DNA from: Fragilaria crotonensis
Lineage: Eukaryota > Bacillariophyta > Fragilariophyceae > Fragilariales > Fragilariaceae
Direction of reading: 5' to 3'
Length of the DNA stretch: 57,258 bases
Assembly (NCBI GenBank): GCA_022925895.1
Contig: JAKSYS010000394.1
Coordinates: 1-57,258, forward strand
Under the pieces are notes generated by a model, which saw only the letters and a list, made by a program, of their open reading frames with translations, was not told where the DNA came from and made no database searches. Of this stretch, positions 1 through 57,258 are shown in pieces (the first letter of the stretch is position 1; every line of letters begins with the position of its first letter). A program made the position numbers and the translations under genes.

Positions 1-1430
1 ATTAACGCTTCGTTACTTGAACATCGCTGATTGGCGTATGACATGATGACATGATCGTTCAAACCTGCCATGAACATGCCATGCAAACATCAAATGAAAG
101 GGACGTAATTGGTGCATGTATGTCGTCTCACGTAAAATGGAGCGACGCATTTGAGCTTTTACTTGAACAACCCTGAGTGTCTAATTAATCATCGTGCTCT
201 CTCATGCCCCAAACATGCATCCAATCCAGTAGTCTGTTTCCATCTGAATGGCAATGAATGACGCAAGCGCAAACGAGCCCTCCGCATGGAATCATTTGCT
301 TCCACGACGTTTGTAACTCCCCATCTATCACTACCCGGTACTAGACTTGAATATAAAGCCTTACACCGTCTCAAGGTACGGGCGCAGGCCTAGAACTATC
401 CACAGAATTGATCCGCTTATTTGGTTTAAAACCGGATCACAGACAGCAGCCTTGCACTCGTGGCGGCATTACAAACTATGTTCGAGTCCGGTTAGCGCTC
501 TTGGTCGACTTGCACTCTGCACGGACCTGGTGTGATGTTCCATGGATGCGTCGGAAATCACTATCCTACTCTTCCATTCTTATCCTCTCCCCTAAGTTTT
601 GCTGCACGTGGCATAACTATCAGCTGTTGTTCTCTTTCATTGGATAATAGTGAAGAACTCTGGGTTGGTCGTCACCTCGTTGGGCACTCTCTTTGAGCTG
701 CAGGCTCGAACCCTGATGTAACTTTGAATATATCGACTATCGCACCAGTCAGGCACATCGCCATTGCAGACCCCCCGACCGACGTAAGTGGGTTCCTACC
801 GAGACAGCAGATGACCGCTCGATCCCGCAAGGTCGTGCCACTACCTTCGGGTGATGAACGATCTGGCTTGCGGATTCGTTGGAGAGGTGATGAAGTTTAT
901 ACTCTGATGGGGTTCATCATCAATGCTGAAGGGTGATTCGTTTTGTAATGGCTGGTTCCATAGCGTCCCCGGATCCTTGTGAGGAGACGAGCCAAGGCCC
1001 GACATTGAGTCATCCGGTTTGTCCGTCCTCTGAATTGTGTAATTGTTATCCAGCTGTTGGCATTCATCTAATAAGTCAACGAATCCGTGTTGGCATGCAA
1101 AAGCCGACTGATCAATGGATACCAGAACAACCCTACAAACACAAACACGACTGATGGATCATGCTTTATGCCAAAACCACAATCGTTTTTGTCCGTGATC
1201 ATTTTGTCATACGGCATCTTGCAACGAAAGCCAACGAGTGCCACGCATCGAGTTTATACGTGACACTCGTTTATATGAATGAGAAGCCCCACAATTTCGA
1301 AACACAAACCTATTACGAGTGCAGTACTGGATAGGGACACGAAGGCTCATACAATATGGATCCAATACGCTCTAGACATCAACTCTAGTACAGGAGAGCG
1401 AGAGAGAAGGAGAATACAGCGATATAAGTC
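1..1430. other. Intergenic stretch, no supported gene
   Basis: Only short overlapping open frames are present, none with recognisable motifs, splice-supported continuity or coding-like composition. No tRNA-like cloverleaf was convincing. The stretch probably holds the upstream region of the ABC transporter that begins at 1431, but I could not identify a specific promoter element. Confidence 0.5.
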
Positions 1431-4400
1431 ATGCCCGACGCAGCGAATGTCAACGATTTGGTGACCGCCAAGGAAAGAAAAGGAGAGAAAGGGGAGAATC
1501 TTGCGTCGATCCGAGATGTGTTTTCATTCGGCGAGAGCAAGTTTTGGTTGGTCGTCTTCGGGTTCATTTGCTCCGCCGTCACCGGGTGCGTGTTTCCAGC
1601 CATGGTCTTCGTTTTTGCCAACTCGTTCCAAGCGATCGGGGGGTCAACTTCTCAAGCTGATTTTTTAGACGGTGTTCGTCGTGTCTCCTATAGTATGATG
1701 GTGTTGGGGTAAGTAGTATGCGTCGTACACTTCAAATGTCAACAGAGCAGTCCCAGTACAATGTTGTTAACATTTAATCATGAAAGATCAATGCCCTTTG
1801 TATTCATGACTGCCGAGACGATTCTCCTTGAGTCCGCAGCTGGTATAATGGCACGTGACCTGAAGCGCAAATGGTTTCGAGCACTTTTGAGGCAAGACAT
1901 GGCTTTCTACGACATCAAAGATGTATCTGGTACAGCGGCTGTAATAACAAGCAATGGGCACAAGTTCAAAAAGTATGTATTTCTTTTACTCGCTATCCTT
2001 GCGTCTTGGATTACTAGTCGCTAACTCAGTTTTGGTCCTCAGAGGCACCGGACGCAAAATGGGGGAAGTCGTACAGTTCACATTCACCTTAATCGGAGGC
2101 GTGGCATACGCGTTATATTCCTCTTGGCAGACCACCTTGATAACTCTCACGGTCGTACCTTTCATGAGTGTGAGCGCCTTCTTCCTTATTAAAGTGACCA
2201 CAACTCAAAGTGCGCGCGCGAGCAGACTTACGCAGACGCTGGCGGTATTGTGTACAATACGGTTTCTTCCATTCGACCATCCTTTCGTTGAACGCCGTCC
2301 AAAGCATGATTACGAAGTACTCACTGCTACAGAAGATTCTGGATGTAGCTGCTGGCTTGGCGTCGTGGATTGGTTTGGCTAACGGAGCCATGATGGGATC
2401 GTTTTTGCTCTCGTACTGTGCGATTGCATTATACGGCTCCTACCTTCTATGATGCCGTCAGAGGTAGTGGTTGTGATCCAAGTGGCACTGTACCAGGTGC
2501 CACCTCTTGTGTTCCTCGTGGGGCTGAGGTCTTTGGTGCTCTGATGGGAATGACCATGGCGGCCGGCGTCCTCCCACAAGTGTCCGTTTCGATAGAAGCA
2601 ATTAACGGGGCTCGAGAAGCGTGCTTTCCAGCAATTGCCACCATGAAGCGCCAAGTCGGAGCTGACGACCGCGAAGACGCTGATAAAGGAGGCCACGTTC
2701 ATCGTCGTGGTGAACATGCCCCGCTCCCAAAATACGATATCGATTCGTCGTCGGAAGAGGGCTTGAAGCCGGGCTCTGTTCAGGGCGAACTTGTCTTCGA
2801 CAATGTCAGTTTTGCGTATCCAACTCGCTCAGAGACCAATGTATTCGATGGATTCTCGCTAAGAATCGCTCCTGGGGAGACGGTCGCATTGGTCGGAGCA
2901 TCTGGAAGCGGCAAGAGTACCACCGTGCAGCTCATTGAGCGCTTCTACGATCCCACTTCTGGATCCCTGACCCTAGATGGACACGATTTAAGGACGCTGA
3001 ATGTTAAGTGGTTGAGGAGTCAGATTGGGCTTGTTAGCCAAGAGCCAGCGCTTTTTGCTTGTAGCATTCGAGAAAACATTCGATACGGGAAACCAGATGC
3101 AACGCAAGAGGAAATTGAGAGTGCTGCACGGAATGCGTACTGTCACGATTTCATCTCAGCATTCCCTGATGGATACGACACTCAGGTGGGCGACAAAGGT
3201 ATGTCAACGCGGTGGATTCAAAATGCAATGTTAGCTCGCTCTCAACCACTGTCGTGCGTTTAAGGCGCTCAACTCTCGGGTGGGGAGAAACAGAGAATTG
3301 CGATTGCTCGAGTCTTAATCAAGCAGCCAAAGATCCTTCTGTTGGATGAAGCAACGTCTGCCTTGGATAGTGAGTCTGAAGGGATCGTCCAAGCTGCCTT
3401 GGATAGGCTGCTGCAAGCAAGCGAGAGGACGACAATTGTGATTGCTCACAAGCTGTCGACTGTAAGAACGCCGACATGATTTGCGTCGTGAATGAAGGTA
3501 AAATTGCGGAAATAGGAACTCACGATCAACTGATGGCCAGAAATGGTCACTACTATGCACTTGCAGAAGCACAAAAACAAGGAAAGAAGTCAGACCATTA
3601 CGAAACAGATTCCAACATTCCCATTTTCTCTGAAAGTGCTGCGCAGGCTCCAGAGGCTGCTGTAAACACTATCATCGCCGACAGAGAGCATGACGTTCTG
3701 ATGCGATTCAGAGATGTAGCTTTCAGTTACCCTTCCCGTCCAGAAAACAAGATCTTCAGAGGACTGAATTTGACAATCTTAAAGGGAGAGACACTCGCTC
3801 TTGTTGGACCCAGTGGTCATGGTAAGCAACGATGATTGTTGCTGATGTGTGTTCCATGAGTCGCTAAACTTCATCAAATCTGATAGGCAAGAGTACCGTC
3901 ATTCAACTCATCGAACGTTTCTACGATCCTGATCGGGGTGTGGTTGAAATGCACGGAACCGACTTGAAGGATGTTAATGTCGCGTATCTGAGGGACAAAG
4001 TTGGCTTGGTTAGTCAAGAACCCACATTGTTCGACGCATCGATCGCTGACAACATTCGTTACGGAAAACCTGATGCGACGCAGGCAGAGTCGAAGAAGCA
4101 GCGAGGAGGGCGAACATGCACGACTCAATCATGGACTTTCCTGAAAAGTATGAGACATCCGTCGGCGCTGGCGGAATTCAGATGTCTGGTGGCCAAAACA
4201 AAGGATTGCAATCGCCCGTGCCCTGATAAAGAAACCCGACATCTTGCTCCTAGATGAAGCAACTTCCGCTCTTGACACTGCCAACGAGAAGGTGGTTCAA
4301 GCGGCTCTCGATGAGATAATGCATTCCAAGGCCCAGACGACAGTGGTCATTGCACATAGGTAAGTCAATTTGCTACAACCTTAGGTCCTTCAAGTCGACC

Positions 4401-5940
4401 ATGATTGCTAACTGTCTTGTCTTGCATCTCAAGGTTGTCAACGATTCGCAACGTAGACCGCATCGCCGTCATCGAAGGTGGCCGAGTCTGCGAGATTGGG
4501 ACCCATGATGAGCTTATGGAAAATCCCTCGGCCGATACCGACGTCTTCAAATGCTTCAAGATATCGACGCCGATGATGTGACGATAGCCCAGCTTCGGGA
4601 AACCGGTAAATCTCATGCCCTGGCAATAGCGCAAGATTCCAGGATGAAGAGCACATCGACGCTGGAGAACGTTTTGAGGAGCTCGACAAGGAGAGAGTAA
4701 AGAAGAATGCAAAGCGGGCGTGGGCGATGGGCGCTGAAGATGGTGGCTATTTCTTCGTCGGGGCTATTGGCGCCTTCATTGCGGGTCTCGTATTTCCAGG
4801 ATGGGGTAAGACTGGTGTGATGTTGCCAATGCCTGCTATAAGATCCCAGCTGACACTTTGTGGGCTTTGCAAATCGTTGTACGTGTAAGGATTCATCTTT
4901 GCTTACATGATTGAAATGTTGTATACGCCCATTTATGTCTGCGAAAACGATGTGATCCAGTCGCCGCCAGGCGATCCTGCCATACGCCACCTGCCAGGAG
5001 TATTGGAACGCTTCTGCTGATTCGATGCGAGATATGTCCTTCAAGGTGGCCTTTGGGTACATCGGAACAATCGCGGCAGCAATGATTGGGAACATGCTTT
5101 TGTTTTACGGGTTCAACATGGCATCGGAACGAATGAATAAGCGTGTTCGTGACGCTGCTTTCGCATCACTTGTACGGCAGGAAGTGACCTACTTTGACTT
5201 GCACCCAGTGGCTGATCTCACTTCGCGCCTGGAAGACGATGCGGCTCTCCTGAAAGCATTCTGTGGCGAGCCAATACGGACAATAGTTATGAACATTGCA
5301 TCCGTCGTGGTGGGCTTGATCGTGTCCTTGATATTCATGTGGCCATTCGCATTGGTAACGCTGTGAGTACATCGTGATGAATTCTTGTTTTGAATCCCAA
5401 AGCGTACCTAATCTTTCCGTTCATAGCTGTATCCTTCCATTCCTGGCGTTTGGGGCCGTGATGAAAATGAAGATGTTCATGGCCGAAGACGTTCTTACGG
5501 ACTACGACGATGAGCACTCATCGGGTGCTATCGTCATTGAAACACTTACCAACATCCGCACCGTTGCCTCTCTCAGTGCTGAAGAGGAACGGCTGCAAGA
5601 ATTTGACGCAGCACTTAGTGCTGAGGACCCCAACTCACTTTGCGGTAATGTTATCACCGGTTCAGGATATGGCCTTGGCCGATTCGTACAAATGTGGGGC
5701 ACGGCGCTATTGTTTTGGTGGGGAGGTTATCTCTTGGTCAACTATCCAGATTCTTTCGATTTCCGCGACTTCCTTATTTCCATGTTCTCTCTCCTCTTTT
5801 CGCTTTCTGGTCTGGGAATCGCCGCTCAGGGTGCCACGGACCGCGACAAGGCGAAGTTGGCGGCAGAAAGGATCTTCGAACTCACCGATCGGGAGAGTCA
5901 AATTGATCCCCTGAGTGAAGAGGGGAAGAAGGACGTATAG
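1431..5940 (+). CDS. ABCB/P-glycoprotein-type ABC transporter, TMD-NBD-NBD-TMD order, probably lacking a final NBD
   Basis: This is an ATP-driven membrane exporter of the multidrug-resistance (ABCB) family. A membrane domain (about 1500-2600) with the family pattern KxGExVQF is followed by a first nucleotide-binding domain. That domain has Walker [10 protein letters not shown] (about 2900), Q-loop [10 protein letters not shown], signature [13 protein letters not shown], Walker [13 protein letters not shown] and an H-loop. A second NBD follows after a short linker: Walker A GPSGHGKST split by an intron, SQEPTLFD, then [13 protein letters not shown] and [13 protein letters not shown] second membrane domain (about 4700-5900) closes the protein. 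Introns are seen at 1973-2042, 3199-3264, 3822-3886, 4360-4433 and 5363-5426, with others near 1709 and 4804. The usual ABCB order is TMD-NBD-TMD-NBD, and here no NBD follows the last TMD. Single-base breaks near 2225, 2265, 2450 and 3467 interrupt the frame, so this could be an error-bearing gene or a decaying one. Confidence 0.8.
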
Positions 5941-6198
5941 TTGAAGGTGCGGGAACAAGGTGCTAGCTCCAATGTGGCGGTTCGAGTGCACATCGGAGAA
6001 GGAAGGTCTGGTGTTAGCCTTTTCTTGTGTTATCGTGGAAATATAATATCATACTACGTAGTACCTTTTAGAAGGAGCCCTTGCAGGACGAACATCATCT
6101 TCATCTTGGTATAACTTAAGATATCATGATATCACATGTGGATCTTATTGCTCAAGTCTCACGCGCTTCCGTCCGAGACACTACTTGTACGGTACATA
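5941..6198. other. Gap between ABC transporter and Harbinger element
   Basis: No NBD-like continuation of the transporter was found in any forward frame here. The stretch becomes AT-richer toward the Harbinger target duplication and shows nothing else I can name. Confidence 0.4.
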
Positions 6199-6201
6199 TA
6201 A

Positions 6202-6228
6202 GAGCATGCGCACCGGTAGCGCTATTTT
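6202..6228 (+). repeat. Harbinger left terminal inverted repeat
   Basis: Begins GAGCATGC directly after TAA. It pairs with 9588-9614 with two mismatches (offsets 9 and 18). Confidence 0.9.
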
Positions 6229-6271
6229 GTAGCGTCTTTAGAAACTTAAGGTGTCTTTAGAAACCTATTTT

Positions 6272-6311
6272 GGACATTTCGGAAATGTCCTGTGTGGGTC
6301 GTATCCCACAC
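6272..6311. repeat. Two adjacent perfect hairpins in the left subterminal region of Harbinger
   Basis: GGACATTT-CGG-AAATGTCC (6272-6290) is followed at once by GTGTGGG, a 6-nt loop and CCCACAC (6292-6311). Both lie inside the element between the TIR and the Myb-like gene and are candidates for transposase or Myb-protein binding. Confidence 0.75.
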
Positions 6312-6494
6312 CCGTAACGCTATTTTTTCGTCAGATTCAAAAACTGGCGCGGACCCGCGCCCAAAATTACAAAGATCGGATCCGCGCCATTTATTACGAC
6401 GTATGATTCGTATGATCCATACTTCACTCCGATCTTTGTCGGAACTGTCTCGGCACTGTCCTCTCTTGTCATATCCTGTCTCGCACTTGTTATC

Positions 6495-7791
6495 ATGAGT
6501 ACCACTACAGGAGCAGGAGAAGACGATGGGCTACCTGGTTTGCGTGCAAAATGCATGCCGAACTTCAGGGCCGAAGAAGATTTGTGGCTTGCTGAGGCGT
6601 ATGCCGCAGTGACTGTCGATGCCGCTGTGGGTACTGATCAGAATGGAGCTACCTTTTGGGGGAAGATCAGGGATGGATATATCGAGAAAGGTGGGAGTGC
6701 TGGACGCACTGCTGTCTCCCTTCAGAACAGATTCAACCGATACCTCCAAACGGACGTCAACAAGTACATTGGTATGTTGACTAGTACCTTTCGGGAGTAT
6801 CATAGCGGATGGTCCCTTCAGGATTACTACAACGATGCGAAGAGGAGGTATGTTTGCAAGTACCTCAAGCCTTTTAAGTTTGAAGACGTTTGGACCGTCC
6901 TCAAGGAGAATCTTGTAAAGTTCCAGATTCCTCCGATGTCATGGATTCTAGGGTTCAGCGAGCCTTGTTCTTTTGCGATGACGACAACAACGACAATGCT
7001 GGTGCTTGTGCTGGAACTGACAAGAGTGAAGAAGCTGGTAGACGTGCTACGGCTGTTTCTGCAGCGCCTGTGCAACGATTTATTCCTGCTGGTGTAGGTA
7101 TGTACACCACGCCCCACAATGGGGAAAAAGAAGACGAAGGCTGTCGCGTACGGCAATAAGAACATCACCAGCAAGAAGCAGAAATCGGACGCAGAAGTGT
7201 CGAAGAATAATGCGGTTCTTGATGCTGCTACTACTCACCGAAACAATTCCATTGCTGTTCTTGCAGAGACCGCAGAAGAAGAACGACCTTGTCGAGCAAG
7301 AGTTTGCTTACAAGCTCTTCGAGAGGTTTCCGCACACAGCTGAGGCTGATGCATTTTTGCTGAAATGAGGAAGAAGTACCTTGAAAAGTACACTGGTACT
7401 ACGACTGGTACTACGGCAGGTGGTGCTGCGGTCTTAGACGAGGGTCAAGTCGTTCCAGCTGACTCCCCTACTAGTACTGACGACTCCTCCTGCTTCCAAT
7501 GACTCGTCCCTACTACTGACAAACCCTGCTGCTTCCAATGACGATGTTGACGACGAAAGCAATGTCGATGACGACGACGACGGCAGCAGTTATATCGACG
7601 CTCAAGGTCTTTATGTCCCTGGAGGTTTTGTCAGGGACAAAGTCCTTGACAATTGGATGGGCCGGTGCGCACCACCGATCGATTTGAGTCAGGAGGAGTC
7701 GCTTCCTCCAACTCAGCGCCTTGTCCTTGCTCTGCAGAGAAACCAGAACGTTCAGGATGTGGTTGACAGTCAGTTGACCATGTTGGAGTAG
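6495..7791 (+). CDS. Harbinger Myb/SANT (NAM-associated-like) accessory protein
   Basis: This is the DNA-binding partner that PIF/Harbinger elements encode beside the transposase; in characterised elements it helps nuclear import and TIR recognition. The N-terminal part shows a trihelix/SANT pattern: NFRAEEDLWLAEAYAA, then FWGKIRDGY, a serine-rich RTAVSLQNRFNR helix and LQDYYNDAKRRY. A later part has PMGKKKTKAVA, the conserved (R/H)P-x-G-x-KK block of this family. An acidic tail rich in D follows, ending QDVVDSQLTMLE. The frame must be changed near 6925, 7110, 7360 and 7500 to read through. The ATG at 6495 is the first in the frame after the left hairpins. Confidence 0.75.
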
Positions 7792-7935
7792 GTAGCCATG
7801 ACGTCGTGACAACACTATGAAAGTACCACGGCAACGACGACAACGACAACAACAAGAACAACAAGGTATTTGTCGCGACGTACTAATTCGGAGTTAACTT
7901 TATGTCAATAGTAACTAGTAAAGAAGAACATTCAT

Positions 7936-9286
7936 TTAATTGTTGTCCACCATATTGTCATCATCGGTATCTTCGCCGCCGCCATGCTCGTCGTTCCAGT
8001 TCTCCCACATCTCGACCATCAAGTCATGTTGAAGTAAATTGTGACTTGCAACACTTTGCATGTTTGTCACCAACTCTTCTCTCTGGTCAATTGTTTGCCC
8101 CGGATCACGAGGTACGACAACAAAGTGATGCATTGGATCGTAGTTTGCGTCATCATTGAGGTAATCACCGTCGATGTTGTGCTCACGTGAGTAGTCGATA
8201 ATTAAATTATGCAAAATAACGTCCGCATCACAGTGTCCATTGCGCGACGGTTCCACAAACGACACGGACACGACAATATGTGAAGCGAGCCTGCAATATC
8301 CCAAAGGCACGCTCAATGTCCTTACGTTTGGCCTCTTGAGCCGTCACGAAAATTTCTGCATTGCAGTCGTCGCATTCGGAATGGTCTTCACGAAACACGC
8401 ATAGTTTGGGTAGATACCATCCGCCAACCAGTATGCTACCGAGTGTTCGTTACCATTCACTGTAAAATCAACCCTTGGAGCTTCCCCTGAACGGCATTGA
8501 AAAAAGGCGACCGATCCAAAACACAGATGTCATTCAGACTTCCCGGTGATCCGAAGTTGAAATGCCAGAACCTGGTACTCTGGTCAGCAATTGCCTCCAA
8601 AATGACGGTTGGCACGCCACTCTTACCCTGAAACATACCCTTCCAAGAAGAAGGGCAATTCTTCCACTCCCAGTGCATGCAGTCAATTGACCCAATGCAC
8701 CCTGGGAATCCTGCTGCTTTACCCTCGTCAAGAAGTCTGTTGAGGTCGTCAATTGTCGGGTAACGAAGTGCTTCTTCACCGTAGACGGCAATTATTGCAT
8801 GACAGAAACGTTTCAAGCATTGCATACCTGTCGACGCTGCCATGCGATACTTGTCGTCATGTTCCATGGGCGACACGCCTGATGTCAGAAGACGGACTGC
8901 AGAACAAACCTTCTGTAGAGTAGAAAGACCAAGTTTTCCGGCAGCATCTTGCTTCTGTAGAAAATAGGGATCACGATTGGAGAGCTCCTCAACAATGTTG
9001 TCAAACAGGCCCTTTGGGAGCTTGAAAAACTTCTTGAAGTACAAGTCATCATACACCGGAGTTGGGCCCCAAAAATCATTGTATAACAAGTGTGAGTACC
9101 TGACACGATGAGGTTTGGTGCCTTTCCAGGACGAGAACCACCCCACACAGCAGGTGGTGGTTCCTCTTCCACCACATGGTGAACCACTTCATCATCCTGG
9201 AATTCCTCGTCGTCAGCAAGAATGAGGGTTGTCGCAATATCGATGATGTCGGCATTGTCGTCCAACAAGAGGAAGAGAACATCCAT
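7936..9286 (-). CDS. PIF/Harbinger DDE transposase
   Basis: This is a DDE nuclease that cuts and joins the element ends. It reads from an ATG at 9286 through an acidic N-terminal region, then a helix-rich segment (RVRYSHLLYNDFW). The catalytic core has first Asp in GCIGSIDCMHWEW, second Asp in SPGSLNDICVLDRSPFF, and the family block DFTVNGNEHSVAYWLADGIYP. The Glu lies in AKRKDIERAFGILQARF. The C-terminus is acidic (GGGEDTDDDNMVDNN). Three or more one-base frame changes are needed, near 9125, 8480 and 8350, and one may lie near 8230. The order and presence of all three catalytic residues support assignment. Whether this copy is active cannot be told because comparable breaks occur in host genes nearby. 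Confidence 0.85.
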
Positions 9287-9440
9287 GTTGATTGGTGTTG
9301 GTTTTCGTTTGTGAATCCTTTCCAAGATATGGTGCACGATCGATGGAAGCAAGTCAATCGAACTGATCAAATAGAAGAAGATCCTGCAATCGAACTGATC
9401 GAATAGGACATATTTCGACACGCTACAATCTGACATTTGG

Positions 9441-9494
9441 TGACCAAACGCTATTCCAACGTCTACATGTGGACGTTGGAATAGCGTTTGGTCA
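9441..9494. repeat. Perfect 23-bp-arm hairpin inside Harbinger
   Basis: Arms 9441-9463 and 9472-9494 are exact reverse complements, with an 8-nt loop that itself contains ACATGT. Each arm includes the TIR motif CGCTATT. It lies between the transposase start and the right TIR. Confidence 0.9.
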
Positions 9495-9561
9495 GAAAAT
9501 TGCGTCGCAAAAGTTACAATGTAGCGTATCGGGCCCAACCGGTGGTTATAATTTTACATTT

Positions 9562-9583
9562 TTTCGGTCAGATCTGACCGAAA
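9562..9583. repeat. Perfect 22-bp palindrome next to the right Harbinger TIR
   Basis: An uninterrupted palindrome centred on AGATCT, five bases inside the right TIR. Together with 9441-9494 it makes the right end strongly self-complementary. Confidence 0.85.
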
Positions 9584-9587
9584 TCAG

Positions 9588-9614
9588 AAAATAGCGTTAC
9601 CGGTGGGCATGCTC
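9588..9614 (-). repeat. Harbinger right terminal inverted repeat
   Basis: Ends GCATGCTC directly before TAA at 9615-9617. It is the reverse complement of the left end apart from two substitutions. Confidence 0.9.
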
Positions 9615-9945
9615 TAATGCCGCACATCTTCATAGTCCGAGTACTCGAGTACTTGTATGCATACCCTATCTACCTATACCGTACCATTTCAGACAGTAAA
9701 CGGTACTCGGTAATCAGTATCACGAAACGTCAAAGCGGATTAAGTGAAGGCGGCAGTCGCCTGCCTCTAAAATAAACCCCACAGTTGACAGTTGGCCCCC
9801 GCATCGGACATCGTACCCGGTGCTCGGAGTAATACCATTACCATCGGTGCATCGACGGAGGACGTGTGACAGGAGGGTGCATGTGCTAACTCCGAACTCT
9901 GTAATACAGGAACGAGTGAATCGGATTGAATTGATTTCCGAACGA

Positions 9946-10972
9946 ATGAACGCTCGAATCGCATCGCTGCTCGGTATTATTTTGCCAGGTTGCTGGGCAT
10001 TTGGCTTTTGGAACGCTGTCAAGACGAACAACGTCCGATGTCTAAGCCATCAAGTGGCTCCAACTGATGATATAATAACAGGCTGGCTGACAGAAGAAGA
10101 GACCGAAGAATCACGATCGCAACGAAACCTTCGCTTCGGTGCGGTTGGTCGGCTGTACGCAAACCAAGCACTCAACACAGCTGTTGATTCAAACGAGTTG
10201 GATCCTCATCTTCAGATAATTGAATTGCTGAATCGGTCGACTGTTGCGGTCGTAGGTCTCGGCGGGGTCGGTTCCTGGGCGGCAGAAGCACTCTGCAGGA
10301 GTGGAGTCGGAAACCTAATTTTGATTGATTTGGACGACATTTGCATCTCCAATACGAACCGACAGCTTCACGCAACATCCACTTCCATTGGTATGATGAA
10401 GATTGATGAAATGAGGCGTCGTCTGATACACATCAATCCTCAATGTTCTGTGACCAACATTCATGATTTTGTAACGGAAACTAATGTTCACGACATTCTG
10501 GACAGTATACTTCCAGATGTGAATGTCATATTGGATGCTATTGACGGCCGAAAGGCAAAGACGGCTCTCATTGCCGCCTGTGTAGAAAAGAAGATTCCTA
10601 TTGTCACATGTGGCGGCGCGGCGGGGAAGAGAGATCCCACCAAGATCATCGCCAGTGATTTGGCTCGGGTGAATGGCGACGATCTGCTCGCAGCCGTTCG
10701 ACGCAATTTGCGGAAAGACTATGGCTTTTCTGAAGGCAAAAATTTCGGGAACTCAAGGGAAAGCTCCCAAGAAATGGAAGATCCCAGCTGTGTACTCAAC
10801 TGAAGAAACGAAGGAAATATCGAATGTTGAAGACAAGGTCGGTGCCTTTCGGCGATGCGACGGTGCCCTGGGTACTGCTTGCTTTGTTACTGGCACCTTT
10901 GGTTTTGTCGCTGCTGGTCAAGTTGTCGATATGATTGCAATGAACAGATTCGTACGGCCGTCCAAGTCGTAA
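9946..10972 (+). CDS. tRNA threonylcarbamoyladenosine dehydratase (TcdA/CsdL; yeast Tcd1/Tcd2 type)
   Basis: This E1-like (ThiF/MoeB) enzyme uses ATP to cyclise t6A at position 37 of ANN-decoding tRNAs to ct6A. The nucleotide-binding glycine motif VAVVGLGGVGSWAAEALCR is followed by LILIDLDDICISNTNRQ, the catalytic-region DAIDGRKAKTALIAAC and the family block VTCGGAAGKRDPTKI. The C-terminal part (KIPAVYSTE, then GALGTACFVTGTFGFVAAG) matches TcdA and is reached by a one-base frame change near 10740. The ATG at 9946 is preferred over upstream non-ATG starts. It gives a hydrophobic N-terminus (IASLLGIILPGCWAFGFW), consistent with a membrane or organelle signal as in the yeast outer-mitochondrial-membrane Tcd proteins. 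A tRNA-methyltransferase subunit gene lies about 1.5 kb downstream. Confidence 0.88.
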
Positions 10973-11088
10973 CTATAATTTTTACCTGGAACATCCACGC
11001 CTCCAATGTTTTCTGCTTTCGGCGCATGTTCCTCTTGGCGAAAGGTCGCGTGAGGCGTCGAATGCTTTCTTTCGAAAGCGAAATGGTG

Positions 11089-12078
11089 TCATCTTGGGCC
11101 AGCTGAATATCGATCCAATAGTCGGCGACGAACAGCTTCCACAACTTGAGAGTTGAGACAAAGGGGTAATTGGTCGCTGCCAAGTTGAATTGTATCCGCA
11201 ACCTGTCCCTTAGAATTCTTCTCGAGGAGGGAAGCAAACACGTTTAGGACGTCTTCCCAGCTTAGTGGATCTGTTGGTGGTAGTACATTTCGAAATACTG
11301 TTTTTCCGAGAATTTGGCATACTTGTTTTGATACGGCAGTAACTTCAGCCTGGAGAGCTTGACCCATCAGCTCGTGGTTCTTTCGTTCAATGAGTCTCCA
11401 ACAACATCCACGTTGATTCGGTAATCCATAGTAGTGTCGATGTAACTTTGGGGTGGAATCAAACTGAACATGACAGTTGAGGCAGGTGAGTTCTTCGACC
11501 GCCAAGTCCAGTTTTAAGGATTCACACAGGCGAATAGCCTTCTTCGTTGAATACTTCACTTCATCATCCAACTCAGTGCTTTCAGGTTGAGTAGGCTGAT
11601 CATCACCGTCGTCGAGTTGGATAGGATTGGATGCTAGATGGACAGCACGTTGCCAGCAATGGTTTAGAAGCGCCACAGGGGCTTCTTCAATGGAAACATC
11701 ACACACTGTCGTATCAACGGAGAGATTCGCTCCATCAATATCCTTTGTCTTGAATCTCTTGGTTGAAAGTCGTGCATTCATAAAGGCCACTGGGTGAATT
11801 GTGTCACCATGGTCAATATCCCACTCCGCGTCCTCACTGGACGATTTTCGTTTTGAGCGCCTTGAGCGCTTCTCATAAATGCGGTAATCTTCTGCGTGAT
11901 GCAATTCATCTGTGCGTTCCTTGCCCTTGTATGCACCGAGGCGCATGGATGTCCGCGCCCACGCTGCGCCAATGGACGATAGGTGGTCGAGTGTCACCGT
12001 AACATCGTGTCGTTCTCCCGCATTCAATCGTTTCTCACATTGCTCACCTACCGAATCGACCTCGTCACTACCTTCCAT
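11089..12078 (-). CDS. Uncharacterised protein with a CxxC...HxH motif
   Basis: An open frame of about 329 codons from an ATG at 12078. I do not recognise the family. The N-terminal third is acidic with a basic cluster (YEKRSRRSKRKSSSED), a likely nuclear localisation signal. The middle carries CLNCHVQFDSTPKLHRHYYG, a possible C2H2-like zinc-binding site. It is followed by a helical region with KNHELMGQALQAEV and a C-terminal basic stretch. It converges on the TcdA-like gene, with 116 bp between stop codons. A different frame is also open across 10887-11237, so the last residues are uncertain. Confidence 0.55.
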   Translation of the reverse strand: MEGSDEVDSVGEQCEKRLNAGERHDVTVTLDHLSSIGAAWARTSMRLGAYKGKERTDELHHAEDYRIYEKRSRRSKRKSSSEDAEWDIDHGDTIHPVAFMNARLSTKRFKTKDIDGANLSVDTTVCDVSIEEAPVALLNHCWQRAVHLASNPIQLDDGDDQPTQPESTELDDEVKYSTKKAIRLCESLKLDLAVEELTCLNCHVQFDSTPKLHRHYYGLPNQRGCCWRLIERKNHELMGQALQAEVTAVSKQVCQILGKTVFRNVLPPTDPLSWEDVLNVFASLLEKNSKGQVADTIQLGSDQLPLCLNSQVVEAVRRRLLDRYSAGPR

Positions 12079-12468
12079 CTCAAGCACAAACCTCGTTTAT
12101 TCAAAGATTCGCAAGCAAACGAAGATGAATGTAATCAAGATAGTCGCTCTAATCTCGGTGGCATCGTATTCGAGTGATTTGAGTTTCATGGTGTCGTGAA
12201 GTTCAGTACAGTAATCCGAAAGACTCGTACTGATAAGTATGCATATACAAATTTGGCGTATGATACGTGCTTTGTATGAACACATACACTAACCTCGTGA
12301 TCCAGACTGTACCAATACCCTGTAGATTCTTCCTGTACTACTAGCGACATCCAGTACCGTACAGCCACTTCCATCCATTTTTTCATTTCTTTGTGATTTT
12401 GTCATGGTTGGATTGGGAAAGTACTCCGAGTACAGGACTTGCTAAGCGTCCACACCAGTGCCCCAACC
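12079..12468. other. Divergent intergenic region
   Basis: Separates the reverse-strand gene ending its 5' side at 12078 from the Trm82-like gene starting at 12469, so it probably holds both promoters. It contains several GTAC-containing short repeats near 12290-12435. I saw no other structure. Confidence 0.4.
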
Positions 12469-13596
12469 ATGAAGTCTCTCTTGCAATGCTGCGGCACCGC
12501 AGCCGTTGTCGGCATAAATACTCGTGCCTTCCTCATTAACGGCGACAATGTCTTTGAGTTGAAACAAGAAGGAGCGCTGTCTTCAACCAGCAGCGCTGGT
12601 GATCCTCAGCATGACAAGAGTGTTGATCCGATGGAAATTCAATGTGTGGCAGTATCCAAGGACGATGACGATACGCTGTGGTGTGCCGTCTCGCGTTGCA
12701 ACAAATCATTGGAGATCTATCGAGAATCAACGTTTCAGGTGCTACACGTGACTGCAAAGCGCTCCTCGTGTCTCACGTTCGCTTGGAACAAGGCGCTTGG
12801 CGGAATGGTTATTAGTGGTGATCTAGTGGGTGACGCTACAGCCTTCCCACTGGGAGGCACTCGAAAGGGACGTTTGCTATTAGGACACACGGCATCCATG
12901 TTGACCGGTGTTCGACTCGTAGGGGGGACTACATTGTTGACGGCAGATCGTGATGAGAAAGTGCGAGTGTCGTCGTTCCCGCAAACGTGCATCATCAAGG
13001 GATTTCTGTTGGGACATTCAGCATTCATTTCGTCTGTGGATGCAGTTAATGATGACATGTGCGTAACGTGTGGAGGTGATTTTACAGTGCGGCTGTGGAA
13101 GCTGAGCACTTTTGAACAGTTGGCACTGGTAGATACTGACGGAGAATTACCGATTCAAACGTCGACCGATGGTGAGCGCGTGGCTGTGATCTTCCACAAT
13201 TCAAACACAATTCACATTTACTCCATGAAAACCTTGGAACTGCTACAGACTTTGGAGTCTGCCACGCAACCTCTGGCAGTAGTTCTACATGGCAAAAGCA
13301 TGATGGTACTTGCCAAAGAGCCGACTCTGTTAGAGGTCTACGCATTAGGGGCCGACACTTCCTACAAGGCAACGACAAACAATGCATTTTCAAAGCTAAA
13401 TGAGCTTTGCAAAGATGAAACTTTACCCTCTAGCATTCTGGAAGCCGACAGCAGCACTGGTCAGTTGAAATTGGGCAAGACGCAGGAAACCCGAACAGCG
13501 AACCCCTCCGATATTCCCTGGAACCGAGTCGACCGCATTCAAAAGGCAAGAGATAGTCGCAATCGACGCAACAAGAAACGCAAAACTGAATCATGA
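12469..13596 (+). CDS. TRM82: tRNA (guanine-N7)-methyltransferase non-catalytic subunit, Trm82/WDR4 family
   Basis: This WD40-repeat protein supports Trm8/METTL1 in making m7G46 in tRNA variable loops. The uninterrupted 375-residue frame starts at ATG 12469. The family hallmark is clear: a GHTASMLTGVRL repeat, then LLTADRDEKVRVSSFPQT, then GFLLGHSAFISSVD and VTCGGDFTVRLWKL, corresponding to the conserved central blades of Trm82. The C-terminus is basic (RNRRNKKRKTES) and could be a nuclear localisation signal. Its stop codon overlaps the stop end of the convergent cyclophilin gene by six bases. No frame breaks occur, unlike many neighbours. Confidence 0.88.
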   Translation: MKSLLQCCGTAAVVGINTRAFLINGDNVFELKQEGALSSTSSAGDPQHDKSVDPMEIQCVAVSKDDDDTLWCAVSRCNKSLEIYRESTFQVLHVTAKRSSCLTFAWNKALGGMVISGDLVGDATAFPLGGTRKGRLLLGHTASMLTGVRLVGGTTLLTADRDEKVRVSSFPQTCIIKGFLLGHSAFISSVDAVNDDMCVTCGGDFTVRLWKLSTFEQLALVDTDGELPIQTSTDGERVAVIFHNSNTIHIYSMKTLELLQTLESATQPLAVVLHGKSMMVLAKEPTLLEVYALGADTSYKATTNNAFSKLNELCKDETLPSSILEADSSTGQLKLGKTQETRTANPSDIPWNRVDRIQKARDSRNRRNKKRKTES

Positions 13597-14223
13597 GGAA
13601 GCAGCCGTTAGTTGCATAAAAGTTGTAGCTTTTTGATTTTGTTCTTCCATGGGCGGCGGTGGCCCTCGAAATGGTGTGGCTTTATGAATGGTGATGGGCG
13701 TTTTCGGACGATCGTCCTTGTCAGTAGCCACCATTCCCATCCGCTGGATGACACTCATACCTGGAAAGAATGTTAGATTGCTCAAATCGATGCATCACGA
13801 AGGCTGAGACATCCAATCGACCACCATTCACTCACCAGAATATATCCTTCCGAAAATAGTATGTTTCCCATCCAACCATGGCAATGGCTTCAAGGAGACA
13901 AAGAATTGACTCCCATTGGTATTTGGGCCCGAATTCGCCATGCTGACCACTCCCGCACCAGTGTGCTTGAGATTCTTGGAGATTTCGTCTTGAAACTTTC
14001 CGCCGTATATGCTTTCTCCACCCCTTCCAGTCCCGGACGGATCACCCCCCTTGATCATAAAGTCACGGATGATCCGATGAAAAATTGTTCCATTGTAGTA
14101 TCCCGAGGCGGCAAGTGCGGCCAGATTGTGGCACGTCCGTGGAGTATGTTGATAATAGAGTTCAATGCAGAAGGTCCCAACGTTTGTTTCGAACTGGACG
14201 TGTGTATATGGCGCTGCTGCCAT
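13591..14223 (-). CDS. PPIL1: PPIL1-like cyclophilin (peptidyl-prolyl cis-trans isomerase)
   Basis: A single-domain cyclophilin of about 185 residues. PPIL1 orthologues are spliceosome-associated prolyl isomerases. Exon 1 (13836-14223) contains FHRIIRDFMIKGGDPSGTGRGG, including the catalytic Arg. It also has AGVVSMANSGPNTNGSQFFV and WLDGKHTIFGRIYSG, all typical of the active site. A 75-bp intron (13761-13835, GTGAGT to TTCCAG) joins phase-1 to exon 2 (13591-13760), which reads MSVIQRMGMVATDKDDRPK and a diverged tail with a poly-Pro stretch. The exon-2 start aligns with the PPIL1 sequence after FGRV. The gene is tail-to-tail with the Trm82-like gene, overlapping it by 6 bp. Confidence 0.92.
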
Positions 14224-14927
14224 GTTGATATCAGTGTTTGAATCTGTCAGAGTCTATCGATCCTATGATGGCTGATCTGTGTTCGGCACTCTACGGCCTC
14301 TCGACAGTGGACAGAATGGATGAGTTGATTGTCGACGTGATGGGTGGTTCCAAGTTATGATGTTCCCCTGAGCATCTGATATCAAATGTGTTCATATGTT
14401 TTTCAGCGCAATTTAATGATGCACAATGCACATACTCGGACAGTAGATCCGTGGACGAGTATTCAAGATGTATGAGCCCAAACAGTACCGTGTACCACGT
14501 AGTACCACGTACTGTACCAGTAGTTCATAGTTAAACAGTTACACTCCTTGGAAAACTTCCAGTGTCAGTACTCGTACTGTATATCAAAGTCTACTCATTA
14601 CTACGACTGTAACAGCACCGGGGGAGTGCAAGACGGATGAGAGGTCGAAGGAATTCGATGGGAGCGATCCGTCCTCGAAAGTATTCCATGGGATCTGGGA
14701 TGTGACGACAAACGACAGACATCGCCTGAATCCTGAGTCTCCCGTCTCCACCTCTCACGATATGTCGAAACTCGTAACTTGCATTCCGACTTGCGACTTT
14801 CGACTGACTTGCACGCCAACCCCACAAACGATCCCTCAAGTGATCACCACAGTCACCAAACTCAACACCTACGTTGATTACCCCTAGTTCGACACACATC
14901 CTTCTTACTCAACGACCAACATCTATC
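14224..14927. other. Divergent intergenic region between cyclophilin and coiled-coil gene
   Basis: Holds the 5' flanks of two divergent genes. A cluster of GTAC-containing repeats occupies about 14480-14580. Short open frames here have no recognisable features. Confidence 0.4.
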
Positions 14928-16227
14928 ATGTCCGTTAGTGGAATGGCAGCATCGATTCGAGCAGCAACCGAGTCAGAGACCTTTGACTTGGGAGGTCAAT
15001 CGGTGACGACGATAACCAACACAATTCATGATGCATTCTCAGAACCATTTTCCCTCAACGACATGATTCGCATCACATTTGTGACCGGGGCTGGCAAACT
15101 GGGACGCCAAAAGTATGATCCCGATGCCGCCAAGGCCGTCACTACGACCTTGCGCGAGCTCGGGTTTGAAGAAGATCGAGCAGCCAGCTGTGTTGCAGAC
15201 TGTGCTGGATCGTTCAAATTGCAGCACGACACGGGGAAGAATCTCAAGACTGTTATTGTTTTTCCAAAGATACAACAACATACCACTCAGTCCCAGGAAC
15301 TGGACATTGGAGGATTGTCTTTGTCGGAGTCAATGCTAAAAGAAGGAAGTCCCGAAGCAATGATTGCCTTGTCGTCTAACCAAGTCTTTGAGCGCATGGT
15401 CGCAAGCAAGTGCCCGTCATGGACTCAAAAGAAGGGCCTCTTGACGGCAATTGAATCCTTAAAGTCGACTCTTGGTGATCTAGATCGGAAACTCTTGAGC
15501 GGTACCTCACTGAGTGAATCGGAACAAGCGTTTTACGATGCAGTCAGTCTAGACTCACTAGAATCTAAGGAAGCGTATGTGCGCAAGGAAACGCAGGCGC
15601 AAGTCGAACGAGGAAGTCTTACCAGAGCGGAACTAGAATCACTACTCCAACAAGTTAAGGGACGACTCGACAAGCTACAACAGCAGATTAAGGAGTCAGA
15701 GGATAAACCGAAAAAGGTCGAACAACTTCAAGCATCGAAACTTAAACTTGAAGAGCGCGAAGCGATGCTCTCCAAGATTCAGCCCAAAGTTCCTCATAAA
15801 CTGCGGCACGATGCTGAAATCCAGAAGCTCTTGACGGAGATGGCACCGTTACTCAAAGTCGAAGAGGACACCAAGGGACGGCTCATGAGCGTTAAAGAGG
15901 CACAAATGGTGGGTCGAAAATGAAATATTGGAGCAAATTGCTCAGCTCGAGGAGTCCAGTCGAGAATGGTATGAAGAAGACAGCGCCTTTGCTGCCCGTG
16001 TTGCACTAACGCATCAAGCCTTCACAGCGAAACAAAAATTGCAAAAGAAAACAACGGCGAAGTCTGCAACCGGAGGAGCGAGCTCTGGTTTCAAGCCTGC
16101 TACGAAGTTCGTGACGCCAGGTATGAAGAGTGGCGGAAGTGGAGCTTGGGGATCTAAAGCAGCACCCAAGGCGAAGAAATCACCGTCGGGAGTCTTTGCC
16201 GCCATGATGGACAGTGATAGCGATTAA
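14928..16227 (+). CDS. Uncharacterised coiled-coil protein
   Basis: About 432 residues from ATG 14928; I do not recognise the family. The N-terminal 120 residues form a compact domain with ITFVTGAGKLGRQKYDPDAAK and a conserved-looking Cys pair (RAASCVADCAGSF). Next is a long charged helix rich in E, K and Q (about residues 180-340), a probable coiled coil. The C-terminus is low-complexity, G/S/K-rich (GMKSGGSGAWGSKAAPKAKK), and ends in an acidic DSDSD. One extra G in a GGG run near 15907 must be removed to join the two open parts. Composition suggests a cytosolic or nuclear scaffold, which is inference only. Confidence 0.6.
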
Positions 16228-17338
16228 ATCGGCGAGGTAACAAATCGAACGTTCCAAGTGCGTGGTATGGAACTCGCTCAGACATCAACCCGCCTTGTGA
16301 TAGCTGGCCTCGCTCCAATGTCCACTCACATGAAGTGACTGGCGTTTGGAGCGATGAACAGGATCGAGGCTGGGATTTGCGATCGATGACAACCGACGAC
16401 TGTAGCTTCCTCTTGGAGTGTTTGTTTCATGCTGTGCGTGTAGAATTGCGTTAGGCATAGTGCAAAGGGATTCAGGACCTGAAGCATTGTGGAAAGTGAA
16501 TGCTATGATCATGATGTTACTGATAAGCTGATAGGGCAGCGTTCAAGTATTGACGGTACGGTACGATAAATTACCAGTACGCATACGCGTAAGAATGAGT
16601 AGGATCACAATTTTATCGGTTTATCGTTTTACTACTACTGTCGCTTTCCCGAGTACTCACTACAGACCTTTTGACCTTTGAAGCCCTGTCCCGGTTTTTG
16701 GTTATGAGTACAATTTTGACCTTGATTTTAACGCCTTCTCAGAAATGCACCCTACATCTTCTCAATCGAACATAAAAAAATATTGCTTAAGTAAATTTCT
16801 AATCTTGCTTGCCTTTTCGGTTTCGCGCCATTCCCAGAGACGGAGTGCTCTTCTTTGTGCGTATGAATTAGTCTCGTCGCACGATCATCACGCTCGTTGG
16901 AAGGTAAAAGGTACTAAAGTAACACCTTTTTCTGTCGTAGGGCTTACGTGGGAATTAGTACATTGTTCAGATTTTTTTCCACGTGGAAGGTCACTTCTGT
17001 AGTGAAAATCGACTCCTTCAAAAAGCCGAAGTTCGAAACGTCCGTGCAGCTCATGATACAACCCTATCCAAGGAACACAATGCTGCGCTATCACATCGTT
17101 GTTTTGGAAAGTGGACGAGATATTGCAATTCTCAAGTATGCAAAAACCGTTAACTACTCTGAAATAAAGATAAACTTTAGAAGTATACTAATTCAGGAGT
17201 GTCACCGGCAGCATAACGGCTGACCGGCTGGATCGGGACACTCCTTCAGAGCCCGAAAGGTCTGTAGTGTACTAGTACCCTTTATCGAACTTTTCCAAGG
17301 CATATCATCCGTCACGGACGGATTTGAACGGCAGCCAT
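16228..17338. other. Intergenic region upstream of the hAT element
   Basis: No supported gene. GTAC-containing short repeats occur near 16550-16680. A small hairpin CCGTC-ACG-GACGG lies near 17310. Confidence 0.4.
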
Positions 17339-17346
17339 ATGCCATA

Positions 17347-17362
17347 CAGGGCTTGTTAGTGA
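17347..17362 (+). repeat. hAT left terminal inverted repeat
   Basis: CAGGGCTTGTTAGTGA, preceded by the target duplication ATGCCATA. Confidence 0.95.
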
Positions 17363-17503
17363 ACCTGTGACTTAGTGATTTTTTTTCACTAACTATCACT
17401 AACTAAATAGTTAGTTTCACTATGACTACGCTCTGCCTGCCTTAGTTAATTTAGTAACTAAATAGTCACTAAATTCAATATGCACATTTGCTGAGTAATG
17501 CAG

Positions 17504-17538
17504 GCTGCGGGCTGCGGACTGCGGACTGCGGACTGCTC
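17504..17538 (+). repeat. Seven-base tandem repeat in the hAT 5' region
   Basis: Five copies of (G/A)CTGCGG in tandem, inside the element before the transposase start. Confidence 0.8.
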
Positions 17539-17710
17539 AGAGCAGACGAGTCGTTCAATATTATCAAACGGATTTAGAATCCTATATCCGTCACCTTGTC
17601 TCTTGTGTCAGCATCCTGCACAATCACAGTAATACACGCTCAGAATTCAATTTGCTTGCTCCTCTGCCGCCTCACTTGTCAATTCTCACTTGTCATCGGT
17701 CGTCGTATTG

Positions 17711-20280
17711 ATGGATATCGAAGGGGTTGGCGGCGATACTGTGCCAGGAGAGGACCGAAACGAACAACCGTTGCAAGAGATATCAAAGGCGGAGCAGCGC
17801 GCAATTACTAAGGTGGCAAAGAGTTCTTGGGTTTGGAATTACGTTTACCAACTAACCAATGGGCCGATCGAAAAATCTGGCCATGTTTGTAAAATATGCT
17901 ATGACAATATTGACGTTGACAATGCTCCCATGAGAGTCTTTCAGAAGTGTTTGATTTCTCTCTACAATGAATCAACTTCAAACGGAGAATCTCATCTTAA
18001 AACGCACCACAGGAATGTTATCCCCAAGGCTCAAGGCAAAACCAATGGTTGTCAATTCAGTCGACAGTTCACAATCTGAATCGGGATGACGACGATGAGC
18101 TTATTCCTAGCAAGAGGAAACGACGCCGTCAACAACCAAGTTCATGCTGCAATTGCTATGCTGGTTGTCAATCGCCGATTGCCACTGTCATTTGCCACTG
18201 ATCCTGAATTGACTGCCATCATTGAGCTTGCAAGTCACTTAAAACCTGGATCATACAAGGCCATGACCCGAGGAAAGATGGACGCCGCCCTTGCCTCAAT
18301 GTTTTCATCGTTTGTGACGGAAATCAAAGCACGTCTGGCATGTACTCGTTCTGTGTATTCCTCGGCTGACAACTCCAATGTGCCACCTGGGTGGCTTATT
18401 GTTTGTCACGATGGCTGGGACTCCACAATTAAACAATTCTTCGGTGTTTCTGTCTACTGGATTGATCCTGTTAAGTGGAAACGATATAAAGTTGCACTCG
18501 GGCTAGCCATCCCTGATGGCCATTCCGCTGATGCTTGCGCTGCTGCCGCACGATCGATTCTAAGTCGCTACGATATCCAAGATACGGATCTGTATATGAG
18601 CATTAATGACACGACAAATGCATCTGTTGCAACGGGGCGCAGACTTACAGGAGAAGATGGTGATTGCCATATGCACATGGCTAATCTTGTTGCTGACCAC
18701 GCATGCGGCAAGCGAACACGATCAGAGAACCATGTCATCATTGATAGCTTCCCCCCGTGTGAATCATTACGTGTCAAGGCGCGCAAACTCGCAAAGTACG
18801 TTTTCAGCAAGAAAGCCAAGTCTCGCCAAGTCCAGTACAAGTCTCGCAATGATAATGCTAACATGAAAACGATTCGAATCGGGCTCGACAATGACACTCG
18901 AATCAGCGGCACGGAGATGATGTTTCAGCAAGTGTTACGCAGCTTCTACACTCTTCATGTCTATATGAATCAGGAATCCGCTACTGGGCGAGCTCATATG
19001 CTTACAGAACAGGAGTGGGAGCTTCTAGCAGGGTTTGAAGCAGTTTTACGCCCAGTTTGTAACTTCTCGTTTGTGACCCAAGTTGATTCGCAACCGACTG
19101 CTGGATCCAGCTGGCTGCAAGTTTTAACGTACGTATGCATTTTCATTTTGCCAATTCGAAAATTTGTTGTTAATTTCTTTTAAACATTTTCACAGCTGCG
19201 TCATGGCCCTCGAAAAGCCTCACTTCAACATTGTGGATATCACGTTCACTGAAGATGAGGATAAGAAGTGGGATGGGTCTTGTTCCTTCGATGATCTACC
19301 AAAGAAGAAAGTTGCCACTGAGGCTTGCACAAGGACGTACAGGATCTTCGTTATCGTCTGCTAGATGAGATTAAGAACTACTTCCCGGCTCCAAACGACC
19401 ACCAATTAGTTGCTATGGTTGTTGATCCAGTTATGATGACTACAGGACTACCATTCCTTCGAGCAACTGGACAGGGTTACCTTGTTGATAAGGCTCTCGC
19501 TGTTTTCAAGAGAATGCTGAATGCAGAGGCTGTGCGGGTTTGGAAACCAACTGTGTTAGATGAACCCGTCGATTCCAGTTTGATGGATGATAACTATGAC
19601 AGTGATGATCCATTCTCAACAGCCTTGCGAAATAATGCCATTCCTCGCGAAGAAGCTGTTGTTCTTGAACCAGTGCAGCAAACTGCATCCCAAATGGCTG
19701 ATGAAGCATATGATGCATGGATGAATCAGTTGATTAACTGGCATGCTTTCCTTAGAAATGATCAGCGCGCCGAACTCTCCGATGTGGAAAAGGTCAAGAT
19801 ATCTCGAGGAGACTGCTTTTTTTCTAACCAATAAGGTTGATATTCTGATGTGGTATCGTCTCAACGGCAAAGATCACACAATGGTCTCTCGTATTGCTGC
19901 GCCTGAACTTGCAGCCCCCGATGCAAACGGGATGCAAGAGCGTGTATTTTCATTCTGTCGTCTAATCGATACTCACATGCGGCAGAGTTTGGGATCATCG
20001 AAATTCGAGATGCTCACGCTCCTTGCATTTAACAAAGAGTTTATAAGGTCAGCTAGCGAAAGTGGCCCCTATGAGCATGTCCTGCCTTCTGGATTCCCTT
20101 CGCTCATCGACTTCAGCAGTAGCAGCCGCAGCTGCATTGACTGAGTTCTTCGATCTCGACACTGAAGACGCCGAAGATATCCAGGCGACCGAAGAGGGAT
20201 CTATGGCGGACATGCTAAAGCGTGCGGCCGATTGTATTGACGAAGAGACCTCACACGCGTCAAAAAGGTTCAAGCATTGA
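17711..20280 (+). CDS. hAT-family transposase
   Basis: This protein catalyses excision and insertion of the element. Near the N-terminus is a BED-type zinc finger (CKICYDN, then HLKTHH) after WVWNYVYQL. A basic nuclear signal follows (SKRKRRRQQ near 18110). The RNase H-like core contains VCHDGWDS (first Asp) and SINDTTNAS (second-Asp region). The C-terminal hAT dimerisation region includes VDILMWYRLNGK and RVFSFCRLIDTHMRQ. The last part is acidic and ends KRFKH. A GT-AG intron is likely at 19128-19194 (GTACGT to CACAG). One-base frame changes are needed near 18075, 18115, 19330, 19805 and 20060. Confidence 0.82.
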
Positions 20281-20488
20281 ATAGTAACAAGAAGTATACG
20301 TTACAATTTACAATAGCTGCATGCACTCTATAGGCTCGCATACACGTATACAGCAAAATGCTATTCAAAAATAACACATGTCACATGTCTCTAGTGAAAC
20401 ATTTAGTTGATTTAGTTAACTAATTATTTTTAACTACGCTTTTACAGTGGCTTAGTTAGTGCATACTATAACTAAGCCCAAAACGGAC

Positions 20489-20504
20489 TCACTAACAAGC
20501 CCTG
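20489..20504 (-). repeat. hAT right terminal inverted repeat
   Basis: Exact reverse complement of the left TIR, followed by ATGCCATA. Confidence 0.95.
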
Positions 20505-20512
20505 ATGCCATA

Positions 20513-20896
20513 TGTCATACTGAAGTATCATATAATTGATTGTTACGGCTACCAGTAGTCCGGTACTGTAGTTGCGTTTGGCCGCTATCCGAGTAGTATG
20601 CGTGTACGTGTAAGATGGTACTGCAGTGCCAGTAAGTCTACTGCTACTATAGTACTCAGAGAATCACCGTAAGTGGTACTCCAGTACTCGTAGAACTACG
20701 AAGTACATTGAGTTCTACAGGTACTAGAGTACCAGTAGGCATGTACCGCACAAATTGAAATACTCGGGACTAGCACAGTACAAGTACCGTTCTACAAGTA
20801 TGATAAATGTACCCTGTGCTGTAGACACTTAATAGTAGTCTACAGTCTACAATGCTCGCAGTACCAGTAGTACTCACTACCTCTGTACAGTACTCT
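20513..20896. other. Flank between hAT and Copia
   Basis: No gene. Dense in GTAC/AGTAC-type short repeats. Since the Copia element is inserted at 20897-20901, this is the ancestral upstream flank of the lumen-protein gene now at 32687. Confidence 0.5.
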
Positions 20897-20901
20897 CATC
20901 T

Positions 20902-21499
20902 TGTTAAAGATCTACTGTCACTCTGTCACACTGTCACTCGTAATTACTGTAAGGTTAAATACCATACGGTAATACGGTAGACAGTCCTTTATTTTCCTTC
21001 GTCTGTCCGTGACTCGTACCAGTAGTTCTGCGAATCAGAACTCTGGATCCCGCGACCACACAAGGAATTTAAATCATGTTGCCCTGAGTTTCCCTAAGTA
21101 TTCAAATCTGTTATGTTGTCAATTTTATTGACAACACAACTTTACTATGGGATTCATAACTCAAACACCACTCAACAAGTGGGATTAAAGCAACATAACT
21201 TTTGTGAGACTCCAACTAATATTGGAGATCTCACTTTCATTTTCATCTACATTTTAACTTATAATTTCCACAAACCAAAAACAGTAAAGGCCTTTACTAC
21301 TTAGTTCTACATCTTCTACATATTTGTAACAACAAATCTACCATCATGGTCCACATCTTCAGGACTCCTACGCCCAAAGCTGGACGATCCGTCACGTTCG
21401 CTTCCTCTCCCGTCAAGTCCGACGGCAGACTTCTAGGTCCTACTAACCTTAAGTCTACCGTCGGCCAGTACTCGCGTACCGATCACACGAATACTGTCA
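20902..21499 (+). repeat. Copia 5' LTR
   Basis: Begins TGTTAAAGATC and ends ACTGTCA, preceded by target duplication CATCT. Compared with the 3' LTR it has an extra AA near 20906, an A/G substitution in CGTACCAG near 21017 and an extra AG near 21228. Confidence 0.95.
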
Positions 21500-24400
21500 T
21501 GGTTGCTCGCCTCGTACCACCGGTCCAAGGCTCTACCGTCGAGGAAAATACTCGACCAATGTCTCCGATCATTGGTCGAATCTACCTACGGCCGTTAAGA
21601 ACCTACGCTTAACTGCTATTAATTTCCCTCGCCTTTGGATTCGCCAGCAACGGATTTAAACTCACCCTTGAAGGCAACAGAACTTTTAAGTCCACCATGC
21701 AGAACTTACCTCCGCCCTCCCTTGCCCCTCGCGCCTCTAGGTCCGCCTCCAAAGGCGCTAACCCTGACGCGTTCGACGCTAACGTCGACTACCCCGCCGA
21801 ACTCGGCGCATCTCCTGTCCCTCCTGACACGCCCACCCATCCCGCCCTCTACAAAGGTGCCTAGCCTATGGATCTCCGAAGAAATCCAAGCTCCTCCCGT
21901 GTCCGTTACATCCCTTCTCCAACCACTACCCTGATGACGATCAGGATCTCCCAAACAACAAGAAGAAGAGGCGCACCTCTGAGAAAGGTCCCGCCTATTT
22001 TGACGTCTGCAAGTTAACCTACGACGACATCGATGATATTATTGAAGAGGATCGCAACCTCCACCCCGACGAGCGCAAGCAGCAGGCTTTGCAGCTCCAC
22101 CACAGCAGGACACTAAAGTTAGCCACAGGGCTACTTCTACCAAAGAAGGCTGCAAAGATGCAGACCACTACAACCACAACTACCATGGACAACTACTACA
22201 ACAAAATGGGCGAAACTACAAACAAAAACGGTCCAACTACCTTACCTGCTGCATCTACCAATGTTATGAGCAATAACATTGGACCTACTGATGTTATTAC
22301 TACAGAGGAGCACACTACTACTGCCGCCAAGCGCCGCACTAACCCAACAAACACAACGTAATCGATCTCACCGATGATACGAACGACTTGAAAACGCCCC
22401 AGAAAGCTCCAAATTCGCCTCCCACGCTCACCTACAAGTCCAGAGCCAACACTCCAAGCATTCCTACCGCAAAAGTTACCACCTTGACCAACTTTGCCCA
22501 ACCTGCTCACAATCCAATTTTCAAGCTCCCGGGTGCATGAATCCATCTGGCTTCTCCACCCTTCAGAAGACCTGCAAAGATCTCCATGACTGTCTCTTTG
22601 CTCATCTTTTTAACCTTCCCTTCCATCCTTCACCATCAAAGTATCAGCCTCCCTCAACCAGAAAGCAACAACAGTGCCAGGGAGAATCCAAAGAACCTCC
22701 CACACTCATCCACCCCAGTCATCCTGGCCTGGAGTCAGAAATCGCCACTTTTACCCACAGAATTGCTTCCTTCGGTTATACTCCAACCCTCACTGAGTTT
22801 ACTGGCTTTCTACAGCATCATGAGGACCTTGAAGACCTTGTCATAATTGCCATCAAGATGACTGGAGATGAACAGTTGATGCCCATTCTTGATTTGCTCA
22901 TCCTCGTTCGCAGCGTAATCGGGCAACGAAACTCACACTCCGTGCCGCCAGCACACCGTATGGTCGACATCCTGGCCAAATTTGAGCGAATTCCGACAGA
23001 TGGTTCTCGAGAAATGACTGTTCAAAATTTTCCCTCCCCCGCGTATTGGTGGACGTCGACAACTCTGCAGCCTCGCGAACGAAAACTATGACGTGTCATG
23101 ACCGCAGTGCTGAACTCGGGACTCGTAATTTTGTGCCGAAACTCAGATTCCGTCAAACTCCCTTCGCGTCAGCGCCACAGTCCCCGACAACCGCCGTATT
23201 TACAGTCCGTGTTATCCCGAGACACCGTCCCCGCGTCCCAACGTCAATGACCATTCTGCCGATGACGCATCCACTCGACCATTTTCCCAGCCCGCTTCGC
23301 CTACCGATGACTCGTTTGATATCGACCCTTTGTCCACTTTGCACCACGCGGCCCCTAACTGCTGAAGAAAAGGCCTTGGAATCGTACTGTGATGATGATG
23401 ATACTGTCGAGTTTACTGTCGTGGACGGTACGGCGATCAATCCAGTCCACCCCAGTGTGCCTACAGAGCCCACAATCCCACTGATCCCAGCCTTTCCTCC
23501 ACTTCCTTGAGTGTCCAGCATCCTGTTCCTATCAAATTGGAAGATTTACCTCTCTCCCTGACTCTGATTGTGCTGATGTTGGTGAAAATTATTACTCCCC
23601 AGTGATAATTCACCAACTAAGCCATCTGTTAACTTTACCCTGCTTCTGACCCTGTTCCTGACCCTGAAGTCTTACCAGAAGTTGAAATCATGCCAGAACC
23701 CATGATCATTGAAAGCATTGAAGAGGAATTTGTGGAAGAAAGTGCAACTAACCCAATTTTGGAGGCACTTAATGAGCTACCCAAAGCAGCAATTCAACAA
23801 CCAGTCCGGATGCTACCCCACTTTTTCCTGAACCACCCTAAGGCATTTGAATCCTCTTGCCCCAGTTCACCACCGCCCTTATGCAATGTTCCAGGACCCA
23901 GCTCACCATCCATCGTCGGCCTTGATGTTCTCAGAAGCTACGCTGGACGACCCACTGAACGGTACCATCCATCTACGCGACCTACCGCTTTGCATCGAAA
24001 TCAGCACCACTATTGCAGCTTTCTGTCTCAACTTTCTCGCCGCTCCACCGGAAGTTCATCACATTCGCGACATCACGTCATCCGACATGAAGCCTATATC
24101 GCGCCACATCACTCTCAGACACCAGATGCCAAGTCCTAACTCCCTCTGTATTCCCGCGACGACAAGTTCTACCTACTCGGCATGATTCACACTCTGAACC
24201 GTGCTACCAACTTGCTAACCCAGCATTTCACCGACGAACAACGCTCCCTTTGACCTTCGGCATCCCGGATAAGTACTACGACATCACCCGCGACTTCTAC
24301 GAAAACCCTCCCTACTGCCCGATGGAAACGACATGTGCTGTCGGACTCATCTACGCTCCGACTCTACTACATCACCCACCACCGCCACAGCACCTACCAC

Positions 24401-26270
24401 CGACACGGTTTTCGCCAACACGACCTCTACCCGAAACACTTGTTCCAGATCGCAAAAGATATCAAGTCTACCGCCGCCGCTCTAAGTTTGTTCCCTGATA
24501 CCACTACTTTTCGGACGCTCCCTCGCTTTGCTAACCATGCCTTCTTTGAAGCCGATCTTTTCCCTACCTTTTGCATTCCTTATCGCGGATTGAAACGCTA
24601 CCGGAAAATGTTTCGCGTGGACTTGAATTTCGCTCGCGCGAATCCCTATCTTGTCGCATACACGAATTCTTTTCGATTGGACGACGAGGAACAACGATCG
24701 ATTGCCTTGCGAACTGCCCAGACAATCATCCGCCTTGCCTTATTCGAACATGGTCTCATTAATCGCAAGACGCGACGACGATCGAGGGAACCAGAATTAT
24801 CCAACAACCGCTTCCATATTGGCAACCTTCCACCTGCAGATCTATTCTTGTCCAACTTTGCAACCTGCTTCCCCATGATTACCAGGCCCTCCCTTGTTCA
24901 ATTGGATCTTGATGATGTCAATGATGACACACTTGCAATCAACTATGTGGTCTGCCAACCTCTGGACTTCCTCCAACTGTTTACCCTGCAACCAACTGAA
25001 GCAAATGAAACCTACTACATGGATGTCTACTCTGACCTCACTCCAGTCCCTACCAACGGCATCAACTTCTCGATTGACTTCCTTCCGCACTTCGAGTATA
25101 TCCTCTACCGAGTTGCGCAACTTGTGAATCAAAGGACCCGACCGGCATTCTCCCAGGAACCATCCTCCTCCCCACGTTATCATGTTCCAAGGCTCCCACT
25201 TGCGTCCAACTCCTACTCTAATGGTTCATCAACTGAGATTGCTAAACCTACAGCAAGAGCAGGAATCTTCCCACCACTTTCAACCATGATCAACAACCAA
25301 TCATCAGCAACAGAGATGGAGAACCCTACAACAGATTGTCAGTCCAAGCTTTGTTCAAAGCCCAACTTGCCAAACCAATTCTTTCCTATCACATTGGCGA
25401 CCCCGACTGGATTCCAACCAGCGCCGCTAACCTGCGTCGCCACCCTGATTCCAGTAAGTATCACGTCGCTCGCGATCCCAAAGCGGTCCCCTTTTCCTTG
25501 GCTATTCGCATGATACCAGTTTTCACAACTGGTCCACTTGAGGAATCCATCTATCAAGCCTGGGCATTGCCACATCTCATTGATGCCCTCCGTGACCCTG
25601 AGATCCAACTTTTCAACAATCATCTTTCTTATTATTATAATGAGAAAGAGTCTCATCCTGAGTTTCCATTCATTGATCAAATGGGACCTGATTCACCCTT
25701 TTCAGCCAATGGCTACAATGGTGAGTCTAGTCTACAATGTCTGTCTTATCCTGGTTGTTATGCTGGTTACTTACCTTTTTCTATCTGTGATAGCCTAGGC
25801 TGTCCCAATCAGATGGAATTAGTTACAAGTAACAACATAATTACCTTCCAACAGGATACAACTACATTTTCTGGACCACATTTCGCATGTCTTGCCGTAA
25901 AAACTCGCCGTTCCGCTTTATTTTCCGATCCGACTCGAACCCCGGACCCCCAGCACGAAATTTCTGCACAAAACGACCCACAAAACGAAAATCTTGCAGC
26001 AAACGAACCTGAAACTACAGTTTTCACGCACGACGAACCTGACAGCGAAAATCCCACACAAAGTGACACTACCAGCGAAAATCCAACACAAAACGACGCG
26101 CACAGCACGGAAACTCACTCCCAACAGCTAATTTCCGACGCGGAAACTACATACACGATTACACACAAGAAACTCAACAACTGCCCGGAACTCAACCAAA
26201 TCTCGCGTTTTGCCACCAAACTCGCCCGAAACAAGCAGTTCACACACCAAAACACCCTCTAACTCGCCTC
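21346..26270 (+). CDS. Copia 5' extra coding region (pre-gag ORFs), function unknown
   Basis: Coding-like sequence fills about 5 kb before gag. The first ATG (21346) lies inside the 5' LTR and its frame runs through the primer-binding site to 21612. Later segments read in different frames: an acidic part with a basic nuclear-type signal (PNNKKKRRTSEK near 21950), TYDDIDDIIEEDRNLHPDER (near 22020) and VIDLTDD (near 22350). A 22537-23091 frame follows, then a 392-codon frame (24335-25513) with FHIGNLPPADLFLSNF, and a 309-codon frame (25336-26262) ending in a repeat-rich, N/T/E-rich tail. I recognise no domain. The many frame changes probably include base-calling errors. It could be one or two long proteins, or captured sequence; the end point is approximate. 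Confidence 0.5.
21500..21511 (+). promoter_or_regulatory. Putative primer-binding site
   Basis: TGGTTGCTCGCC begins immediately after the 5' LTR; TGG complements a tRNA CCA end. The priming tRNA was not assigned. Confidence 0.6.
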
Positions 26271-26749
26271 CAACTGCAAAACCTACAACTGGACCTCTAA
26301 AACGCTTTCCGATGCATTTTCAGGCATTCTCACGCCAAAAAACGCAAAATTACCTCACAATCCGGCCACAACCGACTCGAACCTACAACCTCCGATTTCA
26401 ACAACTTTTCGACGACGCCCAAAATTATACCTTCCAAAAACTTACCACCCCGGAATTCGAACCCTCAACCACCAAATCCATCACAAAATCTTTCGCAACC
26501 CCAAACTCAACAAAGCAAAATTATTCAACATCCCAATACAAAATCTACCAATTCTACACGAAAAACGGCCGATTCTGAAAAAGATCACCAAACTCCTCCA
26601 GAACCTCAAAAACTCGCTTCCGCACGCCCAACTCCGCGCCAGGCGACCCATGCCACCTTTGCATACCCACCAACTGTCGACACCTTCTTTGACGACGACA
26701 CCGATCATGATTCAGAGCAAGACCCAAAACACATCCAGCACACATCACC

Positions 26750-27950
26750 TGATGCACTCACATCCTCCACGCACCCGACTTCACTTACCCCCAATTGAAG
26801 ACCTAACCAAGACGCTCTTGAAGTACGCCAAAATGCAAACCTTCGCAAATTGGCTTACCCAACCGACCTTCAAACGCCGCCGCCATTTTAACCTTCATCG
26901 ACAACCTTCGAATTGTTTGCAACATTTCCCCGTGGACGCGCCAAGTCTTTGATCTTTGGCCAACAAGTCTCTTATTCACACCCATTTGTTGGCACCGCAC
27001 TTTACAACCTGATCTTTACAAACGTCTGCGACCCTTGCCAAAAACACATCATTGATGGCCCACCAGACGCCCGCACCGCGATTCTTACTCTACGACGCCA
27101 TTGCGCACCGCTAACTCCTGACCACGTCGAGCGAACTCGCGAAGCCTTTGTTCCATCAAACAACCACATCATGAAGTCGCCACCTCTTACCTTAACCGCA
27201 TCCGCATCCTTACGCGCGACTGCTATCATGCTGGAATCCCCAACACCGACGCCGAACTCATCAAACGCACCGTTCGTGGTGGAAGCAATCACTCTTTACG
27301 CCGCATCTTATCAACGCTTCGACGCCGATATCCGTCGAGCTGAACTAAACGACGAAGCTCTGCCACCATTCGCCGAACTTGAGAGCCATCTCCTCAACAT
27401 TGACGAATCCCGTGGTCTCACACTACCGTCCCAGAATCAACGCAACTACAATCAGCACGCACATTCTACCCGTCAACAATCTCACCATTTTCAATCGCGC
27501 CACCCCAAACTACCCATCGTGTTTTCACACAACGTCAACAACAAGCTTTCAGCTCCATCCTTCGCCCATATTCAAACCTAATGGCAACAATCAAAACCGA
27601 AGTCATCCACCAAGACCACCGCAAAACCATTCGCGCCCGTTCCGACCACCTACAACTCCTTCGCGACCACCCTTCAACAATCCAAATCAACGACGCCCAC
27701 CACCTCCTTCACCGCGCCCGTCCAACCAACACCAACGAAACAACCGCCCCCTTTCCGACCAACGTCGAATCCAAATCAACGACCATCACCCAATGGATCT
27801 AACATCAATCAATCGCGCAACTCTGCATCCAACGCCGCTACCATCGTCTGCAATAACTGCGGACGCCTCGGCCACTATTCGCGCAACTGTACCAACCCGC
27901 GCCAAAACAATCGCGCATCCAACCCGCAACGTTCAACCAACAATGAAAAC
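26750..27950 (+). CDS. Copia gag (capsid and nucleocapsid)
   Basis: The capsid region includes VGTALYNLIFTNVCDPCQ and AILTLRRHCAPLTPDHVER, resembling gag of diatom Copia elements, followed by a linker rich in N, Q and P. A CCHC zinc knuckle CNNCGRLGHYSRNC (CX2CX4HX4C) sits at 27848-27890. Three frames are used between 26800 and 27900, so breaks near 26940, 27170 and 27600 must be bridged. The boundary with the upstream coding region is not clear. Confidence 0.75.
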
Positions 27951-28134
27951 GCTGCTCCTCGCAATCAACAACGTGCTTACTTTGTCACTGACTCTAGTCA
28001 AGACTCCCAAAATCATTCAAGATACCATCACCAAGCTTTCAAAGCTTCTTCCCTTGATCACCTTGATGATCAACCAGACTACATCCCATGGCCCAATCCC
28101 AACCTACCTCAGATGACTATCAATCAACCCCTAC

Positions 28135-31100
28135 TTGATAGAGATTATCTTCCAACTGCCAACCATGCTCCTCCCAACTCTGGAGCCACAGCTTATTTCC
28201 CTGATGATCCCCAATCACCATACCAAAGATTTGGTCCCCCCACTCCTGGCAAACTGGCTACCTGACAGTGGTGCTACCAGCCATTATACCCCACTCTTCA
28301 GCGACCTCAGTGATGTTGAACCTTGCAGTGTCCCAATCTCCCTAGCTGATGGCAGCACCAAGATGTCTACCCACAAAGGCACAACTGCATGTCACTTCAC
28401 CACTGATGATGGCCTCAAATCCATCCTTGGTCTCACTGATGTCTACTTTGTTGAAGGCCTAAGTCACAGACTACTCTCCCTGACTGCTCTATCATGCACT
28501 CAAAACTTCAGTGTCCTGATCAAGAACAGAGCCACCACCATTCAACTCCCAAATGGCTCCACTTACACTTGGCCAATTCTCACCAGAGAAGTACCAAACC
28601 CACACCAAGCCTTTTCAACCACTTCCAACACCAAAGAACCCTTTGACCTTGACTCTGAACCAGAAGAGCAACACTTTGATGACACTACAACTCCCATTGA
28701 CACTGATCAACGCCGCTCAATCACCGCTTTACCTTTGGAACTGATTTATCGACGACTTGCTTACCGCAATTTTCGAAATCTCATGGTTGGATCCCTTCAC
28801 CAAACATGGAATGATCATGTTCTCACACCTACTGTTGACCACAATTCCTGGCCTCTCCGCATTTCCATCAGTCAAAAGCGCCAGAAACAAAACACCTCAA
28901 CGCCAAGGCACCGAACCCTTCCATCGCCTTCATCTTGACCTTATGCGCAATCCTTCCGCTATGGTCTCACCACCAATTCCAACTACTCAGCCTATCTGTT
29001 TATTGTCACAACCCCAGGCAAACTAACAGGTTGGATTGGTCTTCCAACTGAAAGCACAACTTCCATCCTTATTGCTCTAAAGCAATGGCTTACTGACACA
29101 GAACTCCTTGGCCGCACCCAATCCGTCCGTTTCATCCGCACTGATGCTGGATCTGCTTTTACATCAACAAAATTCATCTCTGAATGCACCTCACTTGGAA
29201 TCAAAGTTGAAGCTGCAGCCCTGAACATCAAGAAATGAATGGTATTTGTGAAGCAAAATGGCGTGAAGTCCACAACACTGCCAACATTCTCCTCAACAAT
29301 GCAAGACTTGGAGGTGCCTTCTTCCATCATGCCCATGCCTATGCAGTTCAAATCCTAAATGTCTGCCCTGCCAAGAATGTTATTGATCAAGATGGCAACC
29401 CAACAACTCCCTATCAATACAGCTTCCAACGCAAGCCTTCCATTGCCAACTTTCGTGTCTTTGGATGTCCTACCTTCTTCAAACGCTATGAACCAACTTT
29501 CCAGCAAACATCACATATAAGCAACAACTCCAACGAGCCTCTCGCGGAATTTTCCTCGGATTTCCTGACAACTCCGAGCTGGCTAGTCTACTCCCTGACC
29601 AACCCCAAAGCCTCATCATCACCCGCGATGCCTACTTTGATGAAGACTTCAATTCAGCTCTATGTTTTGATTCCAAACCCTTTGCTGGAGCCGTCCCCAT
29701 CCGCTCCCATTTCAACCCAAATGGACTTTGCAACACTCCTGAAAACTCTGAACCATCTACTTTTCACCAAACTGGATCTGCAGCCAACCTTGGCAATCCA
29801 CCATCAACCTTCATTGATGACACAAATCCACTGCTCCCTGACTGCCATCCCTGAATCAACTGATGACAATACTGATGAACAACCACCTGGAACCATGCCT
29901 AACCCAACCCATGCTGACCATATCAATACAGCAATCATCCAACATGGTCCAACACCACCCACACCACATCAAATCAACTTTGTCACCCATCAACAACATC
30001 ATTCCCAACTCCACAAGATGATGACCATCTACTTCCAAGAATGCAATGAAGATCTACCAACCATTGATCCCATTCACTCTGCCATGATGACAATTGACAA
30101 CTCTCCCAGCAACAATTCACAAGCCAACCCCCAGGAACCTGTGGACAAATATCTTCCAGAACCTCAGTCTCTCAAAGCTGTTCTCAAACTTGATGATAAT
30201 GTCCGCAATGCTTGGCTACATGCAATCAAAATGGAAATCAAGAACCTCATTGACCATGATACTTTCATCCTTGGACAAACCCCACACAAAGATGAACTCA
30301 TTATCCCAGTCAAACTTGTGCTCAAAGCAAAACAAACTGCATCTGGAAAACTTGACAAACTAAAAGCTCGCCTTGTCGCCCGTGGCGACCTGGAGAAACG
30401 TCTCCTGAAAAGAGTTAAAGCCATCAACCAACAACGACTCCTTGAACAACGTCAAGAAATTGCTGAATCTGCTACCTCTTCACCTGGCACTCCAAAACCT
30501 ATACCTGTTGAACCACTCATGTATGAAGACACCTGGTCACCCTGTGCATCTGCAAGAGGGGTCAAACTATTCATTGCAACCATTTGTGCATCCAGAAGAA
30601 GTGTCAAGAGTGCTGACTTCATTGGTGCCTACCTCCAAGCCAAAGTTATTGGCCGCCACTTTGTGAAACTGCCATTGGAATACGCCTATCACTTCCCTGA
30701 ATACGCTAAATTCTTTGGCTCCCCAATGTTACTGAACAAAGGAATCTACGGTCTTGTCTACTCCGGCAAATATTGGAACATTGAATTTTCGGAATGGCTC
30801 TACTCCCAAGGTTTTATCCAGTCTCCTTCCGAACCGTCCTATTTTGTCCGATATGATAAACACAATCAATGGCTCCGTCTCCTATTTTTCGTCGACGATA
30901 TGCTCTATGCTGGAAGCAATGATTCCATTGAAAAACAATTTGAAGATTCCGTCCGCAATCGCTTTGATGTCAAATTCCTCGGCCCTGCGCAATGGTTTCT
31001 ACAAATGCGTATCCACAAACATTCCGACTCAAGCTACACCCTCGACCAGCACCGCTATGTTTTGAATACTCTTCAACGATATGATCCAAACTCCGAATTC

Positions 31101-31980
31101 CCAGAACGAGATACTCCCTTCCCCTCCCGATTATACTTTCAGCAAGGATAACCGCCCCGTAACCGCCTCCGACCTGACTCTCGTCGAACAAAAGCAACAA
31201 CGCCTTCCGTTCCGCTCTGCTGTCTGCACTCTCCTCTACCTAGCATACAACACAAGAGCTGACATCCTATTTGCTGTCTGCAAACTTGCTAAAGCATGCA
31301 TCTCTCCTGGCATACCTGATTTTCGAGCTCTCACCTGGCTCATTGGCTACCTCCGCGTCGCCCTACTATGCCCTCAAATTCTATCCCGATGGCACTTCAA
31401 ACCCCATCTATGACATCTGCATCCATCATCGCATTCCATACACTGATCTCACAGTCTTCTCTGATGCCAGCTGGCAAGACTGCCCGATACCGGCCGATCT
31501 ACTGTTGGATACATGATCTTCTACAATGGTGCTCTTATTGAAGCAAATTCTACCATGCCAACACCTGTTGCCATGTCTACCTCCGAAGCTGAATATATGG
31601 CTGCATGTTCCGCAACCATGGCCACCGCTCACATCCGAATGCTTCTCTATGATATGCTCTATCTTGGCACCAAACAATGGCGTGAAACCACTCAACGTCT
31701 CCCTTCTATCCCTGCCATCCTCATGATTGACAATGAAGCAACTGTTCAAATCGCCAAGAATGGCAAACTCACTCGCAAAACTCGCCACATTGAACGCCGT
31801 TTCCACTTCGTCCGTCAAGGCCAACAAGACGGCATCCACCAACTTCATTGGATTCCCTGTGACTCTCAACTTGCCGATATCCTCACCAAGACTCAACACT
31901 CCGGCAAAATTGATCCTCACCTCACCAAGATCTTCTGTGTTCTCCCGACCACATGCTTTCATCACCGGGACCAGAGATCT
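28135..31980 (+). CDS. Copia pol: protease, integrase, reverse transcriptase, RNase H
   Basis: Protease has DSGATSH (near 28265). Integrase follows a zinc-binding-like pre-region (LELIYRRLAYRNF): catalytic Asp in LHLDLMRNP, second Asp in VRFIRTDAGSAF and Glu in MNGICEAKWREV. Reverse transcriptase (about 30250-31150) shows KARLVARGD, EDTWSPCASARG, DFIGAYLQAK and the catalytic FVDDMLYAGS. RNase H (about 31440-31980) shows TVFSDASW, MSTSEAEYMA and DNEATVQIAKN, ending with an ADILTK block. The longest open piece is 29235-31151. Breaks occur near 28890, 28960, 29220 and 31130-31500. Confidence 0.92.
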
Positions 31981-31985
31981 GATCC

Positions 31986-31993
31986 AAGAGGGG
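31986..31993 (+). promoter_or_regulatory. Polypurine tract
   Basis: AAGAGGGG immediately before the 3' LTR, the expected site for plus-strand priming. Confidence 0.75.
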
Positions 31994-32588
31994 TGTTAGA
32001 TCTACTGTCACTCTGTCACACTGTCACTCGTAATTACTGTAAGGTTAAATACCATACGGTAATACGGTAGACAGTCCTTTATTTTCCTTCGTCTGTCCGT
32101 GACTCGTGCCAGTAGTTCTGCGAATCAGAACTCTGGATCCCGCGACCACACAAGGAATTTAAATCATGTTGCCCTGAGTTTCCCTAAGTATTCAAATCTG
32201 TTATGTTGTCAATTTTATTGACAACACAACTTTACTATGGGATTCATAACTCAAACACCACTCAACAAGTGGGATTAAAGCAACATAACTTTTGTGAGAC
32301 TCCAACTAATATTGGATCTCACTTTCATTTTTCATCTACATTTTAACTTATAATTTCCACAAACCAAAAACAGTAAAGGCCTTTACTACTTAGTTCTACA
32401 TCTTCTACATATTTGTAACAACAAATCTACCATCATGGTCCACATCTTCAGGACTCCTACGCCCAAAGCTGGACGATCCGTCACGTTCGCTTCCTCTCCC
32501 GTCAAGTCCGACGGCAGACTTCTAGGTCCTACTAACCTTAAGTCTACCGTCGGCCAGTACTCGCGTACCGATCACACGAATACTGTCA
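31994..32588 (+). repeat. Copia 3' LTR
   Basis: Begins TGTTAGATC and ends ACTGTCA, followed by CATCT. It ends 98 bp before the start codon of the lumen-protein gene and points toward it. Confidence 0.95.
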
Positions 32589-32726
32589 CATCTGTCCTGA
32601 CTCCTGACTCATGACTGTTCTGACACACGCGCGCATGCCGTGGTTAGATGGGGCAAGAACAGAATCCATGTAGCCTCAGAATCACCATGCGCGCACATCA
32701 GCAACTTCTACTCCGATTCATAGCAA

Positions 32727-32745
32727 CATCAGAAGGTGGGTTTTG
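32727..32745 (+). repeat. Left TIR of the 7-kb element
   Basis: CATCAGAAGGTGGGTTTTG, exact inverted match to 39760-39778. It is followed by GTAAGTATG, which looks like a 5' splice site. Confidence 0.9.
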
Positions 32746-33274
32746 GTAAGTATGTCATAATATGTTAAGTATTTTGTGGTGATTATACCATATATGTTGA
32801 CTTTGTATTATTTTATGGTCAATTCTTACTTTAAATTTGCATGTACGAGGACAAAGTGTCTTATGTACAACTTGATATGTCATTGTTCAACATATATGCT
32901 AGGACACTCTAAACATATCTGTCTATAGACTTTTGATCGGCAACTATAATGGAGCGTTCTTAGCAATGTCTCATTTGCAACTGTTTTGTTTATGACAAAC
33001 AATATCTTTAATTGGATGAAAAGAATAAGTTTTGTTCGATTCCTCCCATATGTAATGATACTAACAACCCAACATCATTTTCTGTCGATCAATTAACCAT
33101 TTTATGTTATGATAAACTTTTTTGTGTTTGATTTGGTGCCACTCTGATTTTGTTTTGTACACAGCGACAGCTTTATGCTGTTACAACAGCTGTGTTTCTC
33201 TTCGTAAAATGTTTTCTTCACTAAATAATTGTGTTGTCTTCTAGTCACTGTGCATTCATTGTCTTTCACCTTTC

Positions 33275-35095
33275 ATGTCGACATCAGATGTTTGTGTTGG
33301 TTGCGAGAAGCCTTTCAAGAGGCTTGGCACCCACCTTGCTCAAAATGCATGGTGTGCATCGCATTACTCTACGCACGACAACTCAGCAACAACAACATCA
33401 ACAACGTCTCAAACAATAGTCACGTGAATACCAGTCATGAGGTGTTGCAGAAGGCACTCCTCACAGGCGCCTTAATTTGAGCTCATTTTCATCTCGTGGT
33501 GTCAAAGAGAGTGCTGGCAGAGAGGTGCACAAAAGCTAGGTGTCAAAGATGGACATGAATCCGGGAGGATGACTTTGTCGTTGACAACGACGACGCTTCC
33601 AACTACGGTCGCGTTGATGATCAGGATGTTTTGGAAAGTGAAGAGGAGAAATGTCAAGCAGACCACAGTGTCTTTGATTTGTATGAAAACTCTTTAAGCT
33701 ACGGTCCAACCCACTTGGTCTCGAACGTTTTCTCGGGAGGAAGGTCCAAATTGAGTTGTTGCAACTCTTACGCGATCTGAACTGTCCTCTCAAAGCATTT
33801 ACCCTGGTACTGAACTGGGCAGCAAAATCAAACGCAAGTGGTCATGTATTCCAGATGGGTTGCCAACCAACTCGTGAAAAGGTGATGAAGAATTTGAACG
33901 AAAGGTACAACATGAATGGATTGATTCCAAAAGAGAAGCAATTGTACCTGCCTTATTCGCAGAGGACAGTTTCCGTAGTATTCTTTGATGCCAGCGAAGT
34001 GTTTGCATCGCTTCTCTCATGTCCTACACTCAATCAAGATGAGAATTACTTATTTGATGACTCCAAGGACCCATTTGTTGCACCTTCGGGGACATCATCA
34101 CATATTTCTGATATCAACAGTGGTCGCTGTTACAGTAAGACATACAAGGCATTGGTAAGGATATCGGTGTTGACGTACTTCTACCATGTGTTATGGCTAT
34201 GGACAAGACCCACATTGACATGGCAGGTCGGCTCCAGATGGAGCCAATAACACTGTCACATGGTCTTCTGAAGCACGCAGTCACGCGCCTCAATTACGAT
34301 CGCATTCTTGGCTATATCAATCACAGCACACCTCCCGCCCCTCACCATCAGAGCAAGATGCCGAATTGATTGATACACTTGCAAAGGACAGTGCTTGTCA
34401 AAGACCCACTGCAGCGTGATCCAAATGTAGCGTGGCCAACCTATCTTTGAACGAGGCTCATATGCAGATCCGATTCATCCTTGAAAGTCAGGTTTTTGCG
34501 ATTGCAGAAACATGGCTTTCGATGGAATCTACACTACAATGTGAAGATCCATCCAGTTGTGTTCCACCCCTTCGTACCATTCATCATCAGTGACACCAGG
34601 TCACGACCGTCTTTGTGGTCACTATACCGCAGCTTTTGAAGATCCAACAACTTTGTCGCATCTGTGAATGCCCCACAAACTTGACTGGTCATTTGAAATC
34701 CAAGTTTCCCCATCGTTCTCCGCATGGTATCAATGAACTTGTCAGGATGGGCAAGACTGACCAGCTCAAGATGTTGTCACAGAACTATCTTAAGAATGGT
34801 TTCGATGAGATTCGATTCGGTTCACAGTCGGCGTGGCATTTTCGGTGCATGTCCAGGTGAAATGCTTCACTTAATTTCCCTCGGCTGGTTCAAGTACTGT
34901 CTGGAAGCCTTCTCTGCCCAAGCTGGTCCCAAATCGTTGGCATTGAAGCAATACGACATGCTGTGTGCCAATCTTGGCATCAGATTGTCCAGACAGAGTG
35001 ACCGCGACATCCCTCGAATACCGCTTCCAATCTGATGGGACACGAGATGGCCGGTTGTTTGTTGGTCAAGTTATTTGCCATGCACACAATTGCAG
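33275..35095 (+). CDS. Large-transposon transposase-like protein (resembles Plavaka/KDZ type), 3' part lost or unclear
   Basis: Starts at ATG 33275 with a zinc-binding-like CVGCEKPFKRLGTHLAQNAWC. An acidic linker follows (33570-33690), then KVMKNLNERYNMNGLIPKEK, ASLLSCPTLNQDENYLFDD and the block DVLLPCVMAMDKTHIDMAGR with LQMEPITLSHGLLKHAV. Later parts are CECPTNLTGHLKSKFPHRSP and GIFGACPGEMLHLISLGWFK. The MDKTHID...LQMEP and PGEMLH-type blocks resemble transposases of the Plavaka/CACTA-KDZ group, from memory of the family only. About seven frame changes are needed. I cannot follow the protein past about 35095, where the reverse-strand gene begins to overlap, so the C-terminus may be truncated. 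Confidence 0.5.
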
Positions 35096-36537
35096 AGTAG
35101 GGAGCCGTGCTCATGACACCGGTACCGGGGTCCTTCCTTTCGTACGGGATCCTGGTTCCAATCGCGAACATTGTTCCAACATCCGCCGACCTAGCCCTCG
35201 CAGTCCCCTTCGCTTCCGACTTCCGAAACTCAGAACACTGGCCCGTGAGACTCCCCAGCAATTCGCAGTGGTCAGCGTTCACATCGATCTTTGTCAGGTT
35301 GCGTATCATCACAACAGACTCACGATCACGTGTTCCACCCACCACATTCGTTGTGTCAATCCCAACAATGATATCAACAAAGTGAGTCGTTGCCGGATCC
35401 ACGATCCAACAGGACTCCGGCAGCTCATAGTGGTGACACCCATCGACGTCGTGGCGGCCGTCCTTCTTCGCACTGTTGGCATGAAGAAGGAGCCGTTGGT
35501 ACGCGGCGGCACGGTAGTCCGGAGGGACCGTCCGCTTGTCGTCACCCACGAGGAAATCGGGTGGCAACATGGGCCCATCCACGTCATGGCACTGGATGGC
35601 CCTGTACATCACTCGGTTCTGCTGGGACCGGTGTGTCCTCCCAGTGGAAATTCTCCATGCAGACACGCGGCGGTTCTCGTCAAGGCAGCGGGATCCCGGT
35701 CGACCGTCAGCATAATGCACACGAGGACCCGTTAAGTCGGTAAAGAAACGTTTAACAAAGCTGTCACTACCAAACGCATAGGAAACCTCACGATCGCCAC
35801 CAGTAACCTCCCTCCGCAAGCGGAGCCAGCTCATGTCATGGGCTGTCAACGTGCCCGGCACACCGACATCTCTCCTGCGACGTTCCCTATGACAGTAGAA
35901 TACCCCCGCATTGAGGAAGGAACAAGATTGCTGCCCTGTACAAATAATCCATGTCCGGACCAAGGTCTTCAGCCCTGTACGATACGACATGACGGACGAC
36001 GTCATAGTCAACATCAATAGATTTGCCGACGTCCTTCTCCCCTCTCTTGTTGTCATCGCCAGTTGCAGCCGGGGCCGGAGCCCTGTTGAGAACCACATCC
36101 ATAATGTAGAACTCATTCAGGAACTCGGACTCGATTCGAGATTCCGGGAACATGTCAGCGGCTGAACGCAGTTGGAACGGTTCGCATCCAAAGGCGCTTG
36201 CAATAACTGGAATCGGAGTATGACAGAAGGAAATACAGCCTGCCCCATCCACATCCTTGCTCGCATTCCGAAAGCGCTTCCTGAATGCTGCCCTCTCCTC
36301 AGGTACAACGGCCATCGCCAACAACGACATGATTTTCCGTTGAGTCGGGCGACTCTGTCGTTCATCTCGTTGACTAGGGAGTGCCTTCGCGTCCACATCC
36401 TCCATATTGCTGTCCACAGCAGTATGGACATGGGGTACTCGTGGTGTGTTTCCCAAGTTTAAAACCGACGTCACACACGGGGAAGTCCTCCTCCCCATGC
36501 CTGCCACCGCATCATCACTGTGTCGATTAGGTGACAT
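34980..36537 (-). CDS. Unknown protein of the 7-kb element, reverse strand
   Basis: About 518 codons from ATG 36537, with one frame change at a run of five C (35903-35907). I do not recognise the family. Visible features are a basic N-terminal third, SFCHTPIPVIASAFGCEPFQ, acidic DVDYDVVRHVVSYRAEDLG, then FVKRFFTDLTGPRVHYADGR, LPPDFLVGDDKRTVPPDYRA and CWIVDPATTHFVDIIVGIDT. Its 3' end overlaps the end of the transposase-like gene by about 115 bp in opposite orientation. Two exact 17-bp direct repeats lie just upstream of its start. Composition is that of a real globular protein rather than a shadow frame. It could be a second transposition protein or cargo. Confidence 0.5.
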
Positions 36538-36546
36538 CGGGCCCTC

Positions 36547-36563
36547 ACCCACTTTCTGGCGGG
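36547..36563. repeat. 17-bp direct repeat, copy 1
   Basis: ACCCACTTTCTGGCGGG, repeated exactly at 36649-36665, 10 bp upstream of the reverse-strand start codon at 36537. Confidence 0.85.
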
Positions 36564-36648
36564 TAAAGGCCGCACGATGCCGTTCAGAGCCTCACAACAA
36601 CCTTGAAGGGCAATGCGAGCGCGTGGCCAACGAAACAATGGCCACTCA

Positions 36649-36665
36649 ACCCACTTTCTGGCGGG
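36649..36665. repeat. 17-bp direct repeat, copy 2
   Basis: Exact copy of 36547-36563, spaced 102 bp start to start; possible binding site for an element-encoded protein. Confidence 0.85.
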
Positions 36666-37693
36666 GGAGTGTCCTTTGATCGTCAGTCAGCGAGAACGAT
36701 CCGACGACAATGATGACGAGAAGGCAACCAACCCAATCATCAATTGCTTCAGAGCAATTGAAGCAATCAATGTCAGATTGAGTGTTCATGCGTTGAAATA
36801 CTACGCAAACTTGCTAAGGGGATTTCACACCTGGGACTTCGTTGCTGCTCCTCTAAGTAAAATGAAACTACTTAGAGTAATTGAACCATATATATAATGT
36901 ACGTTACATATATAATCATTGAAATAAATGTACACAAATGCAAATATTGTGTACCCACGAATCCAATGTATAATACAATACATGTATGATGTGTTCTTTT
37001 TGCAGGACTAGACTACGAACTGTTACGCACTGTTTGTACTATACTCTACGTATGGACACATGACAAATTTTCAATGATTCTTGTTTACACTACAAATTGG
37101 TGTTGTTTTTCACCTATGTACTTATTTTTTGGTCCAGTAAATAAGTCTGACAAAAGCTAAGTACGCCGATACACATAGATACAAATTTATATTTATTGCA
37201 TGCTAAGTATATAATCGCTCATACTCAGCATGCTCGCAACACTACAAAGTGTACCAGCACTGTGTACCTGATAGGGACAACTCCGATTTTGTTAGCGCCA
37301 CACGAATACACGAATACATGTGGTGAATGCTAAACGGAAAAAGCTTAGCATTGTATGCCATATGTGTTTCATTTGAACATATTCATGAAGTCACATCAAT
37401 GGGTAGTGTAAGAATGTTCAATACTGACAAGTAGCGCACATTCAAAAGCAACACATGTTAAATACTTATCCAATGATTGTCGTTTATATGACATACAAAA
37501 CTATGTTCAAGTCATTTACATGTATGATAAGAACAATCCGGGACATCTTGACAAGTTTCAAAAACTTGTATCTGATTCAAAAAATGCGAAAACTAAAATA
37601 TATATCGCCATCCATATCACACTTCCTACAAATCTATTGAATGTAGGTGTGGTTCTAACCCTTTGTTTCTCCTGACACTTACTTGCATTCCTG
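36666..37693. other. AT-rich spacer inside the 7-kb element
   Basis: No supported gene. The open frame ending at 36897 has no recognisable motif. Composition is AT-rich, unlike the coding parts, and probably contains the promoter of the gene starting at 37694. Confidence 0.45.
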
Positions 37694-39315
37694 ATGGCAA
37701 AACAAGGAATTCCAGCTCCTACAACGGGTACAAGGGTATCGCCTCGTATCAAGGAAAAGCGTCTCGCCCGTACAAGCAACACGGACAAGCCGGAATCAAA
37801 GTCGGAACGGAAAAAGAGAAAGGCTGCAGAAGCAGCTGCAAAAGCGATTGCGGGTGATAAAAGTGCGACGCCAAAAGCGACAGAAGTGCAGGAGACCACG
37901 GCAGACACGAATACCGAAGAGGATGACCCTGTGGAGATTACTACAAAGCCCCCCAAAAGACGCGTTGTTCCTCCTCCTACGAAAAAGAGGAGGACGCAAA
38001 AAGAACCAAAGAAGGCTGTTGTGGTAAGCATTCCTGAGGAAATTGACGACGACGACTCTTCGTACTCGGATGAGGAGGTTGACGCGGGAAAGAAGGACGA
38101 ATTGGACGATGACGACAAAGAAAACAGTAGTAGTTCCGGAGACGATAACGACATGGTGCCAAGTGACTCGTCTGACGAAGATAACAGCAGCACGAAAAGG
38201 ATGCGACGTTTTCAAAAAGATATCGAGAAGACAAGCGCTCAGGTGGAGAACCGGCATCGTGAGGAGTTGAACCAGCACACCCAGCGCGGTGCAGAGGATC
38301 CTCCACACGACACAAGTCTGAAAGCCAATATGTCGTCGTCAACTCGTGGGATTGACAGAGCCTCAACAGTGGTTCCTCGTGGCATGTCGAACGCAGTGTC
38401 GATTGTAAAACGAGAGAAGCATGTGGCAACTCGAATTATGCAATTTGTGAAGTCCGAGGTGTTTCGCCGCATCAAATTTGTTAACAGTGCTGAAATGTTC
38501 CAGAAGGCATTCGTTAAGGTAATTGAGTTTGAAAAGGTACCGCCACACAATCATTTGCTTTTCCAGCTGACCTATGAAAGTTGTTTCAACAAAGCATTGA
38601 ACACAAAGAGGAGTTCGTGTGAGCAAGCGGGTGGAATGCTTGCAAGGAAAGCAATTGCCGATCTAAAAAAACGTGGAAGACTTCTTTACAATCGAAGAAT
38701 TCTGTAAGCTGAGGAGAGCGACGGAAAGAGAGAGGAGGGCGTTCTTTTGGTTTTCGATTCGTTCTTGGAATGTGTTTGCGGGGCAAGAGCGTGGCGAAAT
38801 GCCAAGAAAACCATGATGGCATCGGTGGCACGAGATGAGCACAATGGCATAATTGTGACTAAAAGTGATGAAGCATTCGCTTTATTGTTGATAGATAATT
38901 ATTTGGAGAAGTGGAAAAAATGCTGGAAGCGGAGGAACAAAGTGCGGACGCTGAACCGGTTGACAACATGAACATGACAGGAGAAGAAGCCCAAGCGGAC
39001 AGGAGGCAGAGAAAGAAAGTAACAACAAAACTCCCAGGGAAGTACACGGAAAGAAAAGCGGACACTGTAAGTGGCGGCTGGAGCCGCGCTGGAATGGCGA
39101 GGTTCAACGAGCTGTACAGTCTTGTAAACGACGACAGGGCGAGTGCACAATCGGAACAAATGGAACGTGAATTGTTGGCTTTCTGCAGGTCTCAGGCAGG
39201 AATGAGCGATGAGCTACGTGATGCGCAACAGGAGGGTGGTATTGGTGGAAATAATGCGCTGGAAACAGCAGAAGCAATGCCTGTTGAAGCAACATGGGAC
39301 TCGGACAACGACTAG
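37694..39315 (+). CDS. Acidic/basic nuclear-type protein of the 7-kb element
   Basis: About 540 residues from ATG 37694. The N-terminal half is low-complexity, alternating basic clusters (KSERKKRKAAEAAAK, PTKKRRTQKEPKK; likely nuclear signals) with acidic serine runs (DDDDSSYSDEEVD, SSSSGDDNDMVPSDSSDED). The middle is helical (TRIMQFVKSEVFRRIKFVN), then CKLRRATERERRAFFWFFDS. The C-terminal domain has KLPGKYTERKADT and GGWSRAGMARFNELYSLVND, a block I recall from uncharacterised, multi-copy diatom proteins. Joining needs removal of one A in a seven-A run (38665-38671) and one base change in the A run near 38916. Its place inside the TIRs suggests it is element-encoded. Confidence 0.6.
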
Positions 39316-39759
39316 CTAGTTGCTTGCTTCTTGTACTCGCAAGGATTGAAGACAAGCAACATGATTGCCTTAACAAAATAGGTGGATTATTACAATATAA
39401 TTGAATAGGGTGTTACAATTTATGTTGAAATAAGAACAAAACAGTGAACTACGTGTGTCGCAAAGTAAACAATGCTATGCTCAAGAGTCGAATGTATTTG
39501 GCTACTATGCAACAAGCGTGATGCAAAATATTGCATGAAGACATCAGGTTAATGTGTATTCACATGACACATTAGTACATATAAAATGGCAATACATACT
39601 TTATATGTTTCATAAGCACAACGTATGTCATCTTTATTGTTATGAAGTGATAAATATTGGTTAAGTAAACATATTTGTCATATGGATACCATAAATGGTC
39701 ACAACTTCCTGATCGCAGATCATTACGTGGTATATGATACCATCTAAAAAAATAGTTAA
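39316..39759. other. AT-rich 3' region of the 7-kb element
   Basis: No gene. AT-rich, leading to the right TIR. Confidence 0.5.
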
Positions 39760-39778
39760 CAAAACCCACCTTCTGATG
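39760..39778 (-). repeat. Right TIR of the 7-kb element
   Basis: Exact reverse complement of 32727-32745; followed by AA and the continuation of the lumen-protein gene. Confidence 0.9.
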
Positions 39779-40398
39779 AAGCATCGGCGCCATCGCTTTG
39801 TGCGATGCTTGGAGTCCTTCAACGCCGCTAAGTCGTAGCAATGTGCTCTCGATTGGATCTTCCGCCACTGCTGCCGCGTTCCTGAACGTCGAGAGTGTGT
39901 TTGCCTTCGACGGCTCGGGTTCAACGGCATACACCGGACGTTCGGTTTCGTCCAAAAGAGGAACTTGCAAAGAGATACGTGTCTCGTCTGGTGGCTGATG
40001 TCAAAGACTTCAAAGCACTTGGGACTGCCATTGATCGGGGCGAAACAGACGGTGACGAATGGGTAGCTTTCTTTATCCCATATCCACGACGAGAACCAGA
40101 TGCGGTTGGTAGATCATATGCGGCCCAACTTGATCTTGTAGGCAGTGATGGTGCAGGTGGTGTAGGATTATTACTCGCTGGAAGTTTTGGGAAGAAAGGC
40201 AAACCGATTGAAACTTTGCCACAAGTTAGGAAGTTTCAAGCTCTTGCCGGCGCTATTCCCACCATTGCTGCTGCAGGGAAGGCCGGGGATGCAGCCAAAG
40301 CCAAAAAAGCATGGTTGAAAGCCAGCGAGATCTTCTCTGAATATTTGCAGGCTGTCGAATTGCCAGTTTCGTTATCGGATCCTCTTTACGCTAAATGA

Positions 40399-41600
40399 CA
40401 GCTATCCATGTTGACGCCACTGAATTTAGAAGTAGCACAGTACGCTATAAACTGCACTTATCTTCTGGCACTGACGTGGGTACTACTACGCGTACAGAAC
40501 TCCTAGCCAGTTGCGCTTTGTGTTTCTGTGGATGTCGTTGTCAAACATTGATACAGACGAATCCCTCACACAAATGTGGCATATCGGTTTCATGCCAGAG
40601 ACGGACACAAGCGCGTGAGTGTGAATTATGTGGAGGTTGGAGCTGGTACCAGGTAGAGAGTAGAGAGTGGTGATCGGAGTCGAGATCGTTTCATGAAGTC
40701 GATGCGAAGTACGCCACTATTCAATACTACGGGCATGGCCCCTAGTAGACCTAGGCACAATATTCAGTATGCTCCAAAACACTCAGCAGATTCCTTGGAG
40801 CTTGCGGCATGCAGGTTTATGTTCAGCAGACTGCTGTGCTGTGTGCCTTTCTTCGAACTGCTTCTGCAGCCTCCATTCGATGATAATTGCACAGGCAATC
40901 CTTTTCATCATAACATCAGCTCAGGGGTGGTGGCTGGACGCTGCCGCCAACATCTGGTGATGTCATACACGTCATGGGGCTGAAGGCCATAACGACTGAA
41001 ATGTCGATTTTAAGGAGAGAAAGGCACAATAAAGGAAAATGTAAATATATATTCTTGTATACATAGGAGCATCCGAAGCAGTTAAATCCAGTATGTATCA
41101 TACCTCCCACCTCCACAATCCGACATTTTCACACACATAAGGCAATTACCAAGCCCAACTTATACATATAGGCATTTCCAGTTTCGCGACTTTCCTTAAT
41201 CCTGCAACTCCTGCGCGGTTTCTAGTTGCAGAAATTGGCTCAGCCGCAGCGTAAGCCTGCCGGTAGCCAGGCATCTGGTAGTGAAAATCGTGAGACTGCA
41301 CAGAACGAAGGACTTTTCAACCGTTGATAAATCTAAGTTTTAGTTCAGTCACATAATTCAAAAGCTGTCAAGTCTTCCACCTAGTCATTCTGCAGAGTAA
41401 GTTGTTGTTGACGTCTGTCTCTTCGTTCCGCTCGAACCACAGGATAAGGCCATGACTCCACGATAGCTCTTCTAGCTCCTTCATTGACCCATTCTCAAAG
41501 CTCGTCGCCATGATGAGCGACTCGCTTCATTGCCTGACAGCGCTATTAGATCCCTAGGCTAACCTATCTCAACCGTCGAAACCAACAGAGAAAGCTACCA
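40399..41600. other. Intergenic region
   Basis: Several short open frames without motifs. I see no RNA gene or repeat that I can support. The part before 41601 presumably holds the promoter of the flavocytochrome gene. Confidence 0.45.
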
Positions 41601-43996
41601 ATGAACACTTTCCCCGACGATCTCGATCACGTACCGCAAGACTCTGACATGACCAAGCTCAAACCGCCAATCAAAGCTGAGACAGACGTTGGAAGGGTCA
41701 CGTTCACAAACAAGCAACAAGCAAGGCAGGGGTTACCCTTAGCAGATCCGGCGGCCACAGCACGCAAAACTTATCAACCTGATGACGAAGTCCACGAATT
41801 GGCATCCAAGATCGAAGTACAACTCAAATCGTCCCTAAGGCAGTCATCACGAAGGACTGTCAATAACTCTGGATCGCGGGAAGTCCGAAGCGAGATATTG
41901 ACTCAGATACAATCTACCGATGATGACCAACTTGCGCCTCAAAGCCACCCTGTTTTTAACGTTTCAACAAACAGGAGGGCAAGTAACGCGTCGGTCTTGA
42001 GTGCATTGAGCCACCCTGACGACGAGCCACCTTCAGACGACGAGCAGCCTTCACCACTTCAAGGCGCTTTCGGAGGCGGAACGAATAGCCGCCGAAAGTC
42101 TTCGATGATAACTTGGAACGAAGGTAAAAGCAAACCCAACCAGCCGCACCCTGCTTTGGAGTATCCACCGCTTTATTTCCTTGTCCGCCGTTTTCCACGT
42201 CTGCTTGAGCCTACCAAGGCATTCTTCCGCTTACGTTGGAGACTCTCCTACCAGCTTCAACAGAGCATCCCATTCAGTCGAACGATTTTTCAGAAACTGA
42301 ACGTCTTCGCCACAGTCGGCGAGCTCCTTCTCATTATCCCGTTCATTGTTGCACTCGTGGCCTGTACTGTTTCATCTTTTGTATGGCCAAGTGTGTCCAT
42401 CTCAGGCCAAACTGCCCGGGCGCCTCATCTTCGCCTTCATCACAGCTACAAGGAACTCACCATTGACTTTAATATTTGGCATCCCCGTCGATCGTGCAAT
42501 ATGGTACCATAAGCTCTGCGCCAGACTTGCTTATATCAACGGCCTTTTGCACACGTATGTTTCATTCGTCTATCCAAAGTCCGTTGGGACACCTGCTCGT
42601 CCTCCACCCACTTCTATTGTGGGATCTGATCCCAATTTCGGACTCTTCTTGTTTACGGACAAAGTCAACTCTGGGGCACCATGCTTCTGGTTTTCATGAC
42701 CTTAATGATAGTCACGGCTCCCTTTCGTTCGAAGAAAGGCGTTCGAGGTGTTCTACTACCTTCATATCGCCTTCGCTGCGTCGATGGTTGTATGTGCCTT
42801 TTTCCACACTGGCATTCTCGTGCCTACACTTGTTGCCCTTACTTGGGGCGTCGATTTGGCCGTTCGGAAGGGCTACATGGCATTCTGTCGCTACCCAAGG
42901 AATGCTTCGATGCGAATCATTAGCGAAAGCGTCGTGGAAGTCTGCTTTCCCAAGGCTGACGGCTTTGACTACAATCAGGACAATACGTCTATATTGCCAT
43001 CCCAGAGTTGAGTCTTTTCAGTGGCACCCCTTCAGCGTGTCTAGCAGCCCTGAGCAGAAAATCGTGACGCTACACATTCGAAAGGCTGGTGACTGGACGT
43101 CAGCCCTGTATGATCTTGCTGCAAAGCAGATGGAGGTGTCGATCCTTTTGGAGGGTCCGTATGGATCTGTTGGAGTGGACCTTGCCTCAGATCATTATAA
43201 GATGGTGATGCTGTTTAGTGGTGGTATCGGCGTTACCCCAATGCAAGCACTTTGTAACCAGCTCATGTATGAGCAGAGTACAGGTTTGCGCGAACTGAAG
43301 AAATTGTCGTTTGTGTGGATAGAGCGTGACCCTAACGCGATGAACAAAGTTGATGTCTTCCGGCGAAAAGCCGAAGGGACCGGAGATGTGGTTGCGGAGA
43401 ACGTTGAACAAGGGCTGCAAGCATTGCTGTCAGATGATGGTCGTCGACGCTCTATTGGAACCATTCTTCTCTCGCTTGTGCCACCAAGTGGAATATCGAA
43501 CAAGCAACTCCAAGAAGACTACCCTTTATCAGCTTTTGATGCCGACGACTCCTACGATCCATCAAATTCTTCTCTCGATGAGCCTAATAGGAACATAACC
43601 TCGCCAAGTCGTGACACCGGAAAAAAACTCGCTGACGACATGTGCGACACGGACGGAAAAGACACCATATGCCAAACAATATTGGACGCTGCATACAATG
43701 GATACGGCAATGAGGACTCTCAGGGAAAGCGAGACGTGTTGGACCTGCAAGTTTACTTGACAGCCCGAAGTGCAGGCAGCGCTCCTTTGCTTGCGCTGCC
43801 CTTCGTACAGCAAGGCCGTCCTGATATGTCCGAGATTTTTCGAAAGATGCGAGAGGTTGCACTTGCGAACGATGAGCATCGCGTTGCGGTTTGTGTTTGT
43901 GCCCCGGAGCGCCTTGTCCTCATCTGTCAGAAGGCATGCGTGAAATACTCTGATGCGAGAATGCGATTTGATCTCCACACGGAAGTATTCGGATAG
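41601..43996 (+). CDS. Ferric reductase / NADPH oxidase-like flavocytochrome (FRD family)
   Basis: A membrane protein that passes electrons from NAD(P)H through FAD and two haems, either to ferric iron (FRE) or to oxygen (NOX). After a hydrophilic N-terminal region of about 200 residues comes a membrane part. It has two His pairs, each spaced 14 residues: HKLCARLAYINGLLH and HIAFAASMVVCAFFH, the bis-haem ligands. The FAD site is QWHPFSVSSSPE and the NAD-binding glycine motif is LFSGGIGVTPMQALCNQ. The C-terminus ends MRFDLHTEVFG, as in this superfamily. An acidic insert of about 100 residues sits inside the NAD domain. One-base breaks occur near 42415, 42600, 42670, 42720 and 43005. Reductase and oxidase cannot be separated from sequence alone. 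Confidence 0.85.
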
Positions 43997-44458
43997 ATTT
44001 CCTCCTGTACAGTTACTTGGTGGGAAGAGAAAAGATAAGCCGACAGTCCTTTAAAATTACTGATAATACTCGGAATACTTTAGGAAACGAAATACTATGG
44101 ATACTTGGGTATTGCATCTATACATATGTTACGATTGAGAGCGCGTTCTGTAGTTTTACCCTCGGAACTCAGGAGTGTATAGTTCGGCAATCCGGATGAC
44201 GGCCAGGGGATTGCGTTGACAATACCGGTCACCAGCACTTGTTCGTGGTACTGGAGTACTAGATTTGAACGGACGCATTGATTACAGTACAGTAAATCTT
44301 GCACTTGGAGTGATAGCAGTACAAGCCGAGTAGTACAAGTTATGCTGTTATACTTAACAGCCTTGAATACGAAATCGTGAAGTATTGGCAGGGTGAAAGC
44401 AGCGCATCGCTATAATCACAATACAGTGTATTAGTAATGCTAAGGAGTTGTTCATCTC
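43997..44458. other. Intergenic region
   Basis: No gene. GTAC-type repeats occur near 44235-44340. A GATTTGAAC string near 44261 resembles part of a tRNA T-arm but no cloverleaf surrounds it. Confidence 0.4.
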
Positions 44459-45016
44459 ATGAGTGCCCGAGCCTTCATTGCATTTCTTCGTTGCGAGGCG
44501 ACGCAGGCGGAAGAACGCGCCAACGCCTTGCGAACCGTTGCTGCCAACATCGAAAGCCATGCCTCAGCCGAAGGTAAGAGTACGAAGCGCGTTGTGACCT
44601 TGCTCGTTGGTTCCTCGAAATGCGAGATCAGTCTGACCTCACTAAATTGGCAATGCCACAGCAGATGGGACTCGAAAGGCTTCCAAGCGCAAGCAGCGTG
44701 ACCCCAATCGCCCCAAACGACAGCATACAGCCTATACGATGTACGTCACGGCGAATTACGAGTGCATCAAAACAGCAATCCGGACGTCCCGGCGAGAGAA
44801 ATGATATCGATGGTAGCTCGCCAATGGGCGCAAGTTTCCGAAGAGAAGCACTGGAAGCAGCGTGCAATCTTATCAGCGGCTGCAGGGCAAGGAGCAGAGG
44901 TGTCGGATGAAGTGGTGGAATACGTTGACGACGACGATATTCATGGGGACGATGAGAACAGGAAGAAACGGGGTACAAGTCCAGGTAAGAAGGTCAAGGT
45001 GACTGCAACTGTGTGA
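44459..45016 (+). CDS. Small HMG-box protein
   Basis: About 156 residues. Exon 1 (44459-44573) encodes a helical N-terminus (MSARAFIAFLRCEATQAEER). An 88-bp intron (44574-44661, GTAAGA to CACAG) leads to exon 2 with KRKQRDPNRPKRQHTAYTMY. It continues VTANYECIK and SNPDVPAREMISMVARQW, then AQVSEEKHWKQRA. These are the three helices of an HMG box, with PKR-x-TAY at the start and the conserved W and basic positions. One A is missing in the AAAA run at 44769-44772. The tail is acidic then basic (DDDDIHGDDENRKKR). Likely chromatin or mitochondrial DNA binding; the compartment is not shown. Confidence 0.78.
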
Positions 45017-45173
45017 AGTGGGCAGGTATGGATGATAAAATCATAATAAAACCTAATAATATTGGGTTGTCACCGCTCTAGGGCCGGGAGATGAACCTCA
45101 ACCATCACAAAATAAACGCTTCGTCGTGTGTACAAATCTCACTAAGTCGTGCTCCAGTCACTTTTGAGTTCCT

Positions 45174-48100
45174 TTACGCAGCTTCAGCAGAACCCTCCTC
45201 AGCAGCCTTACGCTCCAGCAGGACACGCTTGAAATCGTGAGGAAAGACCTTGACAAACTGGCTGACACGAATGTCCCAGTTATCCAGCATCTCTTGCCCC
45301 ACAGCAGAACCAGTGTGGGCAACGTGTTCCTTGATGTAGTCGTACAATTCCTGCTTCTCCTCTTCAGTATCGACAAATTCCAAGCCAACCAATCCCATGT
45401 TGCAGCGCGCTGGGAACTTGCCGTCAGGATCGTAAATGTAGGCAAGTCCGCCACTCATACCGGCAGCGAAATTGCGACCAGTTTCTGCCAAACACACAAC
45501 GACACCCCGGTCATATACTCGCAGCCGTGATCACCAAGTCCTTCAACGACCGCCAGTGCACCGGGTTACGAACGCAAAAGCGTTCGCCAGCCGCGAAAGA
45601 AGCTTTTCCAGCCGTTGCTCCGTACAAGCAGACGTTTCCAACTACCACGTGTTCTTCAGCCACGAAGCCATCGGTGACAATCTCAGGGCGGGGATACACG
45701 GCAATCTTTCCTCCCGACAGACCCTTTCCAGTGTAGTCGTTAGCATCACCCTCCACTGTCATAGTAATACCACGCGCCAAAGTAAAACCCATGGATTGAC
45801 CACCATGACCTCTGAGCTTGATTTGAATGGTGTCATCAGGAAGACCTTCCTTACCATACTTCTTGGAGATTGTGTATGGCATGGTTCCCATAGTTCTGTT
45901 AAGATTGGTGCACTCGTCCTCGATAATCACTTTTCACCGTTTTCGATCGCAGCCTTCGCCTTTTCGATGAAGGCGTTGTCCTGCGACATCAAGCCATGGT
46001 ATTGGCCTGTCAAATTGCGGATGCCAGCCGAAGGATTTAGCTCCGAGGCTGGAGTAAGAGTGGACTCAGGTCAAGACCTCGACTCTTGTGCAAACCACGA
46101 GTGTTGACCTCGAGGTGCTGCGTCTGCCCAATCATATCTTCCATCTTGCGATAACCGAGCTTGGCCATAATCTCACGAACATCTTCGGCCAGGAGCATCA
46201 GGTAGTTGACAACATGCTCAGGTTGTCCGGAAAATTTGCGTCTGAGTTCCTCATCTTGTGTTGCGATACCGACAGGGCAAGTGTTCAGATGGCATTTGCG
46301 CATCATAATGCATCCCATGGCAATCAGGGGAGCGGTAGCGAAACCGAATTCCTCTGCCCCCAACAAGCATGCGATGACCACGTCGCGTCCGGTCTTCAGC
46401 TGGCCGTCCGTTTGAAGCTTAATACGGTCGCGAAGACCGTTTAAGACCAATGTTTGCTGTGTCTCAGCAAGACCCAATTCCCACGGGAGGCCCGCACCCT
46501 TGACTCCAGTCCAAGCAGCAGCTCCGGTACCCCCATCGTGTCCGCTAATGGTGATGTGATCAGAAAGGGCTTTAGCGACACCAGCAGCAACGACACCGAC
46601 ACCAACTTCAGAGACCAGCTTAACAGAAACCTCACCGTGTGGTTGGGCGTTTTTAAGATCGTGAATGAGTTGAGCTAGATCTTCAATGGAGTAGATATCG
46701 TGGTGAGGAGGAGGAGAAATGAGACCCACGCCTGAGTCGTATGGCGGTTCGAGGCAATGTACTCGAAACCTTGAAACCAGGAAGCTCACCACCTTCGCCA
46801 GGCTTGGCACCTTGGGCCATTTGATTTGAATTTGGTCGCTGTTAGCAAGGTAGTGGGATGTAACCCCGAATCGGCCGGACGCAACCTGCTTGATAGCAGA
46901 GCGACGATTGTCTAAGCGCGCGGATCTTCGCCTCCTTCTCCAGTATTCGAACGGGCACCGATCGAGTTCATTGCAACTGCCAACGTTTCATGGGCCTCCC
47001 GGCTGATGGATCCCAAAGACATGGCGCCAGAAGCGAAACGCTTGACAATGGCACTAGCAGGCTCCACTTCATCGAGAGGAACCGAGCGGGCAGGATCTAA
47101 CTTGAACTTCAGCTGACCACGAAGGGTCACCTTTTGTTCTGCTCATTAGTCAATCGTGCAAATTCCTTGTAGGCTTCGAGAGTTCGTACGACCAGCAATT
47201 TGCAGATTGACCATCCCTGCAGGTGTATTGAGATGTGCCTCGCCACCGTCTCTGTAGTGGAATTGTCCATCGCTCTGGACAAGTCCAGAAGAGGAATAAG
47301 CGGTCTGGTGGAAACGCTCCATATCACGGTATAACGCTTCGAAGCCAGTGCCCTGAATTCGAGTAGTTCCGGTAAAGCAACGATCAACGATTTCATCTGC
47401 GAGACCCACTGCTTCGAACACCTGCGCTCCTTGTAACTCTGCAGAGTGGAGATACCCATTTTGCTCATAACCTTCAAAAGACCTTTGGCAGCGGCCTTGC
47501 GATAGTTCGCCATAAGCTCATCATCAGTGAACTCACGTTTGGTTGTTGCTTCGACCAATCCGTCGCTGTTCATTTTGCAAATGGCTTCGTAGGCCACATA
47601 CGGACAGACGCCATCACATCCATAACCGAAAAGCGTGGCGTAGTCATGGACTTCCTTGGCATCACCAACCTCAGCGAAGATGGCAGCCTTAGGGCGTTGC
47701 TTGGTCTTCAGTAGGTGTTGGTGGACAGCACCGACCGCCAAGAGCGATGGAAGTGGCATGCGGTCGGACCTGCCAAACGATCGGAGAGGCAGACTGCCTG
47801 CGCACCTTCTTCTCCGAAGTGTCCCTGAATAATTTCTGCGGCTTCATGGCAAATGCGTTCCAAGGCTTGAAGCATACCATCTGGCCCGCTTCCGACTGGA
47901 TAGGTCGTATCGATGATGCTCGTCTTGAAGTTGAAACCACCCTTCCAGTGTTCGGCGTGTTTAAGAGTGCGCATCTCCTCCAACGTCAAGACAGGGTGGC
48001 GCACCACAAGACGTTGGCAGTGTTGAGGGCTAGGCTCCGACAAGAGATTTCCCTCAGGGCCAACAGGGCACAGAGACATGACAATTTCTTCACGAATTGG

Positions 48101-49962
48101 GTCGATTGGTGGGTTGGTCACTTGAGCAAAGAGCTGCTTGAAGTAATCAAAACTGCACGAGGTTTCTCGGACAGGACCGCTAATGCAGCATCGTTACCCA
48201 TCGACCCAAGCGCCTCCTTCCCGCCCACAGCCATGGGCATAAGCATTTCAATTTCTCCGATGTATAACCGAACATGTTCAGTTTGCGGTTCGTCTGGCTG
48301 AAATCCATCTTACTGCGGGTCGTGCCTCGCTCCTTCGCCCATTTCTCCAAGTCAACCATGCCGTCCTTCACCCATTCACCGTACGGATGCATGTGAGCAA
48401 CCTGCTCCTTGATTTCGTTATCAGGAACGATGCGTTGAGTTTCGAAGTCAACCAAAAACATTTTGCCAGGCTCCAGACGGTGCTTAATTTTAACATCGGC
48501 ATCGGACAACTCTGGACAGACACCAATCTCGGACGACAACATCACATGATCATCCTTGGTGACGTAGTAACGTGATGGTCGAAGTCCATTTCTGTCCAGG
48601 GTAGCTCCAATGTAGCGGCCATCTGTAAAGGCTACCATTGCTGGTCCGTCCCATGGTTCCATGACGCAAAATTGTACTCGTAGAAGCCTTCTTTGTATCG
48701 GAAAGATTGTCATTATCTTGCCACGCTTCAGGAATCATCATCATGACAGCCTCCGGCAATGATCTATTCGAAGCCTTGGTAAGGAGCTCCAAGACGGAGT
48801 CAAAGTTTCCAGAGTCACTCATGTTGTCAGAGGTGGCAGGCAGCAGGTGCATAGTATCATCACCGTAAATTTCAGATTCCATGATGCCGCCACGAGAGTA
48901 CATCCAATTCTTGTTTCCGCAGGTGTATTGATTTCACCATTGTGGCACATCATGCGAATGGGCTGAGCACGTTCCCAGGAAGGGACGTGTTGGTACTGAA
49001 ACGTGAGTGCACAAGCCCCATGTGAGAGACAAAGGTAGGATCCTTCAAGTCAAGGTAGTATTGAGAGACTTGCTCAGGCGTCAACTGACCCTTATATGTG
49101 ATGGTGTGACTGGTGAGAGAGTTTATGTAGAATCCGCTTTCAGGGCCCAACATGGCAGTTGCTTCATCTTCGGCCATTTTACGGATACGCATTAATTCTT
49201 GCTCGAAGGTACGATTATGGTACTGTCCTTGATGGGCAACAAACAGCTGCTCCGTGATCGGTTCCGAATCAAGCGGATCCTTGCCCAACATGGAATTATC
49301 GACTGGCACCGGTCGCCACCCAACAACCTTTAATCCCCTCGTGACAGAGACGCTCGAGGATGCTCTTGCAATCTTCGAGTGCCTTCAGATTTGCGTGTGG
49401 AAGAAGACATTGGACACTGCGTAGTCTCCAACCTTGGGGAGTTCGAATTTGAACAATTCAAGGCCTTGGCGCGCATGAATGAGTCAGGCATACCAAAGAA
49501 CTCCTGCAAGCATCACAGTGGTTAGAACATGAAGATGTAGTGACAAGTTGTCAACCAATCAGGAAGCAGAAACTAAGGCAATACTGCGACTGGAGACACA
49601 AGAGTACTCTTACCTGCACCATCTCCCGATGCTGGATCGCAGCCACATCCACCACGATGGGACATGCGAACCAACATTTCGTCGGCATCTTCCACAACCC
49701 GGCGAGATGCGATCGACTTCAATGAAGCGACCAAACCAACACCACAGTTTTCTGTTTCGCGTGTGGCATCGTAGAGAGTTGGCATCTTCATGCCCGAACG
49801 AAGTTCAACAACACGTTCAGTAGTGTAGGAAGCAGATCCATCAGCGTTGGTCATAACAAGCAGACGGATCGATGCCATGCTGGAGCGAGGAACACGCCGC
49901 AGAGTTCTCGCATTACGGGATAGAACACCCCGGGCAGCACGACGAGCCGCAGAAGAGATCAT
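45174..49962 (-). CDS. gltB: Glutamate synthase (GOGAT) large subunit, GltB type
   Basis: Transfers the amide nitrogen of glutamine to 2-oxoglutarate to make glutamate. The leader ([20 protein letters not shown]) is Arg/Ala-rich without a plastid ASAFAP-type motif, suggesting mitochondrial import. The glutamine amidotransferase domain starts at the nucleophile Cys in [13 protein letters not shown], with [11 protein letters not shown]. The FMN domain shows [31 protein letters not shown] and [19 protein letters not shown]. The 3Fe-4S cluster ligands are in [17 protein letters not shown] (CX5CX4C). The end, about 1550 codons in all, lacks a fused small (GltD) subunit. One intron follows GDGAG near 49615 (about 118 bp). 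At least eight single-base breaks occur, several in homopolymers (for example GG at 49399-49400), pointing to sequence error in an essential gene. Confidence 0.93.
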
Positions 49963-50809
49963 GGTTCACAGTGTTGGGTTCGTGCAACCTGTGTGTTTGG
50001 AGTATGACTAACCAAAAGGCGTGAGTTCTGTGAAAGGAACGAAAGATGATCAGTGGTCCGTCCCTCAGGATCCTGAAAGTGCGCAGCAGAAGGGTGATTT
50101 CAACGTCAGCAATTGAAGAATTTCCCCACCCCACTGGCACAATGGAATTCTCACTTCGTAACGGAGGTACAACGAAGTACACCTGCAGCGCAGCGGGAAA
50201 AGATACAGGGGTCCGTGTTGCGCCTGGTTACTGGCATCTGGCACATTTTGGAACTTCCTTGGAGACTGGGAGGAATGCGAACCACAAACCACAACGAACT
50301 GCAAAAGGCACTTGGTGCGTTGAAATGAGATTCTACATTCCTTTGAGAGGTTCGAAATTGGGTACTGGGTACTACAGTACAAGTACCACGGTGTTGCGTA
50401 CCCATTTAGGATAAAAATGATATGGCACAGAATGAATCACACATCATGAACACCTTCAGGTTGCGACCCGCACTGCAGGAACAGTCTTTCGCGACCTACG
50501 CCCTACAATGACTGTATATTGAGTTTTGATTTATTAAGCTATCTTGAGGTGAACTGATGCATGATTCCACGCTGATAGTCTGCTCCTGGATACAGGAGCC
50601 ACAGAGTTGCCGAGGCAACGCATATTTAGTTCAAGAGAGCATGCGTTTTTCGGAAGAAGCAGTAATCTCACTGTCATGAATGGCTTTAAGGATCCGAACC
50701 GATAGTGGAGAGACGCATAACTTGTCCTCTACAAGGAATCGCGTGAGCACAACTGTTGTCGAATCTGGGACTGGACCCTCAACAATTTCTGAAATTACTA
50801 ATCATGGTG
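49963..50809. other. Intergenic region
   Basis: 5' flank of the glutamate synthase gene. A few GTAC repeats occur near 50360-50400. No gene is supported. Confidence 0.4.
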
Positions 50810-51384
50810 TCACGGCACAGTCGTCGTCGGAGGAGATGGTGAATTAGAAATATCCGTTGGAGCCTCAGATGCTGACATCGTTACCGATGACCCTCGCACA
50901 CTTCCCTTGTTCCGTTTGGCGTCCACCTCAGTTCCTTCGTTGGGTTTGCTAAAGATGCTGCCAGCCCATCTCCTTGTGAAAATCCTTCGTTTTCGACGCT
51001 TTATGCCGATGATGTCGGTTCGCATGTTTCTTTTCAAGCACACTCAAATCCAGATCCGCCTCATCCAAAATAACCCCGGGGCGAAAACTCAACCTCCGTA
51101 TGCAGATTTTCCACAGGTATATCAGTATCGTCGATGTCGCCAACAGGTACGCTGGCGGCCAAGCCCGCTACTCCATATTCTTGTACGTGTGGATGCAAGA
51201 CAGTTTCGTTCACGGTGCTTGTACGGTAGCTAGCATCGTTTGTGACTTCTGATCCAGACTCTCGGACATGAACGTGAGGATCGTTCCTTACAGATTCTTT
51301 CCATTCAATTGTAGGAGTGGAAACGGTCTGATGCAATACTATTAAGAGCAAAACAATCCTTGCTGAGACCGGCCGAGGCGTCAT
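50810..51384 (-). CDS. Hypothetical secreted-type protein
   Basis: Starts at ATG 51384 with a likely signal peptide (VSARIVLLLIVLHQTVSTP). An acidic and His-containing region follows, then, after frame changes near CCCC/GGGG (51076-51083) and near 50970, a basic segment (KKHANRHHRHKASKTKDFHK) and a Ser/Pro/Thr-rich end (SEAPTDISNSPSPPTTTVP). I do not recognise it. The signal peptide and coherent composition support a gene; the exact structure after the first 105 codons is uncertain and an intron is possible. Confidence 0.4.
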
Positions 51385-51890
51385 GCTTCTTCGACTGCAG
51401 AAAGATAGACAGCGCTCTAGGTGGAACCCATGGCGACTGGCACTTCATTACTGTCTTTTCCTTGTATGAGTGGCAGAGCCAAATTCAACTGGTCTCAACA
51501 AAAAATGTGGAAGGTATATGGGATTATTTCATTTTTTAGCTTTGGAGCATTCGGAAGTTACTACTATACAACTTGTCAAAGTGATGTTCTCAAATGTAAC
51601 TGACTACGAAATGTATACTACAGTACCATAGAAACGAATAAACTCATTCCCTTATGTACCTATCAGAAACGTTATATGCTCGAAATTGAAAAATGAGCAT
51701 CCTCGTTTTATTTAAGGTTGTTTTGCATCGAAATGATTCAGTATCAGCTTTATTATTCGACAGCTAATTTGCAGCTGCTGGATCTGTTCCTCTTATCTTT
51801 CTACTAACTTCTGAGCCCTGACAGACTCCGACAATGGCAGCGTACGGACTCTTTGCAATTGCTTCTTAACAATTAAAGCAAGCTTAGAGT
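51385..51890. other. Intergenic region
   Basis: Divergent promoters of the secreted-type protein and RNase HII. Nothing else seen; a 60-codon open frame with one hydrophobic segment is not supported. Confidence 0.4.
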
Positions 51891-53259
51891 ATGGCCTTCG
51901 ACCCTTTCTGTCGAAACTCCATCTCGTTGCTGACCAACCTTTCTCTCCCGCTTCGATCAGTGTTCGGTCGTCGAAGAACCACTCTGGTTATCTGCTTTTC
52001 ATGTCTGCGAACAGGACCAGTCCAATCTTTGCTTCCCTCATCACATCAGACAATGACGAAGAATCGTCGCAGTGCTCGACTTCAACGACTTTGTAGTACT
52101 GGACCGCTAGACGATGCGCCGGCGCCACCAAAACAATTGCCACCAAAAACGATCCACAAGGACAAAAGTAGTCGACGACAAAGATGCTCCTGCAAAACCA
52201 GAACCAAAGACAACCAAACCAAAGTCGTCACATGAAACGCTGCCCCGATCCCGAGAAATGGAGCTATTGCAGACAAGCCCAGGTATTTCCTTCATCATGG
52301 GTGTCGACGAAGCTGGCCGAGGTCCATTGGCAGGTCCTGTCGTGGCTGCTGCCATTTTGTCAACTTGTCCCACCGTGGACGGTATTTGTGATTCCAAACA
52401 ATTAACAAAGGAACCAGTCCGTGATGAATTGTATCAAAGGCTCGTATCAAGCGCAAATCTACGGTATGCGGTGGCTGTTGTAGATGCAAAGACTATTGAT
52501 GAAATCAACATTTTGCAAGCGACGTACGAAGCCATGCGCATGGCTGCAAGCGGCGTTTTGGGATTGGATACTGTGCGATATGAGTCGAGCTTATCCACAT
52601 CTCATGAAAATTATGTTGTGACAGGAGCGACGGATGAGAACTGTGAGGTGATTTCAGGAAACGCGCCTCTCGATCCAGCTCAGGTCTTCTCCTTGATTGA
52701 TGGCAATCGCATGCCTCCAGCGTTTCCCTCTGAGGCCGAAGTAATGATAAAGGGCGACGGTCGAGAGTACTTGATTGGCGCCGCTTCGATTATCGCCAAG
52801 GTTTCACGCGATGCTTTGATGCATCAATACCATGAGAAGTATCCTCATTACCTGCTTGACCAGCACAAAGGCTACGGTACGGCAAAACACATGGAACTAA
52901 TAGCTCGGCATGGGCCGTTGCCTATTCATCGCATGACATTTGCGCCACTGAAATATGAGTATGCTGGCGGCAACGAGAACGAGGAAGGAGCCGAAAACGA
53001 AATGAAAGGAACGAAGAAGGCAAAGATTACGTTGGTTGGTGATAACGAAAAGGAGGAAGGAGACGATAGTCTGTTGAATGGAACGAAGAAACCGAGAACG
53101 GGATCAGGCGGTACCAATGGGAAGGAAGAAGGAGACGAAGGCCAGTCGAAAAGAACAAAGAGGGCGAGGAAGAGCAAGCTTGTATATCAATGCGATGGAG
53201 AAAGGAGACGAAGGCCAAGTGAAATAATGAAGAACGCGGATGCCATTAAGCACGTATAG
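51891..53259 (+). CDS. rnhB: Ribonuclease HII, organelle-type leader and repeat tail
   Basis: Cleaves the RNA strand at ribonucleotides in DNA. ATG 51891 gives a basic, Ser/Leu-rich leader (LPLRSVFGRRRTT), suggesting organelle import. The catalytic core begins with MGVDEAGRGPLAGPVVAAA (first Asp and Glu). It continues with DSKQLTKE, VDAKTIDEINILQAT, MIKGDGREYLIGAASIIAK with VSRD, and HKGYGTAKHMELIARHGPLP followed by HRMTFAP. This is the RNase HII order, with the third and fourth acidic residues in place. After the core, about 100 residues consist of degenerate repeats of N-x-K-EEGD...GTKK, basic and acidic. One extra A in AAAA (52165-52168) breaks the frame between leader and core. A gap of about 40 residues within the core (DTVRYESSLSTSHENYVV) looks like a lineage-specific insertion. 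Confidence 0.9.
52968..53215 (+). repeat. Degenerate coding minisatellite in the RNase HII tail
   Basis: About four copies of a 60-66 bp unit around GAGGAAGGAGA(C/A)GA...GGAACGAAGAA, each encoding a variant of EKEEGD...GTKK. The copies diverge, so the expansion is not brand new. Confidence 0.7.
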
Positions 53260-53591
53260 ATGCGACGAGAAGGGTGCTGATCGTAAAGGTCCACATTCTT
53301 TGAGATCAATCGTGAGAGCCGAACGTTCTCATTTTGATTCTTGTTTTGGCAGTCAAGCTAATCCGAACTAGTAAACTTCTCCGCACCTATCTTTCGGGAA
53401 CCCGTCGACGCCAACGAGAGTACTGGAGTAGGGCGAACGATAACGAATCGTTGAGATGACGATTGAGTAAGGGGGCGAAATCATGTTGGCAATCGGTTGT
53501 AAAAAGCTTTTGACAGTTATCTCGCCCCATTATCAGCTGAGAAGCGGTAACACACCTATTTATCATACTAACAAGTCTTTCTACTGACAGT
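53260..53591. other. Convergent 3' intergenic region
   Basis: Between the ends of RNase HII and the uncharacterised reverse-strand gene. No feature found. Confidence 0.4.
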
Positions 53592-54996
53592 CTATTTCAT
53601 TTCGGTGTGTCGTACGATAAACTCCTTCGAGAGCTGCGGGTGAAGCAAAATGTTGGTGATTTTGCCTCCCGTTGCACGAAGTTGCAGACTTCCGTAATGT
53701 GGGACGGCAAACAATAGTCAATGCTTCCATTTAGAAAGCGGATAAAATAGGCACCTTCGCTACCCAAGGCAATTTCAGCCGGTGCCGATTCGTCAGCCAA
53801 ACGTGAATTCAACAAATTCGTCAGTCGGAGGCAGGTTCTTGAAAGCGACTCGACCATCCCGACTCACGATTATCCAACTGAAGAGACGCTTCTGCTGAGG
53901 GAGCTTTTGTTTCGCCGAACGCCACTCTGTAAACAGGCCACTCCTTCACGATTGCATCAAATTCGGGGTCTGAAATGCCCCAGAAAACGTGACCAGAAGA
54001 AAAGGAACAGAAGTAGCAACCGTTCGGTCCAGTCGACAGATATGTCAACATATCCATATTGAGAGCGTTTTTCTTCATGCGTGAACAATCGCGGCGGCAC
54101 ATAACCGTGAGATTCGGACGAATCAGTGTGCATGAAAAAGTACTGTTGTTTCCGGTTCCAGGGAGGAGGCAAAGGTATGAAACCTGGGTCGTAGCAGTGA
54201 CTGTCGTCCGAGACTTGTACTTGTTTGTGCGTTTATGAGAATTTTGGTCCGAGGAACAGAGTTTGTTACAAATAGTATCTCGAGTTTTCATCGATTGCAG
54301 CTGTACAGTCCAGCACCGACCGCGCAGGCGTTGAAGTTCTTGGACGTTCTCCAATGACGGCTTCTGCTTTTTCAAGAGAACTCAAAAAATCCCACGACGG
54401 CAAGTCAGCACTAGTGCTTGGGAGCTGTAAATAGTTGTGCTCCAGCTCCATCCGGTCGTCTTCAAGTGCTTGTATTTCTGCATCGAGACGTCATTTCTTC
54501 TTCGATGGACGTTAGTTCGTCACGGACGACATGTGACTGCAACAGAAAAATGTCGTCTTCTAGCGATGATACGTTCACAGATTCTGAAAGTGGAATTCTG
54601 TGCCGGGATTGCTGCTGGGGTTGTTTGTTGTTCACCCATTGCTGCAATTGGCAGTATTGGATAATTCATCGAGAACTGACACTTTTGTATCTTCCTAGCT
54701 TGTCTCAGGTAGTGGCTGACATTCAGAACATCATCTTTGGAAGGACTAACGGTAGCGGCATTCCAGTCCAATGCAACTTCGACGCCATGTTTTGTTTCGC
54801 ATACTGAAATGCTTTCATCTGAAAACGCGAAGGAAAGAGGGGTTGCCTTGATGTTCGCGCTGTCTGTCGACGCAGGCCCACCTCGTTTGCCTTTCCTCTT
54901 TGGACGATGCCTTATTGATTTGCTGGGTTTGGAAGGAGATGGCACCACGTGCCGAGTCTCAGGCTCCTTGGCAAAGCTAAAAAAGCTGCTCAACAT
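53592..54996 (-). CDS. Uncharacterised protein with repeated FWGI/IRFLNG-type segments
   Basis: Reads from ATG 54996 (MLSSFFSFAKEPE) to a stop at 53592, about 465 codons with one-base frame changes near 54590, 54495, 54350 and 53640. The N-terminal region is basic (RHRPKRKGKRGG). The middle has a short coiled coil (LTSIEEEMTSR, EALEDDRMELEHNYLQL). The C-terminal half has GCYFCSFSSGHVFWGISD and then SEGAYFIRFLNGSIDYCLP, which look like related beta-rich repeats. It ends LLHPQLSKEFIVRHTEMK. I recall similar segments in unnamed diatom and oomycete proteins but cannot give a function. Confidence 0.6.
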
Positions 54997-55648
54997 GGTC
55001 TGAAGTCGGACTTTTTGTTGTGATTCTATTGAGAAGGCAGCAAAATTGATGGAACACAAAATAATCGAGGTAACGGTAGCAACGCCTCCCCCTGAGGGGC
55101 GTCGTTAGCTCAGTACTCAGTACTCTTGAATCTCGGTTCAGTTTCGCATGTCGATGCCCTCGACGGCGACTCAACGGCTCCTTCTGAGCTACTTAGATCA
55201 AAGTAAAAAATGATATATACCGTTTATACAAGGATGAATTCCCTTGTTACGCTAATCGGTAATGGAGTACGGTACAAAAATCTACAGTGTCGCCGCCTGT
55301 CACCAGGAGTTGCGGAAGGCGGAATGCATGCCATAAAGTCATATAGCACGAATACACTGTACATGTATTTGCACGCTATTGTATTATGCATTCGGAACGG
55401 TGTACTATAGTAGCTTGTACCTGGTATGATACTACTATGCATCGTACGTACCTGGTAGTATAAATTATAACGATAAATATGTGTCACTGGTATTCTCAGT
55501 ATTTAGAGTACTGTAGACTTTCTACGTAGGCGACTCGATGATGCCGAGTCTGTGACCTGTGACATCAAATCTTCGTGGTTCCGACCACAAAGATTCTACG
55601 AGGGAGCCAATCGCATACACTTGTAAAGAAGCGAAGGCGAATAAACGA
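54997..55648. other. Divergent intergenic region
   Basis: Contains the hairpin-like CCCCCTGAGGGG near 55089 and GTAC-type repeats near 55380-55520. No RNA gene is supported. Confidence 0.4.
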
Positions 55649-57210
55649 ATGATCCCCATCAAGATGGTGAGCATTCTTCTGGTGACAACGGTAGTCTCCT
55701 TTGCGGAAGCCTTTCGTATCCGCCTTAACATCACCCCACCTGGTGCCTTCGACGATACGACGGCCCCTATCAATACGCTTTTCCACGTTGGATTCACGGA
55801 CGGTCGATCGCGACCCAGTTTGGAATGACGACGACGACAACGTAGGTGCTTGGATTCCAATTGCATCAGCGCACGCTCTTCGTGGACTAGGACCACAGCA
55901 AATTCGGGTGATGGGTTTGGACTTGGTCGTCTGGAATTCCGATGAGAAAGCCGAGAGCAAATGGTCGGTCATGGCTGACACTTGTCCACATCGATTGGCA
56001 CCCCTCAGCCAAGGTCGCGTCGATCCAGAAACTGGATGCATTGAATGTCCCTACCATGGCTGGCAATTTGACACGGAAGGGAACCTTACGTTTACCACAC
56101 GCAGAGCCTGACACAAGGATTGATCGAATTGCTGGATCGCGGGCATCCTACTTCCCAACTCACCTGGCGGGGACATGATTTTGCGTTTCTGCCTTCCTCA
56201 GTGCATGGTGAAATGTTCTTGCAATCCGTCTTGCCGGAAGACATGTACCCTACCGTTCGACATGATATGCGAACGAACAAGACCTACTTTGCACGGGAAC
56301 TACCATACTCCGCAGACTTTGTGATCGAAAATTTCATGGACCCTCCCACATTCGTTTGCCCACCACGCGTTGCAAAGCTTGCGATCGGATGCATCACCCG
56401 TCCCCATGAGCATTCTTGTTTCGAACTTTACGCACGTCGAGACATCCTTTGAAGATTATTCACGAGGCGTCAAACGAGTGTAAGTGTGTGGGTATTCAAG
56501 CAGAATCTACAGCCGTGTCACTGACCGCAGATTTCCTTTTCCAATGAACAGTGGTATAGCCTCCTTTCAACGGCCCACCATGTATCATTATCGAACATTA
56601 AAAAACAACACCAATGAATACAAAATCGACCTTAACGTGCACGTCGTACCCATCGAAGCCGGGAGGTCTCGAGTGTTGTTCGGTTCGGCCATGGTCAGTT
56701 GGCTTCCCTTTGGCTCAAACACGCCGCATCCAATCGATTCCTGAATACTGACGTGTGGCTGCACAACGCGGAGTACCAAGCTGAAAGCGATCTTCCAAAT
56801 ACTCACCCTACCTTTTTCCGACTCAGTCTGACGTTGGGGTCAAGGCGTTTCGTCAATGGTGGTCACGCCACGGCTTTAGCACCGCTCCTGTGAATACCTT
56901 TGGACCTGCCGCCTTCGAGTCGCTCAAACTTTTGGATCGGGTCCAGCAGATTGACCCTTGGAAACATCATTCCAAGCAATGTGCTTGCTGTCGCAATGCC
57001 CTGAAAGTTATTCAACGCGCAGAGTTTTGCGGATTGGCCGGTTCCATTGTTAGTGCTATAGTGTTGCGCAGATGGCCAATCCCGGCTCTCTTCATGGTGG
57101 CTCTTTGTTTGTCTATTCGACACTTGAGCATTCAATTAGCCACCATCATCGAGGGAAATCCTCATCCATCGGGTTACGACGATCGAAGCCCTGCTCATCA
57201 GCAAAAGTAG
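55649..57210 (+). CDS. Pheophorbide a oxygenase/Tic55-like Rieske non-haem oxygenase, plastid-targeted
   Basis: A Rieske 2Fe-2S plus mononuclear iron oxygenase of the PAO/Tic55/ACD1 family; family members act on chlorophyll breakdown products or related plastid substrates. The N-terminus (MVSILLVTTVVSFAEAFRIR) is a signal peptide with F after the cleavage site, the diatom plastid signature. The Rieske motif is CPHRLAPLSQGRVDPETGC then CPYHGW (CxH...CxxH). The iron site follows ENFMDP, with two His in AHHALQ read in the neighbouring frame. The C-terminal WKHHSKQCACCRNAL is the CxxC motif typical of this family, followed by membrane segments (GSIVSAIVLRR, ALFMVALCLSIRH). An intron probably lies at about 56480-56530. 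Single-base breaks occur near 55800, 56100, 56190 and 56345. Substrate cannot be deduced. Confidence 0.85.
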
Positions 57211-57258
57211 TTCACGTGCTTGACAAAATAAATCACATTTGGAACACGATCAACATTA

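Follow-up and report, generated by a model that had tools for sequence, protein, structure and literature searches.

The interrupted gene and the inserted element

The window analysed here is a stretch of 57,258 nucleotides of the diatom Fragilaria crotonensis (contig C331), in which the coding sequence of a nuclear gene lies in two pieces. The 5' piece (32687..32726, forward strand) reads MRAHQQLLLRFIA plus the first base of the next codon and includes the AA at 32725-32726; its start and reading are the same in C207, another contig of the same assembly. Comparison with C207 places the 3' piece at 39781..40398 (+), with the remainder of the signal peptide, the tryptophan at position +1 and the mature protein up to the stop codon. 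Between the two lies a DNA transposon of 7,052 bp (32727..39778, +), PlavakaB-like and absent from C207, which is delimited by terminal inverted repeats and a 2-bp duplication. It is collinear with a relative of about 10 kb (C21), with respect to which it is internally deleted, and its frames are broken.

The left terminal repeat, CATCAGAAGGTGGGTTTTG, occupies 32727..32745 (+) and its exact counterpart 39760..39778 (-). AA is present on both flanks (32725-32726 and 39779-39780), the right copy of the target duplication (39779..39780) being recognised from the sequence and from C207. A sequence-only reading of this DNA had claimed exact 19-bp inverted repeats flanked by AA, and they are found at these positions. 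With runs of one or two letters excluded, the window has no other pair of exact inverted 19-mers whose members are separated by more than 1 kb, and no such pair occurs in 20 shuffles of the window in two-base blocks.

Comparison with C21 and with a sibling copy, C317, identifies the broken, frameshifted N-terminal part of a Plavaka-like transposase at 33275..35087 (+), with the first D in VMAMDKTHID and the C(2)C motif in LCRICEC. The 3' half of the transposase is missing: C(2)C is present, and neither H(3)H nor the final E was found in the transposase of this copy. A second gene, made of two overlapping ORFs, lies at 34980..36537 on the opposite strand, and a third gene region (37694..39315, +) consists of two ORFs (37694-38707 and 38920-39315); both were delineated from the ORFs and the comparison with C21, and neither has a family match. 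A Pfam search of the window element itself gave no match. Since this copy lacks the H(3)H region and the last catalytic E, it was probably mobilised in trans, by a transposase that an intact relative would have supplied.

On the 5' side of the gene, the window contains two more insertions that are absent from C207. One, of about 4 kb (16541..20515), has an ORF at 18086-19183 and no clear target duplication at its ends; the other, of about 11.7 kb (20902..32588, +), is a copia LTR retrotransposon, with LTRs that are 99.3% identical, the target duplication CATCT and an RVT_2 match.

A probable empty allele in the same assembly

C207 carries the empty site, GATTCATAGC-AA-GCATCGGCG, with a single AA and no insert, and the right flank of the element, used as a query (922 bases), matches C207:22880-23800 (-) with 100% identity (rounded value). 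The C207 gene is a single open frame of 218 amino acids, whose N-terminus is MRAHQQLLLRFIASIGAIALCDAW. The insertion has a visible empty counterpart. In the window, the 7,052-bp DNA transposon splits the part of a nuclear gene that codes for the signal peptide, and 2 bp of the target are duplicated around it; in C207 the site is empty and the gene is intact. It had been proposed from the window alone that a transposon interrupts these codons, and that removing it with one AA restores a functional join, which would define both the ends of the element and the host start codon. C207 is uninterrupted at the same site and has exactly the joined DNA there, with its open 218-residue frame and an identical ATG and reading, so that these proposals are borne out. 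The filled and empty alleles can be compared directly in a single assembly, and the ends of the element, the 2-bp duplication and the true start codon are therefore fixed.

The leader encoded by the C207 allele has a hydrophobic stretch (residues 7-23) followed by CDA-W, the cleavage site being placed by eye. The high-confidence class of ASAFind has F, Y, W or L at +1, according to the excerpted text of PMC12136025. The earlier suggestion that a hydrophobic leader with W at the cleavage position is the diatom plastid signature agrees with both the hydrophobicity and the residue at +1: with the cleavage site placed by eye, the predicted signal peptide followed by W fits the rule for diatom plastid presequences. 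It is plausible that the product is a thylakoid lumen protein ("lumen-type"). Searches with the host protein gave no Pfam family above cut-off (two weak matches, E 0.04 and 0.07), no NCBIfam match and nothing significant in a PDB sequence search, and the AlphaFold model obtained from its single sequence is poor (mean pLDDT 40).

C331 and C207 are 92-99% identical over window positions 9675-16540, 20516-20901, 32586-32730 and 39779-57258, and 99% identical over 2400-5400. The collinear parts add up to about 28 of the 57 kb, and the three insertions represent a further 22.7 kb. This collinearity extends to both sides of the element. The insertion is therefore most likely specific to one allele, where it duplicated 2 bp of the target, and the two contigs would be the two haplotypes of one diploid. 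We consider it improbable that they derive instead from a recent segmental duplication, the element having landed in a spare second gene. It is true that redundant contigs had been removed from what is taken as this assembly (PMC9476933), and yet two near-identical contigs persist; moreover, window positions 5401-9674 do not align to C207 31199-35000, the stretch compared, which stops short of 35001-38651, and C331 and C207 therefore differ in some way there. Against a duplication stand the extent of the collinearity on both sides and the three insertions that account for much of the rest, the fact that the gene has only two strong places in the assembly (there is a weak third one, E 0.14), and the same paper, which describes the removal step and attributes the redundancy to diploid heterogeneity. 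That the junction is an assembly chimera is harder still to believe: the right side of the window contig is poorly polished, with 96 indels against 67 substitutions relative to C207, but a chimera would not yield exact terminal repeats and a 2-bp duplication, and the same terminus is found with different flanks in three relatives, whose left ends show 98, 97 and 69% identity.

Those indels and substitutions, counted in a MAFFT alignment of the right half of the window with C207, can be compared with the 17 indels and 79 substitutions of the left block (9675-16540). Of the 58 one-base indels in the right half, 44 are bases missing from the window, and 50 fall in runs of two or more. A region that is open over 911 codons in C207, which we take to encode a glutamate synthase, is open over at most 316 in the window. 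With so many uncorrected indels on the right side of the window, fine coding details are unreliable there. C207 may itself contain sequence errors. The mature part of the interrupted gene has an extra A relative to C207 (39954..39954, +), which shifts the frame; we considered that it could be a real second lesion, a sign of decay, but given the indel-rich right half it is probably an uncorrected nanopore error. Apart from this single indel, the two coding sequences differ by two synonymous changes (window positions 40248 and 40344) and no non-synonymous ones, which suggests that the inactivation is recent.

Fate of the interrupted allele

Unspliced, the window allele reads MRAHQQLLLRFIATSEGGFW-stop, the frame ending after 20 codons. 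Two in-frame TGA stops are present at the right end of the element, just before the second half of the host gene, and the host protein has one methionine only, at its start. On the basis of these three observations, the window allele is very probably a null, as predicted from its reading frame, and the earlier opinion that it is "presumably off" is strongly suggested to be right. The insertion would make a null allele, and the cell would live on the C207 allele.

The premature TAA stop is overlapped by GTAAGT (32746..32751, +), which resembles a consensus splice donor, and it may be asked whether the transposon is spliced out, from this donor to the AG at 39780-39781, giving an in-frame leader MRAHQQLLLRFIATSEGGFC-IGAIALCDAW and a partly functional allele. 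The element would then be an instant 7-kb intron, the plastid signal peptide would gain six residues and the interrupted allele would still work. The frame is indeed kept through the leader; the donor is a perfect consensus and is found in four of four left ends (the window and the three relatives that align to its left end for more than 300 bases), and GTGAGT stands at roughly this position in three ends that belong to another group. There is also a precedent, a soybean gene that is spliced correctly, at a lower level, past a 13-kb intronic CACTA element (excerpted text of PMC4219821). On the other hand, the acceptor is GAAG rather than C/TAG and takes its AG from host bases, the intron would measure 7 kb, the frame would agree by chance once in three, and most other element ends listed lack a donor at that position, none of the listed ends beyond these four having GTAAGT. 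The right flank of the copy on C87 starts with TTTGAT, without AG, and no more than 98 bp separate the start codon from the 3' end of the copia element upstream of it. Among the 100 of 126 places listed, the closest facing pair of ends is 3.1 kb apart, hence no copy of intron size. Taken together, these points make splicing quite unlikely. Introners are transposons that make introns, their copies being spliced out with splice sites derived from their ends and from the duplication; since facing ends are at least 3.1 kb apart among the 100 of 126 places listed and GTAAGT is confined to one subfamily, we retained this reading as a weak rival only. The interrupted allele is best regarded as an ordinary insertion allele, made by a known kind of transposon.

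The PlavakaB-type family and known systems

The termini, the length of the duplication and the profile matches in relatives support the placement of the element, from its sequence features, as PlavakaB-type, among the EnSpm/CACTA-like cut-and-paste transposons. In the excerpted text of PMC12730594, PlavakaB elements have termini CATCA..TGATG and 2-3 bp target duplications, and their clade (CMCT) has C(2)C and H(3-4)H between the second D and the last E. The window element has these termini, and a matching 2-bp duplication was found in all seven two-ended copies read (AA, TT, TC, TG, TG, TA and TA). An empty site was also considered for the C87 copy: its flank is repetitive, and five paralogous stretches (75-82%) are continuous across the join and fit a 2-bp duplication, but none is an allele.

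Against this placement, the Plavaka profile PF18759 matches neither the fragments of the window element nor C21, only relatives, and it also hits one of the 14 control genomes, albeit with a score under its cut-off. In the genome it has 92 places, 76 of them above cut-off. Among the 100 of 126 termini listed, 25 of the 92 places (19 of them above cut-off) lie 0.9-1.7 kb inside a CATCA terminus of the same strand, none lies inside a terminus of the opposite strand, and 67 have no terminus at that distance. Relatives of the same type on C317, C251, C458, C563 and C39 have the profile above cut-off inside the terminus, and in C317 the order D, D, C(2)C, H(3)H, E is visible, as read by eye across two frames. 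The window element is collinear with C21 in seven DNA blocks (66-81% identity), and the two are 74% identical over about 1.5 kb in the transposase region.

We are confident in the account as a whole, that is, a PlavakaB-type insertion in one allele, which a transposase would have moved in trans and which would make that allele null, the intact C207 allele being the one in use. The locus appears to be a natural heterozygous knock-out of a predicted plastid-targeted gene, whose alleles can be distinguished by sequence, and it anchors a large PlavakaB-type group in a diatom, where the Plavaka literature that we compared concerns fungi, a green alga and an animal relative.

Compared with the PlavakaB of Agaricomycotina, as described in the excerpted text of PMC12730594, the window element has the same CATCA..TGATG termini and 2-bp duplication, and its relatives have the Plavaka profile and, in C317, the D, D, C(2)C, H(3)H, E order. 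Here, however, the host is a diatom, the shared terminus is longer (CATCAGAAGGTGGG), and the relatives of about 10 kb have a gene on the opposite strand and a third gene, both without Pfam match; no TET/JBP match was found. The soybean TgmR element (CACTA; excerpted text of PMC4219821) is likewise a large EnSpm-type element inside a gene, with a possible effect on splicing, but it sits in an existing intron, whereas the diatom element is in coding sequence that forms one open frame when empty. In the green alga Auxenochlorella, according to the excerpted text of PMC12633428, EnSpm-Plavaka elements of the same group have insertions that also differ from one haplotype of the diploid to the other; the host lineage is another one, and the diatom insertion instead breaks a presequence.

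The insertion and its empty counterpart

The sequence-only reading had proposed that exact 19-bp inverted repeats flanked by AA bound a 7-kb insert, and that removal of this insert with one AA joins the leader of a plastid-type gene to its downstream frame. The repeats (32727-32745, plus strand, and 39760-39778, minus strand) and their flanks are confirmed in the window, where they form the only pair of exact inverted 19-mers more than 1 kb apart; no such pair is present in 20 shuffles of the window sequence. Used as a query against the assembly (881 contigs, 62.1 Mb in total), the sequence to the right of the element returned one other copy, on the minus strand of contig C207 (22880-23800), which contains the predicted join with a single AA, GATTCATAGC-AA-GCATCGGCG in the direction of the gene. 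In C207 the gene is one open frame of 218 codons starting MRAHQQLLLRFIASIGAIALCDAWSPSTPLSRSN. Comparison with this empty site, whose frame is intact, shows the 2-bp target duplication and fixes the ends of the element (32727-39778, 7,052 bp) and the start codon of the host gene (32687-32726 and 39781-40398, plus strand) where they had been placed. The insertion is real and was correctly interpreted, C207 being the empty counterpart.

The two contigs are collinear on either side of the insertion site, in blocks at window positions 2400-5400 (99%), 9675-16540 (98.1%), 20516-20901 (92.4%), 32586-32730 (95.3%) and 39779-57258 (98.6%); two more short matches (139 and 59 bases) break this order and resemble repeats. 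They differ at 5401-9674, which has no collinear match in the compared C207 stretch 31199-35000. Collinearity totals about 28 of 57 kb, and three insertions in the window represent another 22.7 kb. Since about half of the window is collinear, rather than most of it, our confidence in the overall explanation, an insertion allele carrying a PlavakaB-type element, is slightly reduced, and we still hold it to be very probable. A search of the assembly with the host protein gave two strong places, and a third, weak match (43% over 37 residues, E 0.14). We take the window contig and C207 as two haplotypes of one diploid, and the insertion is most likely confined to one allele. PMC9476933 mentions an Illumina-polished nanopore assembly and a step that removes contigs made redundant by diploid heterogeneity. 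By eye, 2400-5400 resembles an ABC transporter gene; besides the C207 allele, it has copies in contig C132 (88%) and at C207:143979-147007 (85%).

Neighbouring insertions and the quality of the contig

Measured on C207, the three window insertions lie no more than about 540 bp apart. The one at 16541-20515 (about 4 kb, ends taken from sequence comparison) is absent from C207 and has no clear target duplication; its 365-aa ORF (18086-19183) has no Pfam match over the cut-off. A copia element, also absent from C207, occupies 20902-32588, with a 5-bp target duplication (CATCT), and only 98 bp separate its end from the host ATG. The element is young: across 593 aligned columns its LTRs show a single mismatch and three gap positions (99.3% identity).

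Between the coding sequences of the two alleles there are two synonymous substitutions and no amino-acid replacement; in addition, the window carries an A at 39954 that C207 lacks. We rejected this extra A as a genuine lesion, because the right side of the window is rich in indels: 39779-57258 differs from C207 by 96 indels and 67 substitutions in a MAFFT alignment (55 mismatches by BLAST), compared with 17 indels and 79 substitutions in the left block (9675-16540). Among the 58 one-base indels on the right, the window has lost the base in 44, and 50 lie within runs of two or more; moreover, a region there that we take to be glutamate synthase is open over 911 codons in C207 and over at most 316 in the window. 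Uncorrected nanopore errors would best explain both the indels and the frameshift. The stretch 39779-57258 looks under-polished, and gene models on the window contig may be unreliable.

Consequences for the host gene

The leader fits the plastid type that had been predicted, with a hydrophobic core and W at the predicted +1 position, a residue that ASAFind accepts there (PMC12136025). By eye, the residues that precede DGSGSTAYTGRS would be compatible with an additional, thylakoid signal. Profile and PDB sequence searches revealed no family or structure for the host protein, and a single-sequence structure model was too poor for use.

Translation from the host ATG in the window allele gives MRAHQQLLLRFIATSEGGFW, then TAA; the last bases of the element place TGA TGA in frame directly before the remaining signal peptide, and the host protein has no internal methionine. 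Judging from the sequence, we see no way in which this allele would give a plastid-targeted product unless the insert is spliced out as an intron, restoring the leader in frame. A GTAAGT directly follows the left repeat, an AG is available at the right junction, and the join of 32745 to 39782 would keep the frame, one serine being replaced by TSEGGFC. The window copy shares this donor with the three relatives that have its left end (4/4); none of the remaining ends inspected carries it, three ends of another group having GTGAGT instead. The acceptor is weak, the intron would be 7 kb long, the promoter is displaced, and no intron-sized copy occurs among the copies seen (100 termini listed out of 126), so that we regard splicing as very improbable. 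Silencing of the window allele is the reading we prefer, and either the copia or the Plavaka insertion alone could cause it.

A probable Plavaka-type transposon

With up to two mismatches allowed, the 17-base terminus pattern CATCAGAAGGTGGGTTT occurs in the genome 64 times in forward and 62 times in reverse orientation; the reversed pattern gives 5 and 2 matches. Among the 100 termini listed out of 126, many form facing pairs about 10 kb apart. A matching 2-bp duplication flanks all seven copies with both ends available, one-ended copies being left out of this count: AA in the window, TT in contig C87, TC in C37, TG in C21 and C29, TA in C317 and C261. The window copy and the element of about 10 kb on C21 are collinear, sharing seven DNA blocks that are 66-81% identical; the first and third genes of the C21 element lie on the plus strand, the second on the opposite strand.

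A Pfam search with eight pieces from C21 and C29 (E up to 1) matched no family. The catalytic-looking motifs of the element, which we presumed to be Plavaka-like, were then tested by profile: a six-frame genome search with the Pfam Plavaka profile (PF18759) gave 92 places, of which 76 exceed the curated cut-off; a match was obtained in one of 14 control genomes, below the cut-off. Considering 100 of the 126 termini, 25 of the 92 places (19 of which exceed the cut-off) have a same-strand terminus 0.9-1.7 kb upstream, none has an opposite-strand terminus at this distance, and 67 have no terminus there. These 67 may belong to other Plavaka groups. The strongest of the places lacking a listed CATCA terminus align to another section of the profile (85-318), which suggests further Plavaka groups in the genome.

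By eye, the sibling on C317 contains, in order, MAMDKTYID, IGDTEGHD, CRIC, HLVLH and AYAES, the last two in a different frame from the preceding motifs. The window transposase keeps the first D and CRIC, its frame is broken around the second D, and the remaining motifs are absent because about 2.9 kb of the C21 sequence is missing from this copy. A frameshifted and truncated transposase points to an element that is probably non-autonomous. The opposite-strand gene (window 34980-36537; relative L065:1-1677, minus strand) is open over at least 559 aa in C21; it matches no Pfam family, and sequence comparison with the PDB gave nothing significant.

None of the ten listed titles of papers mentioning Plavaka concerns a diatom, in searches that comprised neither a joint Plavaka-diatom query nor Repbase nor most subscription journals; seven of these papers deal with fungi, judging from title or abstract. 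Plavaka is described in fungi (PMC12730594) and also treated in a paper on Amoebidium; in the green alga Auxenochlorella, EnSpm-Plavaka insertions are reported to differ between haplotypes (PMC12633428). The kind of transposon is already known; what would be new here is its probable PlavakaB identity, its probable trans-mobilised state, the likely error-type frameshift and the possible splicing.
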